Shown piece by piece: positions 1-64,000 of a stretch of DNA of 64,000 nucleotides. The stretch's first letter is position 1; every line of letters begins with the position of its first letter. The notes below the pieces were generated by a model, which did no database searches, was not told the origin of the DNA, and saw only the letters and a list, made by a program, of their open reading frames with translations. This DNA comes from an uncultured Myxococcales bacterium. Lineage in GTDB: Bacteria; Myxococcota_A; Polyangia; Nannocystales; Nannocystaceae. The DNA is taken from positions 1-64,000 of the forward strand of contig CADEGN010000007.1 of NCBI GenBank assembly GCA_902826865.1, read 5' to 3'. A program made the translations under genes and the position numbers.

Positions 1-196
1 TGGGTCGCGGCGAAGGAGCAGCGGCGTCGCACTCCAGGGCGGGATCGCTGCAGGGCTCGGCGTCTGCGAACACATCGGGGCCGGCGCGGTACTGCGACTG
101 GTCGGAGTCGTCGGTGTCGCAGCCGCTGCCGAGGAGGTTGAGGCTCGCGGTCAGGAGGGCAGAGAGGATGGCTAGGGGTCGACATTGGGACGTCAT
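1..196 (-). CDS. Lipoprotein N-terminus (partial, runs off the window)
   Basis: Reading the minus strand from an ATG at 196 gives an open frame to base 1. It starts MTSQCRPLAILSALL and has a hydrophobic stretch followed by a lipobox-like LGSGC at about residue 26. An Asp/Ser-rich segment and a short Cys-containing stretch (EPCSDPALEC) follow. This is the usual start of a secreted, lipid-anchored protein of this organism. The rest lies outside the window, so no function can be assigned. It lies downstream of the DUF1592-DUF1552 pair on the same strand, 65 bases after the DUF1552 stop, and could be the third gene of that operon. Confidence 0.6.
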   Translation of the reverse strand, partial: MTSQCRPLAILSALLTASLNLLGSGCDTDDSDQSQYRAGPDVFADAEPCSDPALECDAAAPSPRP

Positions 197-261
197 GCCG
201 GTCCCTTGTCGACCGCTCTCTCATTGCGTTGCACGCGGCCGACGCGTTCCACCACTGGCTG

Positions 262-1818
262 CTAGGGTCGAAGAAACGGCAAGAACTCGCTCGCGCTGGC
301 CAGGACGTGAGACGGCCAGGCGGCGGAGTCCACGACGTTGGTCACGCCATAGCCGGGGATGCCGTTGCGCTCGTAGTCGTTAGGCTCGAGCCCCATGGCT
401 TGCATGACTGTGGCGAGCAGCTGGTTGTACGCAAGCCCGGGGCGCCGGTAGCCGCCTTGATCCTGAAAATACAGCGCTGAGCCGTTGTGATTGCGATAGT
501 CGACGAAATTCCCGGTGCGAAGCCCACCGGACGCGGAGCCCGCGCTGATCACGGGGATCGAGTCGTGCACGTGCGTCATGCAGCCAAACTGCGGAACCAT
601 CATGAGCAGAGAATTGTCGAGATAAGTAAACCCATCCATCTCCTCGACATCGAGCTTGGTAGCCAAATCGAGCAACACGTGTTCGAACATGTTTCGATGC
701 GAGGAGTACATGCGTGTCTGTGCGACCGCATCGGCCTGACACAGATGTTCGACTTCGTTGTGCCAGTCAGCATAGTCGCCGAACGCGTCGTGGAACATGT
801 GCGAAACGGACACGGTCGCGATCCGCGTGGTCCCGCACATGATCGCGGCGACGATGACATCATTGTACAACGCGTGCGCTCGGATCGCGGCGGCAACGTC
901 ACCGCTGACGCGGGAGATGCCTTCATGGTACTGGCCGACGTCTTCGGAGGGCGGTTCGATATCGCCGCACGATGCCAAGGTGGTGACCTTGTGCTCGAGC
1001 TCGAACAACCGCTCGAGGTGCTGATCGAGTCGGATCCGATCCTGCTGCGAAATCCTGGCGGCGTCTCCGCTGGTGCCATCGCGCAAGGCCCGGTAGTTTT
1101 CGTGAACGCGATCGACGACGAACTTGCGCCGTTCTCTCATCGCGAGAAACGCGGGATCGTCGCCAGGCACGAAGATCTGGCTGAATGCTGCAAGTGAGCT
1201 CGGGGCAGGCGGTAGCCGCACGATCTCGCCCGCTTTGTTGGCGGGATCGGCGAAGCCGAAGGACACCGAGCTGTTCAGATGCAGCGAGCGGACGAGAATG
1301 CCGTCGAGCGTGGCGTAGAATTTCGGCGACCACGCCAACACCTGATCAATGGTCGGGATCTGCTCGCCGACCTCCGAACCTTCGAACACAAAGTCTCTGG
1401 CATCGTAGTTGCCGAAAAACGCCCCCGAGTGATGGTTGAGCCAGTAAGCGATGTCGAGCCCAGCCATCACGTTGAGCTTCGCCACCATCGCTGGCGTCAG
1501 CACAGCGCTCGGCGCGGTCAGCATCCTCGACAAGACCGCATTGGCGCCGTCGGTGGTGGCCACAAGATCACCGCGCCCCACGGCGTGTCCGGGAAACAGC
1601 TCGAGCGATTCGGTCAGCGTGGTGGTCGCTGGGAACGCGTTTTCAGCCCACGTGCCGCCGTGATGGGTTGCGATACCCACCAGTCGCGGCGGTGGTCGCG
1701 ATCCCGCGCGCGCGGAAGACTCGCGCACAAGCGAGTTCAAAAGCGGCACCCCGAGCGTAAACCCAGCCGCACCGACCAGGAAATGGCGGCGCCCGATCTT
1801 CCGCAATCTGAGGCTCAC
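262..1818 (-). CDS. DUF1552 family protein, Tat-exported
   Basis: About 518 residues. The N-terminus carries a twin-arginine export signal (KIGRRHFLVGAAGF), so the protein is probably exported folded to the periplasm or cell surface. The body matches the DUF1552 family, which is common in planctomycetes and myxobacteria and has no established biochemical role; family hallmarks here are the GIATHHGGTW segment near the N-terminus and the C-terminal LLATVMQAMGLEP. I chose the GTG at 1818 because it overlaps the upstream stop codon as GTGA and has a GGGAGG Shine-Dalgarno four bases before it; an in-frame ATG at 1830 is the alternative. The upstream gene is its usual partner (DUF1592), so the two are almost certainly translationally coupled. 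A paralogue begins beyond the right edge of the window (63731-64000). Confidence 0.9.
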   Translation of the reverse strand: MSLRLRKIGRRHFLVGAAGFTLGVPLLNSLVRESSARAGSRPPPRLVGIATHHGGTWAENAFPATTTLTESLELFPGHAVGRGDLVATTDGANAVLSRMLTAPSAVLTPAMVAKLNVMAGLDIAYWLNHHSGAFFGNYDARDFVFEGSEVGEQIPTIDQVLAWSPKFYATLDGILVRSLHLNSSVSFGFADPANKAGEIVRLPPAPSSLAAFSQIFVPGDDPAFLAMRERRKFVVDRVHENYRALRDGTSGDAARISQQDRIRLDQHLERLFELEHKVTTLASCGDIEPPSEDVGQYHEGISRVSGDVAAAIRAHALYNDVIVAAIMCGTTRIATVSVSHMFHDAFGDYADWHNEVEHLCQADAVAQTRMYSSHRNMFEHVLLDLATKLDVEEMDGFTYLDNSLLMMVPQFGCMTHVHDSIPVISAGSASGGLRTGNFVDYRNHNGSALYFQDQGGYRRPGLAYNQLLATVMQAMGLEPNDYERNGIPGYGVTNVVDSAAWPSHVLASASEFLPFLRP

Positions 1819-3602
1819 GGTGCCTCCCATCCGCGCACCCGGAAGGTCGGGTGCAGTGCGAGTTCGACGAAAAACGACATCATGTCATCGGCCGCGAGCG
1901 CGGCGGTGAGATCCTCCACGGTCTCGACGTCAGTCGTGTCCGGCACGATTTCACGGCCGTGCGCATAGCGAAAATACTGCTTCGCGAGGCAAGCGGAGAG
2001 CTCGTTGCTGTCGAGCATCAATGCTGCGAGATCGTGCGGTCCGCTGATCGGTCCGCTGACTGGACCGACTTGCGTCGACGCGGTTGTGTCGATCGGCAGT
2101 GCCGCGACCCGCGCGCCGTGGTCGTCGAACAGCAGCTCTTCGCTGCGTTCGCGACCGAGCGAGTCAAAGCCCTCGAGCGCGAAGCCCAACGGGTTGATGA
2201 GCGCGTGGCACCCCGCACAAGTGTCGGGTGCCGTGACGGTTTCGGTCCACTCGCGGGCACCGGCCGTCGGCGCTGGCACACCGGCACTGCCTTCGGCCTC
2301 GGGTGGCGGCGGCGGCAGCTGTGAGCACAGCAACTTTCGGCGGACGAGCGCGCCGCGCAAAATGGGCCGCGTGCGCATGGACGACGCGGCAAGGAACACC
2401 GGACGCGTGAGCAGGCCCGCACGCGCGGACGAAGCGATCGGCGGCGCGCCCACTCCATCCCACGGCGGCACGCCGTAGATGGCAGCCAGCTCGGGCGATC
2501 GAGCGAACGCATACTCCGACGCAAACCACCCGCGCAGATCATCGCCGGCCGTCCACACGTGGTAGATCGCCGAATCCACGACATCGCGCGCCATGTCGTC
2601 GCCCAGCGTCGCTGATGGCGGCTGGTCGCCAGCGAGTGCGGCGAAGGCCGGGTCTGCAAGCGCGCCCACGAGATTTGGCCGCTCGTCGAGGTCGAGCCAG
2701 CGCGTGAAGAACGTCGTCAATGCCTGTTGGGCTCGGCGGTCTCGAAACAGGCGGTCGACCTGCTCGCTGAGACCTGCCTCGGTGGACAGCGTGCCCGCTT
2801 CGGCCGCAGCCATCAGCTCGGGATCGGGCATGCTCTGCCACAGCAGATACGAAACCCTCGCGGCCAGCTCGAACTCGCCGAGCGCCATCGTGGCTTCGCC
2901 ATCGAACTGTTCGGTACCGAGCTCAACACGGTAGAGAAACCGCGGCGACGATAGGATCACGGCCACGAGGTCCGCGATCGACTCGGCAGCGATCGTGTCG
3001 CCCCCGGCATACGCCGCGTGACGGTAGAACTCGTACTCGCTCGGGCCAAGCGGTGCGCGGTGAACCAACCGACCAAACCGCGTGACAAACTCATCCAAGC
3101 AGGTGGCATCGTTGCCGCCATCGTCATCGGTCGCGCAGGCGCCGACGAAGCCCTCCAGACGCGCGCTCGACGCGGTCATCTCAGCGCCCAGTCGCACGCC
3201 AACCTCGAAGTATGCGTCGACATGAGTCTGCGACATGCCTTGATCGAAGCTCGCATACGAGCGGGGGTCGTCGTGGGGCAACAACGTGAGCACCGGCTCC
3301 ATCGCCGCGAGCACCTCCGCGCCGGTCACTTCGTCCGACGCGTAGGTGACAAGGTCAGCCAACGTGTTGCGATACGCGGTCCGCGACAGCCGCTCCCACG
3401 CCGTGGGAACGACGGGTTGCTCGGGGATGCCACCGTCGTCGGTCCCGCCCGAGTCGGCCTCGTCGCTCGCGCCGGGCACTCCGGTTTCGCCGGACGATTC
3501 ACCCTGATTCGGCGCAGTTTCGGACAGCCCGTGGTAGCAGCCTGACCAAAGCGTGCTCCCGGCCACGGCGACGGCAATGGCCCGGAGGGTGCTCCCCTGC
3601 AT
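1815..3602 (-). CDS. DUF1592/DUF1588/DUF1585 lipoprotein with a c-type haem motif
   Basis: About 595 residues from the ATG at 3602. The frame is open to 3662, but 3602 places a signal peptide directly at the N-terminus, ending in a lipobox-like LWSGC. The order of domains is that of planctomycete/myxobacterial DUF1587-1595-1592-1588-1585 proteins: an early LSRTAYRNTLADL block, then HRAPLGPSEYEFY, then a central helical region. A CAGCH motif about residue 463 is a CxxCH haem-c attachment site, followed by INPLGFALEGFD. This suggests a membrane-anchored periplasmic redox protein; substrates are not known for the family. The stop overlaps the start of the DUF1552 gene by four bases, giving a two-gene operon. 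Confidence 0.88.
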   Translation of the reverse strand: MQGSTLRAIAVAVAGSTLWSGCYHGLSETAPNQGESSGETGVPGASDEADSGGTDDGGIPEQPVVPTAWERLSRTAYRNTLADLVTYASDEVTGAEVLAAMEPVLTLLPHDDPRSYASFDQGMSQTHVDAYFEVGVRLGAEMTASSARLEGFVGACATDDDGGNDATCLDEFVTRFGRLVHRAPLGPSEYEFYRHAAYAGGDTIAAESIADLVAVILSSPRFLYRVELGTEQFDGEATMALGEFELAARVSYLLWQSMPDPELMAAAEAGTLSTEAGLSEQVDRLFRDRRAQQALTTFFTRWLDLDERPNLVGALADPAFAALAGDQPPSATLGDDMARDVVDSAIYHVWTAGDDLRGWFASEYAFARSPELAAIYGVPPWDGVGAPPIASSARAGLLTRPVFLAASSMRTRPILRGALVRRKLLCSQLPPPPPEAEGSAGVPAPTAGAREWTETVTAPDTCAGCHALINPLGFALEGFDSLGRERSEELLFDDHGARVAALPIDTTASTQVGPVSGPISGPHDLAALMLDSNELSACLAKQYFRYAHGREIVPDTTDVETVEDLTAALAADDMMSFFVELALHPTFRVRGWEAP

Positions 3603-3621
3603 GCTGTTGTGGACCGGATAG

Positions 3622-3825
3622 CGGTCGCAGCGGTTCACGGGCCGCCACCTCCATCTCGACACTCATGTCGTCGCGGACGCCTCGCCGGTGTACGTCGACG
3701 AAACCGACTATCAGCTGCTCGACCCGTGGACGACCGCCGGCCCCGACGGCGACTCGCGAGGCCCCAACGACGTCCCCCTCGTGCTCGACCTCGGCCGCTA
3801 CGGTCCTACCGCGCTCTGCCCCTGA
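3622..3825 (+). pseudogene. C-terminal remnant of an unrecognised protein
   Basis: A 67-codon open stretch without a sensible start reads HLHLDTHVVADASPVYVDET and then QLLDPWTTAGPDGDS, ending RYGPTALCP before a TGA. Its composition is like a real folded protein and unlike the Arg/Pro-rich shadow frames around it. It begins immediately beside the 5' end of the DUF1592 gene, back to back, and has no start codon or 5' part. I read it as the tail of a gene whose front was deleted. The family is not recognised. Confidence 0.35.
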
Positions 3826-4062
3826 GTGGGCTCCGCATGCGCGCGACGTCAGCGATTTTCGCGTCGGCCGATTCCTCGACCGGCAGGGCGCGGGCGTTGC
3901 CGTGGGCTGGGGCTTCCAAACCCGCGGTCGTGCCGCCTTGGCGGGCGCGATCGGAGCACTCCGAGCCATCGCCGGCGGTCCTTGACGCGCCGTGTGAGCA
4001 CAGTCGCACACAGAAGCATCGCCGGCAGCGAACCGCAGAAGCGCTCGCGACTTTATCCACTG

Positions 4063-4659
4063 GTGACCACCGATATCCGTTTCCTCGCCCTCCCCCTCCT
4101 CGGCCTGGCACCCGCGTGTGTTGTGGCCCCCGATGTGAAGTGCGGCGATGGGACCGTGGAGCGCGACGGCGAATGCGTGGCGACGGGGGCGGAGTCCGGG
4201 TCGACGTCGGAGGCCCCGAGCACGGGCCAAGTATCCACCGTCGCGGCCAGCGCGGTTGACGACGACGGCTCCGATGGCGGCATGACCAGGGCTGACGACG
4301 TCTCCGATGGCGGCGAAGCCACCGACGCTGGCTCCCAGGGCGAGGATGGAACCGGCGCCGGCGGCGATGGAGAGGGTGACGGCACGGGCCCAGCGGCCGG
4401 GCCCTACGGACCCTGTCCGAGCGGAAGCGATCTGGAGTGCGAGGAGGACGAGAGCTGCCACTCGGGGCTCGACGCGTGCGCCGCGTTATGTTTCGGAGAC
4501 GAGGACTGCCCGCTGCCCTCGACGGCGGGCGCCTTTCCGATCTGCGTGTCCTTCTCTTCCGAGGGGACGTGCGTAATCTCGTGCGCCGGAGGCGGGACCT
4601 GCCCGCCGCAGATGAGCTGCGTGGAAGATGGCGCACTGGCGTACTGCGTCTGGATGTAG
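4063..4659 (+). CDS. Cys-rich lipoprotein
   Basis: About 198 residues, starting at a GTG at 4063 chosen because it gives a compact signal peptide (VTTDIRFLALPLLGLAPAC) with a lipobox ending at Cys. A conserved-looking CGDGTVERDGECV segment follows, then a long Ser/Thr/Asp/Gly-rich linker. The C-terminal domain has about ten cysteines (EDESCHSGLDACAALCFGD and later CVISCAGGGTCPPQMSC) and ends CVWM. The pattern is that of the Cys-rich surface lipoproteins common in Nannocystineae. The function is unknown. The frame is open upstream to 3826, but that part is low-complexity Arg-rich sequence and is unlikely to be translated. Confidence 0.65.
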   Translation: MTTDIRFLALPLLGLAPACVVAPDVKCGDGTVERDGECVATGAESGSTSEAPSTGQVSTVAASAVDDDGSDGGMTRADDVSDGGEATDAGSQGEDGTGAGGDGEGDGTGPAAGPYGPCPSGSDLECEEDESCHSGLDACAALCFGDEDCPLPSTAGAFPICVSFSSEGTCVISCAGGGTCPPQMSCVEDGALAYCVWM

Positions 4660-4747
4660 TGCCCTCGCCGAGATCCACGCTAGCTCTGGCGCTTGCGCGC
4701 TCAGTCCCGCTGCGCTCCGCACCGGCGCGGCCCATCACCCACGCGTC

Positions 4748-5725
4748 TCATCTGTGTTCACGTGCATCGAGACCGGCCACGGGGGAGAGCGCTCCACAGT
4801 CGGCGCAGCGAAACCATCCCAAGAAATTCCGCAATAGCTGTGCCGGCACGTCGCTTGTGGCGTCTGCCGCCAGTCGCAGGAGGCGATCGACCCGCGGGTC
4901 GCCGCTCTCGCCTCCAGAAGCCGGCGTAACGAACCCGTCCTGCCGCGACGGCCTGCCGTCTTTGAAATCGAGCATGCACCCGTCCTCTCGAGAGCTTCGA
5001 TACCACGCCATCTTCTCAGCAAAGATGAGGAACTCTGCCGATGAGCCGCAATTCGAACAAGCGAATCCACCCTCGCGACCGCCTTCGAGCAACGCGGCCA
5101 GGCGCACCAGTCCCTCGCACGCTGCGATACCGCTCAGCAGATGCTGGGCGACGCTCTCGTCGTAGGACCGCTCGACGAACAACAACACGCACAGGTCACG
5201 GATCTTTGGGATCAATGCAAAGAACTCGTCGCGAATGTGGTGAAGTTTGCCGAGCTCCGCCGCGTCAGGCGCCGCAACAGCCAGCCATTCACGGGCCTGC
5301 GCCACCCGAGGGTCACCATGCAACGCCGCAAGATCTCGCCTGCTCCGATCGCTCACCAGGCTCAACAGCTCGCGCGCTGGGTTGCGTGTGGCTTCCCAGG
5401 CCTTCAGGTCGAGGGGCAGCCCTGGTAACGCTCCATCTTGCGCGTCGCTAGAGCCGAGTGCACTGAGCACGAGTTTTCCCAGAAAAAGCGCGATTTCCAG
5501 GCGTTGATCCGAGGCAGCATGCTCGTTGGCCAGCGCGAGGAGGTGGGGCGCTGCGGCGTAGGTAGCGGCGTAGCAAGTGCCCTGATGCACCAAGGCCCCG
5601 TAGAACAGATCGTCGGCATCTTCCGCAAGCCACTCTATCGAAAGGCGCCGAATCTGTGCGGAAACATCCATCACACCATATGCACTGTCGAGCTTGTCCC
5701 ACAGCGGGTCGTCGAGTTCCAGCAT
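4748..5725 (-). CDS. Hypothetical protein with two CxxC zinc-ribbon-like sites
   Basis: 325 residues. The first 220 are helical and repeat-like (GTCYAATYAAAPHLLALANE and similar). The C-terminal third contains two CxxC pairs, FACSNCGSS and FRCADCGALSP, which could form one split zinc ribbon. No signal peptide or membrane segment is visible, so it is probably cytoplasmic. The general form resembles uncharacterised HEAT-like proteins found near toxin-immunity genes in myxobacteria and actinobacteria, but I cannot assign it to a named family. The ATG at 5725 is the first in frame and gives a natural N-terminus (MLELDDPLWDKLDSAYG). It is monocistronic, convergent with the Cys-rich lipoprotein gene at 4063. 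Confidence 0.7.
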   Translation of the reverse strand: MLELDDPLWDKLDSAYGVMDVSAQIRRLSIEWLAEDADDLFYGALVHQGTCYAATYAAAPHLLALANEHAASDQRLEIALFLGKLVLSALGSSDAQDGALPGLPLDLKAWEATRNPARELLSLVSDRSRRDLAALHGDPRVAQAREWLAVAAPDAAELGKLHHIRDEFFALIPKIRDLCVLLFVERSYDESVAQHLLSGIAACEGLVRLAALLEGGREGGFACSNCGSSAEFLIFAEKMAWYRSSREDGCMLDFKDGRPSRQDGFVTPASGGESGDPRVDRLLRLAADATSDVPAQLLRNFLGWFRCADCGALSPVAGLDAREHR

Positions 5726-5982
5726 GCGATTACCGGGTCATATCGCATCTTCTCGTGCGCCGCCATCGTGCTGTTGCGCTCTGATTCGTTGGCGGGTCAG
5801 CGAGCGCTCCTGTCCGACCGCAGCGGGCTGGGCGTACACGATTTCATGTCGCGCGCCCCACCGATCCCACGGGCGAGGGGAATGGGCCGGCGGACACGGT
5901 GCACTTGCTACTTTTAAGTCGCGATGCGAGATCTCGCCACCGGCGCGCGTCGCATGACCCACGCAAGGTCCGGGAGCGCGGG

Positions 5983-6342
5983 ATGAGGCGTAGCGAGCAC
6001 AACATCAGGCGACCATGGGTCTCACTGTGCGTCATCTTTACGTTCGGGGCGTTCCCCGCCTCCGTGATCGGTTCGGAGTTCTATGCGCGACCAATCTTCG
6101 AGTGCGAGTCCAATGCCGACGGGACAACGCCGGCGTGTGCGGCGTCTGCCGGAGGAGCCGGCGCGTGGCGCGGTGCCAATGCCGCGGGTTTTGGCGCCGA
6201 TCCAGGTCAGATCGGCGAAGGAGACACGCTGTACGGGTGCCGGATGCACGACGGTGGGTATGGTGATAACGCGATCCGCCCCGACCGCGACGAGATCCAA
6301 GCCGGCGCCCGTCATGTCGGAGTCCGTGTAGGCGCGGGCTAG
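5983..6342 (+). pseudogene. N-terminal fragment of a secreted beta-helix-like protein
   Basis: The 119-codon frame starts with an ATG at 5983 and a clear signal peptide (WVSLCVIFTFGAFPASVIGS). The mature part reads EFYARPIFECESNADGTTPA, then a Gly/Ala stretch and IGEGDTLYGCRMHDGG. This looks like the first turns of a right-handed parallel beta-helix protein, which normally runs to several hundred residues. Here the frame ends at a TAG inside the 3' end of the oppositely oriented DUF2330 gene, with a four-base overlap. The gene is therefore truncated at its 3' end. A C-terminal beta-helix fragment occurs at 62771-63060 on the other strand. Confidence 0.5.
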
Positions 6343-7394
6343 CGTCGATTCCAACGGCGTCGCCACATCGCGACGCCCCCGATCAGCGGCAGGGCCACGA
6401 GCAACACGAGGTCGATCGGAATCTGCAGCGGCACGGTCTCGATCACCGCCGGCGGGCGTTGCTCGGCCTGGTCGGCGGCCCGGTCGAACCACACCTCGTC
6501 GGTGCCCTGCCGCGGAAACGTCTCGTCGTGGAACACGGTCAGCCGCGTCTTCGATCCGACGATCGCCTCGAGCGCGGTCGGCACGCGCCCAACCGCAGCG
6601 GACCAGATCACCTGGGCCGACCACGGCGATCGGCCGAGCAGCCCGTCGACGCGCTCGTCGCCGAAGAAGAACACCCGCAAGAGCCGCGACCCCGGGCCGG
6701 TCCCGGCGAGCTTGCCCCGCGGCTCCGCTTGCTGGCTCGCGGGCTCGCGGTACGGATAAAACGGCCGCGTGGTCGCGAAGCTCATCTGGACCGCCGCGCT
6801 GCTCGCCCGCTTCGGCCCGCTCGACGACTTGGTGGTGGCGGCGACCTCGAACGCGGTGATCGTCCACTTGTCGCGCACGTAGGGCTCGAGCCACGCCTCG
6901 AGCTCGGCCGTCGCCTCGAAGCCGTGTTCGCCGAGCCAACCGGCGAGGGCCTTGGCGTCGTCGGCCTGGAGGATCGAAGCCTGATAGCCGGCGACGTGCT
7001 CGATGCCGACCACGCGGACCACCGGCGTGACCGCGGTATCGCCGGCGTCTCGACTGACCATCAACAAACAGGTCGGAACGAACGACACGCCACCGGTCTG
7101 TGTCGTGACGTCTGGCGCAAGCGCATCCGCGAGCTGACCGAACACGGCAGAGTTGACCTCGGCGAGCTTGGGAATCGACGGCGTCGGCACGAGGAACCCG
7201 AACGCATCGGCCGACGACGAGAACGCCGCGCGACGAATGAAGTGCTCGGTCTTGGTCGCCGCGTCCCAGACGATAATCGCCTCTTCCTCGGCGATGCGGA
7301 CCTCTTCACCGCGCGGCGGCGCCGCGGCACACGCCTGCACGGCCTCCGGTTGAATGAGGCAACACCCCGCGATGACCAGCGACAAGGTGCGCAT
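6339..7394 (-). CDS. DUF2330 family membrane-anchored surface protein
   Basis: 351 residues from the ATG at 7394, chosen because it begins a signal peptide (MRTLSLVIAGCCLIQPEAVQ) just before CAAAPPRGEEVRIAEEEAII, the conserved opening of DUF2330 proteins. The middle has the typical FGFLVPTPS segment. The C-terminus has one hydrophobic helix (IDLVLLVALPLIGGVAMW) followed by an Arg-rich tail (RRRWNRR). The protein is therefore predicted to be exported and held in the inner membrane by its C-terminus. No enzymatic role is known for the family. It stands alone between two gene remnants. Confidence 0.85.
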   Translation of the reverse strand: MRTLSLVIAGCCLIQPEAVQACAAAPPRGEEVRIAEEEAIIVWDAATKTEHFIRRAAFSSSADAFGFLVPTPSIPKLAEVNSAVFGQLADALAPDVTTQTGGVSFVPTCLLMVSRDAGDTAVTPVVRVVGIEHVAGYQASILQADDAKALAGWLGEHGFEATAELEAWLEPYVRDKWTITAFEVAATTKSSSGPKRASSAAVQMSFATTRPFYPYREPASQQAEPRGKLAGTGPGSRLLRVFFFGDERVDGLLGRSPWSAQVIWSAAVGRVPTALEAIVGSKTRLTVFHDETFPRQGTDEVWFDRAADQAEQRPPAVIETVPLQIPIDLVLLVALPLIGGVAMWRRRWNRR

Positions 7395-7403
7395 GCGTCG
7401 ATC

Positions 7404-7549
7404 ATGGCAGACAATGCCGCTTCGGTGCTCGACATCGATGCGGTGGGCACGTACCACGCGTCGCGCTTGGCGTTCCTGCGGGCGATGCGGGATCACGGCG
7501 GTGCAATCGTGAGCATCTCGGCGACGCTGCACTATGGTGGCACGACCGA
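7404..7549 (+). pseudogene. Fragment of a short-chain dehydrogenase (2,4-dienoyl-CoA reductase-like)
   Basis: About 48 codons in frame from 7404 read VLDIDAVGTYHASRLAF and then HGGAIVSISATLHYGGT. This is the core alpha-helix/beta-strand segment of SDR enzymes around the catalytic serine (IVxISAT), closest in form to peroxisomal-type 2,4-dienoyl-CoA reductases. The Rossmann nucleotide-binding N-terminus and the YxxxK catalytic pair are both absent. The piece fills the 159-base gap between the start of the DUF2330 gene and the 3' end of the lipoprotein gene at 7554. It is a gene relic left by deletions on both sides. Confidence 0.55.
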
Positions 7550-7553
7550 TCCG

Positions 7554-8726
7554 TCATCGCCCTGGGCTGGGCGCCGACAGATCCGCGCCGCCCCACTCGA
7601 TCACCGTGAAGGCGCCCCGGTTTCGCTGCGGCAGCGCGGGCGCGCCGACGGGCACCGGCGACTCGACCCGCGCGAAGACCATGAACGATCGGATCACCGC
7701 GTCGGGCACCGGCTCGATGTTCAGTCGCGCGTAGCGGCCGTACACGTCCTGGTCGACGAACTCGATCAGGTTGTACGGATTGCCGACCATGCTCGGCAGC
7801 CAGTAGGTGATGAAGTCGGTGCACTCGGTCTGGGACAACGTGAAGCGAGCGCACGCGTCCTCGAGGAACGGCACGGTCTCGTCGCCTGCGACACAGTGCG
7901 CGCGCGTCGGATCGATCCGGAAGTCGCGCGCGGTACCCTCCCAGAACAGGTAGTTGCTGCGACGCCCCGTGGTCCGGTCGATGAGGGTCCCGTCGGGCGC
8001 GGCGATCACATCCCAGCCCTCGGGTCCCGGCGTGGGATAGGCGGCGGTCAGCTCGCCGTCGAGCTCGAGCCGCACCTGGACGCGCTGGGTCTTGGCCGGG
8101 TGCAGGTAGATCACCGGCTTGCGCACGGCGATCGGCCGCTCGGGCTTGCCGAAGTCCAGCATCGTGACACCGGTGCAGATGCCGACGACGCCGAGCTTCG
8201 CGCGGTCGGCACTGAACGCGAACACGGTCTGGGCGGGATCGGCCTCGCCGTCGACCACGAGTAGATCACGCTGCTGATCGAGATCGTAGCCCGCGCGGCC
8301 GAGCGACTCGAGCTCGGCGGCTCCGGCGACGCGCTGGCGCAGGGACGCGCGCACCCACCCGCCGTGACGGAACGGCCCACCCTCGAGGGTGATGACCTTG
8401 CCGCCGGCGGCGCTGTCGTGGGCCGAGAATCCGCCGGGTTTACGATCGCGGACCGAGCGAACGGCGACCGGGGCAGGATCGATGGTCAGCTCTTGGTGGT
8501 CGGTCGACAGGGAGAGTTGATACAGCGACGCGATCGATCCCGGTACCTGGGTCAGCGCGTCTTCCACGGAGGTGGTCGGCACGGTTGCGGTCGGCGTTGG
8601 CGTTGGCGTCGGCTGTGGCTGCGCGGCCGGCGGTGGCAGCGAGAACTCCGACGAGGTCGCCGTGCAGGCCGACAGGGTGACGAGCAGGGCCCGGGCCGCG
8701 ACCCACGAGATGGACTGGTGCGCCAT
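7554..8726 (-). CDS. Secreted lipoprotein with KPVIYLHP motif
   Basis: 390 residues. The N-terminal signal peptide ends at a lipobox (VTLSAC), followed by a Pro/Thr/Gln linker (AQPQPTPTPTPTA). The distinctive part is RKPVIYLHPAKTQRVQVRLE at about residue 200, matching the KPVIYLYP signature of a widespread family of uncharacterised secreted proteins. The remainder (GWDVIAAPDGTLIDRTTGRR, NYLFWEG) belongs to the same family. The function is unknown. It is transcribed divergently from the sigma factor at 8888, and the 161 bases between them should contain both promoters, although I see no clear -35/-10 pair. Confidence 0.8.
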   Translation of the reverse strand: MAHQSISWVAARALLVTLSACTATSSEFSLPPPAAQPQPTPTPTPTATVPTTSVEDALTQVPGSIASLYQLSLSTDHQELTIDPAPVAVRSVRDRKPGGFSAHDSAAGGKVITLEGGPFRHGGWVRASLRQRVAGAAELESLGRAGYDLDQQRDLLVVDGEADPAQTVFAFSADRAKLGVVGICTGVTMLDFGKPERPIAVRKPVIYLHPAKTQRVQVRLELDGELTAAYPTPGPEGWDVIAAPDGTLIDRTTGRRSNYLFWEGTARDFRIDPTRAHCVAGDETVPFLEDACARFTLSQTECTDFITYWLPSMVGNPYNLIEFVDQDVYGRYARLNIEPVPDAVIRSFMVFARVESPVPVGAPALPQRNRGAFTVIEWGGADLSAPSPGR

Positions 8727-8887
8727 GGCTGCGACGTTATCGCGACGGCGCTTCGCCGTGCGCCGTGCGCCGTCCGCTCCGCGACTCAGAACCGGCCGGT
8801 CGGCGCGGCCCGTCGCGATGCTGGGGCCAACGCGATGATCACCGCGGGCCTCGGGCGGCTCGCGGTTATGATATCCCCCACACCGCG

Positions 8888-9418
8888 GTGGACAGCGACG
8901 AGCACCTCCTCAGCGCCTGGAAACGCGGCGATTCCACCGCTGGGGAGACGTTGTTTGGGCGACACGGACCGTCCCTGTGTCGGTTCTTTCAGTCGAAGAT
9001 CGGCGATGACGTCGAGGACCTGGTGCAGCAGACGTTCTTGCAGTGCCTCGACACGCGAGAGCGAGACATTCACCACTTTCGTGCCTACCTGTTTGCCATC
9101 GCCCGCAATCGCCTTCGCGACCGTCTGTGTTCGATCACGCGTCGCCCTGTGGACCTCGATACCGAATGCGTGGCGCAGCTCGGCACGAGCCTGAGCCAGC
9201 GCTTCGCGCGAAACCAAGCGGAGCAGCACATGCTGGTCGCCATCCGCAATCTCACTGTCGATGCGCAGATCACCCTCGAGTTGACCTACTGGGAGGGCCT
9301 GCCGGCACCCCAGGTTGCCGAAGTGCTGGGAGTATCCGAGCACACCGTACGCAGCCGCCTGGCTCGCGCACGCGAGCACCTACGCGCGCAGATGGGTCAG
9401 CACTTCGACGACGCATGA
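8888..9418 (+). CDS. ECF-type RNA polymerase sigma factor
   Basis: About 176 residues from a GTG at 8888 (VDSDEHLLSAWKRGD), chosen because homology starts there; the frame extends upstream to 8765 only with unlikely sequence. Region 2 is visible (FGRHGPSLCRFFQSKIGDDV, then EDLVQQTFLQCL and FRAYLFAIARNRLRDRL). Region 4 has the helix-turn-helix (LPAPQVAEVLGVSEHTVRSR). In related myxobacteria such factors are followed by a kinase-TPR protein that may modulate them. Here the kinase downstream (10452) is truncated, so the regulatory circuit may be broken. There is no anti-sigma gene next to it. Confidence 0.9.
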   Translation: MDSDEHLLSAWKRGDSTAGETLFGRHGPSLCRFFQSKIGDDVEDLVQQTFLQCLDTRERDIHHFRAYLFAIARNRLRDRLCSITRRPVDLDTECVAQLGTSLSQRFARNQAEQHMLVAIRNLTVDAQITLELTYWEGLPAPQVAEVLGVSEHTVRSRLARAREHLRAQMGQHFDDA

Positions 9419-9570
9419 TCTGGGGCTGCCGCCCTTGGGTTCGTCGGCCTCCGACGGGTGCGTGCGCTACCTCTCGCGTGTTCGTGCGGCCGCGAGGGAT
9501 CAGTTGAGCTCGATGGCGGCCTTCCTGACACCTCTCTACGCGAGGGGCACTCACGAAGGACGTTGTGAAC

Positions 9571-10194
9571 ATGAAGACCAAACATGCGCCCGCATTGGTG
9601 CGGACCAGACTCCTCACGGCTGCACTCGCGCTCGCGCCAATTCTCGTTGCCGGCTGCGACGCGAAGAGCAGCGATCAAGCCCCGCGTGCCGACGGCGCAG
9701 GCAACAAACCAGCGCCCTCGGCGGTCGCGTCGGCTTCGACGGCTGCCGTCGCCGAGGTGCCCAAAGATCCGCCAGCTCCCGCGCCGCTGACGATGACCGA
9801 AGTCAGCATTTCCGAACTCGGCATCGCGCTCGACTTCGAGGCGGAACCGACGATCCGCGACGTATTCGCCAACGACACTTCCTTCGCGGTTAGAGGCGCA
9901 ACATCGAAGGTTGAACTAACCGTCTCCGACAATGGCGCGCTCAAGCAAGACCTCACGAAGGTGGAGGCGCGAGCTACCGCGCTGTTTTCCGGCAGCCTGG
10001 AAGGCGTTACGAAGGACGAAGGCAGCGACAGCTGGAACTACGTCGTCACATCCAAGGAAAAATACCCGCGGTGGTTTCTCAGCACGATGAAGACGGTGGG
10101 CAAGAAATCATACACTTGCGAAGCCACCACCAACAGCGAGGAGCGACTCAAGATTGCCCAAACGGCATGTGCGTCGCTGCGCCCGAAAAAGTAG
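9571..10194 (+). CDS. Small secreted lipoprotein
   Basis: About 207 residues. An AAGGA sequence at 9556-9560 precedes both a GTG at 9565 and an ATG at 9571; I prefer the ATG. The signal peptide (LLTAALALAPILVAGC) ends at a lipobox, followed by an Ala/Ser/Pro linker. The C-terminal domain contains ISELGIALDFEAEPTIRDV, FSGSLEGVTKDEGSDSWNY and a final cysteine pair (CEATTNSEERLKIAQTAC). I do not recognise the family. It sits between the sigma factor and the truncated kinase on the same strand and may be transcribed with them. Confidence 0.75.
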   Translation: MKTKHAPALVRTRLLTAALALAPILVAGCDAKSSDQAPRADGAGNKPAPSAVASASTAAVAEVPKDPPAPAPLTMTEVSISELGIALDFEAEPTIRDVFANDTSFAVRGATSKVELTVSDNGALKQDLTKVEARATALFSGSLEGVTKDEGSDSWNYVVTSKEKYPRWFLSTMKTVGKKSYTCEATTNSEERLKIAQTACASLRPKK

Positions 10195-10451
10195 GCGGAG
10201 GTCGCCTGGATGAACTCGAACGTCGCGGGCTCTCCGTGACGAAGGCGCGGTCTCGACCTCGACTCTTCTGGACATCGTCCCGTCTTCTCGGGTGTTCACC
10301 AAGTCGGGTCGGGGCGAGTTCGGCGTCTGCGACCCCCCAAGCCTCAGCCCTGGACCCGCAAGAGGTCCCGTCGGTGGCCTCCATCCGCGCGCGCGTTCAT
10401 CGAGTGGCACGATCAAAACCGTCGTGCCACGATTCGCCCTCCGACGTTGTC

Positions 10452-12776
10452 ATGGGTGACGTTGCCGACGATCCGCTTACCCTCCTCACGCAGGCGCGAC
10501 CACGAACCACCGATCCGCGCGTGGGAACGATCGTGCGAAACGAGGGTCGTGCCAAGCTGGTCGACTTCGGCCTCGCGCGCTGGAGCACCATCGACGAACC
10601 TCGCGGCGGCACGCGCGGCTACATCGTGCCCGAGGTCGCCGCAGGGCAGCCGCCAAGCCCGCAGAGCGATAGCTACAGCTTCAGTGTTTGCGTTCACCAG
10701 GCCTTGGCGCCAGGGCAAGACGCCCTCGCGATCCGACCCCGCGAGCTTGGCCGCGCCATCGCGGGCGGTTTGCGTTCTGATCCAGAAACTCGCACGCCTC
10801 TGGCCGTGATTGCGGCGGCGCTGGCTCGAGCGGCGGAACTCCGCTTTCCGCGTGCAAGGCAGCTGGCGCTCGCCACGATCGCGGTGGTGGCGATCCCGTT
10901 GTTGATGCACTCCGACGATCCTCCGTGCGTGCAGGATCCGAGCCTGCGCGAGATCTGGGATGTCGCGCGCACGCAAGCGGATTACGCTTTCGCAGCCACG
11001 GGTGTGAATCTTGCGGCCGAGACCTTCGAACGAGTGGACGCGCGGTTACATGCCTATGCCGATCGCTGGGACGACGCCCGCGCGGAGCAGTGTATCGCCG
11101 GCGCCACGGACCCACGCCACAGGGCCGATCCGCGGTCGCAATGCCTCGACCGCCAACGAGCGGCGTTCGTGGCGTGGACGCAGTTGCTTGGCGATGCCGA
11201 CGCGAAGATCGTCCGGTCCGCAGCTGAAGGGACCGCGCGACTCGAGGCGGTTGAGGAGTGCGACAACCCCGGCAACCTCCATAGAGATCCGCAGCCTGCG
11301 GGAGATCAAGTGGTCGCAGCAGGGGTGGCCGAGCTGCGTGAGCAGATGGCCGGAGTCGGACCGCTCGTTGTCGCGGGCCGCCTCGACGAAGCGGTCGCCC
11401 TCGCAAACTCGATCGCGGATGCGGCCACAGAGCTGGGATTCGCCCCCGTAGTGGCCGAGGCGCAGATGCACGTGGCGCGTCTCCAGGAACGGGCGGGGAA
11501 GATCGACACCGCGGCCCAGATCGCGGAGGAGGCCTACCTTTCGTCCATCGGTACAGGGCACGATCGCGTCGCTGCCAACGCGGCCCTCCTTCTGTTTCAG
11601 TTCGCGGCGCAGCGCGATCCTCATCACCCAGATGTCGCGCGGTGGGAAGGCAACGCTCGCGCGGCGGTGGACAGAATGGGAAACGATGGACGACTGCGCG
11701 CCAGACTTCTCAATGCCCTTGCCATCGCAGCCTCCGAGCGATCAGAGCCGGCCGCCGCGCTCGCTCTTTTCGAGGAGACTACAGCACTGTGGCGTGCCCT
11801 CGAAGGCGAGCGCTCGATGAACTACGCCCTTGCTCTCATGGGGCTCGGAGTCGCGCGAAGGAACACTGGCGAGGCAGCTGGGGGGCTGGCCGAGCTAGAG
11901 CGGGCCTACGAGATCCAGCGCGACATTCTTGGCCCCAGCCATCCGCACCTGGCGATTCCGTTGACCAATCTCGGGGGTACAGCCGTGGTGCTCGCGCGCT
12001 ACGAAGATGGCCGCGAGTACCTTAGGCGCGCCCTGGCACTCAACGAGTCGGCGTTTGGTCGCGACCACCCACGCAACGCGACGATTCTGCGCAACCTTGC
12101 CTTCATCGCGATCGATCTGGACGACCACGCCGAGTTTCTCGAGGTTGCCCAAAGGATGGTCTCGATCCTCGATCGGGCGGAGAATCCCGATCGCTTGGGC
12201 CTATCGAACGCGCTGCGCCTGCTCGGCCAGGCACAAGAGAATAATGGCGATCATGCCTCGGCGCGCGCGACCTTGACGAGGGCTCTCGACGAACAGACCG
12301 CGTTGTACGGCGATCGCCCCGATCGCGAAGTCGCCGTAACCGTTAACTCCTTGGGGAGCCTGCATGCCGCGGCGCAAGAGTGGGCGCTAGCGCGCGAGCA
12401 TTTCGACAAAGCGATCGCGATCAACCGGAGCGTGCTTCGGCCGGACGATCCCGAGCACGCACCGGCATTGCACAACCTCGGCGTTCTCTACGAACGCAGC
12501 GGTGACCTGCACAAGGCCCGCGACTACTTGACTGAGGCATTCGAGCTCCGAAATCGTGGCCTCGTGCCACTTCATCCGGATATCGAATCATCCATGCGCA
12601 GCCTCGGTCGCGTACTCGCCAAGCTACGGCGTTGGGACGAGTGTCTTGCGGTGATGGCGGAGGCACCGAAGTTCGTCGAGAGCGGGCGAGTCACCGATCC
12701 GATCGCCATCGCCGAGATAAACGCCACCGTGGCGCAATGCGGTCGCGGGATGGATGAGGATGGAACTGTGCGATAA
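10452..12776 (+). CDS. N-terminally truncated Ser/Thr kinase with TPR tail
   Basis: The frame is open from 10071, but kinase homology starts only near 10530 with the DFG activation segment (GRAKLVDFGLARW) and GTRGYIVPEVAAGQP. The glycine-rich loop, the VAIK lysine and the HRDxKPxN catalytic loop are all missing. The rest of the C-lobe also looks shortened (PQSDSYSFSVCVHQALAPG). A hydrophobic stretch follows at about 10863-10911 (LALATIAVVAIPLLM), then some 600 residues of TPR repeats such as LGPSHPHLAIPLTNLG and YALALMGLGVARRNTGEAAG. It cannot be an active kinase as it stands. The intact TPR frame may still yield a protein, or the gene may be recently dead. The start at 10452 (MGDVADDPLTLL) is uncertain. 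Confidence 0.7.
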   Translation: MGDVADDPLTLLTQARPRTTDPRVGTIVRNEGRAKLVDFGLARWSTIDEPRGGTRGYIVPEVAAGQPPSPQSDSYSFSVCVHQALAPGQDALAIRPRELGRAIAGGLRSDPETRTPLAVIAAALARAAELRFPRARQLALATIAVVAIPLLMHSDDPPCVQDPSLREIWDVARTQADYAFAATGVNLAAETFERVDARLHAYADRWDDARAEQCIAGATDPRHRADPRSQCLDRQRAAFVAWTQLLGDADAKIVRSAAEGTARLEAVEECDNPGNLHRDPQPAGDQVVAAGVAELREQMAGVGPLVVAGRLDEAVALANSIADAATELGFAPVVAEAQMHVARLQERAGKIDTAAQIAEEAYLSSIGTGHDRVAANAALLLFQFAAQRDPHHPDVARWEGNARAAVDRMGNDGRLRARLLNALAIAASERSEPAAALALFEETTALWRALEGERSMNYALALMGLGVARRNTGEAAGGLAELERAYEIQRDILGPSHPHLAIPLTNLGGTAVVLARYEDGREYLRRALALNESAFGRDHPRNATILRNLAFIAIDLDDHAEFLEVAQRMVSILDRAENPDRLGLSNALRLLGQAQENNGDHASARATLTRALDEQTALYGDRPDREVAVTVNSLGSLHAAAQEWALAREHFDKAIAINRSVLRPDDPEHAPALHNLGVLYERSGDLHKARDYLTEAFELRNRGLVPLHPDIESSMRSLGRVLAKLRRWDECLAVMAEAPKFVESGRVTDPIAIAEINATVAQCGRGMDEDGTVR

Positions 12777-12873
12777 TTGCCGAAGCGCATCCCCGGACAG
12801 GGGGCGGCCAGCGTGCTGAAGATGCGCTACTGCCGGGTCGCCAAGGCCTGAGCCAAGGCTCGACGCACTCTCG

Positions 12874-15060
12874 TCACGACGGTTGGCGCCCAGGTCCAAG
12901 TTGCTCGGTTGCACCCGCGGCTTCGCGCCGTACCCTGAACCAAACGGCAGCACCGAGGGCCAGCGCCGCGGCGAGGGTCAGTGCGACCAGCATGATCGTT
13001 TCTTGGATCACCACCTCGTGTAGCCGCGAGCTGCCGTCGATGACCAGCCCCAACACGAACGCTGCCACCAGCAACGCGGTGGCAGCGAGCGCCAACACGG
13101 TACGAGTCGCCAGCAAGCGACCGAGGTTCGGCCACACCATCCCGAGCAGGAACAGGGGCAAGCCGTACTTCACCACCGTCAGCGGGGCTACGAGTGCCGC
13201 CAGGGCACCCTCGTGCTTGATGTAGGGGAACCACGCGAAGCCAAACTCGAAACGCACGGCATCGAAACGAAAAGTCGCCAGGCACAGGGCGTAAGCCACC
13301 ACGGCGGTGAGAGCGAACAGCATTGGCGTCGTGGAAGCGCGGCAATCGAGGTTGCGGCCGACGCGTCCCACCACGGCGACGAGTGCCCCAAGGGCGACGA
13401 CCGGCCCCGCGCCGAGCACGAATGGACCCGCCAACAACGCGAAAACGACACACACGACGAGCGCCAGCTTCCGATCGACACCCGTCGTGGCAATGACCGC
13501 AGCGCTGGCCACCGCGACCGCCGCAGCGCGGACGACGGGTTGTTCGGCCCACGCAATCGTTGGCAGCGAGCGCCACGCGGCAACCACCACGATGGGCGCG
13601 AGCCACCACCAGCGTCGCCGACCCGCACGCACGTCGGCCGCGAGCAGCAAGGCGAACACCACGCCCCACAATCGTGGCGCCATGGTGACGAGCCCGAAGT
13701 TCTCGTCACCGGGAAGGTGCAAGGCCAGCGGTACGACGGCCAGAGACAGCCCAACGGCCTGGGTCAGCGGCTCGGCGGGTTGTTGCCCGCGCACCCACCC
13801 GGTGGCGAGGACCATGCTGACGAGGCCGCCGCCGTACCACAGGGAACTGACGGCGGGCGAGATCACCAAGCGGGGCCGAACCCACCCAAACCACGCCACT
13901 GCGACCACCATGTTCACGACCAGCAACCCGCCCGCCAGCAGGACGCGTTGGGCCACCCGCATTCGCCCCGCGCGCGCAGGGCCCCACATCGTCACGGCCA
14001 GCCACAGTCCCGCCAGAAGCGCCGGTATCGACCACATCGCCATCGTTCTTTGCAGTCGCCCACGCGCTTGGGTACGACGTTCGATGCCGCTGCGAATCTG
14101 CGCCGCGGCAGCGGGCGAACCACCGATGGGTCTCGCCAAGAGCTGCGACGGCACTTCGCCCTCGTAGGTCCCCATCAAATCCGTACCCGCGCTGACGCTG
14201 AGCAGCAGCGCCACGGTTTCTTGGCGAATGTCGGCCCGCCCCGGCGCGAACGGGGGACCAAAGGCCAGGTATCCCGGATCCGGCGTGTGCGAGCCGTGCT
14301 CGTCGTGTCCGTGATCCCCGGCTACGATCAGAGTGTCGCCCGGTTCGAGCGCGGCGATGATGCGCGCGAGCGCACTATCGAGATCGCGGATCTCCTGGAC
14401 ATATCGCGGCGTGTTCGGTCCGGGATCATGGGATGCCTTGTCGAGATCGATCAGATGAACGAGCACGACGTCGGCCTCGTGACCGCGGAGCCAGAGCTCG
14501 ACGGCGTCGACAGCCGCCTCATCCCAGCTGTAGCGAGCGATACCACGGGCGCCGAGGTCGAGGCGCGGACCGCCGATGTGCTCGAACATGCGGATCATCG
14601 TGTGATCCGAAGCGACCGCGACGCGCAGGCCGGCAGCCGCCGCTACGGAAGGGAACGCGCGCGCCGAGCCGCGGCGAGCTGCGAAGTTGTGCAGTCCCTC
14701 GACGTAGCCCGCGTTCGATCCCTCGAACATGGTGCGCGTGCAGGGCACCGTCGACGCCGGCAAACAGCCGTGCATCTTGCCGAGCGCGGCGCGGGGGCGA
14801 ATCGGCTGAAGCGCCGGAAGGACCTCCTCGTCGAGAACCATTCGATCGGTCAGGCTGTCGACCATCACGAACACGACGCGTCCGCCCGCCACTGTGACCG
14901 ATGGATACGACGCCACGCCTTCGAGCGGACGACCGTCGCCGAGGCTAAACCACAGCAGCACCGAGGTGAGCACCAGGGGCAATAACCCCTCGAGGGGGCG
15001 TCGCCACACGGGCGTCCTCGCGCGGTCTCCGATCGACAGTCGTAGCCCTGGAGCTCCCAT
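12874..15060 (-). CDS. Membrane-bound alkaline-phosphatase-superfamily enzyme (PIG-N/PIG-O-like)
   Basis: About 728 residues from the ATG at 15060; an in-frame GTG at 15102 preceded by GAGGGG is the alternative. After one N-terminal membrane segment comes an extracytoplasmic catalytic domain. It contains VFVMVDSLTDRMV (first metal Asp), PCTRTMFEG (candidate Thr nucleophile), VHLIDLDKASHD and VAGDHGHDEHGSHTPD, the metal ligands of the alkaline phosphatase superfamily. The GDHGxxxxGxH form resembles GPI ethanolamine-phosphate transferases. The C-terminal half has about ten hydrophobic helices, also as in PIG-N/PIG-O. It probably hydrolyses or transfers a phospho-group on a membrane lipid or glycan; the substrate is unknown. 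It is monocistronic and convergent with the kinase-TPR gene. Confidence 0.8.
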   Translation of the reverse strand: MGAPGLRLSIGDRARTPVWRRPLEGLLPLVLTSVLLWFSLGDGRPLEGVASYPSVTVAGGRVVFVMVDSLTDRMVLDEEVLPALQPIRPRAALGKMHGCLPASTVPCTRTMFEGSNAGYVEGLHNFAARRGSARAFPSVAAAAGLRVAVASDHTMIRMFEHIGGPRLDLGARGIARYSWDEAAVDAVELWLRGHEADVVLVHLIDLDKASHDPGPNTPRYVQEIRDLDSALARIIAALEPGDTLIVAGDHGHDEHGSHTPDPGYLAFGPPFAPGRADIRQETVALLLSVSAGTDLMGTYEGEVPSQLLARPIGGSPAAAAQIRSGIERRTQARGRLQRTMAMWSIPALLAGLWLAVTMWGPARAGRMRVAQRVLLAGGLLVVNMVVAVAWFGWVRPRLVISPAVSSLWYGGGLVSMVLATGWVRGQQPAEPLTQAVGLSLAVVPLALHLPGDENFGLVTMAPRLWGVVFALLLAADVRAGRRRWWWLAPIVVVAAWRSLPTIAWAEQPVVRAAAVAVASAAVIATTGVDRKLALVVCVVFALLAGPFVLGAGPVVALGALVAVVGRVGRNLDCRASTTPMLFALTAVVAYALCLATFRFDAVRFEFGFAWFPYIKHEGALAALVAPLTVVKYGLPLFLLGMVWPNLGRLLATRTVLALAATALLVAAFVLGLVIDGSSRLHEVVIQETIMLVALTLAAALALGAAVWFRVRREAAGATEQLGPGRQPS

Positions 15061-15252
15061 CACGCGCACCGCGCCGCCATGCGTGCATGGATAGTCCTCC
15101 ACAGTCCCCTCGGGATCGACGGTTGCGGTGTGCGAATACCCTCTCTGCGCGGGAGGGGACCTTCGTCGACTCGCATCGCCACCGAGATGTCCACGTCCCC
15201 GGGCGGGCGCCAGACGCCGAGCACCTCGAATGCAGCGCGGTCGGGCATGCCC

Positions 15253-15540
15253 CTATTCGTCGCCGGTCGCGAAATCCGTGCGTGCGTTCGCCGAGCACAA
15301 CACCCGCAGTGGCTCGAGCCCGGGCGGACCAGGGCGTCGTGGAGCCAGGTGGAAGATCAGGCGCTGCCCCTGGGATCGACACCCGCTGCGATAAGGCGCA
15401 GTGTCCCGATCATCGCGCGGGAGCGCGACCGGGTCTCGAGACGTCGGCCGCAGCTGGGGCGCAAGCGAGGGGTTGAGCATGGGCTGCACGACGATCGTCT
15501 GCGGCGAGTACAGGTACCAAAAAAGCGCGGCCGCGGCCAC
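15253..15540 (-). pseudogene. Possible decayed gene for a small membrane-anchored protein
   Basis: A 95-codon frame begins with a membrane helix and a natural-looking segment (AAALFWYLYSPQTIVVQPML) and ends ANARTDFATGDE. In the middle, another frame carries the more protein-like TLRLIAAGVDPRG, after which the first frame resumes with QRLIFHLAP. Further downstream a third frame reads AAFEVLGVWRPPGDVDISVA up to the 5' end of the phosphatase-like gene. Together this looks like one gene broken by small insertions or deletions, of the kind that encodes a short secreted partner of kinases or sigma factors. The family is not identified. The 712 bases between the two flanking genes hold nothing else that I can support. 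Confidence 0.3.
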
Positions 15541-15814
15541 GGGCGTGAAACCGGAAGCGGCCGGCGAGAATCACCGAGCCCGGTCATGAACCGCTCGGGC
15601 GGGCGAACTCGTGTTCGCACGCGTGGCCGCCGGTGGCGCCAGCCGCGACGGTTCGCCGGTGGCCGTCGTATGCTGGAAGTGCGCTCCTGAACGTGCGAAG
15701 GGCTGGTCGGCAAACCGCTTCTTCGACCGCGCAGGCCAGCGTTCTTCCGGCTCTTCACGTCATCACGCGCGTGTGGTTACGCAACAGAGGGGTACAGTTG
15801 GCGTGGAGGTTCGA

Positions 15815-16711
15815 ATGGACAGTCGAGGCAGTGGCGTTTGGACGCTCATCGTACTGGCGGTTGGGCTGATCGGTTGTGATGACGAAGGACCTGCCGCGTC
15901 CGTGCCGCTCGATCGCGCGCTCGGGGAGCTCAGACGCGCTTACTGCGAGCGCATGCTCAGCTGCGCGTGTGATGGGAACACGTATTTCAGCGATGCACCT
16001 GCGTGCGAGCAGCACCTCGACGCTCGGCTCGATGCCATGGGGGCCGCGGCGACCGAGCTTGGGTTGGCGTATGACGGCCGTTGCGTCGGCGAGGCGGTGT
16101 CGCACTTCGACGACCTCGGGTGTGACCGCGCGGAGGCCGAGACCGGTGCGAACAGCTGCACCGCTCCGTGCAAGTCGTTCGTTGGCGATCGCCTTGTCGG
16201 CGAAGAATGCCGCGTCTCGCAGCTCGACTACTCCACCGACGACTGCGCCGCTGGCCTGCGGTGCATCCGAACTTGCGATGACTCGGGCGTTTGTCGCGAC
16301 GTCTGCCTCGAGTACTGCGCCCGCGGAGAGGGCAATTGCTTCGACACCGGCTGTCCGTCCGGAGAGTTCTGCAACTTCGAAACATCCCGATGCGACGCGT
16401 TGCCAACCGCAGGTGAGGCTTGCTCGCAGGGTTGCGCCGAAGGCCTGTTTTGCGACACGCCGGACCCGGCCATGCCGGCCGAGCGCGTCTGCGCTGCGCT
16501 GCGCGCCAACGGCGAGGCGTGCACCGGTCACGGGTTCTGCGGCAGCGGCTACTGTCCAGCCGGTCGCTGTGCGCCCTTGCCTGAGCTCGGGGACTCCTGC
16601 GCCGGCACCTTCACGTGCGCACCAGGGTTGTCGTGCGAGAGCACGCCCGAGGGCACGTCCACGTGCGCCCTCGCTGGTCCCGCCGTCTGCACCGCGCCGC
16701 CCCCGCTATGA
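15815..16711 (+). CDS. Cys-rich secreted lipoprotein
   Basis: 298 residues. The ATG at 15815 is supported by a GGAGG Shine-Dalgarno at 15805-15809, five bases upstream. The signal peptide ends in a lipobox (LAVGLIGC). The first domain (residues 30-130) has a conserved Cys spacing (YCERMLSCACDGNTYF, then CTAPCKSFVGDRLVGEEC). The second half is a chain of short Cys-rich modules such as CPSGEFCNFETSRCDALP, GEACSQGCAEGLFCDTP and CGSGYCPAGRCAPLPELGD. These are typical of myxobacterial surface lipoproteins thought to be structural or ligand-binding. No catalytic residues are recognisable. Confidence 0.82.
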   Translation: MDSRGSGVWTLIVLAVGLIGCDDEGPAASVPLDRALGELRRAYCERMLSCACDGNTYFSDAPACEQHLDARLDAMGAAATELGLAYDGRCVGEAVSHFDDLGCDRAEAETGANSCTAPCKSFVGDRLVGEECRVSQLDYSTDDCAAGLRCIRTCDDSGVCRDVCLEYCARGEGNCFDTGCPSGEFCNFETSRCDALPTAGEACSQGCAEGLFCDTPDPAMPAERVCAALRANGEACTGHGFCGSGYCPAGRCAPLPELGDSCAGTFTCAPGLSCESTPEGTSTCALAGPAVCTAPPPL

Positions 16712-16814
16712 GCCACCACGGTCGGCCGGGCGACAAGTGCTCGCGAACGGCCGTCTCCCGGCGTAACATGCGGGCTGGCTTGACCGATTTCTCCGCGTGC
16801 GGGTGAGCCGCGAC

Positions 16815-17903
16815 ATGTCCGCCGACCCCCGCCCGAGCTTCTCCATCCTCCTGTGCTTGGCGCTGGCGACCGCATGTGGGCGCAGTGCCGCGCGCGAGCA
16901 GCTCGACCTCGAGGCGCGGGACGACCCGGGGCGCGCGTTGTCGACCGTGTCGGCGAGCGAACGGGGGATGCCGCAGGAACTGCCGCTTGTCGGCACCCTC
17001 GTCGCGGACCGCCAGTCCGACTTGGCGGCAAATGCCGCGGGGCGAGTGCTCGTCACCACCGTCGAGCGTGGACAGGAGATCAAGGCCGGCGACGTTGTCG
17101 TCCGGCTCGACGCGAGACTCGCGAAATTCTCGGCCAAGGCTGCGGCTGCCAATTCCAAGGCGGCACAGGCCCAGCTCGCGCTTGCGGGGCTTGAGTGCGA
17201 GCGCGCCGACAAGCTGCTGCAAAGCGGGACGATCTCGAAGACCGAGTACGACCGCACGATGTCGCAGTGCGAGACGACGCGGAGCTCTGTCTCAGCGGCC
17301 CAGTCGAACGCGGCGCTGGCAAGCGCCCAGGCCGGTGACACGGTCGTCAAGGCTCCGTTCGCTGGCATTGTCGGCGAGCGGTTCGTCGACGTTGGCGAGT
17401 ATGTCCAGCCCGCCACCCGAGTCATCTCGCTCTACGCGATCGATCCAATTCGGGTCTCATTCCCCGTGGCCGAGCGGGACGTCGGTCGAATTTCCGTCGG
17501 CCAGGCGGTGACGTTCACCGTATCGGCGCTGCCTGGGCAGGAGTTTCGCGGCGAGGTTCGCTACATCGGCGCGGCGCTACGCGAGTCGACACGCGACCTC
17601 GTGGTTGAAGCCGTGGCAGCCAACGCCGCGCGAAGCTTGCGACCTGGCATGTTCGCAAGCATCCGCGTGGCGATCGGTGAGACCAAGCAAATCGCCGTCC
17701 CAACATCTGCGCTATTGCGCAGCGCGGATGACAGCGACCATGCGCGCGTCTGGGTCGTGCGTAGCGGTCGCGCCGTGGCCCAAGTCGTGCGCACGGGCCC
17801 TGAGTTCGACGGCTACACGGCGATTATCACCGGTGTTTCCGCGGGTGAAGCCGTTGTTGTCGATCCGCCCGCTGACCTCGTCGATGGTACCCGCGTGGAG
17901 TAA
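16815..17903 (+). CDS. RND efflux periplasmic adaptor (membrane fusion protein)
   Basis: About 362 residues from the ATG at 16815; in-frame GTGs at 16797 and 16803 are alternatives. The lipobox LALATAC anchors it to the membrane. The order of parts is typical of HlyD/AcrA-type adaptors. A lipoyl half (AGRVLVTTVERGQEIKAGDV) is followed by an alpha-helical hairpin with heptads (SGTISKTEYDRTMSQCE), the second lipoyl half (VKAPFAGIVGERFVDVGEYV) and a beta-barrel with PVAERDVGRISVGQAV. The C-terminal membrane-proximal part includes LRPGMFASIRVAIGE. It links the inner membrane pump encoded five bases downstream to an outer membrane channel; no TolC-like gene is in the window. Confidence 0.92.
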   Translation: MSADPRPSFSILLCLALATACGRSAAREQLDLEARDDPGRALSTVSASERGMPQELPLVGTLVADRQSDLAANAAGRVLVTTVERGQEIKAGDVVVRLDARLAKFSAKAAAANSKAAQAQLALAGLECERADKLLQSGTISKTEYDRTMSQCETTRSSVSAAQSNAALASAQAGDTVVKAPFAGIVGERFVDVGEYVQPATRVISLYAIDPIRVSFPVAERDVGRISVGQAVTFTVSALPGQEFRGEVRYIGAALRESTRDLVVEAVAANAARSLRPGMFASIRVAIGETKQIAVPTSALLRSADDSDHARVWVVRSGRAVAQVVRTGPEFDGYTAIITGVSAGEAVVVDPPADLVDGTRVE

Positions 17904-17908
17904 CCCCT

Positions 17909-20900
17909 GTGCAGTGGCTCGCCGAGATCTGCGTCCGCCGGCCAATCCTCGCCAGCGTGATGGTGCTGATGATCCTCGTCATCGGCGCAGTCGGATATTC
18001 GCGCCTCGGGGTGGATCGATTCCCGAAGATCGATCTGCCCAACATCACCATCACCACCCGCTTGCCGGGGGCGGCTCCTGAGGACGTCGAGAGCGAGATC
18101 ACCGATCGGATCGAACGCGCCGTCAACACCGCGTCAGGCATCGAGGAGCTGCGGTCAGCCTCGGCCGAGGGGGTTTCGCAGGTCTACGTCCAGTTCGAGC
18201 TCGAGAAAGACATCAATGTCGCCGCCCAAGAAGTCCGCGATCGGGTCGCGGCCGTGGCAGCGGAGCTCCCAACGGGTGCTGAGCCACCCGTGGTGACGAA
18301 GGTGGATCCGGACGCCCAGCCGATCCTCTTTCTCTCGGTCGCCGGCGCAGGTCGAGACATCCGCGAGGTAACCACCTACGCGAGTACTCGGATCCGCCGC
18401 GACCTTGAGAGCATCTCGGGAGTCGGTCAGGTCACCGTTTTGGGCGGTCGTGAGCGCCAGATCAATATTTGGCTCGACCCGGTACGCATGCGGGCCTACG
18501 GCATCACGGCCCCGGAGGTCGCTCGCGTCGTCGCGGCCGAGAACATCACCTTGCCCGGCGGTCGAATCGACACGGGGCCGGACTATCTAACCTTGCGTGT
18601 GCATGGGCGCGTGATGCGGCCGCACGAGCTCGAGAGGTTTGTTCTGCGCCAAGGCGACGGCAAGACCGTTCGGTTGGGCGACGTTGGCCGAGTCGAGGAT
18701 GGCATCGAAGAGGCCGAGTCTTCCGCCCAATGGAATGGCCAGCCAGTGGTGATGCTCGCCATCCGCAAGCAGTCGGGTGAGAACACGGTGGCGGTCGTCG
18801 ACGAGATCCGCGCGCGGATCACCGAGCTCTCCCAGGATCTACCGCCGGGCTACGTCGTCGAGGTGCTGCGCGACGAATCGGCCACGATCCGCACCAGCAC
18901 CCATGCGGTGACTGAGCACCTCATCATCGGATCGATCCTGGCAGCGTTGGTCGTGTTCATGTTCCTGGGCAGCCTGCGTAGCACCGTGATCGCGGCGGTG
19001 GCCATCCCGGCATCGATCGTCGGGACGTTTGCCCTCATGCACACCCAGGGCTTCACGCTCAACACGATGACGCTGCTGGCCCTGGCGCTGTCGGTGGGCA
19101 TCGTGATCGACGACGCGATCGTCGTGCTCGAGAATATCTACAAGCACGTGGAGGAGAAGGGGGCGCACCCCCGGGACGCAGCCCTCGCCGGCACGCGGGA
19201 AATCGGCCTAGCCGTCCTCGCGACCACGCTTTCGTTGGTCGCAGTGTTCCTCCCGGTCGCGTTTCTCGGCGGGATCCCGGGCCGGTTTCTCCAGAGCTTC
19301 GGGCTAACGATGGTGTTCGCGATTGGGGTGTCGCTATTCGTCAGCTTCACCTTGACGCCGATGATGGCGTCGCGGTGGCTCAAGCCGATTCCCCAAGACG
19401 GCAGTGTCCACAAGACCTGGGCCGAGCGCGTCGTCGACTTTTTCTATCGCCCTATCGAGCGCGTCTACATGGTGGTGTTGCGCTTCTGCATGCGCCACCG
19501 CTACCTGGTTGTGCTGGCGTCGGTTGGATCGCTGGTGGCCCTGCCGCCCCTGGCCGCGATGGCCAAGAAGGGCTTCTTGCCCGTCTCCGACGAGGCTCGT
19601 TTTGAGGTGCTGGTGCGCGCGCCCGAAGGCACGAGCCTGGTCGCCACCGAGCTCATCGGCGAGCGCGTCGCCCGACAGATTCGTGAGCTCCCGTGGGTCG
19701 AGGGCACATTGCTCACCATCGGTGAAGACGAGCAACGCACGCCCAACTTCGCGCGGATCTTCGTCAGGTTGAACGATCCAACCGAGCGTGAGCTCAGCCA
19801 GGACGAGATCAAGGACGTCGTCCGGCAGGAGATCCTCTCGGGTCTTCCCCCTGAGTTACGGACGAGTCTGGCCGACGTCGCAGCGATCTCCGGCGGTGGG
19901 TTTGCGGCGGCGCGTGTGCAATACCTTGTCGCCGGCACTGATCTACCCACGCTCGAGCGGATCAACGCGCGCGTGCTCGAGCGCATGCACGAAGTCGAGG
20001 GCGCGGTCGACATCGACTCTTCGCTCGTGGTCGGCAAGCCCGAGATAGGGGTTCATATCGATCGCGAGGTCGCGGCCGATCTCGGTGTGCGCGTACAGGA
20101 CGTCGCTGGCGTACTGCAGATGCTGATCGCCGGCCAGAAGGTTTCGAACTATCCCGAGCACGGCGAACAATACGAGATCCGCATGCGGGCGGACCGGAAG
20201 TACCGCACCGACGAGTCGAGTGTCCGTCTGATGAGCGCTCCCTCGGCTTTGCTCGGGTCGGTACCGTTGTCTGATCTTGTCGAGCTCCACCCCGATACAG
20301 GGCCATCGGTGATCAGTCACTTCGCGCGGATGCGTCAGGTGACGTTCTACGCCAACCCGGCCCCCGGCTACAGCGAAGCGGCGATCGGCGACGAGCTCAT
20401 GCGCTTCATCGAGGAGGAGTCACCACCCGGGTATCTCATTCGTCCCGTCGGCGGCGCCAAGTTGATGAAGGAGACGGCATCGAGCTTCGGCTTCGGACTC
20501 GGGCTTGCGTTCGTCTTCATGTACCTCGTCCTCGCTGCCCAGTTCGAGTCGTGGCTGCACCCGATCACCATCTTGCTATCGCTGCCCCTCACGCTTCCCT
20601 ATGCCGTCGCTTCGGTGGTGCTGTTCGATCAGGCGCTCGACATCTTCTCAGCCCTTGGCGTGTTCGTCCTTTTCGGCGTGGTGAAGAAGAACGCGATCCT
20701 CCAGGTCGATCATACCAACGCGCTGCGCGCCAAGGGCATGGCGCGTAACGAGGCCATCCTGCAAGCCAATCGGGATCGGCTGCGGCCGATCCTCATGACG
20801 ACCTTCGCGTTCGTCGCGGGAATGATCCCACTTGTGACTTCGGAAGGCGTGGGCGCATCTTTTAGTCAGGCGACCGCCGGCGTCGTGGTTGGTGGACAGA

Positions 20901-21052
20901 CGCTGTCGCTCTTGCTGACGCTCGTCGCGGTCCCCGTGGCCTACTCGCTGTTCGACGACCTCGGACGACTGTCGGGCCGCCTCGCTCGCTGGGTGCTACG
21001 CAGGCCTGAGCCCACCCCAGAGCTTCCGCGGCCTCCGATCGGGGACAAGTAG
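17909..21052 (+). CDS. RND multidrug efflux permease (AcrB/HAE1 type)
   Basis: 1047 residues, the normal length for AcrB-like pumps, starting at a GTG five bases after the adaptor stop. TM1 is near the N-terminus (ILASVMVLMILVIGAVGYSR), followed by a porter domain. The TM4 proton-relay pair Asp-Asp is present in LSVGIVIDDAIVVLENI, and the relay lysine in TM10 in GVVKKNAILQVDHTN. Both are as in functional proton-driven pumps. Two porter/docking repeats and a twelve-helix layout are evident. With the adaptor it forms a two-gene operon exporting hydrophobic compounds; the substrate cannot be predicted. Confidence 0.93.
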   Translation: MQWLAEICVRRPILASVMVLMILVIGAVGYSRLGVDRFPKIDLPNITITTRLPGAAPEDVESEITDRIERAVNTASGIEELRSASAEGVSQVYVQFELEKDINVAAQEVRDRVAAVAAELPTGAEPPVVTKVDPDAQPILFLSVAGAGRDIREVTTYASTRIRRDLESISGVGQVTVLGGRERQINIWLDPVRMRAYGITAPEVARVVAAENITLPGGRIDTGPDYLTLRVHGRVMRPHELERFVLRQGDGKTVRLGDVGRVEDGIEEAESSAQWNGQPVVMLAIRKQSGENTVAVVDEIRARITELSQDLPPGYVVEVLRDESATIRTSTHAVTEHLIIGSILAALVVFMFLGSLRSTVIAAVAIPASIVGTFALMHTQGFTLNTMTLLALALSVGIVIDDAIVVLENIYKHVEEKGAHPRDAALAGTREIGLAVLATTLSLVAVFLPVAFLGGIPGRFLQSFGLTMVFAIGVSLFVSFTLTPMMASRWLKPIPQDGSVHKTWAERVVDFFYRPIERVYMVVLRFCMRHRYLVVLASVGSLVALPPLAAMAKKGFLPVSDEARFEVLVRAPEGTSLVATELIGERVARQIRELPWVEGTLLTIGEDEQRTPNFARIFVRLNDPTERELSQDEIKDVVRQEILSGLPPELRTSLADVAAISGGGFAAARVQYLVAGTDLPTLERINARVLERMHEVEGAVDIDSSLVVGKPEIGVHIDREVAADLGVRVQDVAGVLQMLIAGQKVSNYPEHGEQYEIRMRADRKYRTDESSVRLMSAPSALLGSVPLSDLVELHPDTGPSVISHFARMRQVTFYANPAPGYSEAAIGDELMRFIEEESPPGYLIRPVGGAKLMKETASSFGFGLGLAFVFMYLVLAAQFESWLHPITILLSLPLTLPYAVASVVLFDQALDIFSALGVFVLFGVVKKNAILQVDHTNALRAKGMARNEAILQANRDRLRPILMTTFAFVAGMIPLVTSEGVGASFSQATAGVVVGGQTLSLLLTLVAVPVAYSLFDDLGRLSGRLARWVLRRPEPTPELPRPPIGDK

Positions 21053-21072
21053 CTCGGGCGCCGGCCTCGTCG

Positions 21073-21375
21073 CTACGGGCGTCGCCCGCGAGCGAGCTTC
21101 GGCGCCGGCGCCGAGCGGGCCCCCCGGGTGGCGCGGGCTCCGTACGAGCGCACGGGATCGCGCGGGTCGACCACGCCCGGGCGCTGCAGGTCGTCATCCG
21201 CCCAGGCCGTCGTGAGCGTTGCGATCCAAGTGAAGGCGGAGTCGAGGTCCGCCATGCATTGGTCGGACAGGTCTCGCGCAGCGGACTCGTCTCCAGTGCA
21301 GGCCCACCGGAACCTCGGCGATGTCCGTGACCCCGCCGAGGAAGTGGCCGGTTCACGAGGCATCACGGCCGCCAT
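21073..21375 (-). other. Possible short ORF or remnant in a 511-base gap
   Basis: The stretch 21053-21563 between the RND permease and the next lipoprotein has no strong gene. The best candidate is a minus-strand frame containing FRWACTGDESAARDLSDQCM followed by ADLDSAFTWIATLTTAWADD, which has protein-like composition in its middle but an Arg-rich tail. It lacks a clear start or Shine-Dalgarno. It could be a piece of a helical protein left after deletion. I see no repeats or RNA gene here. Confidence 0.2.
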
Positions 21376-21563
21376 GGCATCACGCGCTTGTGATCAACGT
21401 CGCGACCGCCGTCGTACGAATGCAGAACGGCGCTGGACGCCTGATCCGCCGCTTGCTCGCGCCGCTAACCCCGGGCCGAACCTGAGCGAGCGGTCTCACC
21501 GCCAACGCTTTTTCTCTTCCAAGTAGCTCGCGCGAAGCGTGGACATGGGGCTATGCTATCCCC

Positions 21564-22718
21564 ATGCGTCTCGTCATTCTTCACGCTGTATCGTTGCTGA
21601 CCGTCGCCACTGCCTGCAGCGACTCTGGTGGTGCCACGTCAGATCCCGATGCCTCGACGACTTCGCCTGGGTCGACCTCTGTCACTGATGCGTCGTCCGG
21701 CGGACTCGATTCCACTACCGATCCAGCGACCGACGGTCCGACCTCGGCTGGTCCCGGTGGCAGCGGGCCCGGTGACACCGGTGGCTCGCTGTGTGGTGAC
21801 GGCGTGATCACTGGCAACGAGGAGTGCGACTGCGGAGGATTCCCGTGCACGCCTGAGGGTCTCGACAACAAAGGTTGCCTCGGTATCGAGGACGTCACCG
21901 TGCCGGGCAAGATCACGGGTGGCACCTTGAACTGCAACCCGGCCAGCTGCCGATTCGACACCACGATGTGCACCTACTGTGGAGACGACGAGATCAACGG
22001 CAACGAAGCCTGCGAGCCGGGTGAGGACATCGAGACGACGTGCCAGGCCCTCGGAGCGGGGGCGGCTGGGGAGCTGACGTGCGACGACGACTGCCAGGTC
22101 GATTCAGCGGCGTGCACCAACTGCGTGTTCGAGTTTGAGTTCGAGCTGGCCACGTGCCCAGACGGCTTCTCGGCCGAGTCGCTCACGGCCGGCGCCGGCG
22201 AGAATAGCTGGGCCTGCGGTGAACCGACCGTCTACGCGCTGGGCCCCGGCGTCAACGCACCGAGCGCGTTTGGTACCAACCTCTCCGGCCCGTACAACGC
22301 CGACGAGAGCAGCGCGCTTGTGTCGAGTCCGATCAACGTCTCGACCTGCAGGGACGCCGGCATCATCATGGAGATGCGGCACTGGCACAACTTCGAGGGT
22401 GGCGAGATGAACGCCGATGGTGGCCTTGTCCAGGTCAGCACCGACGGAACGACTTGGACGACCGTCGTGCCTACCGATGGCAAGCTATACGACAGCGACG
22501 CGCCGATCGTTGCGACGCACGCTCCCGTGTCCGGCGCAAACGGCTTTTCGGGCGGTCAAGACGAAAACAGCTGGGGCATCTCGACGTTCGATCTCACGCC
22601 GTACGCGGGCTCCTCCTCGCTGCAGCTGCGATTCGTCTTCGGCTCGAACGACGCCACGCAAATGGGTGGTTGGTACATCGACTGGGTGCGCATTCTCGGT
22701 TCCGGCACCGGAGCCTGA
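21564..22718 (+). CDS. Secreted lipoprotein with Cys-rich and jelly-roll-like domains
   Basis: 384 residues. The signal peptide ends in a lipobox (LLTVATAC), followed by a Ser/Thr/Gly-rich linker of about 60 residues. Two modules of the myxobacterial 'CGDG..NGxExCD' repeat type follow: LCGDGVITGNEECDCGG and YCGDDEINGNEACEPGE. The C-terminal 200 residues (WACGEPTVYALGPGVNAPSA to GGWYIDWVRILGSG) resemble the beta-sandwich that follows the catalytic domain of immune-inhibitor-A-like secreted peptidases. No protease motif is present, so it is more likely an adhesin or binding protein. A terminator-like hairpin lies 26 bases after the stop. Confidence 0.8.
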   Translation: MRLVILHAVSLLTVATACSDSGGATSDPDASTTSPGSTSVTDASSGGLDSTTDPATDGPTSAGPGGSGPGDTGGSLCGDGVITGNEECDCGGFPCTPEGLDNKGCLGIEDVTVPGKITGGTLNCNPASCRFDTTMCTYCGDDEINGNEACEPGEDIETTCQALGAGAAGELTCDDDCQVDSAACTNCVFEFEFELATCPDGFSAESLTAGAGENSWACGEPTVYALGPGVNAPSAFGTNLSGPYNADESSALVSSPINVSTCRDAGIIMEMRHWHNFEGGEMNADGGLVQVSTDGTTWTTVVPTDGKLYDSDAPIVATHAPVSGANGFSGGQDENSWGISTFDLTPYAGSSSLQLRFVFGSNDATQMGGWYIDWVRILGSGTGA

Positions 22719-22744
22719 GGCACCAGCAGGCATACGCCTGACGC

Positions 22745-22791
22745 GAGGCCGCGCGGCTCGGGACGACCGGACCGCCGGCCTCAGCCTTTTT
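22745..22791 (+). terminator. Rho-independent terminator
   Basis: GAGGCCG at 22745-22751 pairs perfectly with CGGCCTC at 22776-22782. A run of five T follows at 22787-22791. The loop is long (24 bases) and GC-rich and may hold further pairing. It lies just after the lipoprotein gene ending at 22718 and two bases from the end of the convergent alcohol dehydrogenase gene, so it separates the two transcription units. Confidence 0.55.
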
Positions 22792-22792
22792 G

Positions 22793-23971
22793 TTAGGCGA
22801 ACGCGACCAACTCGCCACGTAGCGCAGCCAGAAACACTCGCTCGAGCTGGGCGTTCGTGGCCGGGCGCGGATTGCCGCCCGTACTCGGATCGGCGGCCGC
22901 TTGCGGGACCAGCCGCTTTAGCAGCGGTTCATCAATGCCACCAACGTCGGCCAGCGTGTGGGGCAACCCGAGATCACGCCGCAGATCGAGCATCCACTGC
23001 AGCGTTGCGTCGAACCCAGGGTTGGCCAACCCAAGGTAGCGAGCGAGGCGCGTCATCTTCTCGCTGATCTGCTCGCGGTTGTACATCATGACGTAGGGTA
23101 GGAAGACCGCATTGGCGGTGCCGTGGTGCAGGCCTGTCGCACCGCCAAGTGGATGCGACAGGGCGTGGACCAGTCCGAGGCCCTTTTGAAACGCGGTGGC
23201 CCCCATCGCCGATGCCATGAGCATATGCGTGCGTGCCACGGGGTCGCTGGCATGTGTGAACGCGGTGCGCACATTCTCGTGAACGAGCCGGATTCCTTCG
23301 ATCGCGATCCCGTCCGCCAGCGGGTGATACGTGGGGGCGCAGTAGGCCTCGAAGCAGTGGGCCAAGGCGTCCATTCCCGTCGCCGCCGTCAGTCGGGCGG
23401 AGAGACCATAGGTGAGCTCCGGGTCGGCGATGACGAGCGACGGCTGCATCTTGGCGTGGAAGATGATCTTCTTGCTGTGGTCGCGCGGATCGACGATTAC
23501 GGCCGCGCGTCCCACCTCCGAGCCGGTGCCGGCCGTGGTCGGTACGGCGATCGAGCGGACGATCTTGGCCGGGTCGGCGCGCTTCCAATTGTCGCCGACA
23601 TCCTCGTAGTCGAACACCGTGCCCGGGTTGTCGGCCAGCAGCGCGACGCACTTTCCCGTGTCCATCGCCGAGCCCCCGCCGACGAGGACGATGCCGTCGT
23701 GCTTGCCGCGGCGAAAAGCAGTCACACCGGCGTCGACGTTGGCCTCGGTCGGGTTGGCAAGGACGTCGTGCCAGACCCCCGGTGCGATGCCGGCGCGCTC
23801 CAAGCCGCCCACGATCGCATTGAACCATGGCAATGCGACGATGCCCGGGTCCGTGACGATCATCGGGCGTGTAAAGCCAAGGTCGCGGCAGGCTTCGGGG
23901 AGTTCCGCGATGCGGCCGCAGCCGATGCGGAACGCGGTGGGATAGTTCGAGTTTCCGGCGGGGGCGTTCAT
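22793..23971 (-). CDS. Iron-containing alcohol dehydrogenase
   Basis: 392 residues from the ATG at 23971 (MNAPAGNSNYPTAFRIGCGR), which gives the usual length of group III Fe-ADHs. The cofactor site GIVLVGGGSAMDTGK and the PTTAGTGSEVG loop are present. The metal ligands fall in VIADPELT (Asp), GMDALAHCFEAY (His), GLVHALSHPLGG (His) and GLHHGTANAV (His). It interconverts an alcohol and an aldehyde with NAD(P). It is the last gene of a minus-strand operon (ALDH, glutamine-synthetase-like ligase, ADH), starting 41 bases after the ligase. In that setting it most likely makes or removes an aldehyde for the dehydrogenase encoded first. Confidence 0.92.
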   Translation of the reverse strand: MNAPAGNSNYPTAFRIGCGRIAELPEACRDLGFTRPMIVTDPGIVALPWFNAIVGGLERAGIAPGVWHDVLANPTEANVDAGVTAFRRGKHDGIVLVGGGSAMDTGKCVALLADNPGTVFDYEDVGDNWKRADPAKIVRSIAVPTTAGTGSEVGRAAVIVDPRDHSKKIIFHAKMQPSLVIADPELTYGLSARLTAATGMDALAHCFEAYCAPTYHPLADGIAIEGIRLVHENVRTAFTHASDPVARTHMLMASAMGATAFQKGLGLVHALSHPLGGATGLHHGTANAVFLPYVMMYNREQISEKMTRLARYLGLANPGFDATLQWMLDLRRDLGLPHTLADVGGIDEPLLKRLVPQAAADPSTGGNPRPATNAQLERVFLAALRGELVAFA

Positions 23972-24012
23972 GGCGCAGCGAGGATAGCCGACGACGAGGC
24001 GGTCCCGGCGAT

Positions 24013-25377
24013 CTATATGATCTCGAAGTAACGTGCGAGGTCCCAGTCGGCGACGTGCCGACGAAACTGGCGGTCCTCCCAATGCCGCGTGGCCGCGAAG
24101 TGTTCGACGAACGGATCGCCGAAGAGCTCGCGCGCGACCGCGCTCTGTTCGAACCGGATCGTCGCCTCGCGCAGGGTGCAGGGCAGGGCGACGTTGTGCG
24201 GACCGAGCGAAGTGTAGGCGTTGCCCGTAACCATCTGCGGGAGCTCGAGCCGCTCCTCGATCCCTCGTAGCCCGGTTGCCAGCGCGGCCGCGAGCGCTAG
24301 GTACGGGTTGGCGTCCGCCGGACCGATGCGGTACTCGCTCCGCTGGCCCTTCGGTCCGCCAGGGATCACTCGGATCGCGGTCGTGCGGTTCTCAACGCCC
24401 CAGTTCGTCGACGTCGGTGCCCACATGCCCGGAACCATGCGCCGGTACGCATTGATCGTGGCACACACCATCGGTAGCACGTCAGGCATGTACTTCCACT
24501 GGCCGGCCACGAAATGGCGCATCAGCGGGCTCATCTCATGTGGTCCCTCGGGGTCCCAGAAGCGATTGACGCCCGTCCCCGCATCGGCGAGCGAGATATG
24601 GATGTGGCCACTCTGCCCTGGCACCGCATCGTTCCATTTGGCCATGAACGTGGCCATGAGCCCGTGCTTCTGCATCAGGACCTTGCAGAACGTCTTGAAC
24701 AACGCGCCTTTGTCGGCGGCGCGTCCAGCCGTATCCACGCGCAGTGCCGCCTCAAGCACGCCGGGGCCGGTTTCGGTGTGAAGCCCCTCGATCTCGCAGT
24801 CCATTGCCGCCATCGTGTCGAGGAGCGCGTGGTAGAGGTCCGAGTGCACGCTCGAGCGCAGCATCGAATACCCGAACATGCCGGGAGTAAACGGTCGAAG
24901 GTCGCGGTAGCCCTTGTCGCGAACCGACTGAGGCGTCTCGTCGAACACGAAAAACTCGTACTCAAGTGACGCCATCGGCTCGAGGCCGAGCGCTCGGGCG
25001 CGATCGATGACGCGGTGCAGCAGTCGTCGCGGGCAGACTGACGCATAGTCGCCGGCGAAGCCGCCGATCAGCAAGACGGTGTCCTCTTCAAACGGCACCC
25101 GACGCAGGGTGGAAAGATCAGGCTCCACGGGGGCATCGCGGTAGCCGGTATGCCAGCCAGAGACTTGCACGTTGTCGTACAGCTGATCCGAGCTGTCCCA
25201 ACCGAGTACGACGTCGCAGAAACCGAAGCCGCTGGCCGCGGCCGAGACGAACTTCTTGCGCTCGACGTACTTGCCGCGCAAGATCCCGTCAACGTCGAAC
25301 ACGCCGAGCTTGAAGCGGCGTACGCTGTGCTCGTCGAGGTAACGCTCGAGACCGATGATGTCGTTGATTCCGTCCAT
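24013..25377 (-). CDS. Glutamine-synthetase-family ligase (gamma-glutamylamide synthetase-like)
   Basis: 454 residues from the ATG at 25377. It has the GS fold: an N-terminal beta-grasp (FKLGVFDVDGILRGKYVERK), metal and substrate residues in ASLEYEFFVFDE and LHTETGPGVLEAAL, the nucleotide/metal HIHISL, and the arginine site NRTTAIRV. The FDVDGILRGKYV opening and the replacement of standard GlnA N-terminal motifs are typical of GS-like enzymes that glutamylate amines, such as PuuA, GlnA3 and GlnA4, more than of true glutamine synthetase. It starts eight bases after the aldehyde dehydrogenase stop. The setting supports ATP-dependent gamma-glutamylation of an amine or amino-alcohol. The exact substrate is an inference. 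Confidence 0.88.
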   Translation of the reverse strand: MDGINDIIGLERYLDEHSVRRFKLGVFDVDGILRGKYVERKKFVSAAASGFGFCDVVLGWDSSDQLYDNVQVSGWHTGYRDAPVEPDLSTLRRVPFEEDTVLLIGGFAGDYASVCPRRLLHRVIDRARALGLEPMASLEYEFFVFDETPQSVRDKGYRDLRPFTPGMFGYSMLRSSVHSDLYHALLDTMAAMDCEIEGLHTETGPGVLEAALRVDTAGRAADKGALFKTFCKVLMQKHGLMATFMAKWNDAVPGQSGHIHISLADAGTGVNRFWDPEGPHEMSPLMRHFVAGQWKYMPDVLPMVCATINAYRRMVPGMWAPTSTNWGVENRTTAIRVIPGGPKGQRSEYRIGPADANPYLALAAALATGLRGIEERLELPQMVTGNAYTSLGPHNVALPCTLREATIRFEQSAVARELFGDPFVEHFAATRHWEDRQFRRHVADWDLARYFEII

Positions 25378-25385
25378 GGCTGAGT

Positions 25386-26774
25386 TCACCACTGGGTCCG
25401 AAAGTGATAGCTCTTCGGCCGCGTGACCGCCGCAAAGCCGAGCTCCGAAAGTGAGGCGCCGTGGCCGGAGTCCCGTACGCCTGTCCACGCCAGCGCCGGA
25501 TCGAGATAGTCGCATCGGTTGAGATACACCGTGCCGGCCTCGAGGCGGGTGGCGATCCCGGCTCCACGCTCATCGTCTTTGGTCCATACGGACGCGGTCA
25601 GGCCGTAAGCCGAGTCGTTGGCGAGATCGACCGCCTGGTCGATGTCGCGAAATTTCATGATACCGATCACCGGCCCGAACGATTCGTCGCGCATCACCGC
25701 CATTGAGTGGTCGACGCGGTCAAGCACCTGCGGCGCGAGGTAGGCACGGCTGAGATCGGGCACGTGAAAGTGACCGTCGGGGATCAGCGCCCGCGCGCCT
25801 CGCGTCACTGCCTCGCTAACCTGGGCACGTACGTGATCGGCGGCCTTGGCCGAGACCAGCGGTCCGAGATTCGTCGCCCCATCAAGGGGATCTCCCACCA
25901 CGTATTTCTCTGTGAGCTGAACGTAGGCCTCGAGAAATCGATCGTAAATGGACTCATGGACGTAGATCCGTTCGATGCCACAACAAGACTGCCCTGAGTT
26001 GTAGAAGGCCCCGTCGACAAGGTTGTCGACGGTGAAGTCGAAGTCGCAATCGGGCAAGACGATGGCGGGGTCCTTGCCGCCCAGCTCCAGACCGACGCCG
26101 ATGAAGTTGTCGTGAGCTACGGCGCGGTAGACTTCGTGGCCGCCGCGAACAGATCCGGTGAACGACACGAATCCGAAGCGACGCGTTGACAGCAACCGCG
26201 CGACCGTCGCGTGATCGAGGGGCAAGGCGGCGACGAGGCCGGCGGGAGCGCCGGCCTCAGCGAACGCGCGCTCGAACTGATCGGCGACCAGCGCGGTTTG
26301 GTGGGAATGCTTGATCAAAACCGCATTGCCGGCCAAGACCGCGGGGACGATCACATTGACCGCAATGAGCAGCGGGTAGTTCCAGGCGGCGATGTCGAGG
26401 ACCACCCCCACCGGTTCGCGGCGAATGAAGCGGCGAAACCCCGCTTTGGGCGGCGCTTCTCGGTCGGCGAGCGACTGCTCCGCGATCGTGCACAGGTGCT
26501 GCACGCGTTCGGTCATCGACCGCTCGAATTCTGCCCGCGCCTGACCCAGCGGTTTGCCCATCATGCGAGTGATCTGCTCGCTGTAGAGCGCGAGCTGACC
26601 GCGGTAGCAGTCGAGCATGCGCAGGCACAGCGCGATGCGCTCTGACATCGGGGTGTGCCGCCAGCGATTCGACGCGATTTCTGCGGCACCGACCTTGGCA
26701 AGGGCCGCGTCGAAGTCGAGCTCGGCGTATTCATAGGCCACGCGTCCATCGATAGGGCTGATGATCTCGGGCAT
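25386..26774 (-). CDS. Aldehyde dehydrogenase family protein
   Basis: 462 residues from the ATG at 26774 (MPEIISPIDGRVAYEYAELD), an ordinary ALDH length. The Rossmann segment (AWNYPLLIAVNVIVPAVLAG), the general-base glutamate in GVGLELGGKDPAIV and the catalytic cysteine in NSGQSCCGIERIYVHE are all present. The residues around the Cys and the short N-terminus resemble succinate-semialdehyde and gamma-glutamyl-aminobutyraldehyde dehydrogenases. It is the first gene of the operon with the GS-like ligase and Fe-ADH, and it is divergent from the RND pump at 26941; the 166 bases between should hold both promoters. It probably oxidises the glutamylated aldehyde to an acid. Confidence 0.9.
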   Translation of the reverse strand: MPEIISPIDGRVAYEYAELDFDAALAKVGAAEIASNRWRHTPMSERIALCLRMLDCYRGQLALYSEQITRMMGKPLGQARAEFERSMTERVQHLCTIAEQSLADREAPPKAGFRRFIRREPVGVVLDIAAWNYPLLIAVNVIVPAVLAGNAVLIKHSHQTALVADQFERAFAEAGAPAGLVAALPLDHATVARLLSTRRFGFVSFTGSVRGGHEVYRAVAHDNFIGVGLELGGKDPAIVLPDCDFDFTVDNLVDGAFYNSGQSCCGIERIYVHESIYDRFLEAYVQLTEKYVVGDPLDGATNLGPLVSAKAADHVRAQVSEAVTRGARALIPDGHFHVPDLSRAYLAPQVLDRVDHSMAVMRDESFGPVIGIMKFRDIDQAVDLANDSAYGLTASVWTKDDERGAGIATRLEAGTVYLNRCDYLDPALAWTGVRDSGHGASLSELGFAAVTRPKSYHFRTQW

Positions 26775-26940
26775 GGCACACACCCTACCGCGGGCGCCGA
26801 GCGGCGGCACGTCCGCGGGCGTGTCGACCTCGGCCCCGATGCCATTGGGGCCCGCCGCCGCGCCGATTCGGGCGAGGGCGTCGCGGTTTCGCGGCGGAAC
26901 TTCGGGATTCGCGACGGCCTGATAGTCTGACGTGCCTCGA

Positions 26941-29900
26941 ATGCGCACGTGGAGCCTCTCGGACCTGGCCCTCGCTCGCCCGGTCACCATTGGGATGACG
27001 CTGCTTGCAGTGGTGCTGCTCGGCGTCATCGGGCTTGCTCGGATGCCGCTGTCGTTCCTCCCGCGCGATCAGGCCACACGGGTGTCGGTCCGCGTGGAGA
27101 TCACGCGGACGTCCCCGGAGGTCCTTGAGCGCGACGTCATCCGCCCGCTCGAGGAGGCGGTGGCCGGCCTGCGTGGTCTTCAGCGCAGTCAGATCGGTTC
27201 GGGCTCGTGGGGCGTGCGCATGAATCTCGAGTTCGAGCCGGGCAGCGACCTCGACGCCCGCAAGCTCGAGCTCCGCGATCGCGTCGACCGCGTGCGTGGT
27301 GAGCTGCCTGAATTCGTACAAAACATCGAGATCAGCAGCCAGTCCAACGCCGACGCACCGGTGATGGAGCTGCGCATCGCCAGCGGAACCGATCTGTCCG
27401 GCGACTACTATGTGATCGAGCAACATATCGTGCGTGCCATCGAGCGAATCGATGGGGTCGCGCGCGTCGAACTCGAGGGGGTATCGCCGCACGAGCTCGA
27501 GGTCGCGCTCGACGTCGAGGAGGCACGGCGCACCGGGGTGTCGCTCGCCGAGATCGGTGGCGTCGTCCGCGATGCTCGGCAGGGACGCTCGATGGGATCG
27601 CTGGGGGCCAGCGATCGTCAGGCAGATGTGCGATCGCCTGCGGCCTCGGCGACGCCCGAGCGATTCGCTACGCTGCCGGTGCGTCGCGGGGCCGACGTCG
27701 CCACCGCTCCTCCAAGCACGCCGCTGCCCACGGGCATGTTGCCGGATGCAGCGGATCCGACGGGCGCGACCGCGCCGGCGGCGGTTTTGCCCGGCGCTGA
27801 GGAGCCATCACCGTCGGTGACCGGTGGCGGCGCAGCGCTGGTCGTCGACACAACGGCGGCAGCCGCCGCGAGGTTCGCGACCGTTGGCGAAGTCGCAGAG
27901 GTCTCGGCCCACCCCGAGGAGCAGCGCAGCGGTAGCCGACTAAACGGCCGCCCGGCGATCCAAGTCGAGGTCTTTGCCGCGTCGGGCGCCAGCGTCGTCG
28001 ACGTAACTCGGCGGGTTCGCGAGACGCTCGAGCGCCTCCGCGTCGATCCTGCCCTGGATGGGATCGAAGTGCTGGTCGTGCAGGATCAGGGCGCGATCAT
28101 CCTCAAGACGCTGGCCGACCTCCGCGACAGCGGCATCTACGGGGGCATCCTGGCCGCGTTGGTGTTGTTCGCGTTTCTCCACCGCTTCGGGATCACCCTG
28201 GCCGCGTCGCTTTCGGTTCCGCTCTCGGTGCTGGCCGCTGGCGCAGTGCTGTTTGTTCGCGGCGACGAGCTCAACTGCGTCGTCTTGCTCGGCTTGGTCC
28301 TTGGCGTTGGCATGCTCATCGACAACGCGGTCGTGATTGTCGAGGCGATTGCCTCACACGCGCGCGCCGGCAAATCGCCCCTTCGAGCCGCCCGCGACGG
28401 CGCGCGGGAGGTAGGTTTCGCAACCGTTGCCTCGACGGCTTCTACCGTTATCGTCTTCCTCCCGCTCATCGCCAACAACCCGATCGATCAGATGAGCGCC
28501 TATCTCAGGCCGCTCGGGATCACCTTGGCCATCAGTCTGATCGCCAGCCTGTTCGTCAGCCAGCTTGCAGTTCCACTCATATTGGGTCGCGTGCGCTGGT
28601 TGACCCGACCGCCGGCTCGCCACGTCGTACTCGAGCGCGCGACTCGGGCTTACGGATGGATCATCCGCCGAACGCTGCGCCGCCCGAAACTGGTGCTGCT
28701 GCTGGGTCTGGCGCTGGCCGCTAGCGCTGCTTGGCCGGCGCTGCGGCTCGAGTTCAAGCTCGGCCGCGCTGACGTCAAGCCGGATCACTTGCCGATCCGC
28801 TTGGAGTTCACGGGCAGCCGCAACTTCGAACGCATCCAATCGTACATCGTCGTATTGGATCAAGCCCTGCTCGATCGCAAGGATGAACTCGGGATCGCGT
28901 CCGTGTCTTGCAACTACGGCGATATGTGGAGCAGCTGCCGGGTCTACCCGCGCGATGCGTTCCAGAGCGAACACGAGTTGCTTGAGTTTGAAGATCGGGT
29001 GCGTGCCGTCTTGCCGGAGCAAGTCGGCCTGCGCTATCGGGTCAATGAGAGCGAGTACGACTGGCGAGAGAATAACGATCGACGCGTGGTCGACTTCGCG
29101 ATCAAGGGCGACAACATTGCCACGCTCAAGGACGTCGCCGATCGCGTGGCTGAGCACCTCGCCGCCAACCTACAGCGCGGCAGTTCCGCCGATCCGGAGG
29201 CCGGCGGCTACGACGTCATTATCACGCCCTTCACGGACGGTGCGCGCGAGCTCCACGTCCGCCTTGACGGCGATCGCTTGCATCGTTTTGGGCTCACCCC
29301 GGACGAGGTCGCCAATCGCGTCGCCCTGGCGTTCCAAGGCATGCCGCTCGGGCGGCTTCGCGGGGAGCGCGGTGAGCTGCGCCTGCGGTTGTCCACTGGC
29401 GGCGATGGCGAAACTCGCCCAAGTTTGGACGACGTTAGCGAGCTGAAGATCCCGCTTCCTGGCGGAGGCGACACCACCATCGGCGCAGTCGCCTCGACTT
29501 CGATCGAGCGGCGCCCGTGGTGGATCCAACGCGTCGATCGCCAAACCGAGGTGCGCCTGCAGGTGCGGTTCTTCACCGCCGATCAGAAAGCGAATTTCGA
29601 CACCATCTCGACGGCGATGGAGAGCTTCACGTTCCCATCAGGCTATTCGTGGGGGCGCGGAACGCAGTGGCGGATGCAGGGGCAGGCGAACGCCGACATG
29701 CTCATCAACCTTGGCCTGTGCCTGCTCCTGGTTTACGGGGTCATGGCCTCGCTGTTCGAGAGCTTTGGCCAGCCCGCCGGTATCCTCGTGACTTGCTTGC
29801 TCGGCTCGTTCGGCGCGCCATGGGCGCTGTGGGCGACCGGTACCACCGTCGACGCGACCGCCATCGTTGGCATGTTCATCCTCATTGGCGTGGTCGTGAA

Positions 29901-30237
29901 CAACGGGATCATGTTGGTCGATCGCGCGACTCAATTGCGCGGACAGGGTAGCGAGCGCCGGGCTGCCCTCGATCAGGCCGGGCGAGACCGGCTCCGTCCG
30001 ATTCTGATGACCGTGACGACGACTATCCTCGGGCTGGTGCCCATGCTCATCCACCACCCCACGCTCGCCGGGGTGTACTACCACGCGATCGCCATCGTGG
30101 TCGCCGGTGGCCTCGTCACCAGCACGGTGATCACGCTGGTGTTCTTGCCGGCGGCGTACTGCGTGATCGAAGATGCTTCGGACGCGATCCGGTCCAGCTG
30201 GCGAAAGTTCGGCGGCGGGCGGCGACGATCGGCATGA
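26941..30237 (+). CDS. RND family efflux permease with a Pro/Ala-rich docking-domain insert
   Basis: About 1098 residues; a GTG nine bases upstream (26932) is an alternative start. The N-terminal TM (RPVTIGMTLLAVVLLGVIGL), the porter repeats and the two six-helix bundles are those of HAE1/AcrB-type pumps. In TM4 the relay reads GVGMLIDNAVVIVEAI, with one Asp and an Asn in place of the second Asp. TM10 reads GVVVNNGIMLVDRATQ, with no relay lysine, a form shared by SwrC-like RND proteins. Residues 258-314 (about 27703-27873) are an unusual linker rich in Pro, Ala and Thr, inserted just before RFATVGEVAEV. No adaptor gene lies next to it. Its stop overlaps the start of the S4 gene by four bases. 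Confidence 0.88.
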   Translation: MRTWSLSDLALARPVTIGMTLLAVVLLGVIGLARMPLSFLPRDQATRVSVRVEITRTSPEVLERDVIRPLEEAVAGLRGLQRSQIGSGSWGVRMNLEFEPGSDLDARKLELRDRVDRVRGELPEFVQNIEISSQSNADAPVMELRIASGTDLSGDYYVIEQHIVRAIERIDGVARVELEGVSPHELEVALDVEEARRTGVSLAEIGGVVRDARQGRSMGSLGASDRQADVRSPAASATPERFATLPVRRGADVATAPPSTPLPTGMLPDAADPTGATAPAAVLPGAEEPSPSVTGGGAALVVDTTAAAAARFATVGEVAEVSAHPEEQRSGSRLNGRPAIQVEVFAASGASVVDVTRRVRETLERLRVDPALDGIEVLVVQDQGAIILKTLADLRDSGIYGGILAALVLFAFLHRFGITLAASLSVPLSVLAAGAVLFVRGDELNCVVLLGLVLGVGMLIDNAVVIVEAIASHARAGKSPLRAARDGAREVGFATVASTASTVIVFLPLIANNPIDQMSAYLRPLGITLAISLIASLFVSQLAVPLILGRVRWLTRPPARHVVLERATRAYGWIIRRTLRRPKLVLLLGLALAASAAWPALRLEFKLGRADVKPDHLPIRLEFTGSRNFERIQSYIVVLDQALLDRKDELGIASVSCNYGDMWSSCRVYPRDAFQSEHELLEFEDRVRAVLPEQVGLRYRVNESEYDWRENNDRRVVDFAIKGDNIATLKDVADRVAEHLAANLQRGSSADPEAGGYDVIITPFTDGARELHVRLDGDRLHRFGLTPDEVANRVALAFQGMPLGRLRGERGELRLRLSTGGDGETRPSLDDVSELKIPLPGGGDTTIGAVASTSIERRPWWIQRVDRQTEVRLQVRFFTADQKANFDTISTAMESFTFPSGYSWGRGTQWRMQGQANADMLINLGLCLLLVYGVMASLFESFGQPAGILVTCLLGSFGAPWALWATGTTVDATAIVGMFILIGVVVNNGIMLVDRATQLRGQGSERRAALDQAGRDRLRPILMTVTTTILGLVPMLIHHPTLAGVYYHAIAIVVAGGLVTSTVITLVFLPAAYCVIEDASDAIRSSWRKFGGGRRRSA

Positions 30238-30635
30238 GCGGGCACGACGGCCAGCTGCCCGGCGTAGGCAAGCAGGAGCCGGCGGCCGTCCGCCTCGACA
30301 AGTGGCTGTGGGCTGCCCGCTGCTACAAGACGCGTGCGCTTGCCGCGGAGGCGTGCGATGCGGGCCACGTAAAGATGAACGGAGGAACCGTCAAGCCAGC
30401 CAAGCCCGTGCGGGTCGGCGACCGCATCGAGGCGCGCACCGACGGCGGACTTCGGGTCTTCGAGGTCGTTGCGCTGGCGGAGCGGCGCGGACCCGCCGAA
30501 GTCGCGCGTTCGCTGTATGTCGACCACTCGCCACCGCCGCCGCCTCGCGAAATTGCGGTCGTCACGCGCGAGCGTGGGGCGGGACGCCCGAGCAAGCGCG
30601 AGCAGCGACTGCTTCAGAAGCTGCGCGGCTACTGA
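30234..30635 (+). CDS. hslR: S4-domain RNA-binding protein, Hsp15-like
   Basis: 133 residues. The S4 domain is clear: VRLDKWLWAARCYKTRALAA, GHVKMNGGTVKPAKPVRVGD and a following beta-strand (RVFEVVALAERRGPAEVA). A basic tail ends GRPSKREQRLLQKLRGY. Hsp15 binds free 50S ribosomal subunits that carry a stalled nascent chain, and this protein has the usual length and layout. Its ATG overlaps the stop of the RND permease (ATGA), so it is translationally coupled to that gene, which is an odd functional pairing but a firm operon link. Confidence 0.85.
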   Translation: MSGHDGQLPGVGKQEPAAVRLDKWLWAARCYKTRALAAEACDAGHVKMNGGTVKPAKPVRVGDRIEARTDGGLRVFEVVALAERRGPAEVARSLYVDHSPPPPPREIAVVTRERGAGRPSKREQRLLQKLRGY

Positions 30636-30799
30636 CCGACCCCGTGTGGGCGCGCCACTGGTGTGGGTGGCTGTGCCGACGACGTGCCCGCGAATCTGCG
30701 CTTGCGCGAATTCGCTGCATCACGGATCGCGCTATCCCGAGTAGCGCGCATACCCTATCGTTTCGACGTGCCGCGCGTCGGGGGCGCGAAGCCTCCGAC

Positions 30800-32800
30800 A
30801 TGTGGCGGCTAGGCAACGGGCCCGCCGCCTGGCAGTCTGAAGTTGCCGGCGCAAAGTCGCCCGCGCGCGTCATGGATCGCAGTCCTGCGGCACCACAGAG
30901 CGACGACGGGCATCGGACCATCATCCACGCCGGTCCCGCCCCGGTCCCCAAGCCCCAACCACCGGTCCAATCGCGGGACCGCGCGGAAACCGGTCCGGCA
31001 CTCGTCGCCGCGGACGCCTTCGGCCTCGGCGACATCTTGCCGGGCACGCGCTACCGGCTGATCCGCACGCTGGGTGATGGGGGCATGGGCGCGGTGTTCG
31101 AAGCGGAACACGTGGAGATCGAGCGTCGCGTCGCCCTTAAGATCCTCCACCCGGAGTTCACGCGCTCGCCGGCGATCGTCGAGCAGTTTCGCCGCGAGGC
31201 GCGTGCGGCGAGCCGGGTGGGATCGGAGATGATCGCCGAGGTATTCGACTTCGGCGAGCTTCCCGACGCCCGACGGTGGTTCACGATGGAGTTGGTTTCG
31301 GGTCCGACGCTTCGTGAGGAACTGAGCGATGGACCGATCCCTGTGGCGCGCGCAATCGGTATCCTGCGCCAGATATGCAAAGGGCTCGCACTCGCGCACA
31401 AGTCGGGCGTGGTCCACCGCGACGTAAAGCCTGACAACATCGTGCTCACGCGACGCCGCGGACGGATGGACGCGGTCAAGGTTCTCGACTTCGGCATTGC
31501 GGTGATGCTCGGCGAAGAGCTGCGACCGGTCTCGGCCGGCACGCCGCACTACATCGCGCCAGAGCTCGTCGCTGGCGCGACGTTCGATGGACGCGCCGAC
31601 ATCTATGGCGTTGGCTGCACCGCGTACGAGATGTTGGTCGGACGGCCGCCGTTTGGCGTGCTCGATGCAGACGTCGACGAAGTGCTGGGGCGCCATCTTG
31701 CCGACGTGGCGGAGCCTCCGAGCCGCGTACGGACGGACGCAGGGATCACACCGGCGCTTGATCGCGTGATCCTGAAATGCCTGGCCAAGTTGCCGTCGAA
31801 TCGCTATCGAAACATGGGGGAGCTCGAAGTGGCACTGTGCGCAGCTCAGGTTGAGAGCGGGCTGCACACGGCATGGGACGACCTTCCGCTGCCCGACGAG
31901 GTTGATCCGGAGTTGCGCGACCGCCTGCTTCGAGACATGCCGGATCTGCACGCGTTACCACGCGCGCCGCGACGTTGGGCGATGCCGGCTTTGGCGGTCC
32001 TTTGCCTCGGCGCTGGGATCGGTGCGACCTTCGCGTGGCAGCGCTACACCATGTCGGCAGCGGCTGCATCGACCGAAGTTGTGGCGGCGGCCGAGGCTCC
32101 CGCACAACTCGATGCCATCTCCGAATCGGCAACCGCGGCTGAGTCGCACGTCGCCGCCGCGATCGATGCCACAGGTCCGCGCAGCCCGCACGAGGTGCCC
32201 AGCCAACGCTTGGTCGAGGTGCGCCGGCGTCTACAAGGCGGACCTTCACCGACGAGCGAGGCAGTCGCGACTCCTGCGTTCGCCGAGCCACAGCCGCCGC
32301 CGGCGGTCGTCGCGATGCAACACTCGGGGGAACAGGCGGGTGCCGCTGAGTTAGTCGCCAGTGCGCACAGGCTCATGGCGGCCGGCGACAAGGACGACGC
32401 CAGGGATATGTTCGCGCGCGCGTTGACGTACGATCCGCACAGTTCCGCGGCCTTACGAGGCATGTATGCGGTCAGCTATGAACGCGGGGCGTACGCCGAA
32501 GCACTCGGTTTTGCCAAACGCCTGGTCGCGGACGCCCCGGCAGTGGCAGACAATCACCTCAAGGCTGGGGATGTGAGGATGAAGCTGCGGCAGTACGCCG
32601 ACGCGCGCAGCTCCTACGAGCGCGCGGCAAGCCTCGGAGCGGCCGCTGCCGCGGGCCGTCTTGCGCAGTTGGACGACGTGTCCCCGGCGCCGGCAGCACT
32701 GACAAAGGCGGAACACGCAGACGCAGCCGAACCCGCGACTGCGGATGAGGTCGAGGCCAAGCCGGAGGCCGGAGAGCCCGAAGACGAGCCGGGCGAGTGA
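30800..32800 (+). CDS. Transmembrane Ser/Thr protein kinase with C-terminal TPR-like repeats
   Basis: About 666 residues from the ATG at 30800; an ATG at 30872 (MDRSPAAPQSDDGHR) is equally possible. The kinase domain begins at YRLIRTLGDGGMGAVFEAEH and has VALKILH, HRDVKPDNIVL, DFGIAV and GTPHYIAPEL, so all catalytic residues are present and it should be active. After it comes one membrane helix (WAMPALAVLCLGAGIGATFA), an Ala-rich stretch, and a TPR-like region (DDARDMFARALTYDPHSSAA, YEAL-type repeats) that would lie outside the cytoplasm. It ends with a Glu/Ala/Pro-rich tail. It is a sensor-type kinase of the kind abundant in myxobacteria; signal and targets are unknown. Confidence 0.88.
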   Translation: MWRLGNGPAAWQSEVAGAKSPARVMDRSPAAPQSDDGHRTIIHAGPAPVPKPQPPVQSRDRAETGPALVAADAFGLGDILPGTRYRLIRTLGDGGMGAVFEAEHVEIERRVALKILHPEFTRSPAIVEQFRREARAASRVGSEMIAEVFDFGELPDARRWFTMELVSGPTLREELSDGPIPVARAIGILRQICKGLALAHKSGVVHRDVKPDNIVLTRRRGRMDAVKVLDFGIAVMLGEELRPVSAGTPHYIAPELVAGATFDGRADIYGVGCTAYEMLVGRPPFGVLDADVDEVLGRHLADVAEPPSRVRTDAGITPALDRVILKCLAKLPSNRYRNMGELEVALCAAQVESGLHTAWDDLPLPDEVDPELRDRLLRDMPDLHALPRAPRRWAMPALAVLCLGAGIGATFAWQRYTMSAAAASTEVVAAAEAPAQLDAISESATAAESHVAAAIDATGPRSPHEVPSQRLVEVRRRLQGGPSPTSEAVATPAFAEPQPPPAVVAMQHSGEQAGAAELVASAHRLMAAGDKDDARDMFARALTYDPHSSAALRGMYAVSYERGAYAEALGFAKRLVADAPAVADNHLKAGDVRMKLRQYADARSSYERAASLGAAAAAGRLAQLDDVSPAPAALTKAEHADAAEPATADEVEAKPEAGEPEDEPGE

Positions 32801-32830
32801 GGCCTCGCCACGGCTCTTTGCCGCGTTCTC

Positions 32831-33205
32831 GTGGCGAGTCGCTTCGGCGTCGAGCGGCGTGCCGAGGGTACGACCTCCGCCGTGTTCGCCGCCGAAATCT
32901 GTCCGTTCACGGACTGGGACAAGGACGTGTGCCACAACGGCACCTGGCACTCCGTCAGCGACTACAGCGATCCGTGGTGGTCGCACTGGAGTCGCAGCCG
33001 CACGCTGGCATGCGAGCACAATGGTCGCGCTCGACACTACTATCGCTTCGGCGGAATCTGGTACGAGACGATCGACGGATCGATCCCGCCGAACAACGTC
33101 TACGTGTTCACCAAGGAGAGCGGCAGCCTTCTCCCCCGTGCGATCAACCACTGCCGCACGTCCGACGGCTTCGTGCGTGGCAGTTCGCACTTCCAGGAGT
33201 TATGA
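32831..33205 (+). CDS. Hypothetical protein, probably 5'-truncated
   Basis: A frame of 124 codons from a GTG at 32831. The first 20 residues look like random coding, while AEICPFTDWDKDVCHNGTWH and YYRFGGIWYETIDGSIPPN clearly belong to a folded, Trp/Tyr/Cys-rich protein. It ends SDGFVRGSSHFQEL. It has no signal peptide although the four cysteines suggest an exported, disulphide-bonded domain, so the real 5' end has probably been lost. I do not recognise the family. It follows the kinase gene by 30 bases on the same strand. Confidence 0.4.
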   Translation: MASRFGVERRAEGTTSAVFAAEICPFTDWDKDVCHNGTWHSVSDYSDPWWSHWSRSRTLACEHNGRARHYYRFGGIWYETIDGSIPPNNVYVFTKESGSLLPRAINHCRTSDGFVRGSSHFQEL

Positions 33206-33211
33206 AAGGAC

Positions 33212-33436
33212 CTGCCCGAAGGGCATGCACGGGAATCGATCCGGAACTTGGTGCGTGGACCGGAGGTCGGCCTGGTTCCGCTGGCGGGTCCGGCGAACAG
33301 GAGCGGATTCCCTGGGCCATCGTCCGGCAGGATTCCTCCTACGGGTTCCTAATACACGCCCTTCGTGGGCAGGCTTCCTTTTCGGATTCTCAATACATGC
33401 CCTTCTCAATACATGCCCTTCGGGCAGGCTTCCTTG
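33212..33436. repeat. Cluster of short REP-like hairpin repeats
   Basis: The perfect inverted repeat TGCCCGAAGGGCA occurs at 33213-33225 on the plus strand and again as TGCCCTTCGGGCA near 33415. A variant with GCCCTTCGTGGGC lies near 33360. Around the last two, a longer unit with aatacatgcccttc and gggcaggcttcctt is repeated in the same orientation, with a partial extra copy of CAATACATGCCCTTC between them. On the minus strand these units fall at and just after the end of the lipoprotein relic at 33405. They could be terminator-like or REP-type elements. Confidence 0.45.
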
Positions 33437-33599
33437 CCGCTCGATCCGCTCGTGTCAGCATGGCCGGTCGTGGTCGTCGTGCCTTGGGTCCCCGATTCCC
33501 CAGCCACAGGCGAGTCGGCGGTGCACCGTTGCACGCGGTGATCGACACCAGCGCCGCAAGCCCGAGCGCGCGGCAACGACGCCGGCGGTGAGACCGAAT
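33405..33599 (-). pseudogene. Frameshifted short lipoprotein relic
   Basis: On the minus strand a GTG near 33592 begins a signal peptide (CRALGLAALVSITACNG) with a lipobox. The linker expected after it, TADSPVAGESGTQGTTTTTG followed by HADTSGSSGKEACPKGMY, lies in another frame, so the gene is broken by a frameshift right after the lipobox cysteine. The frame ends at a TGA within the hairpin repeats. It looks like the front end of one of the Thr/Gly-linker lipoproteins of this genome whose body has been deleted. The remaining bases from 33206 to 33691 hold only the hairpin repeats. Confidence 0.4.
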
Positions 33600-33691
33600 C
33601 CTCACCCTTAGCCAGCAAGTATGGCATGAGCTGCGCGGGCTCAGAAATCGCGCGGGCTTGATCCCCGGCGAGCCTCTGATACCGTGAAACG

Positions 33692-34711
33692 ATGCGCGGT
33701 GGCGTTGTGGTGGGGATAGGGATCCTGGCCGCGTGTCGCGAGCCGCCGCCTCAATGCCTGGAACGCGAGTACTTCCGGGATGCGCCCGATCTCTATCAGG
33801 TGGCGCGGTTACCCGACGGCTACGTGCTGGACGCTCCTGGTCGCTTGGTCGGCTACGATAACGACGATCTGGAGCGCTTCCAACTCGGCATCTCCGCGCT
33901 TGAATTCCAGGGCACGCGCGACGGAACGCTGGTGACGCTCGCCATCGATGGTGAAGCGCTCGTGCTTGCGCGCTGGGCTGCGGATGGAGCCGCGTTGGGC
34001 GAGCTCGCACGTGCAGTGGTGGGCGCGGATGTCCTTAATATTTCGCAGCGCGTGATCTCCGACGATGGTGTGGCGCTTGTCTCGGGTTACACCGACGAAG
34101 CCGGATACTGGTGGACGCGTCTCGAGCACGGACGAGACGCCGTGGTGCATCGTTCGGATACGACGGCACGAACGGGGATCGCCGCGGTTCGCGGCGGGGA
34201 TGCGTACGTCCTGGAGTCGACGTGGCAGGACGAGCTTGCTATCTCCGAGACCGCGACGCTGACGCGGCTCGGACCCGACGGGGCTCCGCGCTGGGCGACG
34301 AGGATCTTCGGCGACGCCCCCGACACGCCGTCGCGGGAGGTAATCGTCGAGCTATCGGCAGCCGGCGATGCCGCCTACGTCGTCACCTTCGAGCATGCAC
34401 AGTCCGAGTTCGTGATCCGTCGGTATGACGCCGACGGCGCGTTGGTGTGGCGACGCGCGGAGCGCCGTCCGATTGATCGACCCCCCGGTCAGCCGGTCGC
34501 CAGGGACGACGGCACGCTGCTATGGGTCGACGACCTCGACGCCTCGATCCGGGTCCGTGCGATCGACAATGCCGGTGATGTGCTCGGAGAGTGCACCGCA
34601 CCGGCGGACGGCAACCGCTTGAGCGACGTCGAACTCGACGGCGACGAGCTCTTCGTCGTCACGATCGATCGAATCACGCGGCTGCGCGTCGGCCCACCGC
34701 TCGGACGCTAG
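33692..34711 (+). CDS. Secreted lipoprotein, beta-propeller-like
   Basis: 339 residues. A short signal peptide ends in a lipobox (VVVGIGILAAC). The rest is made of repeated beta-strand blocks of the type LTRLGPDGAPRWATRIFGD, FVIRRYDADGALVWRR and VRAIDNAGDVLGEC, similar to PQQ/Kelch-like propeller blades in secreted myxobacterial proteins. No catalytic site is seen. The TAG stop lies inside the palindrome that forms the outer tip of the left 499-bp inverted arm, so the arm begins exactly at the end of this gene. Confidence 0.75.
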   Translation: MRGGVVVGIGILAACREPPPQCLEREYFRDAPDLYQVARLPDGYVLDAPGRLVGYDNDDLERFQLGISALEFQGTRDGTLVTLAIDGEALVLARWAADGAALGELARAVVGADVLNISQRVISDDGVALVSGYTDEAGYWWTRLEHGRDAVVHRSDTTARTGIAAVRGGDAYVLESTWQDELAISETATLTRLGPDGAPRWATRIFGDAPDTPSREVIVELSAAGDAAYVVTFEHAQSEFVIRRYDADGALVWRRAERRPIDRPPGQPVARDDGTLLWVDDLDASIRVRAIDNAGDVLGECTAPADGNRLSDVELDGDELFVVTIDRITRLRVGPPLGR

Positions 34712-35201
34712 CGTCCGCGCTGGCGCCGCCGACTGGATCGAACGCGCCAAGCGGCCGGGACTCTCAGTCTCGAACGCTTCGGATGCTTGCCGATCGCCTG
34801 GCCCGCGGTGTGGCGAGCCGCGCTGCCGCGTTCACCGAGGCGTGCCGGCGTGCAACGTTCTTTGGCGGCTTCGCGAGTCGGCATCGTCGCCCACCCTCGA
34901 ACGACTTCACGTCGTGGTGACCACCGTGCGGTTAAGCATTTCGATCTGCGAACGGGGCGTGCCGAGCCGCGGGCCTGTGGCGCACGTTCGGCTTGTCGGG
35001 CACGAGCATCAGCCTCGTCGCACGGGTGAGCGCCCACTGGGAGTTGCGCCTCCGGACGTTCGAACCTCCGGTTGATCTGCGGCAGGACAGCGTTCCCCAC
35101 CGGCGAGCGACACTGCGCCCGAGGACGATGCGAGCCGTGCTCTGCACACCACCCAGCCCGGGCCGTTCGGCGTTGGGAATCCTCCCGCCACGGTTTACCC
35201 A
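34703..35201. repeat. Left arm of a 499-bp inverted repeat
   Basis: These 499 bases are the reverse complement of 36410-36908 with only about five mismatches. The outer tip is the palindrome GGACGCTAGCGTCC (34703-34716), which contains the stop of the gene before it. At the inner edge CCCAACCACGCCGGC(G/T)GGGTGAA occurs at 35198-35220 and in the same direction at 36395-36417, so about 20 bases at the junction are flipped relative to the arms. The arm contains an imperfect palindrome around TTCGAA. Translation in six frames shows only Arg-rich frames and no transposase or recombinase that I recognise. Confidence 0.9.
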
Positions 35202-35233
35202 ACCACGCCGGCGGGGTGAAACGCAGCGCGCCG

Positions 35234-35259
35234 AAACGCGCTGGGCCCGCAGCGCGTTT
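35234..35259. repeat. Perfect 10-bp hairpin upstream of the enclosed lipoprotein gene
   Basis: AAACGCGCTG at 35234-35243 pairs with CAGCGCGTTT at 35250-35259 around the loop GGCCCG. It lies 14 bases inside the inner junction of the left arm and 57 bases before the ATG of the gene at 35316. There is no T-run, so it is not a typical terminator. It may act in the 5' leader of that gene or be an operator. Confidence 0.5.
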
Positions 35260-35315
35260 CCGCGCTCATCGCGATCGCGGTGAAGCTCGCGGGGTCGACC
35301 CGCATCAATGCCGTC

Positions 35316-36416
35316 ATGCGCCGTTTCGCCCTCCTGACGGTCTCCACGAGCGTGGCCTGCTCCACCCCCACCCTCAACGTTGGCGGAACCGATGACTCGG
35401 GCGACTCGGGTGCGGAAACCACAACGCAGGGCGAGGCGCCCGCAAGCACCGGCGTAGGTGCCGACAGCACCACCGCTGCGAATGCCGCGAGCTCGGGAGC
35501 GTCCACCGAAGAAGGCGGCACGCCGTTGCTCGACGTGGGCTCCGCGGAAACCGGCGCCATACCGACGGACGACTGCCCGAGTGAAACCAAGCGCGTGATC
35601 GTGCTGTTCGTGAACGACTTCCTCTCGTTCGAGAGCGCCCCCGAACTTCACTCCTTCGATCCGGAGACTGGAACCTTCTCTCTGATCGGTCCACTTGAAT
35701 GCACCTGGAACGAGCCGCATGGCGCTTACGAGGTCGTTGAAGGTCTGATCGTCGGTCGCCAAGGGGATGCGATGACGTTCAGGTATGGCGAGGAGGTTAA
35801 GCTCTTCGCGTTCGACCTCGGCGACCTCAACAACTGCTCGCTCGTCAGCTTCGCGCACCCCATCGGCCCTGCGGGACCTGAAACTGCTGGGTACCCCACC
35901 TCGTTCGCGTACTCCCTCACCGACCCCGACATGCCCGAGCAGATGTTTATCGGCAACGATGTCTCGCAGAATCTCAACGGTGAGGCCTTCCCGGGCTCGC
36001 TCTGGGGAGGCCTCGTTGCCGACGAGGCGCTGACCACAGAGGTCATCGGACACACTCCGTGGACCCAAACGTACGTCGTGGGGACCGGCGACGGACGTCT
36101 ATTCGCGGCGGGCAGCAACAACGATCAGTCACCTCCGACCGATTTCGCTGAGCTCGACCCCGAAACCGGGACGGTGCTATCGACCGTGCTCACCTGGCCC
36201 GAATTCATGTACCCCGCGTTCTATGGCGGCGATCTATTGATGTTCGAGATCGGCCCGAACGAGCAACAGACCGTTTGGCGCGTCGACCTCGACGATGACA
36301 ATGGCGACGGCGAGAACGAGGTCGTGTCGATCGCCGAGGACGCGGCGTTCCCGGTCGGGATGATCCCGGTCGGCGTTTCCTCGCCCACCTGCATCCCAAC
36401 CACGCCGGCTGGGTGA
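35316..36416 (+). CDS. Secreted lipoprotein enclosed by the inverted repeat
   Basis: 366 residues from the ATG at 35316. The signal peptide ends in a lipobox (ALLTVSTSVAC), followed by a long Ser/Thr/Ala/Gly linker. The globular part starts at about residue 90 (KRVIVLFVNDFLSFES) and has propeller-like strands such as LHSFDPETGTFSLIGPLEC, LFAFDLGDLNNCSLVSF and WRVDLDDDNGDGEN, the last a possible calcium-binding Asp loop. It ends TCIPTTPAG with the TGA inside the inner edge of the right arm. It is the only gene between the arms. Its promoter is presumably in the 114 bases between the left arm and its start. Confidence 0.8.
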   Translation: MRRFALLTVSTSVACSTPTLNVGGTDDSGDSGAETTTQGEAPASTGVGADSTTAANAASSGASTEEGGTPLLDVGSAETGAIPTDDCPSETKRVIVLFVNDFLSFESAPELHSFDPETGTFSLIGPLECTWNEPHGAYEVVEGLIVGRQGDAMTFRYGEEVKLFAFDLGDLNNCSLVSFAHPIGPAGPETAGYPTSFAYSLTDPDMPEQMFIGNDVSQNLNGEAFPGSLWGGLVADEALTTEVIGHTPWTQTYVVGTGDGRLFAAGSNNDQSPPTDFAELDPETGTVLSTVLTWPEFMYPAFYGGDLLMFEIGPNEQQTVWRVDLDDDNGDGENEVVSIAEDAAFPVGMIPVGVSSPTCIPTTPAG

Positions 36417-36908
36417 ACCGTGGCGGGAGGATTCCCAACGCCGAACGGCCCGGGCTGGTTGGTGTGCAGAGCACGGCTCGCATCGTCCTCGGGCGCAGTG
36501 TCGCCCGCCGGTGAGGAACGCTGTCCTGCCGCAGATCAACCGGAGGTTCGAACGTCCGGAGGCGCAACTCCCAGTGGGCGCTCACCCGTGCGACGAGGCT
36601 GATGCTCGTGCCCGACAAGCCGAACGTGCGCCACAGGCCCGCGGCTCGGCACGCCCCGTTCGCAGATCGAAATGCTTAACCGCACGGTGGTCACCACGAC
36701 GTGAAGTCGTTCGAGGGTGGGCGACGATGCCGACTCGCGAAGCCGCCAAAGAACGTTGCACGCCGGCACGCCTCGGTGAACGCGGCAGCGCGGCTCGCCA
36801 CACCGCGGGCCAGGCGATCGGCAAGCATCCGAAGCGTTCGAGACTGAGAGTCCCGGCCGCTTGGCGCGTTCGATCCAGTCGGCGGCGCCAGCGGGGACGC
36901 TAGCGTCC
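36410..36908. repeat. Right arm of a 499-bp inverted repeat
   Basis: This is the reverse complement of 34703-35201, about 99% identical. Its outer tip is the longer palindrome GGGGACGCTAGCGTCCCC (36893-36910). The inner edge overlaps the last codons and stop of the enclosed lipoprotein gene. The sequence outside, 36911-36989, does not match the left outer flank, and I see no convincing target-site duplication. A 130-codon frame at 36511-36903 and its mirror in the left arm are Arg-rich and do not look like a functional protein. Confidence 0.9.
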
Positions 36909-36989
36909 CCTCATGTCCGTGCCTTCGCGAGGTCATCTCGATCCGGCGCACCGCAAGGTGCCCACCGCGAATGTCGAACTCGCCCGCCT

Positions 36990-38399
36990 TCAGCCCTCGG
37001 GCTTGGGTTCGGTGTACTCGGCAAGATCACCGCCGCCGAGTTCGTAGATCACGAAGCCAGAGGTGACCCAGAAATGGTTGAGCGCGCCGAAGCCCATGCC
37101 CTCGACGTCTTGACCTTCTGATTCGCTGTACTGGAACAGATTCTCCTGGACCCAGCCGAGATCAGGGTCGAGCCGATACTGGCCGATGAAGTCGCTGGTC
37201 ATATCCGACACATATACGTAGGGTGTGCCCGTGTTCGGGTCTGTCACGACCTCGAGGCCGTCCATGTGCCACCCCGCCAAGTTGGGGTAGTGGAACGCGA
37301 TCCCCCACGCATCGGTTTCAGCGTCGTACTGAAACACCCGCCGGGCGGCTTCATTCGCGGCGTACCAGACCTTGCCGACGCTGTCGTATCCGATGGTTGA
37401 GAAACCGCCCAATCCCTCGCTCGGATCGGCGAATTCCCCGTTTCCTCGGGTCCAGCTCGGCGCCGTGGTGATCACCGTACCTGCGCCCGCGCCGAACACA
37501 TACTCCGTGATTTCGGCACCACCCACGTACATGCGGTCTGCGATCGGGTAGATCTCGGATTGGATAAAGCCCGCGGCATCGTCGATCTTAATATTCGGGA
37601 TCGTCTCGATCTTCTCGAGTGTGCGCTCTTCCACGGGACCGGTCGCGTCGGGGTTGTCGGGGTGCTGGTTCGGTTCGAGCTCGCCGTCATTGTCGGAGTC
37701 GAGCAGCGTGATCTTGTAGACGTGAACGTTTGAGCTCAAGTACTCGGTGACGTAGACCAGATCACCGTAGCTGCCCGCATCGTGATAGACGGTGGGATCT
37801 CCCCCGATCTCGAAGTTCGCGTACAAGTAGTAGGTTCCCGTGGGATCGTTCGTGCCGATCGGCTCGAGCACTTCGCAGGTGCCAAACTCCTGGTTGCAAC
37901 CCTCTTCGAGCGTTGGATCGCACAGATCCCAGTCAACCCAGTGCGGGGTATCACCCGAGGTGTCGCACGACATGACTCGCGGACCCGAGCAGCGGAACTG
38001 CCCCGCCAGACACGGGACGCATCCCGTCATATCGACGCAAAGCCCGGGCAAGCAGGACTCCTGCGCGACGACGTTGCCGTCACCGTCACACTCAATCGCG
38101 GTGTTGTTGGCGCAGATGACACCAGCCGGCGCACCCTCGCAGGTCTCGCCGGGGGGAGTCGCCCCTGCGACGTCGTACTTCACGCCTTCGCCCGTGCTCC
38201 CATCGCTTGCCGTGGTGGCGGCCGGAGCTGCGTCGGTGCCGCCCGAGCCTGCCGACGACCCGCCACCTGGCCCGACGGAGTCACCGGTTGTCAGCTCGGG
38301 GGTCGCTGGACCCGAGGAATCGACCTGCGTGCTCACCGGGCCACCGCATGCGGAGGGGGACAAACACGGCAACAGCAGGGCCAGGCGTGACGGGCTCAT
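36990..38399 (-). CDS. Secreted lipoprotein with Cys-rich module and propeller-like domain
   Basis: 469 residues from the ATG at 38399, where the signal peptide begins (RLALLLPCLSPSACGG). A Gly/Ser/Ala linker of about 60 residues follows, then a Cys-rich module (PPGETCEGAPAGVICANNTA, CVDMTGCVPCLAGQFRCSG). The rest is strand-rich with propeller-type blocks such as LVYVTEYLSSNVHVYKITLL, a DSDNDGELEPNQ Asp loop (possible calcium site), and KVWYAANEAARRVFQYDAET. It is one of several lipoproteins of this layout in the window (35316, 59330). No enzyme motif is present. Its 3' end lies 81 bases from the right inverted-repeat arm. Confidence 0.8.
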   Translation of the reverse strand: MSPSRLALLLPCLSPSACGGPVSTQVDSSGPATPELTTGDSVGPGGGSSAGSGGTDAAPAATTASDGSTGEGVKYDVAGATPPGETCEGAPAGVICANNTAIECDGDGNVVAQESCLPGLCVDMTGCVPCLAGQFRCSGPRVMSCDTSGDTPHWVDWDLCDPTLEEGCNQEFGTCEVLEPIGTNDPTGTYYLYANFEIGGDPTVYHDAGSYGDLVYVTEYLSSNVHVYKITLLDSDNDGELEPNQHPDNPDATGPVEERTLEKIETIPNIKIDDAAGFIQSEIYPIADRMYVGGAEITEYVFGAGAGTVITTAPSWTRGNGEFADPSEGLGGFSTIGYDSVGKVWYAANEAARRVFQYDAETDAWGIAFHYPNLAGWHMDGLEVVTDPNTGTPYVYVSDMTSDFIGQYRLDPDLGWVQENLFQYSESEGQDVEGMGFGALNHFWVTSGFVIYELGGGDLAEYTEPKPEG

Positions 38400-38534
38400 G
38401 ACGGCCTCCGCCCGCGACCGCGGGCAGTGCATGCCGGCGTGCGGTACCCCGCTTCGACGGGGCGCGGGCTCCGGATCTGCCTGTTTATTCGCAACGGGCA
38501 GCCGGGCTTCACTGCCGGTCGCGTTAACGAGCAG

Positions 38535-38626
38535 GTCCTCAGATCGGCCGCGGTTCGCAAGGCTGGATCCGCTCGGCCGGGCGCGCGTGGGCGGTGCGGA
38601 GATCGCGGCCGCGGAAGACAGCGGCG
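38535..38626 (+). repeat. Dispersed repeat, copy A
   Basis: Shares blocks with 39192-39261 in the same orientation: TCCTCAGA, CGGTTCGCAAG(G/C)CTGG and, after a spacer of different length, CCGCGGAAGACAGCGGCG. It lies in the 326-base gap (38400-38725) between a divergent pair of genes; nothing else recognisable is in that gap. It may be a mobile fragment or conserved regulatory DNA. Confidence 0.45.
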
Positions 38627-38725
38627 GAGGCACGACGCAGCGGCGTCCGAGCACACCAACGTGTCCGCCGTTCCGCCTGGACGATCCGTATCCGCGTGGG
38701 ATAAGCCAGTCTTCGAGGCGGCACG

Positions 38726-39160
38726 ATGGGGGACGAGCACGAGGCCAATGGCGGAGATCCGTTCCGGCGCGCCGTCGGGTTCTCGGGCTACGTCCGAACC
38801 AGTCGACTCGCACTCGCCGCGGCGCACGCCGCCGACGTCGCACTCGGGCTCGCGGTTTTCGTTCTCGTTGCGATCGTGGCCGACGCGCTGATCCTCGCGA
38901 CGATCCTGGCTGTCGCCACCGGCCTCGCCCTCGCGCTCCCGGACATTGCCAGGATCAGACTGCGCCGGCCAGACCTCGCTGCCGCTCCGAACCTCGTCGA
39001 GCACGTCGCCGAGGCGCACCGCATGGCGCTCATGCTCGGTGGCATGATACCCGTTGGCGGGCTGTTGGTGCTCACCCTCCATCTTGCCGCGTGGTTCTGG
39101 GCTGGCGAAACCGGCGGCGCGCTGATGGATTGGTTGCTAGGTGATCTGCTCAACCACTGA
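38726..39160 (+). CDS. Small integral membrane protein
   Basis: 144 residues. After about 30 polar residues there are four hydrophobic stretches in two pairs: DVALGLAVFVLVAIVADALI, ILATILAVATGLALALPD, MALMLGGMIPVGGLLVLTLH and FWAGETGGALMDWLLGDLL. It is an inner membrane protein with four likely helices and no motif I recognise. The ATG at 38726 fits the first clear coding signal. It lies between two copies of a dispersed repeat, which flank it at 191 and 31 bases. Confidence 0.6.
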   Translation: MGDEHEANGGDPFRRAVGFSGYVRTSRLALAAAHAADVALGLAVFVLVAIVADALILATILAVATGLALALPDIARIRLRRPDLAAAPNLVEHVAEAHRMALMLGGMIPVGGLLVLTLHLAAWFWAGETGGALMDWLLGDLLNH

Positions 39161-39191
39161 CGGCCACACACGATCGACGCCTGAGCCTCTG

Positions 39192-39261
39192 CTCCTCAGA
39201 CTGGCAACGGTTCGCAAGCCTGGGCCCGACCTCGAGGTCGCGCCCGCGGAAGACAGCGGCG
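39192..39261 (+). repeat. Dispersed repeat, copy B
   Basis: Second copy of the element at 38535-38626, same orientation, sharing TCCTCAGA, CGGTTCGCAAGCCTGG and CCCGCGGAAGACAGCGGCG but with a shorter middle. It lies directly after the small membrane protein gene. Confidence 0.45.
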
Positions 39262-39328
39262 CGGCCGGGTCTCGTAGCACCGACGAGTGGCAGCCAGCGA
39301 GAAGAAAGTCCTCGCGGCCGAGGGCGCG

Positions 39329-39652
39329 CTAGCGAGACCTCAGGTCGTAGCCAAGCTGGTGGATCGCCCAGAAGCTGAAGACGAGCCCGGCGATGCCGAC
39401 GAGCAGCGCGAGCAGCATCGTCACCAGTCGCAGACGGTTGCCGAACAGGCTCTCGCCCATCCCGAACCCGGTCACGATCCAACCGACGAGCAACGCCGTG
39501 CCGGCGACCATGGTGTTGCTCGCGCCAACCGCCGCCGAGATCGCGACGATCCCGAGAACGACGGCCTCGATGGCAAGCCCCGCGACTGTCGTAAGGAGGC
39601 CGTGTCGGCGGGCGGCGGCTTGCGCGGATGCGCCGGTGTCAGGGCGGACCAT
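39329..39652 (-). CDS. Small membrane protein with three helices
   Basis: 107 residues from the ATG at 39652 (MVRPDTGASAQAAARRHGLL); a GTG one codon earlier is possible. Three hydrophobic stretches are visible: VAGLAIEAVVLGIVAISAAV, MVAGTALLVGWIVTGFGMG and VTMLLALLVGIAGLVFSFWA. The C-terminus is short and basic. The family is not recognised. The frame is open far upstream, but that part overlaps other sequence and looks random. It lies downstream of the amidohydrolase gene on the same strand with a 172-base gap. Confidence 0.6.
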   Translation of the reverse strand: MVRPDTGASAQAAARRHGLLTTVAGLAIEAVVLGIVAISAAVGASNTMVAGTALLVGWIVTGFGMGESLFGNRLRLVTMLLALLVGIAGLVFSFWAIHQLGYDLRSR

Positions 39653-39824
39653 CACGGTACCTGACGGGGTCGCAGACACGAGGTTGCACGCGGGCGGTCG
39701 ATCCTCGAACGCCCGCACGTCGTGGAACTCCTCCTGGCCGCCACGGTGCACGGGTACTCCGCGTGGTCGGCGACCTCGAGCTCGGCGTCGATCCCGCACG
39801 ACGCACCGGTGCGCAGACCAACGA

Positions 39825-41672
39825 TCACTCGATGCGTACGTCGTCGAGCTCGAGTGTGAAGGCGCGGGGCTCGCCCACCGCTGCGAACAGCACGCCGACG
39901 AGCGCCCAGGTGTCGACATCAACGAATCGATCGAGTGGGATTTCGATGCGACGCCAGTTCTTGCCGACCTCAAGCGCGACGCGGGCGGGCATCGGTCCCG
40001 ACATCAACATCACCTGATAGCGGCCCGGGTCGCCGCGCACCCATGCGAGCAGCTTGGTCTTACGCGAGAGATTCGCCGGTGCCAGCGGTTGCGCGCCGGG
40101 CATAAACATGGCGCCCGACCATGCGATGGCTCCTGCCGCCTTGGTGAGCTCGCCGCGGATCCGCAGCGCGTGTTTGCTCTTCGCGGCGCCGCCCTTGGTG
40201 ACGCTCAAAACTGCGGTCGAGCTTCCGCCAGCGATCGCATCGGTCGAGGCCACCCAGCCGCTGCCGTAGGCGCTAACGCTGCTGCCACTTTCGAAATCGG
40301 ACACGCGGCCCAACTCGCTGCCGGCCGGCGCTGGTGTGCTGCGCAGACGCTCGATCTCCGCGTAGGCCTGTTGCACACGCTCGCGTGTGCGCTCGCGCGG
40401 TACCAGCTCGCCGTCTTTGTAAACCGCGACGATGTCGCGCGTGGCGAGGATCTCGGCCGTCGGATCGCCGGCAACGAGAATAAGATCGGCGCGTGCACCG
40501 ACGCGGATGCGCCCGCGATCGTCGAGGCCAAGGCGCGACGCCGGTTTGGCGGTCGCGGCCGACAGCGCGGCGCTCGGCGTGAGTCCAGCGTCGACGAGCA
40601 GCGAAAGCTCGTCGTGCATGCTGATGCCGTGCGCGGTGCCGGGGTTAGGCGCGTCGGTGCTCGCGAGCAAATCGACCCCCGCGTCGTGCAACTGTTTCGC
40701 GGCGCGGGAAACCGCTGCGCATGACGGCACGTAGTCACCGAGATCGAAGCTCCTCGACAACGCGCGCGCGACCGCGGGCCCCAAGTACGGCGCCAAGTCG
40801 GGATCGGTAGCCAGCGCGGCCCCCCGGCCCGGCTGACACAGTCCGTACAGCACCGGCAACGTGTCGGTCACAAAGACCCCGTGTTTGTGCGCGCTCGCGA
40901 CCGTCGCAGCGTCGATCTCGCCTTCCAGTACCAGATGGGCGAGGCCATCAGCGCCGGCATCGATCGCGGTGCGCACCTCGTCGGCTGAGCCGACGTGGAC
41001 AACCGAGCGCAAGTGCTGCTGTTTCGCAGCCACGACGAGCGCGCGCAAGGTCGCCTCGTTCAGACGCGTGAAGCGGATCGGGCCCAAGCCGTCGTCGTAA
41101 ACGATCTTGAGATAGTCCGAGCCCTCCTTGACGCGGGCGGCAACGAAAGCGGCGGCATCCTGCGGGAGCTCGACGGTCGGCACGTTGCCGCCATACTCGG
41201 TGCCGTGTCCGCCCGCGGGCGTCGCCGCGAAGCCGGCACCCAGCAGGTCGGCGGCCAAGGGCTTTGCGCCCGGCTTGCGTTGCCGTCGCGTCGCTAAGAA
41301 CCCCGGATCACCCATCATGTCGAACTCACACGTGACGCCGTACACCACGGCCTGTTCGAGATCGGCGCTGCTGTGCGCGTGGGCGTGTGCGTCGATGAAT
41401 CCCGGCAGCAACGTCCGCCCAGTGCCGTCGATGAGCTCGGCCCCGGCCGGCGGCGCGGCGGTGGCGTCGATGGCGACGATACGGCCCGCGTGGATCCACA
41501 CGTTGGTGCGCGGCAACACTTGCTCGCCATCGAACACTCGCACGTCGTAAATCACGAGGCTCGCATCGGGCATCGCGACGCCGCCAATCGGCTGTCCAGT
41601 GCCGGGCATTTGCGGAGGCGCCGGTGTACAAGCGAGGACCAGCAGCGCGAGCGACGAGGCCGAACGATGCAT
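39825..41672 (-). CDS. Secreted amidohydrolase-family lipoprotein with CIA30-like C-terminal domain
   Basis: 615 residues. The signal peptide ends in a lipobox (LALLVLAC). The amidohydrolase TIM barrel starts with IDGTGRTLLPGFIDAHAHAH, whose HxH binds metal. It continues with DYLKIVYDDG (bridging Lys position), SVVHVGSADE (His) and LLASTDAPNPGTAHG (catalytic Asp), the imidazolonepropionase-like subgroup. From about residue 455 a beta-sandwich similar to CIA30/carbohydrate-binding domains follows (VSDFESGSSVSAYGSGW, then RYQVMLMSGPMPARVALEVG and FTLELDDVRIE). It is predicted to be a periplasmic or surface hydrolase of cyclic amides, peptides or esters; the substrate is unknown. Confidence 0.88.
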   Translation of the reverse strand: MHRSASSLALLVLACTPAPPQMPGTGQPIGGVAMPDASLVIYDVRVFDGEQVLPRTNVWIHAGRIVAIDATAAPPAGAELIDGTGRTLLPGFIDAHAHAHSSADLEQAVVYGVTCEFDMMGDPGFLATRRQRKPGAKPLAADLLGAGFAATPAGGHGTEYGGNVPTVELPQDAAAFVAARVKEGSDYLKIVYDDGLGPIRFTRLNEATLRALVVAAKQQHLRSVVHVGSADEVRTAIDAGADGLAHLVLEGEIDAATVASAHKHGVFVTDTLPVLYGLCQPGRGAALATDPDLAPYLGPAVARALSRSFDLGDYVPSCAAVSRAAKQLHDAGVDLLASTDAPNPGTAHGISMHDELSLLVDAGLTPSAALSAATAKPASRLGLDDRGRIRVGARADLILVAGDPTAEILATRDIVAVYKDGELVPRERTRERVQQAYAEIERLRSTPAPAGSELGRVSDFESGSSVSAYGSGWVASTDAIAGGSSTAVLSVTKGGAAKSKHALRIRGELTKAAGAIAWSGAMFMPGAQPLAPANLSRKTKLLAWVRGDPGRYQVMLMSGPMPARVALEVGKNWRRIEIPLDRFVDVDTWALVGVLFAAVGEPRAFTLELDDVRIE

Positions 41673-41826
41673 GGGTGAAGGCTACCGGCGAACGGTGCAC
41701 GTTGCATCCACGTGCGGCGCTGGCACGACGGCGCGCCGACCTGCGAACGGTGCACAATGGTGGACTCCAGAACTTGGAGGTGATGCGAGTCACGCCTCAA
41801 CGGAGGCAGAACGGGGCGCGGTCGGG

Positions 41827-44800
41827 CTATCGCATCTCGACCGCGCGCGCGTTGTCCGACGGTGTCCGATCGATGAGCAACGCCCGCGGATCGATCGCCG
41901 CGCGGACCGGAAGGTCAGGGCTGACAATCGTGATGGTGTGGCTACCGCCACCGAGCCGCTCCAGCCGCAGGGCGCTGGGGACTTCCGCGGAGCCGTCGGG
42001 CCCCTCGACAAACACGCCGACCTCGACAAGGTCGTCCATCGGAACCTCGGACTCGGTGCCGTCGTCGCCGGCGCGGTACTTGTGGGTCTCGACCTTGAGC
42101 TCGACTTCCCACTGGCCGTCATCGCGCTGACGAGCGGTCGCGACATGGGCGCGGTTGTCGTAGAGGGTGATGGTCTCGAAGAGGTCCTCGATGAGGTAGC
42201 GCCGATCGGCCGGCACCACCGCTGCGAGTCGCTCGACCAGGCCGCGGGCAGTCGGGTAGGGCGGTCCGCTGAAGCCGACAGCCGCGAGGTAGTCCGCGAG
42301 CACGCGATTGACCTCGGCCTCACCGACGTACTCGCGCAGCGCGTACATCACGAGGCTACCCTTATTGTAGTGAATGTGCGGCTGGTTCTCGACCCGCACC
42401 AGCGGCAGCTCGCGATGGGCCTCGCGGCCACGCCCGGCCAGGTAGCGGTCGAGTTCGAACGCGAGGAACTTGCGCATGTGCTCGCGTCCGTACTCCTTCT
42501 CCATGACCATCAGGGCCGAGTACTGGGCCAGGGTCTCCGACAGCACGGTCGAACCCTGGACGTCGGCGCCGATGACCTGGTGGGCCCACCACTGGTGCGC
42601 GACCTCGTGGGCGGTCACATAGAACACGTAGTCGATGTCGTCGGGATCGCGGAGGTCGGCGATAAAACCGATCGACTCCGAGTACGGAATCGTGTTCGGG
42701 AACGACTGGGCGAAGCGCGCGTAGCCGGGGAACTCAACGATCCGGACCTGACGGTGCTGATAGGGGCTGAAGTTGGCGGTGAAGTAGTCCAGCGATCGTT
42801 TGGTCGCCTCGATCATCCGCGCGACGTTCGCGTCGTGGGTGGAGTGATGGTAGACCTCGATCGCGACGTCTTGCCACGTGTCGCGCTCGACGTGCCACTT
42901 CGCGGACAAGAACGCGTAAAAATCGAGAATCGGCGTGTCCATCACATAGCGGAAAAAGCGGCGATCACCCTCGGTCCATTCGCGCTCGAGGTAGCCCGGC
43001 GCCAAGGCGATCTGATCGAGATCGGTGGATACCGTCGCGGCGAACTCGATCCAGTCGGCCTCGCGCGAGATGTACGAGTTGGCGGTCGCGGCGACGTCGT
43101 CGAGATCGGCCATGCGTACGCGTTCGGGCAGGCCACGCTTTCGCCGTTCGTTAGGGTCGTCGAGCTCGGCGTTACGGTCGTAGCCGATGCGCGGGACGAA
43201 GTCCGGGCTGTGGAGGAACGAACCGTTGTAGACCAACGCGGTGCTCGAGCCGTGCTCTACGAAGCCCGGCTCGGCGAACCCCAGATCGAAGCGGAGAGCG
43301 AGTTGGGCGCCCGGCGCGAGTGCCTCCGCAAGGCGGTAGATCCGGTAGCCGATCTCGTCGTCTTGGTGCTCGATCGTCGCACCGGGAATCGCCAGGTCTC
43401 GGAGTTCGAGCCTGGATGATAGCGTGACGTGCAGCTGGTCGATCGGTTCGCTCGTGCGGTTCTGCAGGGTCAGCTCACCGCGCACATCGGCCCGGCGCTC
43501 GGTCGGGAACAGATCGACCGATACGTCGGCCGCGGTCACCCGCGGCTGAGCGAGACCGAAGTACTTGCTGTAGCGAAGTTCGTATTCGACCCGTTGGCGC
43601 TCGGCTTCGTCGCTGGGCACGAACCGGTTGCGAATATCGGTGTTGTAGAAGATGTAGCCGCCGGTGGCTGCAAACCCCGCCGCAAGGGCGACGAGCGCCG
43701 CGGCGATCCGTCCACGCATTCGGCCCCGGGCGGCGCGCAGACGCAGGCGTAGCCGCGCGTCCGTGCCCCGCGGCCACATCAGGGTCGCGATGATGAGCAG
43801 CACGATCGCGGCGAGGGTCCAATACAGTCGGTACCAGAACAGCGCGGTTACGAAGTGACCGTAGCCGTTCATCTCCGAGTAGGGCGTGTCGGGCGAGGCC
43901 GCGAAGCGATACAGGCCCCGCTCGAGGTCGACCAGGCTCATCACCGAGACGATGACGAAGTAGCCGGCCATCAGCAGGAAGCCGACGTACTTGTGGTTCG
44001 CCAGTCCCTGCAGCACGATCGCGAGGGCGGCGATCAGCATCCACCGCGAGCCCTGGAGCACGAATACGCCCTTGGCGTAGAGCACTGGCTCGATCGCCAC
44101 GCCGCCGATGAACAACTGCACGCCGATCGAGACCATGACGCCGACAGCGAGGATCCCGAAGACAGCCACCCACAGGGCCACGAGCTTCGCGACGACTCGG
44201 ACCCAGGTCGCGACCGGCAGCGCGTCGTAGACCTCGCCGAGTCCGAGCCGTCGTTCCTTCCATGCCAGCTCGCCGGCGTAGAACACGATCACGATGAGCA
44301 CGAACAGCGATAGGCTACCGTCGAGGATATCGATGAGCAGGCCGGTCACCGGGTAGACCGGTGTGCCGAACATCTCGGCGATGCTGCCCCAGATCCCACC
44401 GAAGGCGTTGAGCGCGGCGAACAGTGCGATGACGAAGTAGGCGGTGCTGCGGAAGACGCCCGAGGTCTCGACCGACAACTGGTGACGCAGCTGAGCGATC
44501 GTAACCGCCCGCCCGCGGGCCGCGGCCACCCGGGGCATGGGTCCGTCGACCGCCACCGCGGGCTCATCGTCACGGGTGGCGCGACGGCCCGACTCGTTCG
44601 GTGCTGCGAGCCGGAACCGCGCGACCGTCAGCCCCAGTGCGCCCACGGCGACAACCGACCAGACCACCCGATTGGTCACGAGCAGGGAGCCGAGCTGGGG
44701 CATCGCGGAGTTGCGCTCCGCGACCGTCCAGTAGCGCGTGTCGACTGCGATCGCCGTGAGCCCGAACGGATCGGCGACGGCCGCGAGTACGTCGTTGTCG

Positions 44801-45396
44801 AGCCCCGCGATGAGGCCCTGCGACACGACGTAGACGACGAAGAAGCCGGCGACCGCGACGTAGGCGTAGAGCACCCGGCGGGTGAGGGTGCCGACGGCGA
44901 AGAACACCGCGCCCATCACGAAGAGGTTGGGCACGACGAGGATCGCGAGCGTCCAGCCGTAGGTGCCCAGGCCCGTGCCGAGGACCCGCTCGGGGTCGAG
45001 CCACGGCATCTTGGTTCCGATGAACATGCCGACCGCGGCGCCGACGAACACCAGCGATGCGATCGCGAGCGAGCCGAAGAATCGCCCGAGCACGAGGGCG
45101 GACTTGGTGATCGGACTGGTGAAGAACGACGAGTACGTCCGCTGCTCAAAGTCGCGGATCACGGAGGTCGCGACGAACGCGGTGACGACCACCACGCCGA
45201 TCACGCTGAAGAGCGTCAGCGTCTGCGCGATCACCAGCGGCGCATCGATGGCGGTGCTGCCGGTGCCGCCACCGACCGACACGGCGCCGGTAGTCATCGT
45301 GGCGAACGCGGCGAGGGCGAACACACCGAAGAAGACCCAAACGGTCGGCTGGCGCAGGCGCGAGTGAAGCTCGAAGCGAAAAAGCTCCCACAACAT
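41827..45396 (-). CDS. ABC-2 type permease fused to M1-family metallopeptidase
   Basis: 1189 residues from the ATG at 45396, supported by GGAG eight bases upstream. The first 580 residues are two ABC-2 permease halves with about twelve helices (LRQPTVWVFFGVFALAAFAT and later IVFYAGELAWKERRLGLGEV). The C-terminal half is an M1 gluzincin with HEVAHQWWAHQ (HExxH) and the third zinc ligand Glu in STVLSETLAQYSAL. In place of the GAMEN exopeptidase motif it has YSESIGFIADL. The ATPase gene lies 13 bases upstream on the same strand, forming an export operon. The family is known in myxobacteria and Bacteroidetes, but its substrate is not established. A role in exporting and trimming a peptide is inference. 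Confidence 0.9.
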   Translation of the reverse strand: MLWELFRFELHSRLRQPTVWVFFGVFALAAFATMTTGAVSVGGGTGSTAIDAPLVIAQTLTLFSVIGVVVVTAFVATSVIRDFEQRTYSSFFTSPITKSALVLGRFFGSLAIASLVFVGAAVGMFIGTKMPWLDPERVLGTGLGTYGWTLAILVVPNLFVMGAVFFAVGTLTRRVLYAYVAVAGFFVVYVVSQGLIAGLDNDVLAAVADPFGLTAIAVDTRYWTVAERNSAMPQLGSLLVTNRVVWSVVAVGALGLTVARFRLAAPNESGRRATRDDEPAVAVDGPMPRVAAARGRAVTIAQLRHQLSVETSGVFRSTAYFVIALFAALNAFGGIWGSIAEMFGTPVYPVTGLLIDILDGSLSLFVLIVIVFYAGELAWKERRLGLGEVYDALPVATWVRVVAKLVALWVAVFGILAVGVMVSIGVQLFIGGVAIEPVLYAKGVFVLQGSRWMLIAALAIVLQGLANHKYVGFLLMAGYFVIVSVMSLVDLERGLYRFAASPDTPYSEMNGYGHFVTALFWYRLYWTLAAIVLLIIATLMWPRGTDARLRLRLRAARGRMRGRIAAALVALAAGFAATGGYIFYNTDIRNRFVPSDEAERQRVEYELRYSKYFGLAQPRVTAADVSVDLFPTERRADVRGELTLQNRTSEPIDQLHVTLSSRLELRDLAIPGATIEHQDDEIGYRIYRLAEALAPGAQLALRFDLGFAEPGFVEHGSSTALVYNGSFLHSPDFVPRIGYDRNAELDDPNERRKRGLPERVRMADLDDVAATANSYISREADWIEFAATVSTDLDQIALAPGYLEREWTEGDRRFFRYVMDTPILDFYAFLSAKWHVERDTWQDVAIEVYHHSTHDANVARMIEATKRSLDYFTANFSPYQHRQVRIVEFPGYARFAQSFPNTIPYSESIGFIADLRDPDDIDYVFYVTAHEVAHQWWAHQVIGADVQGSTVLSETLAQYSALMVMEKEYGREHMRKFLAFELDRYLAGRGREAHRELPLVRVENQPHIHYNKGSLVMYALREYVGEAEVNRVLADYLAAVGFSGPPYPTARGLVERLAAVVPADRRYLIEDLFETITLYDNRAHVATARQRDDGQWEVELKVETHKYRAGDDGTESEVPMDDLVEVGVFVEGPDGSAEVPSALRLERLGGGSHTITIVSPDLPVRAAIDPRALLIDRTPSDNARAVEMR

Positions 45397-45409
45397 CGTC
45401 GGTGCTCCA

Positions 45410-46288
45410 TTAGGCGGCCTGGCGCAGGGTCGTGAAGTAGACGTCCTCGAGATCGGGATCGACCGCCGTGAAGCCGTCGCCCGGGTCGTGCTCGTCGAAC
45501 ACATGGATCACCGTGCGCCCGCCGACCAGGCGGGTCGAGATCACGGTGTGGCGCTCGCGATGGGCAACCACGTGCTGCTTGTCGATGACCTTTCGCCACG
45601 TCTTGCCGACGAGGCTGTCGATCGCGGAGCGCGGCTCGCCGCGGCGCAGCACCCGGCCACCGGCGATGATCGCCATCTGTGCGCACAGGTCCGCGACGTC
45701 GTCGACGATGTGGGTCGACAGCACGACGACGACCTCCTCACCGATCTCGGAGAGCAGGTTGAGGAATCGGGTGCGTTCTTCGGGATCGAGGCCCGCAGTC
45801 GGCTCGTCGACGATCACGAGCTTCGGCGCGCCGAGCAGCGCCTGGGCGATCCCGAAGCGCTGCTTCATGCCGCCCGAGAAGCCACCGAGTCGCTTGTTGC
45901 GGACCGTCCACAGGTTGACCCGCTGGAGCAGCCCGTCAACGACGGCGCGTCGCTCGCCCCGCGCGGCGATGCCCTTGAGCACCGCGAAATGATCGAGCAG
46001 CGCCGCCGCCGTGAGATGGGGATACACGCCGAAGTCCTGCGGCAGGTAGCCGAGCACCCGGCGAGTCGCTTCCTTGTCGGCGAGCACATCGATCGCGCCG
46101 AGCCGGACGCCGCCACGGTCGGGGTCTTGTAGCGTGGCGACCGTACGCATCAGCGTCGACTTGCCAGCGCCGTTGGGTCCGAGCAGCCCGAACATCCCCG
46201 GCGGAATTTCGAGATCGACGCTACGCAGCGCCTGCACGCCGTTGGCGTAGGTCTTCGACAGTTCACGGATCGTCAGGGCATCGGGCAT
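45410..46288 (-). CDS. ABC transporter ATP-binding protein
   Basis: 292 residues from the ATG at 46288, preceded by GAGG at a good distance. Walker A (LLGPNGAGKSTLM), Q-loop (GYLPQDFGVYP), signature (FSGGMKQRFG), Walker B (LVIVDEPTAGLD) and the H-loop (VLSTHIVDD) are intact, so it should be an active ATPase of the CcmA/ABC-2 exporter class. The C-terminal 70 residues form the usual extra domain. It is the first gene of the operon and energises the permease-peptidase fusion encoded 13 bases downstream. Confidence 0.93.
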   Translation of the reverse strand: MPDALTIRELSKTYANGVQALRSVDLEIPPGMFGLLGPNGAGKSTLMRTVATLQDPDRGGVRLGAIDVLADKEATRRVLGYLPQDFGVYPHLTAAALLDHFAVLKGIAARGERRAVVDGLLQRVNLWTVRNKRLGGFSGGMKQRFGIAQALLGAPKLVIVDEPTAGLDPEERTRFLNLLSEIGEEVVVVLSTHIVDDVADLCAQMAIIAGGRVLRRGEPRSAIDSLVGKTWRKVIDKQHVVAHRERHTVISTRLVGGRTVIHVFDEHDPGDGFTAVDPDLEDVYFTTLRQAA

Positions 46289-46380
46289 CGGTCGCCTCGC
46301 GCGGGCGGCCCTGTGACCCTGGTGATCGCGCGATTGTTTCGAGTCACGCGTCGCGCGCAAACGCCGCGGCGCCGCCGGCG

Positions 46381-48087
46381 TCAGTCGAACCGCGAGCCGA
46401 TGCGGAGGTGCCACGCGGTGAGCGTGCCGCTGGTCCCCGCGGCTTCGTCGGTGATCCGCAGGGTCCACACGCCGTTGACCAACTCGTCGCCCGAGAAGCC
46501 GACGAGGCTCCCAGCGACCTCGATCCGGCCTTCCTCTGTCGACAGCGGCACGTTGACCTCGTTGCCCGCCGGGTTGGTCAGCGTCACGCGAAGCTGTCCG
46601 GGCTCGCCGTGGAATCCGTCGAGCTCGAGTCCGACGTCCATGTCGACCGTGGCGAGACCGTAGACCAGCAGCGTCCGCTCGAGGGTGCCCGTGCCGTCGG
46701 GGATCGCCAGGTCGAGCCCCTCGTCGTCGGCCCCGCTCTCACCGAAGTTGCCGCGCATCCAAGCCGGGAAGCAGATCCCGTCGTCGGTGCGGGTGAGCCC
46801 GGCGCACAGCAGCCCCTGGCCGATGTCGCACTCCTCGGCGGTGCTGCACATCGTCTGCTCCCCGAAGCCGGAGAGCACGGTGCAGCGTCCCAGGTCGTTG
46901 CCCTCGGAGTTGCCAAGGCAGCGCCCGACCGTGCAGTCGGCGTCGGACGTGCAGTCGTTGCCTTGCGAGCCGACACCGGCGCTGCATCGCTCGAGGGAGC
47001 CGTCGCCGATCTCCGCGACAACGTCGGTGGTGCCGTGGGCGAAGTAGGCGCCGATCGACGTGTCGCCGGCGCCGAACTCGTACACGACGTAGGCGCGGGC
47101 GCCCGTGCGATCCCACAGCTCGGTGCGGTTGAACTCGCCGCCGTCGGCGACTCCGAACGCATCGTCGATCGTTGTGATGCCCTCGAAACCACGAGCTTGA
47201 ACCGTCGCGACGACCTGCGTGCGCTCGAGCTCGGTCAGCCCGACCGGTGACGACAGCACGCGCTGGCTGCCCGACACCACGTCGTGGGACCAGGCGAGGT
47301 CGCGGTACTCGTCTCCGAACACGCACTCGACGGCGAAGGGCGCGAGCTCGTCACGGCAAACCGGACCCGCCTGCTGGGCGAACGCATCGAAGCCCGCCGC
47401 GCAGAACTCCGCCGGGGTCCCGCCGCCTGTGCACAGGCGGTCGAAGATCCGGCCGAGCTCCTCGCCGTCGGTGCAGATCGCCAGGGCGTCGGCGCGCGTC
47501 AGCGGCGTCGCGTCTGGATCCGCCTCGCTGTCGGCGACCTGGATCGCCATGCATGACAAGATGTTGTTGGCGACGACCTCGTCGCAGGCGGCCACGGGCG
47601 GTAGCGGCGCGCAGTCGCCGTTCTCGCACGTGGCACGCAGGCGGTATTTACCGCGGCCGCGCGCGTCGCCGGTGCCGACCACCACGAGGTACTCGCCCCC
47701 GGCATCGAGCTGCAGGCCCGTCAGCCGCGACTGCTTGCCCCACCCGGAATCGTCGTCGAACGCGATCGCCTCGGTGCCGAAGCGTCCGTCCTGCAGCGGA
47801 CCGTACACGAACAGCGTCGTGTCGAGCGTCTTCGCGGTTCCCTGCCGCGTGACTTCGACGCGCACCCGCGCGCCATCGCGGACCGCGAGCCGGTAGCCGT
47901 GGAACTCGAGATCCTCGACGAACACGCCGTCCACCGCCGCATCGAGCCCAAGCGCGCCGCGGTCATCGACCTGGTCGATCGCGTCGGCCTTGCCCCCGCC
48001 GAGGTTGGGCGCCACGACCTCGTCGTCGGTGGTGGTGGTGCAGGCGGCGCACAGCGCGGTGGCGAGGATCGGGGCGAGGCGCGTCAT
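46381..48087 (-). CDS. Secreted lipoprotein with C-terminal P-domain
   Basis: 568 residues. The signal peptide ends in a lipobox (LATALCAAC). An N-terminal beta-sandwich resembling a pre-peptidase domain follows (residues 45-150, including YRLAVRDGARVRVEV and GGEYLVVVGTGDARGRGKYR). The middle has Cys-rich modules of surface-lipoprotein type (CTSDADCTVGRCLGNSEGND, CSTAEECDIGQGLLC). The C-terminus is a proprotein-convertase P/Homo-B domain (LLVYGLATVDMDVGLELDGF to WTLRITDEAAGTSGTLTAWH). No protease catalytic triad is visible, so the P-domain is used here without its enzyme, probably for binding. It stands alone upstream of the ABC operon with a 92-base gap. Confidence 0.85.
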   Translation of the reverse strand: MTRLAPILATALCAACTTTTDDEVVAPNLGGGKADAIDQVDDRGALGLDAAVDGVFVEDLEFHGYRLAVRDGARVRVEVTRQGTAKTLDTTLFVYGPLQDGRFGTEAIAFDDDSGWGKQSRLTGLQLDAGGEYLVVVGTGDARGRGKYRLRATCENGDCAPLPPVAACDEVVANNILSCMAIQVADSEADPDATPLTRADALAICTDGEELGRIFDRLCTGGGTPAEFCAAGFDAFAQQAGPVCRDELAPFAVECVFGDEYRDLAWSHDVVSGSQRVLSSPVGLTELERTQVVATVQARGFEGITTIDDAFGVADGGEFNRTELWDRTGARAYVVYEFGAGDTSIGAYFAHGTTDVVAEIGDGSLERCSAGVGSQGNDCTSDADCTVGRCLGNSEGNDLGRCTVLSGFGEQTMCSTAEECDIGQGLLCAGLTRTDDGICFPAWMRGNFGESGADDEGLDLAIPDGTGTLERTLLVYGLATVDMDVGLELDGFHGEPGQLRVTLTNPAGNEVNVPLSTEEGRIEVAGSLVGFSGDELVNGVWTLRITDEAAGTSGTLTAWHLRIGSRFD

Positions 48088-48289
48088 TCATCGCGCGCGT
48101 GTGCAAGTCACACGCGCGACCCAAGCGAGGAGAAAACCGCGTGATCTCAGCCCGCGGTCGGGCGTCGAGCGCCCGGTGGCGACGACTCTGGCCACCCGCG
48201 GATCCTCGCCGCGCGTCCGCTCGAATCGCCCGGGCGACCCCGGGTGCGGGGATCCGGATGCCACGGCGCTCCCGGCTTTGCGAGCGCTT

Positions 48290-48578
48290 TACGACTCCGG
48301 CAATGCCATGCTGGCGTCACCCAGATCAAGCTGTACTCCGACGGCATCACCATTAACGCTACGCTGCCGCGGTCGAGGAAGCGATCAAGGCCTACGCCGT
48401 TAACGGCGCGTACGTCATGCGTCAAGAACACCTCACCGGCAGTCGCGAAGTGGAAAAACTCGCCGACTTGTTCGCGCTCGACCAGGACATCTTCGCGGTC
48501 CCGGCGGACGCATCGACCACGGTGACGATGACAATGCTCGGTGGCAAAGTCGTCCACGGGCAACTGCCGGGCGAGTGA
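48290..48578 (+). pseudogene. Amidohydrolase (YtcJ-like) C-terminal relic with frameshift
   Basis: One frame reads GVTQIKLYSDGITINATLP, matching the VKLYxDGxIxNxTA segment in the middle of YtcJ-type amidohydrolases. After a shift, another frame reads AVEEAIKAYAVNGAYVMRQE, then REVEKLADLFALDQDIFAVP and ends GGKVVHGQLPGE. This is the last 65 residues of the same family. At least 150 residues between the two parts are missing and the frames differ, so the gene is dead. It fills the 518-base gap 48088-48605; the first 200 bases of that gap hold nothing that I recognise. Confidence 0.6.
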
Positions 48579-48605
48579 GTGACCGGCTCGAGTCGATGAA
48601 GAGCT

Positions 48606-49739
48606 TCACGGCATCTTCGGCTTCGTCCTACCGCGGCATTGCTCCCGTGGCACGAAGGCGTCACACCCGGTGTAGTTGCACGCGCCAAGCATCTGCGTTT
48701 GGAACCCGGCCGCTCCGCCGAAGTACGACAGCTCAACTCCCGTCCTAAACGCATCGACACCCATGTATTGGGTCAGCCACACAATTTCCTGCACGCCGTC
48801 GCCATCGATGTCGACGACGCCGAGCACCTGCAGGCCCGACGCGCCCTCGTCCCAGCCGGCTCCGGGTGCTGCGGCGAGCACCCCGAATGGCAGCCACCCC
48901 TTGGGCACACCTCGGGCGACGAGCACCGCGAGTTCGCTGCGTCGTGACGCTTCCTCTGGATAAGCCGGATCATCCCAGCGCTTGGGCTCGAACAGCACCA
49001 CGCGGTCGATCCCATCGCCGAACGCGCCTTCGATCTGACCTGCCGGCCGCACCGCGAACTTCGCTTCCTTCTCGACCCATGCGGCGATTGTGGCCGCGTC
49101 CTTGCCGACCTTCGTCAGTTGTCGCGACTCGAGTTGCGCTTTGGGCGAGGGCGCGACGTCCATCGTCGCCAGCAGGATCCCGTCGTGCTGCGATGGGGTC
49201 GCCGCCGTCGTGGTCGCCGTGACTGTGTGTGCGTCTGCATGCGCTTTCCACCGCTCCACGCTCGCGTTCGTGATCACGTGGAGTATCTCGCCGGTGCGGA
49301 TCGGTTCGCGCTTGTCGTCAGCCCACTCAGCTTCGCTCGCCCAAGCCGGCCCCGCGGAGCATTGACCCGAGGACACCAGCACATTGCGACCCTCGCGGAT
49401 GATCGCCATGTCTTGGGCGAGCGCGGCGACACCGGAAGGTCGTGGTGCCGCGGCTGGCCCCGGCCCAGGTGACGGCGCGCGCTTGGATTCGACCGAAGGC
49501 ACGGTCGTCGGAGTCGGCGCGGTCGCGGTCGCCGGAGACGGCGTGATTGCCGGTGGCGCCGAGCGATCTGGATTCGGTGCGTTGGCGGGACAGCCGACGG
49601 CGCCGACGACCGCGAGGGCGGCTGCGCCGTCGCTCACAAGGCGCGCGAGAAATTCGATCGCGCGTGCCCGATCCCGTTCCGCCGCTGTCACGCGAACGAG
49701 GTCACCTTTCTCGATCGTACGCGTAACTCGGTCGGTCAT
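48606..49739 (-). CDS. Lipoprotein with FG-GAP-like Asp-rich domain (paralogue of 50021)
   Basis: About 377 residues from the ATG at 49739; upstream Mets exist at 49811 and beyond. A charged N-terminus precedes the hydrophobic stretch and lipobox AALAVVGAVGC, followed by a Pro/Ala/Thr linker. The C-terminal domain contains LQVLGVVDIDGDGVQEIVWL and ELSYFGGAAGFQTQMLGAC, an FG-GAP/EF-like Asp repeat that often binds calcium. The same arrangement occurs in the divergent gene at 50021. The function is unknown. Confidence 0.65.
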   Translation of the reverse strand: MTDRVTRTIEKGDLVRVTAAERDRARAIEFLARLVSDGAAALAVVGAVGCPANAPNPDRSAPPAITPSPATATAPTPTTVPSVESKRAPSPGPGPAAAPRPSGVAALAQDMAIIREGRNVLVSSGQCSAGPAWASEAEWADDKREPIRTGEILHVITNASVERWKAHADAHTVTATTTAATPSQHDGILLATMDVAPSPKAQLESRQLTKVGKDAATIAAWVEKEAKFAVRPAGQIEGAFGDGIDRVVLFEPKRWDDPAYPEEASRRSELAVLVARGVPKGWLPFGVLAAAPGAGWDEGASGLQVLGVVDIDGDGVQEIVWLTQYMGVDAFRTGVELSYFGGAAGFQTQMLGACNYTGCDAFVPREQCRGRTKPKMP

Positions 49740-50020
49740 CGGCGGCAGACTTGCGAACCCCGACGGATCTCTGAGAAACCATGGGTGGAGGGGAGTGGTA
49801 CGGAGCCGCATGACCGCAAGGTCGTATCGACGCCGCGCGTGGTTGGCGGGCTTCGACATGCGTGAGCTCACGGTGAGTGGGTGGCCTTTCCGCGGGGATC
49901 GAGTCTGTCGCGGCTGGATGGTCGGGTCTCACGTCGGGCAGGATTCCCCCTCTAGACGCGCGCCGCACTTCGGATGCGCGCTGCAATGCGACAAGAACGG
50001 GGTCGCGGCGTCTCTAAATC

Positions 50021-51091
50021 ATGACGAGAAGTGCGTTCAGTCGAACTCCTACGGCTCTGGCAGCGCGGCGATCACGCTCGACTCTCCACACTTCCGGCGG
50101 ATCTGTTCGCTCGTTCGCGGAACTGGTTGCACTAACGGCGCGCCCAGGGCTGCGTGGCCGCTCCGCACTGGCCTGGGCCTGCAGAAATCTCGCACTGCAA
50201 CTGTCGCTCGGAAGTCTGCTCGCGTCTTGCACTCCAACCGTCAGACTCGACTCCGAGTCTGGGGCGACCCACCGCAACGTGCCCGCGCGAGCCACCCACG
50301 GATCGAGCGCCATCCACTCGCCGCGGGCAGCCGAGGCCGACCGACCCCGCTGCTGGCCCATGGGAGTCACCGCGCTCTGGGGTCGTAGGGTCGCAGGGGA
50401 GCTCGAGTTCCAGGTGCCATGGTGGGCCCACGGCAACATCCGCAAGCTGGTCGACGGCGCGCCCACGGCTGCGGGCGAACTCGCTGATGCCAGCTGCATG
50501 CGCGGACAGAACATGACGCTCGTGACACGCTCCGGTATCAACTCCGCAACCGTTGCCACCACCACCGACGTCTTGACGATGCACGGTCCCACGGATGGTG
50601 TCCGGATCGAAGATGGCCGTTGGGCGGAGCCGGTCCTCGCGTTCCTCCATCCGCCCGCCAACCCGAGCGCCGTCTTGCTGCCACCGGTGCTTGGACCTGC
50701 ACCCCCCGTCACGTCCCTCGCGAGTGCCTTCGAGGCCACGAACCCCACGCTCGCGAAGGAGATGCGCACGTGGCGAGATCCGGAAGTCCAGTCGATCACA
50801 GGCTTCCACGGCCCTCTCCGCGGACCGACCTATCTCATTCAGTGGGAGGTGGACGCGGAAGCCGAGGCCCATGCGATCGTCAACGTCTCCGCTGACGGTG
50901 CCACCGCCGCCGTCCTGCCCGCCTCAACTGGACACATCACCATCGTCGCGTTCGTCGACCTCGACGGCGACGGGATCGATGAGATCGTCGCCCAGGTGGA
51001 GGACGAGCCGTGGCCTGCCAACGTTGCCCTCTACCGTGGCACCGGCACAGGTCGGTTTCTTGGCGAGCTGCTGGCCGAGGTCCCGAGATGA
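50021..51091 (+). CDS. Lipoprotein with FG-GAP-like Asp-rich domain (paralogue of 48606)
   Basis: Up to 356 residues. The signal peptide and lipobox are NLALQLSLGSLLASC at about residue 57, so the true start is probably an internal GTG after the first ATG at 50021. The central region (LEFQVPWWAHGNIRKLVDGA) is unlike anything I recognise. Near the C-terminus ITIVAFVDLDGDGIDEIVAQ followed by VALYRGTGTGRF closely parallels the Asp repeat of the divergent gene 48606-49739. The two genes lie 281 bases apart, divergent, and look like a duplicated pair. Confidence 0.6.
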   Translation: MTRSAFSRTPTALAARRSRSTLHTSGGSVRSFAELVALTARPGLRGRSALAWACRNLALQLSLGSLLASCTPTVRLDSESGATHRNVPARATHGSSAIHSPRAAEADRPRCWPMGVTALWGRRVAGELEFQVPWWAHGNIRKLVDGAPTAAGELADASCMRGQNMTLVTRSGINSATVATTTDVLTMHGPTDGVRIEDGRWAEPVLAFLHPPANPSAVLLPPVLGPAPPVTSLASAFEATNPTLAKEMRTWRDPEVQSITGFHGPLRGPTYLIQWEVDAEAEAHAIVNVSADGATAAVLPASTGHITIVAFVDLDGDGIDEIVAQVEDEPWPANVALYRGTGTGRFLGELLAEVPR

Positions 51092-51560
51092 CCGCGCCGA
51101 GCTGCCCACGGGAGCGCAGGCAGTCCGACGGCGCCCTGGGATCGCAGACTACGAGATAGCGCCACTGATTGAAGCCTTCGTTTGCGACGGGCACAGCCCC
51201 GGAAAAGGCGCCGGCCTCGTCGTCGTTGTTCGGGTCGAAGGGCAACCGAAGCGCGTCGAGCTCCTCACATCCAGCGGTCGAAGGACGCCCCGAGTGTCGG
51301 TCATGCCAAGCGGAAACACACCGCAGCACGGATCCAACGAAGAGGATGCGTTACCGCGCTTCAAAGTGCGAGCGCATGTTATGAGCGGCCGCACTGGCTT
51401 CGCTCGCGGTCCTTCGCTTCGGTCCTGTGGGAGTGTGGACGTTGCGAACACGATCCGCATACCGTCCTGTCCGATCGATCTGGGGACGGGGGTCACCCGG
51501 GACAGACGCCACCACCGCGCTTTCGACCTCGAGGGGCGCGCCGCTGCTCGTCGTCGCCGC
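51092..51560. other. Gap without a confident gene
   Basis: These 469 bases lie between the lipoprotein at 50021 and the 3' end of ligA. Two opposing frames look partly protein-like: plus-strand IADYEIAPLIEAFVCDGHSP with GAGLVVVVRVEGQPKRVELL, and minus-strand FDPNNDDEAGAFSGAVPVAN with EGFNQWRYLVVCDP. Neither has a start codon in a good context. At most one is a gene remnant and I cannot decide which. No repeat or terminator is evident. Confidence 0.3.
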
Positions 51561-53971
<2,411 letters not shown>

Positions 53972-54087
53972 GCCACCGCGGCGTGTTTTCTGCCGATTCG
54001 CAACTCGACGCTGACAGGCCCAGCTGGCGGGGATCTGCGCGACCTGGCCCACGTCTGATACAACCGTGGTCGCCGCGTCTATTGCCG

Positions 54088-55470
54088 ATGGCCGCGAACC
54101 AACAGCCCATGGACCAAGACGCCTCGGCACGGGTCATTCGCGGCCGCTACCGCGTGCTGCATCGGCTCGGCGAAGGCGCGTCGGCGCAGACGCTGGCGTG
54201 TCTCGACCTCGAGCGCGGCCGCAAAGTGGCGATCAAAGAGTTGCGCACCGGCGGTCTCGATGGTTGGAAGCAGATCGAGATGTTCACGCGTGAGGCCAAG
54301 GTCCTGGCTTCGCTGCGACACCAAGGCATCCCCGAGATCCACGACTTCTTCGAGGACGCTGACGCAGGCTCGGGCTTGACGTTGTATCTGGTGCAGGAGC
54401 TCGTCGAAGGGCCATCGCTCATTCAACGCATCGGTGCCGCGCCGGCTCTAGGTGAGTCCGAAGTGCTCGACATCATGCTCGGTGTGCTCGATGTCCTCGA
54501 CTATCTCCACGGGCGGATGCCGCCGGTTTATCACCGCGACATCAAACCATCGAACATCGTGCTGCGGGAAAACGGTGCGCCTGTGCTCGTCGACTTCGGC
54601 GGCGTCTGTCACGGCTGGCGCCCCGAGCAGACCGGCGGCAGCACGGTGACCGGCACCTACGGCTACATGCCACCCGAACAGCTGATGGGTCGCGTGAGCC
54701 CGCAAAGCGATCTCTATGCGCTCGGGGCAACGCTGCTTCACGTTGTGACCGGACGCGATCCGACCGAGTTCGACTTCGATAGCGGGCGGCTCTCGGTGCC
54801 TGAACAAATCGAGTTGCGGCCGACGCTGCGCCGCGCGATCGATACGATGCTTGCCCCGGCTCCGCGCGATCGGCCGCGGACCGCCAAGCAGGTTCGCGCG
54901 ATGCTATTCGAGGCAGCCGCGAGCGAGGTCCGTATGCTCGCGCCGGCCGAGGTCCATGCGCTCGTGCCGGTGCGCAGCGGCTCCGCACCTACGCTGGTTG
55001 GTGCCGATGCGCCGCGCTGGGTCGACATGGGTGCGCCGCCGCGCGATCGCAACGGTCCGTTGGCTGACGTCTACGGCAACCTCATCGCGCCATTTGACGG
55101 CATCCGCGGACGAAAGGGGTTCGAGAAGGTGTTCCTCGGTGCGGCGTACGGCTTGCTCGGCTTGATCACGCTCGGCATCGTACCGATCGTCTACTACGCC
55201 GACGTCAGCGGTCGCCGTGGCCGCTACGATGAGGTCTTTCGCGACGGCGTTCAAACCGACGGGACCGTGGTCAGCGTCCACGGCTCGGAGATGGCCAACC
55301 TCTACGGGACCCTCGGCTACGAGTACGAGGTCGCAGGCCAAGCGTACCGAAGCTTCATCGACTACCCGATCGGGCTCAGGAATTTCTGGTCGATCGGCGA
55401 TCGGCTCGCCGTGCTGTACTTGCCGACCGATCCCAGCCGCAGCTGCGTTGTGTTTCGCCGCGGCGCGTAA
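54088..55470 (+). CDS. Ser/Thr protein kinase with C-terminal DUF3592-like domain
   Basis: 460 residues from the ATG at 54088; an ATG at 54109 is an alternative. The kinase domain starts GRYRVLHRLGEGASAQTLAC, with a loose Gly loop, VAIKEL, YHRDIKPSNIVL, LVDFGGVCHGW and GTYGYMPPEQLMG; all catalytic residues are present. After the kinase comes a membrane-associated hydrophobic hairpin (AAYGLLGLITLGIVPIVYYA), then a C-terminal domain DGTVVSVHGSEMANLYGTLG to VLYLPTDPSRSCVV that matches the DUF3592 fold. DUF3592 usually occurs alone in small membrane proteins, so the fusion is of interest. The glycosidase gene starts 77 bases downstream on the same strand. Confidence 0.85.
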   Translation: MAANQQPMDQDASARVIRGRYRVLHRLGEGASAQTLACLDLERGRKVAIKELRTGGLDGWKQIEMFTREAKVLASLRHQGIPEIHDFFEDADAGSGLTLYLVQELVEGPSLIQRIGAAPALGESEVLDIMLGVLDVLDYLHGRMPPVYHRDIKPSNIVLRENGAPVLVDFGGVCHGWRPEQTGGSTVTGTYGYMPPEQLMGRVSPQSDLYALGATLLHVVTGRDPTEFDFDSGRLSVPEQIELRPTLRRAIDTMLAPAPRDRPRTAKQVRAMLFEAAASEVRMLAPAEVHALVPVRSGSAPTLVGADAPRWVDMGAPPRDRNGPLADVYGNLIAPFDGIRGRKGFEKVFLGAAYGLLGLITLGIVPIVYYADVSGRRGRYDEVFRDGVQTDGTVVSVHGSEMANLYGTLGYEYEVAGQAYRSFIDYPIGLRNFWSIGDRLAVLYLPTDPSRSCVVFRRGA

Positions 55471-55547
55471 CCTGGCGGTGCCGCAAGTTCGCGTTCGCGG
55501 GGCTGTCAGTTGTTGCTCCGCTGCGGCCACGAGTAGCAGCGCGTACC

Positions 55548-58233
55548 ATGAGCGAGCCGCACATGCCGCCTTCGTCCCCCGAGCTCGAGTGCGAACGACT
55601 CGCCGCCGTCGAGCGAGGACGCCTCGCCGACGACACCGCGGGCGTCGCACCGTGGAAGGGCTGGGGCCCTTACCTGGCCGAGCGCCAGTGGGGCACGGTG
55701 CGCGAGGACTACAGCCCGCACGGCACCGCCTGGGAGACCCTGACGCACGATCACGCGCGCAGCCGTGCATATCGCTGGGGCGAGGACGGCATCGGTGGCT
55801 GGAGCGACGCCGAGCAGCGGCTGTGCATCGCGGTGGCCTTGTGGAACGAGCGCGATTCGATCCTCAAGGAGCGACTGTTCGGCCTGACCAACGGCGAGGG
55901 CAACCACGGTGAGGACGTCAAGGAATTGTACTACTACCTCGACGCGGTGCCGTCGCACGCATCGGCGCGGATGCTCTACAAGTATCCCCAGGCCGAATTC
56001 CCCTACGCGCAGCTGGTTGCCCACAACGCAAGCCGATCGCGCGCACACGCCGAGTACGAGCTCGTCGACACCGGCGTGTTCGACGATCAGCGCTACTTCG
56101 ACGTGGTGATCGACGTCGTACAGGTGACGCCCGGCGATCTGGTCTACCGGGTGCGCGCGACCAATCGCGGCCCGCAGGCCGCGCCGCTCCACCTGCTCCC
56201 CCAGGTGTGGTTCCGCAACGTGTGGTCGTGGCACCCCGCCACGGTGCGGCCTCAGCTGACCCGACTGGCCCCCGAGGTCGTGGGCATCGACGATCGCGCG
56301 TTTGGTGCCGCGCCGCGCTTCGTGCACCTGGTGCCCGGCGCCGAGGCGCTGTTCTGCGACAACGACACCAACGTCGAGCGGCTGTTCGGGGTGCCGGGTC
56401 GCGGGCCCTACAAGGACGGGATCCACGAGGCGGTCGTGCACGGCAGGCGCGAGGCGCTGGGCGACGGCAACGGGACCAAGCTGGCGGTGCACTCCCACGC
56501 GATCGTCGAGCCGGGCGCGACCTTCGAAACCATGATCCGCATGGCCCCGGTGCGGCTCGACCGGCCGTTCGAGGGGGTGGACGAGCTGTTCACGCGTCGC
56601 CAGGCCGAGGCCGATGCGTTCTACGACGCGCTCCAACGCGGCGTGACCGGGCCCGATCGCCGCGCGATCCAGCGTCAAGCCCTGGCAGGGATGATCTGGT
56701 CGAAGCAGTTCTACTACTACGACGTGCAACAGTGGCAAGACGGCGATCCGGCCCAACCGCCGCCTCCGCCCGAGCGCCGCACCGGTCGCAACCGCAACTG
56801 GCGTCACCTCAACAACGCCGACATCCTGTCGATGCCGGACAAGTGGGAGTACCCGTGGTACGCGAGCTGGGACCTCGCGTTCCACTGCGTGCCACTGGCG
56901 CTGGTCGATGCCGCCTTCGCCAAGGGGCAGCTGATGCTGCTGACGCGTGAGTGGTACATGCATCCGTCGGGTCAGCTGCCCGCGTACGAGTGGGCGTTCG
57001 ACGACGTGAACCCTCCGGTCCACGCGTGGGCCACCTGGCGGGTGTTCGAGATCGATCGCGACCAGCGCGGCGACGCCGGCGACCTGCGCTTCCCTCGAGT
57101 CGGTCTTCCACAAGCTGTTGGTCAACTTCACCTGGTGGGCGAACCGCAAGGACAACGAGGGGCGCAACATCTTCCAGGGCGGCTTCCTGGGCCTGGACAA
57201 CATCGGCGTGTTCGATCGCAGCGCGCCCCTGCCCACCGGCGGGTTCATCAACCAGGCCGACGGCACGGCGTGGATGGCGATGTACAGCCTCAACCTGATG
57301 CGCATCGCGCTCGAGCTAGCCCAGCACAACCCCACCTACGAGGACATCGCGACCAAGTTCTTCGAACACTTCTTGTACATCGCCGAGGCGATGACCGACG
57401 TGGTCGACCGCGGCGTCGGCCTGTGGGACGACGACGACGGCTTCTACTACGACGTCCTGCGCCTGCCCTCGGGCACGGGCGTGCCGCTACGGCTGCGCAC
57501 GTTGGTCGGCTTGATCCCGATCTGCGCGGTCGAGGTGCTCGAGCCCGAGCTGCTCACGCGACTGCCAGGCTTCGCGACCCGACTGAGCTGGGTGATCGAG
57601 CACCGACCGGAGCTGGCCAAGCTGGTGTCGCGCTGGCAGGTCCCCGGGCAGGGCGACCGGCGGCTGCTATCGCTGCTGCGGGGGCATCGGCTCAAGCGCC
57701 TGCTCCGCCGCGCGCTGGACGAGCGCGAGTTCCTGGCCCCGCACGGTATTCGCTCGCTGTCGGCCAGCTACCGCGACGCGCCCTATCGCTTCGCCCATGA
57801 GGGGCTCGATCTCTCGGTCGACTACGAGCCGGCGGAGTCGAGCACCGGGGTGTTCGGGGGCAACTCGAACTGGCGTGGCCCGATCTGGTTTCCGATCAAC
57901 TACCTGCTGGTGGAGTCGCTGCGGCGATTCCATCAGTACTACGGCGACGACTTCCGTGTGGAGCACCCCACCGGATCGGGCCGCTACCACACGCTGGCCG
58001 AGGTGGCGGCGTCGCTCGGCGATCGGCTGATCTCCCTGTTCGAGCGCGACGCCAGCGGCCGCCGTCCGATCTTCGGCGAGCAGCGGCTGTTCCAGGAGGA
58101 TCCCGCCTTCACCGACCACCTGCTTTTCTTCGAGTACTTCCACGGCGACACCGGACGCGGCGTGGGCGCGTCGCACCAAACCGGCTGGACCGGGCTGGTG
58201 GCCAAGCTCGTGCACGACGCCGCGAAGCGCTGA
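55548..58233 (+). CDS. MGH1-like (GH63-type) glycoside hydrolase, frameshifted
   Basis: Two frames join to one protein of about 894 residues. The first (from the ATG at 55548) runs [20 protein letters not shown] through [20 protein letters not shown] to GDAGDLRF. The second continues [20 protein letters not shown] to the stop at 58233. Dropping one C from CCC at 57092-57094 restores a single frame exactly at the break. The sequence matches MGH1-like six-hairpin glycosidases of the mannosyl-oligosaccharide glucosidase group, which in bacteria act on glucosyl or mannosyl glycerate and similar alpha-glucosides. No signal peptide is seen, so it would be cytoplasmic. The frameshift is either a sequencing error in a C run or a recent inactivation. 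Confidence 0.8.
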
Positions 58234-58385
58234 GCGTTCGGCCGGCGAAAAACTCGTCGGCGCGCGGTTTTCCACCGCTACATGTCGTGGCGCGAAGCGG
58301 GCGCAGCTGGGGAGCCCACGCGGACGACGTGCGTCGTGATCGTGCGGACGCAGCGCGCGTGGCACCGGTGGCGTACCATCGCGAC

Positions 58386-59195
58386 GTGAAGCAGGATCTC
58401 GTGGGGGCTTACGAGACTCGCCCGCTGTCGTTGCAGCGCATGATGACGATCGATGGCCTCGACGCCGCGACCCCCGGCCACCGCACCTTCGGGCTGGTCC
58501 AGCTCGACGTGACACGTGCCCAGCAGCGCATCGCGGAGCTGCAGCAGTCCGGACGGCGGGTGTCGTTGTTTGCGTTCGTGGTCGCGAGTATCGGTCGAGC
58601 ACTGGCCGAGCACCCCGCGCTCAATGCGATCCGCGGAGGTCGCAAGATCTTCCGCTTCGCCGACGTAGACGTGAGCATAGCGGTCGAGGTCGACACACCC
58701 GACGGGCCATCCCCCGTTCAACTCGCGATCCGTCGCGCACAGGGTAAGTCGCCCGAGGCGATCTACGCCGAGATCGAAGCCGCCAGAAGATCCCGCACCG
58801 AGGCGGGCAGCGTCGGTCGGGAAAGCCAGCGCTTCGAGTCGGCGATGCGGTGGCTGCTGTGGCTGCCCCGATTCATGCGCGTGGGCCTGTTGCGCGTGGT
58901 CACGCGACGGCCGCTCTTGGTCAAGCAGTGGTCGGGCACCACCTTCGTCACGTCGGTGGGCAAGTTCGCCAGCCTGCCCGGCTTCGTGATCCCGTTCGCG
59001 GCCGGCCCGATGGCGGTCAGCTTCGCGCTGGGCGGCGTCGTCGATGTTGCCACGCTCGAGGCTGGCACGGTCGAGAACCGCGCCATGTTGGCCGTGACGG
59101 TGATCGTGAACCACGACCTCGTCGACGGGGGCCCCGCCGCCCGGTTCGTGGTCACGCTGCAACAACTGGTCGAATCGGCCGGCGGCCTGGCGTGA
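58386..59195 (+). CDS. 2-oxoacid dehydrogenase acyltransferase (E2)-fold protein
   Basis: About 269 residues from a GTG at 58386 (VKQDLVGAYETRPLSLQRMM). It consists only of the catalytic domain of dihydrolipoamide acyltransferases: DVSIAVEVDTPDGPSPVQLA, FVTSVGKFASLPGFVIPFAA and the active-site HxxxDG in VNHDLVDGGPAARF. The lipoyl and E1/E3-binding domains of a true E2 are absent, and a membrane-like amphipathic stretch (LWLPRFMRVGLLRVVTRRP) lies in the middle. It is probably a stand-alone acyltransferase of unknown substrate, not part of a dehydrogenase complex. It follows the glycosidase gene on the same strand, 152 bases away. Confidence 0.75.
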   Translation: MKQDLVGAYETRPLSLQRMMTIDGLDAATPGHRTFGLVQLDVTRAQQRIAELQQSGRRVSLFAFVVASIGRALAEHPALNAIRGGRKIFRFADVDVSIAVEVDTPDGPSPVQLAIRRAQGKSPEAIYAEIEAARRSRTEAGSVGRESQRFESAMRWLLWLPRFMRVGLLRVVTRRPLLVKQWSGTTFVTSVGKFASLPGFVIPFAAGPMAVSFALGGVVDVATLEAGTVENRAMLAVTVIVNHDLVDGGPAARFVVTLQQLVESAGGLA

Positions 59196-59222
59196 GCGGA
59201 GCGCCGGTCCGTCAGCGTTCGC

Positions 59223-59322
59223 TAAGGCCCCGTCCGGCGGGCGTACTGCGAGGATCCGCAACGTCGCCATCGTGGTGCAGTGCGGTACCAGAGCGGCTGA
59301 CTTATTGCCGGACGGGGCCTAA
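59223..59322. mobile_element. MITE-like element with inverted ends
   Basis: TAAGGCCCCGTCCGGC at 59223-59238 is matched by GCCGGACGGGGCCTAA at 59307-59322. The 13-bp terminal inverted repeats GGCCCCGTCCGGC are perfect, and each end is flanked by TAA, which looks like a 3-bp target-site duplication. The 68 bases between have no coding frame. A TNA target and a GGCC-type end are features of IS5/IS427-related insertion sequences, so this is probably a non-autonomous derivative; that assignment is inference. It sits between the convergent genes 58386 and 59330, eight bases from the stop of the latter. Confidence 0.6.
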
Positions 59323-59329
59323 CGGGCTC

Positions 59330-60709
59330 TCAGCCCTCTGGCGTGCAGGTCGCGTTCTGCAGCGCCCAGCCCGTCATGTCCGAGTAGGTGTACGCGCCGA
59401 CGAGGCCCCCGACGAACTCCGTCGAGAAGTCGTCAGGATCGATCCGGTACGCGCGGTCGGCCTGGGTGACCGCCCAGACGTACCCGTCGACGTCGACGCT
59501 CACGCCCTTGACGGTGCCCTCGAGCGGGATCGCTGCGCCGACCATCAACGTGTCGCCGTCGACCTCGCGCACCGCCGGCGGCTGGCCGTCGATCTCCCAC
59601 TGTGCGACCCAGAGGCGACCGAGCGCGTCCTGCTGCAGTCCGCCGATCGAGCGGAAGTTCTCACCCACGAACTTCGTCCACGTCTCGGTCGACGGATCGA
59701 AGCGAGCTCCACCCGCACCAGGGACGAAACCGTTGGCGTAGTCGCCCGAGCTGGTCACGATCGGTCGACCGGCGGCGTCCACCGTGATCCCGTATGTCCA
59801 CATCCGGGGCGGCACGTCCCATGTCTGGGTCTGCAGCGACTCGGCGTCGACGCGCGTCAGTTTGCCCACGCCAGTGTGGATCATCCAGAAGTTGCCGTCC
59901 TTGTCGGCCGCGCCACCGTACGGACCGTTGTGGAGCAGGCACGCGAACTCCGGGACGAGGACGCTCTCGAGCACCTCGCCCGTCTGGCCGCCGAGGCGGT
60001 GGACCCACGACCCACCGTCGGGCTGGTTCTGGTCGCAACCCGCGGTCCACAGGTGCTCGCCGCCGTAGGCGCACGTCGCAGGGTCAATCGCGCCCGGTGC
60101 CCACGCGACCGGCCGCTGGGTGCTGTACGCGAACGGCGTGTACCACCGCACGCAGTCGTCCTGGCCCCACGGCAACACGTCGCCGGGGCCGGTCGACGTC
60201 TGCAGGCCCGGGATGCCGTTGCGGTTCGGATCGCATAGCTCGTCGCTCGCGTCGATCGCAACGACACCGCCCGCCCGATTCGCGACCGCGACCGCGCCGC
60301 CCGACAGGCTGACCGAAGTCCGTGACGGGTCACCCGCGTGGTCGGGCCGCGTGATGAAGCGGCCCTCCTCGATCATCGTCGAGGTGTTGATCTTGCTAAC
60401 CGTACCTTCGCTGCTGTTCGCGATCCAGATGTAGCTGAAGGCGAGGCCGCTGCCGCAGTCGCAGTTGCCCGCGCCGGCGTCGGCGATCGCGACGTCGAAC
60501 TTCGCGCCCGTGTCGGAGCCGCCGGCCCCGCTCGTGTCGGCGGCGGTGGCCGACATGCTGGCGTCCGCCCCACCGCCGTTTGTAAGGCCGGTGTCACCCG
60601 TGGGTTGCGGCCAGCTCGCGCCGCTGTCGGCAGCGCTGCCATCGGGCTCGCCGCCTCCGCAACCGAGCGCGACGGCGAGGACGACGGGATAGGGGCCACG
60701 AATCCGCAT
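59330..60709 (-). CDS. Secreted beta-propeller-like lipoprotein
   Basis: 459 residues. The signal peptide ends in a lipobox (VVLAVALGC), followed by a Gly/Ser/Ala/Asp linker to about residue 75. The globular part (SYIWIANSSEGTVSKINTST, VAVANRAGGVVAIDAS, HLWTAGCDQNQPDGGSW, VDVDGYVWAVTQADRAYRID) is a repeated four-stranded pattern of NHL/Vgb-type six- or seven-bladed propellers. It resembles virginiamycin-lyase-like and NHL secreted proteins but shows no catalytic residues. It is monocistronic, with the MITE-like element just after its stop. Confidence 0.82.
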   Translation of the reverse strand: MRIRGPYPVVLAVALGCGGGEPDGSAADSGASWPQPTGDTGLTNGGGADASMSATAADTSGAGGSDTGAKFDVAIADAGAGNCDCGSGLAFSYIWIANSSEGTVSKINTSTMIEEGRFITRPDHAGDPSRTSVSLSGGAVAVANRAGGVVAIDASDELCDPNRNGIPGLQTSTGPGDVLPWGQDDCVRWYTPFAYSTQRPVAWAPGAIDPATCAYGGEHLWTAGCDQNQPDGGSWVHRLGGQTGEVLESVLVPEFACLLHNGPYGGAADKDGNFWMIHTGVGKLTRVDAESLQTQTWDVPPRMWTYGITVDAAGRPIVTSSGDYANGFVPGAGGARFDPSTETWTKFVGENFRSIGGLQQDALGRLWVAQWEIDGQPPAVREVDGDTLMVGAAIPLEGTVKGVSVDVDGYVWAVTQADRAYRIDPDDFSTEFVGGLVGAYTYSDMTGWALQNATCTPEG

Positions 60710-60869
60710 CGACGGCGACTGTACGCGCCGGGCGGCCTGCGCGGAAGCGCGAAAGCGGACGACGCGGAGATTGCCGCCACAGATGCGACAGACGGTGACG
60801 TCAATGGAGAAGACGCCGGTGACGAGTCGAGCCCACGACAGACGAGCTGGGTTAGACTCCGCTTTACCG

Positions 60870-61559
60870 ATGCGCGAGACTTTGCAGCTTGCGTGCGACT
60901 CGGCCGAGTCGGGTGCATTCCGCTGGGCCTACGTGGCGGCATTGTCGGGCTTCATCGTCTCGTGTTCCGCTGGACCCGTGTCTGCTCCACAACAGAAGAC
61001 GGATCCCGATCTCTCCGACCCGCCCCGCGTCCCAGCTTCGAGAACCCAGGAGGTTTCGCCGGTCGCCACGCCCGGGGTCGTCCCCGACCCGGGGCGAAGT
61101 GCTGGCGTAGCGTCCGAAGCAGGGCGGCAACCCCCGGACCCGCTCCGAATCAGCACCTGCGTGGAGAAGGCGGAAACATGCATGAAGGATAGGGAGTGCG
61201 CGTGTGCGTTGACCGGCCGCACAGGCTGCTTTGACGGCGAGCAGGACGACATCCCCAGGCGGCGATTGGCCGACTACGAAGTGTGTTTCTTCCCAGCAAT
61301 CTGGGGCCCTCGCGCGGACTCGCCTGGTGAGTCAAGCTCACCAGACTATTGTGGCGCGTGCTTTGAACACGTTTGCGGCCGCGTCATGCGTGATTGCGAC
61401 GCCAATCCGCATTGCGCATGTCGTGCGTCGCTAGACGAGGAATGTCCGAGGGCATCAAGAACGCAGATCGCACGAGCGACACAGCAGCTTTCGGACGAGC
61501 TGGACTGCACCGGTGCGCTGAGCGTCAATCAGTGTCTATGGGCATGTGGACCGTTCTGA
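60870..61559 (+). CDS. Cys-rich secreted lipoprotein
   Basis: 229 residues from the ATG at 60870; the frame is open to 60771. A hydrophobic stretch ends in a lipobox (WAYVAALSGFIVSC). A Pro/Ser linker of about 60 residues follows, then a Cys-rich domain with about 15 cysteines, including CVEKAETCMKDRECACALTG, DYCGACFEHVCGRVMRDCDA and NQCLWACGPF at the end. The spacing is like that of other small Cys-rich lipoproteins here. The function is unknown. Confidence 0.65.
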   Translation: MRETLQLACDSAESGAFRWAYVAALSGFIVSCSAGPVSAPQQKTDPDLSDPPRVPASRTQEVSPVATPGVVPDPGRSAGVASEAGRQPPDPLRISTCVEKAETCMKDRECACALTGRTGCFDGEQDDIPRRRLADYEVCFFPAIWGPRADSPGESSSPDYCGACFEHVCGRVMRDCDANPHCACRASLDEECPRASRTQIARATQQLSDELDCTGALSVNQCLWACGPF

Positions 61560-61736
61560 GCACCGACGGCGTGAGGCTTAGGTGGGCGGGCGAGTGATGT
61601 GGTGAGCCCGGTGTCACCCGCTGCCGCTGACGTTCTTGCGTAGCGCGCCAACCGTATCGTCGTGCTGCCGAGGAAACTCACGGCGATCGGAACGCGCCGG
61701 AGTGCACCTTGAAGCAAACGCGCGCATCCACCTCGC

Positions 61737-62744
61737 GTGGGTTCATTCACGACCGCGGTGGCTCAGCTGAGGGCGTCTCTTCGCATCTTGTTGTCGGCCT
61801 CCGTGCTGCAAGCGGCCTGTGCAGGCCCGCCCTTGGACGCGGCTCCGGCCCCGGCGACCTCGGAAGCCGGCGAGAGCTTGGCGGAAACCACCGAGGCGAT
61901 GACGCCGTCGACGTCCGGAACGGAAACACCGGACGAGTCTTCGACGTCCTCCACCGAGTCGTCCACCGGTACCGACATGAGCTGCTCGCCGGGGGAGCTG
62001 CGCTGCGACGGTGACATTCCGCAGTACTGCACGCGCGACGGTCTCTGGCTCGGCACGAATGCGTGCCCGACGGCCTGCTCTGACGGTGCATGCACGGATG
62101 GTTGCGCGCCGGGCCAGGAGCGCTGCTTCGGCGTCGTGCCGCAGACGTGCGATGGCAATGGCAGCTGGATCGACGGTGAGCCCTGTCCTGTCGTGTGCCT
62201 CGAGGCCCAATGCACGGGCGTTTGCGACGAGGGCCGGGCGGGGCAATGCTTCGAGCGCACGCTGGACATCCGGGCCACGACGACGGGCGTCCACGAACCC
62301 GGGTTTGCCGTCGTTCTCACCAACTTCGGCTCGCTCCAACACAAGCTGGGCGACTACGCAGGAGCGCTGAAGTCGTTCGATCGCGCGGTCGCGATCCTCG
62401 AAGCGACGCTGGGACCCAAACATCCGCACCTCGCCACTGCGTTGGTGCGCCTCGCGGACTTGTACGTGGACAAGCTCGACGTCGCCAGGGCGAGCGAGAC
62501 TCTCGAGCGCGCCGTCGAGATCTTCGCCGCCAACGATGGCGTCCAAGACGGCGAGCTCGACGCCCATTTCGCGCTCGCGCAGGCCCTCGCGAAGACTGGA
62601 CACCGCGACCGAGCGATCGGGGAGGCTGTCGCGGCCGCGGACGGATATCGTCAGGCGGGTCCCCGCGCCGCTGCCTCGCTCGCGGAGGTCGAGGCGTGGG
62701 TCGCCCACCAGCGTGATGCCGCGCGCCGTGATCTCGTCCGGTGA
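61737..62744 (+). CDS. Chimeric gene: lipoprotein head joined to kinase-type TPR tail
   Basis: 335 residues from a GTG at 61737. Residues 1-165 are a typical surface lipoprotein: signal peptide with lipobox (SVLQAAC), Thr/Ser linker, and Cys modules CSPGELRCDGDIPQYC and CAPGQERCFGVVPQTC that break off after CTGVC. From about residue 172 the sequence changes to TPR repeats of the type found at the C-terminus of myxobacterial Ser/Thr kinases: FAVVLTNFGSLQHKLGDYAG, LEATLGPKHPHLATALVRLA, then a closing ASLAEVEAWVAHQRDAARRD. The join at about 62240 is in frame. The likely cause is a deletion that removed the rest of the lipoprotein and the kinase part of its neighbour. Whether it is expressed is unknown. 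Confidence 0.65.
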   Translation: MGSFTTAVAQLRASLRILLSASVLQAACAGPPLDAAPAPATSEAGESLAETTEAMTPSTSGTETPDESSTSSTESSTGTDMSCSPGELRCDGDIPQYCTRDGLWLGTNACPTACSDGACTDGCAPGQERCFGVVPQTCDGNGSWIDGEPCPVVCLEAQCTGVCDEGRAGQCFERTLDIRATTTGVHEPGFAVVLTNFGSLQHKLGDYAGALKSFDRAVAILEATLGPKHPHLATALVRLADLYVDKLDVARASETLERAVEIFAANDGVQDGELDAHFALAQALAKTGHRDRAIGEAVAAADGYRQAGPRAAASLAEVEAWVAHQRDAARRDLVR

Positions 62745-62770
62745 CCTGCGCCGATAGCCGTCACGCCGGA

Positions 62771-63060
62771 CTACGGGTGGTAGTGCGCACCCGCGTCGAT
62801 CGGTAGCGCGTCGGCGTCACCACTCATCAAAGTCGTCATCGCTCCCCAGTCAAGGCCGATCGCGTCATAGTCTGTGGTCCCCGCGTCGCTGTCTCCCACG
62901 TCAATGCATTCCGACTGCGGGGCAAGGAACAGCTCATCGTTGGGACCGATTCCGATTGGATCGGCCGACGCGATCACGTTGCCATCACCCACTGCGAGAA
63001 ATTCCGGATCACGATGTCGGAGTCCGCGACGTACAGTCCGCCGCCGCTACCCTCTTCGTT
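62771..63060 (-). pseudogene. C-terminal relic of a beta-helix protein with internal deletion
   Basis: From the 5' side, one frame reads EGSGGGLYVADSDIVIRNFS, a right-handed parallel beta-helix turn. The next frame reads PEFLAVGDGNVIASADPIGI, then FLAPQSECIDVGDSDAG, and ends LPIDAGAHYHP, the usual C-terminus of such proteins. The two pieces are in different frames and the turns between are missing. The 5' end abuts the oppositely oriented fragment at 63071. An N-terminal piece of a similar protein is at 5983-6342. Confidence 0.55.
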
Positions 63061-63070
63061 GTCCTCCGAC

Positions 63071-63700
63071 CCGCGCGGTGAGAAGTGCATGCCGTGGTCG
63101 GGCGGCGGCAGCTCATGGAATGCGACGCGATGCTCGCCGATCGACGACGACCCCGCCGGCCCCGGGGAGCCTTGCACGGTCGAGGGTGATGCGCTCAGCG
63201 GCCTCGACGACTGCGAACTCGGAGCGCTGTGCATCGGTGTCGATGACGCGACGAATCAGGGGACATGCTTTGCGATGTGCGAAGGCAGCCGCGCGAACCC
63301 GAACTGCGACGGCGGGGACTTCTGCACGCTGGGCGGTGACTCTCTGTTCGGGCTGTGCTTGCAGACGTGCCACCCGCTCGAGCAAGACTGCCAGGGGGGC
63401 AGTGCTTGCCACCCGTTGCCGGATGCGTTCGTCTGCACGCCGGTGGCCGTGAACGGCGGCTACGGCGATCCATGCGTTCAGGTCGGCGGCTGCGATCCGG
63501 GTCCGTTCTGCGCCACGGCCGAAGTGGTCCCCGGATGCGCAGGCACCAACTGTTGCACGACGTACTGCGACGTCTCTTTGATGGACGCGTCGATGGCGTG
63601 CCCCGGCTTCGCGTTGGGGCAGGAGTGCGTCCCGTGGTACGAGGACGGTCGGCAACCTCCTGGCCTCGACAACGTCGGCGCCTGCGCTATCCCGAGGTGA
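63071..63700 (+). pseudogene. 5'-truncated Cys-rich secreted protein
   Basis: Homology starts abruptly with PRGEKCMPW and SWNATRCSPIDDD, which normally follow a long N-terminal part. It then continues through GLDDCELGALCIGVDDATNQ, CHPLEQDCQGGSACHPL and CCTTYCDVS to the conserved ending ALGQECVPWYEDGRQPP and GACAIPR. This is a Cys-rich protein type common in Nannocystineae (sometimes mislabelled ribulose phosphate epimerase); intact members have a signal peptide and linker. The ATG at 63014 in the same frame belongs to beta-helix relic sequence read on the wrong strand. The frame itself is intact to the stop. Confidence 0.6.
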
Positions 63701-63730
63701 GCGTACCTGCGGCGTCCCAGATCCGGGACC

Positions 63731-64000
63731 TCACACCAAGCCGTCGAGCGCGCCAGTACCTTCATCGAGTGTGCCGAAACTCGTGACTTCCGGCATGCCC
63801 ATGATATTGCAGAGCGACACCAGGAAGCGGTTGTGGCGGTCGTCGCCGAAATCCAGGTAGCGGCCCGTCGTTAGCGCTCCGCCTGCTCGGCCGGCAAGCA
63901 CGAGCGGCGTGGGGTGTTGGGAGTGAGTCCAACCATCGGCAAGCTCGTTGCCCCACACCACCAGCGTGTTGTCGAGCATGGTCCCGTCACCCTCTGGGAC
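63731..64000 (-). CDS. DUF1552 family protein, C-terminal part (runs off the window)
   Basis: 90 codons reading in from base 64000: EGDGTMLDNTLVVWGNELAD, then GWTHSQHPTPLVLAGRAGGA and HNRFLVSLCNIMGMPEV, ending GALDGLV. The DNTLVVWGNEL and NRFLVSLCNIMGM blocks are the C-terminal signature of DUF1552 proteins. It is a second member of the family in this window (see 262-1818) but clearly divergent from it. The 5' part, where a Tat signal would be expected, lies outside. Confidence 0.85.
   Translation of the reverse strand, partial: VPEGDGTMLDNTLVVWGNELADGWTHSQHPTPLVLAGRAGGALTTGRYLDFGDDRHNRFLVSLCNIMGMPEVTSFGTLDEGTGALDGLV

Follow-up and report, generated by a model that had tools for sequence, protein, structure and literature searches.

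The stretch of DNA analysed here, 64,000 nucleotides in length and referred to as the window, contains a lipoprotein gene held between the arms of a long inverted repeat, the whole forming a unit of 2.2 kb located between two convergent genes (Table 1). When this unit is excised in silico, the two genes remain as a tidy convergent pair with a single hairpin between them. Neighbouring genes tested against Pfam (26932–45504) comprise an RND pump, an S4-domain protein, a kinase, lipoproteins, an amidohydrolase, an M1 peptidase, and unknowns, with no site-specific recombinase among them. Three tandem homologs of the downstream lipoprotein gene occur in one same-genus genome (G002:C172, L226). For the lipoprotein gene of the unit, the start is best set at ATG 35316, because GTG 35280 is out of frame in a paralog elsewhere in the genome. 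The original prediction described one complete lipoprotein gene between the arms; the gene is indeed present, but it is not wholly between them, as its last codons and TGA stop (36414–36416) fall inside the right arm.

Table 1. Features of the inverted-repeat locus, with positions counted from the first base of the window.
Feature	Position	Strand	Remarks
Upstream gene, function unassigned	33692–34711	+	28 other genomes of the family gave no homolog (E ≤ 1e-10)
Left outer palindrome	34702–34717	.	Perfect, 16 bp, CGGACGCTAGCGTCCG; includes the upstream gene's stop codon
Left arm	34703–35204	+	502 nt, 6 mismatches against the reverse complement of the right arm
Putative ISCR/IS91-like terminal fragment	34928–34982	+	Within the left arm; its sharp end is at 34928
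31-bp direct repeat	35198–35228	+	27/31 match to the 3′ end of the lipoprotein gene (36395–36425); inner left junction
Upstream region of the lipoprotein gene	35228–35315	+	Common to the C89 paralog; inside the loop
Lipoprotein gene	35316–36416	+	Encodes 366 aa with lipobox SVAC; the right arm includes its stop codon
Right arm	36407–36908	-	Native 3′ flank of the lipoprotein gene in its inner 50 bp (36410–36459)
Putative ISCR/IS91-like terminal fragment	36629–36683	-	Inside the right arm, same fragment
Right outer palindrome	36893–36910	.	Perfect, 18 bp, GGGGACGCTAGCGTCCCC; outer end of the right arm
Downstream lipoprotein gene	36990–38399	-	Convergent; genus-conserved, 48–58% identity

A repeat search of the window returned arms of 502 nt each (34703–35204 and 36407–36908), 99% complementary with six mismatches and spaced 1202 nt apart, within a few bases of the 499 bp and about five mismatches given originally. 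Chance cannot explain an inverted match so long and so near-identical, and the arms are confirmed as a real structure in the sequence. The mismatches (34717, 35097, 35106, 35152, 35196, and 35202) all lie ≤15 bp from the outer end or ≤108 bp from the inner end, and the longest mismatch-free run is 379 bp (P = 0.0014 under uniform placement). Such confinement to the arm ends is expected if conversion keeps the arm middle identical; the identical middle fits either inter-arm conversion or homogenisation by template switching, and with all mismatches near the ends the earlier suggestion of recent origin or ongoing gene conversion is a reasonable one. The arms look non-coding. Their GC content by codon position (0.69/0.74/0.65, compared to 0.62/0.51/0.79 in the lipoprotein gene) and the absence of any credible protein-family match for the ORFs within them argue against an arm as coding sequence, and an Rfam search with nothing above threshold (one chance match to a microRNA model) argues against a structured RNA. 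No transposase ORF was detected in the arms, in agreement with what had been noted before.

The identical core also bears on the reading of a partial assembly artefact, with errors in resolving the arms or the direction of the loop. The sampled contigs contain N runs of 10 and 100, gaps of a style that suggests short-read scaffolding, and the 379-bp core, longer than a typical short read, is just the stretch that short-read assembly would collapse; the assembler may have chosen the direction of the loop and even made the core identical. The existence of both arms is nevertheless supported by six fixed differences, by junctions that differ at the inner and outer ends, and by a window free of Ns, and the probability of a partial artefact is low. 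Loop orientation in the assembly is not reliable, because of the core and the short-read-style gaps.

Neither the 8.5-Mb draft genome itself (91% complete) nor 58 relatives contained a further full or long partial arm copy, and none was present in plasmid and phage records, which gave weak short matches at most. Besides the two arms, nearly all significant matches in the genome fall on arm positions 223–280. No arm was found in three same-genus genomes, where the best lipoprotein match (44–48% identical) came from one of the three, and neither the lipoprotein nor the ISCR-like core had a match in GTDB contigs. An inverted-repeat survey covered 1.70 Mb (20% of the genome) sampled from 628 contigs. 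No other spaced inverted repeat (at least 40 bp, separate arms <10 kb apart) exceeded about 84% identity, such that the arm pair is the sole long, near-identical, spaced inverted repeat in the 1.70 Mb sampled. The locus is ordinary in kind and unusual within this genome.

A paralog of the lipoprotein gene (C89:26656–27765, 86% identical) lacks both the arms and the outer palindrome. DNA homology to C89 (88%) begins at 35228, just on the loop side of the left arm, covers the gene without a break, and reaches 36459, thereby taking in the inner 50 bp of the right arm; in the left arm, those 50 bp are matched only in inverted orientation. Because the homology continues into the right arm, this arm starts as the native 3′ flank of the gene, and the left arm is therefore best read as a derived, inverted copy, a result in favour of the inverted duplication that had been one of the options proposed. 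The locus combines two inverted local copies, junctions at palindromes or microhomology, and one probably native plus one derived copy, the last being testable over the 50 of 502 bp that are comparable with C89. The homology ends at 36459, where a 168-bp MITE-like palindrome is inserted at CTAG in C89, and the contig ends soon after, for which reason the outer ~450 bp of the right arm is not provably native. Based on the substitutions between the two sequences (dN 0.077, dS 0.227, dN/dS about 0.34), the lipoprotein gene pair appears to be under constraint; its divergence is much greater than that of the arm pair (1.2%). Related lipoproteins of same-genus relatives are about 50% identical, too distant to show the state before duplication or to allow a comparison of gene orientation. 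In C28 (L150 and L151 joined), an 88% identical direct repeat of 1.2 kb (19440–20651 and 29066–30257) overlaps two weak lipoprotein paralogs, and duplication at similar divergence therefore recurs within this lipoprotein family in the genome.

Both outer arm ends fall on perfect palindromes that have a 14-mer core in common, GGACGCTAGCGTCC, with no third occurrence in the genome. At the rate observed (138 perfect palindromes ≥16 bp in 1.68 Mb, or 0.08 per kb), the chance of such a palindrome within 8 bp of a given arm end is about 0.001. Through the outer-end mismatch at 34717, each of the two palindromes is matched to the base on its own outer side. The inverted copy ends with ACCCA at the inner left junction; next come, in this order, the 31-bp direct copy of the 3′ end of the gene (a match as good occurred in 0 of 300 shuffles) and the upstream region shared with C89. 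The 31-bp repeat is either microhomology or the remnant of a further or earlier tandem copy; the remnant is 87% identical compared to 99% for the arms, and the history may therefore include more than one step. The small spacer of the hairpin at the stop codon has opposite orientations relative to the two arms. The switch from inverted to direct copy at CCCA microhomology is the signature left by template switching.

With the arm ends placed on palindromes and microhomology, template switching is indicated, and a one-off local inverted duplication, probably generated by template switching at palindromes, with conversion or a recent age since, is the likely origin of the locus. A stretch of ~0.5 kb 3′ of the lipoprotein gene, from the region of the stop codon to the outer palindrome, would have been copied in inverted orientation onto the upstream side of the gene, in this direction and probably by template switching during replication, with the outer switch at the GGACGCTAGCGTCC palindrome and the inner switch at the CCCA...TGGG quasi-palindrome around the stop codon. 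The putative ISCR/IS91-like end, already in the stretch, would have been copied along. Afterwards, gene conversion between the arms, or simply a recent age, would account for the identity of the middle 379 bp and the differences remaining near the ends.

Tandem inversion duplications in Salmonella were reportedly described by Kugelberg et al. in 2010. Like these and the amplifications attributed to ODIRA in yeast (PMC4689423), both regarded as template-switch inverted duplications, the locus has an inverted local copy, junctions at short palindromes or inverted microhomology, and no mobile-element machinery. Classic tandem inversion duplications hold three copies in direct-inverted-direct order, whereas here two copies flank a unique gene and only these two are found in the window or genome; ODIRA requires a replication origin inside the amplicon (PMC4689423). 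Quasi-palindrome template switching (PMC8604942) offers parallels in the mismatch-free core of the arms, whose differences sit towards the ends, in a base change centred on a palindrome (34717), and in a stop-codon hairpin spacer that is opposite in the two arms, but it was described for short repeats with spacers of a few bases, in contrast to arms of 0.5 kb and a spacer of 1.2 kb. Template switching between inverted repeats has been reported to homogenise arms and invert spacers (PMC8604942).

The 14-bp repeat that flanks the unit is palindromic and can equally be read as a target duplication or as the outer end of the inverted arms. As a target duplication (GGACGCTAGCGTCC), it would belong to a foldback-type or MIC-like non-autonomous element, a 2.2-kb unit with terminal inverted repeats of about 490 bp and the lipoprotein as passenger, inserted at a palindromic intergenic site between convergent genes. 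The 14-mer is a perfect direct repeat absent elsewhere in the genome, removal of the unit leaves a tidy gene pair, and the lipoprotein gene has a paralog elsewhere, all of which would suit such an element. The chief objection comes from C89, where the paralog has neither arms nor palindrome and still matches the inner 50 bp of the right arm. In addition, the would-be terminal repeats mismatch at the very first base, a transposase and a second cargo are absent, and no second copy at another site, solo arm, or autonomous partner with these ends was found in the genome, its relatives, or plasmid and phage records; the outer arm ends matched no transposase element in the 91% complete genome. An insertion of this kind is considered unlikely. 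MICs and TIMEs (PMC4133298) similarly carry a passenger gene between inverted repeats without a transposase, but here there is no related autonomous element, other copy, or established target duplication, and the inner arm is the passenger's own flank. A CTAG target duplication, as in the MITE-like element of C89, was also considered and rejected; CTAG does occur in the outer palindromes, but the ends of the supposed element bear no relation to that MITE-like element. Among the three interpretations originally offered, inverted duplication is thus retained and the foldback-type mobile element is not: arm pairs with different cargo, which it had been proposed to search for, were absent from the genome and 58 relatives, no transposase ends matched, and the outer palindrome occurs at two places only. 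Still less credence is given to the compound version, a non-autonomous cassette with inverted arms of 0.5 kb that inserts into hairpins between convergent genes with a 14-bp palindromic target duplication, the arms letting the lipoprotein gene flip.

Each arm also contains a short dispersed repeat that the original prediction missed (34928–34982 and 36629–36683), a fragment of 43–55 bp about 225 bp inside the outer arm end. One end of this repeat is sharp (GCGGTTAAGC...) and the other variable, with longer genomic copies reaching about 344 bp. An ORF overlapping the copy in C217 aligns through its first 32 residues with positions 453–484 of the ISCR clade Ia transposase model (NCBIfam, 509 residues) at E = 1e-4, well short of the curated cut-off because nothing but this end is present. 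The fragment is interpreted on this basis as the terminus of an ISCR/IS91-like family of elements, a tentative name resting on this one weak match. The arms run about 225 bp past the sharp end, which excludes the fragment as mover of the arms and makes it a passenger. Unlike ISCR/IS91-like rolling-circle elements, which the terminal fragments recall, the arms extend far beyond the fragment both ways, neither start nor end at it, and carry the terminus only, with no Y2/HUH transposase gene that has the family end downstream. The fragment in each arm could be taken to mean that one 490-bp repeat, such as an ISCR-like solo end with flank, was inserted twice independently in opposite orientations. 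Outside the fragment, however, the arms match no other family member and no other site in the genome, and their ends coincide neither with the ISCR-like end nor with a target site common to arm and fragment, so that paired insertions are highly improbable.

The ISCR/IS91-like terminus occurs in at least about 25 places in the genome (C188, C345, C91, C217, C81, C152, C249, C311, and others), mostly as copies of 30–55 bp, some in tandem, and was not seen in the 58 relatives; the dispersed copies may be one-ended rolling-circle events that stopped early. Two direct copies of the repeat flank an ISAs1-family transposase (NCBIfam, E = 8e-116) in C345 (L032:1452–2669). The 168-bp palindromic MITE-like family, with TAG/CTAG at its ends, has full copies just downstream of the lipoprotein paralog in C89 (L067:5808–5975) and in C13 (L124 and L125 joined, 13131–13298), 97.6% identical to each other, and smaller parts in L166 and in L108+L109. 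Palindromes of similar size in L174 and L158 look like further families.

Long, near-identical, closely spaced inverted arms are good substrates for homologous recombination, as would be the arms of this locus (0.5 kb, 99% identity, 1.2 kb apart), and recombination between them could in principle flip the loop with its gene. Recombination between terminal inverted repeats is documented to flip bacterial IS elements (PMC3004938). A functional invertible cassette, in which such flips vary the expression of a surface protein, would agree further with the unusually homogeneous arm middle and with a gene under constraint (dN/dS about 0.34). Nonetheless, the conserved upstream region lies inside the loop and would be carried along in a flip, such that no expression switch is implied; no site-specific recombinase is found among the Pfam-tested neighbours, and no alternative coding segment or outside promoter is seen to switch. 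Invertible phase-variation loci likewise have inverted repeats flanking a surface-protein gene, but differ from this locus, whose arms are far longer than site-specific sites, with no neighbouring recombinase found and the upstream region in the loop. A functional cassette is quite unlikely, and any flip of the loop would count as a side effect, not as a known switch.

The locus, read as a local inverted duplication, offers a clear case from nature of a long inverted duplication with spaced copies, in the draft genome of a poorly sampled lineage, in which a paralog (C89) shows the probable native arm and palindromes mark the junctions. Such a duplication can mimic a mobile cassette when judged from one sequence alone, and, as a practical consequence, short-read assemblies are not trustworthy for gene orientation in loci of this kind.
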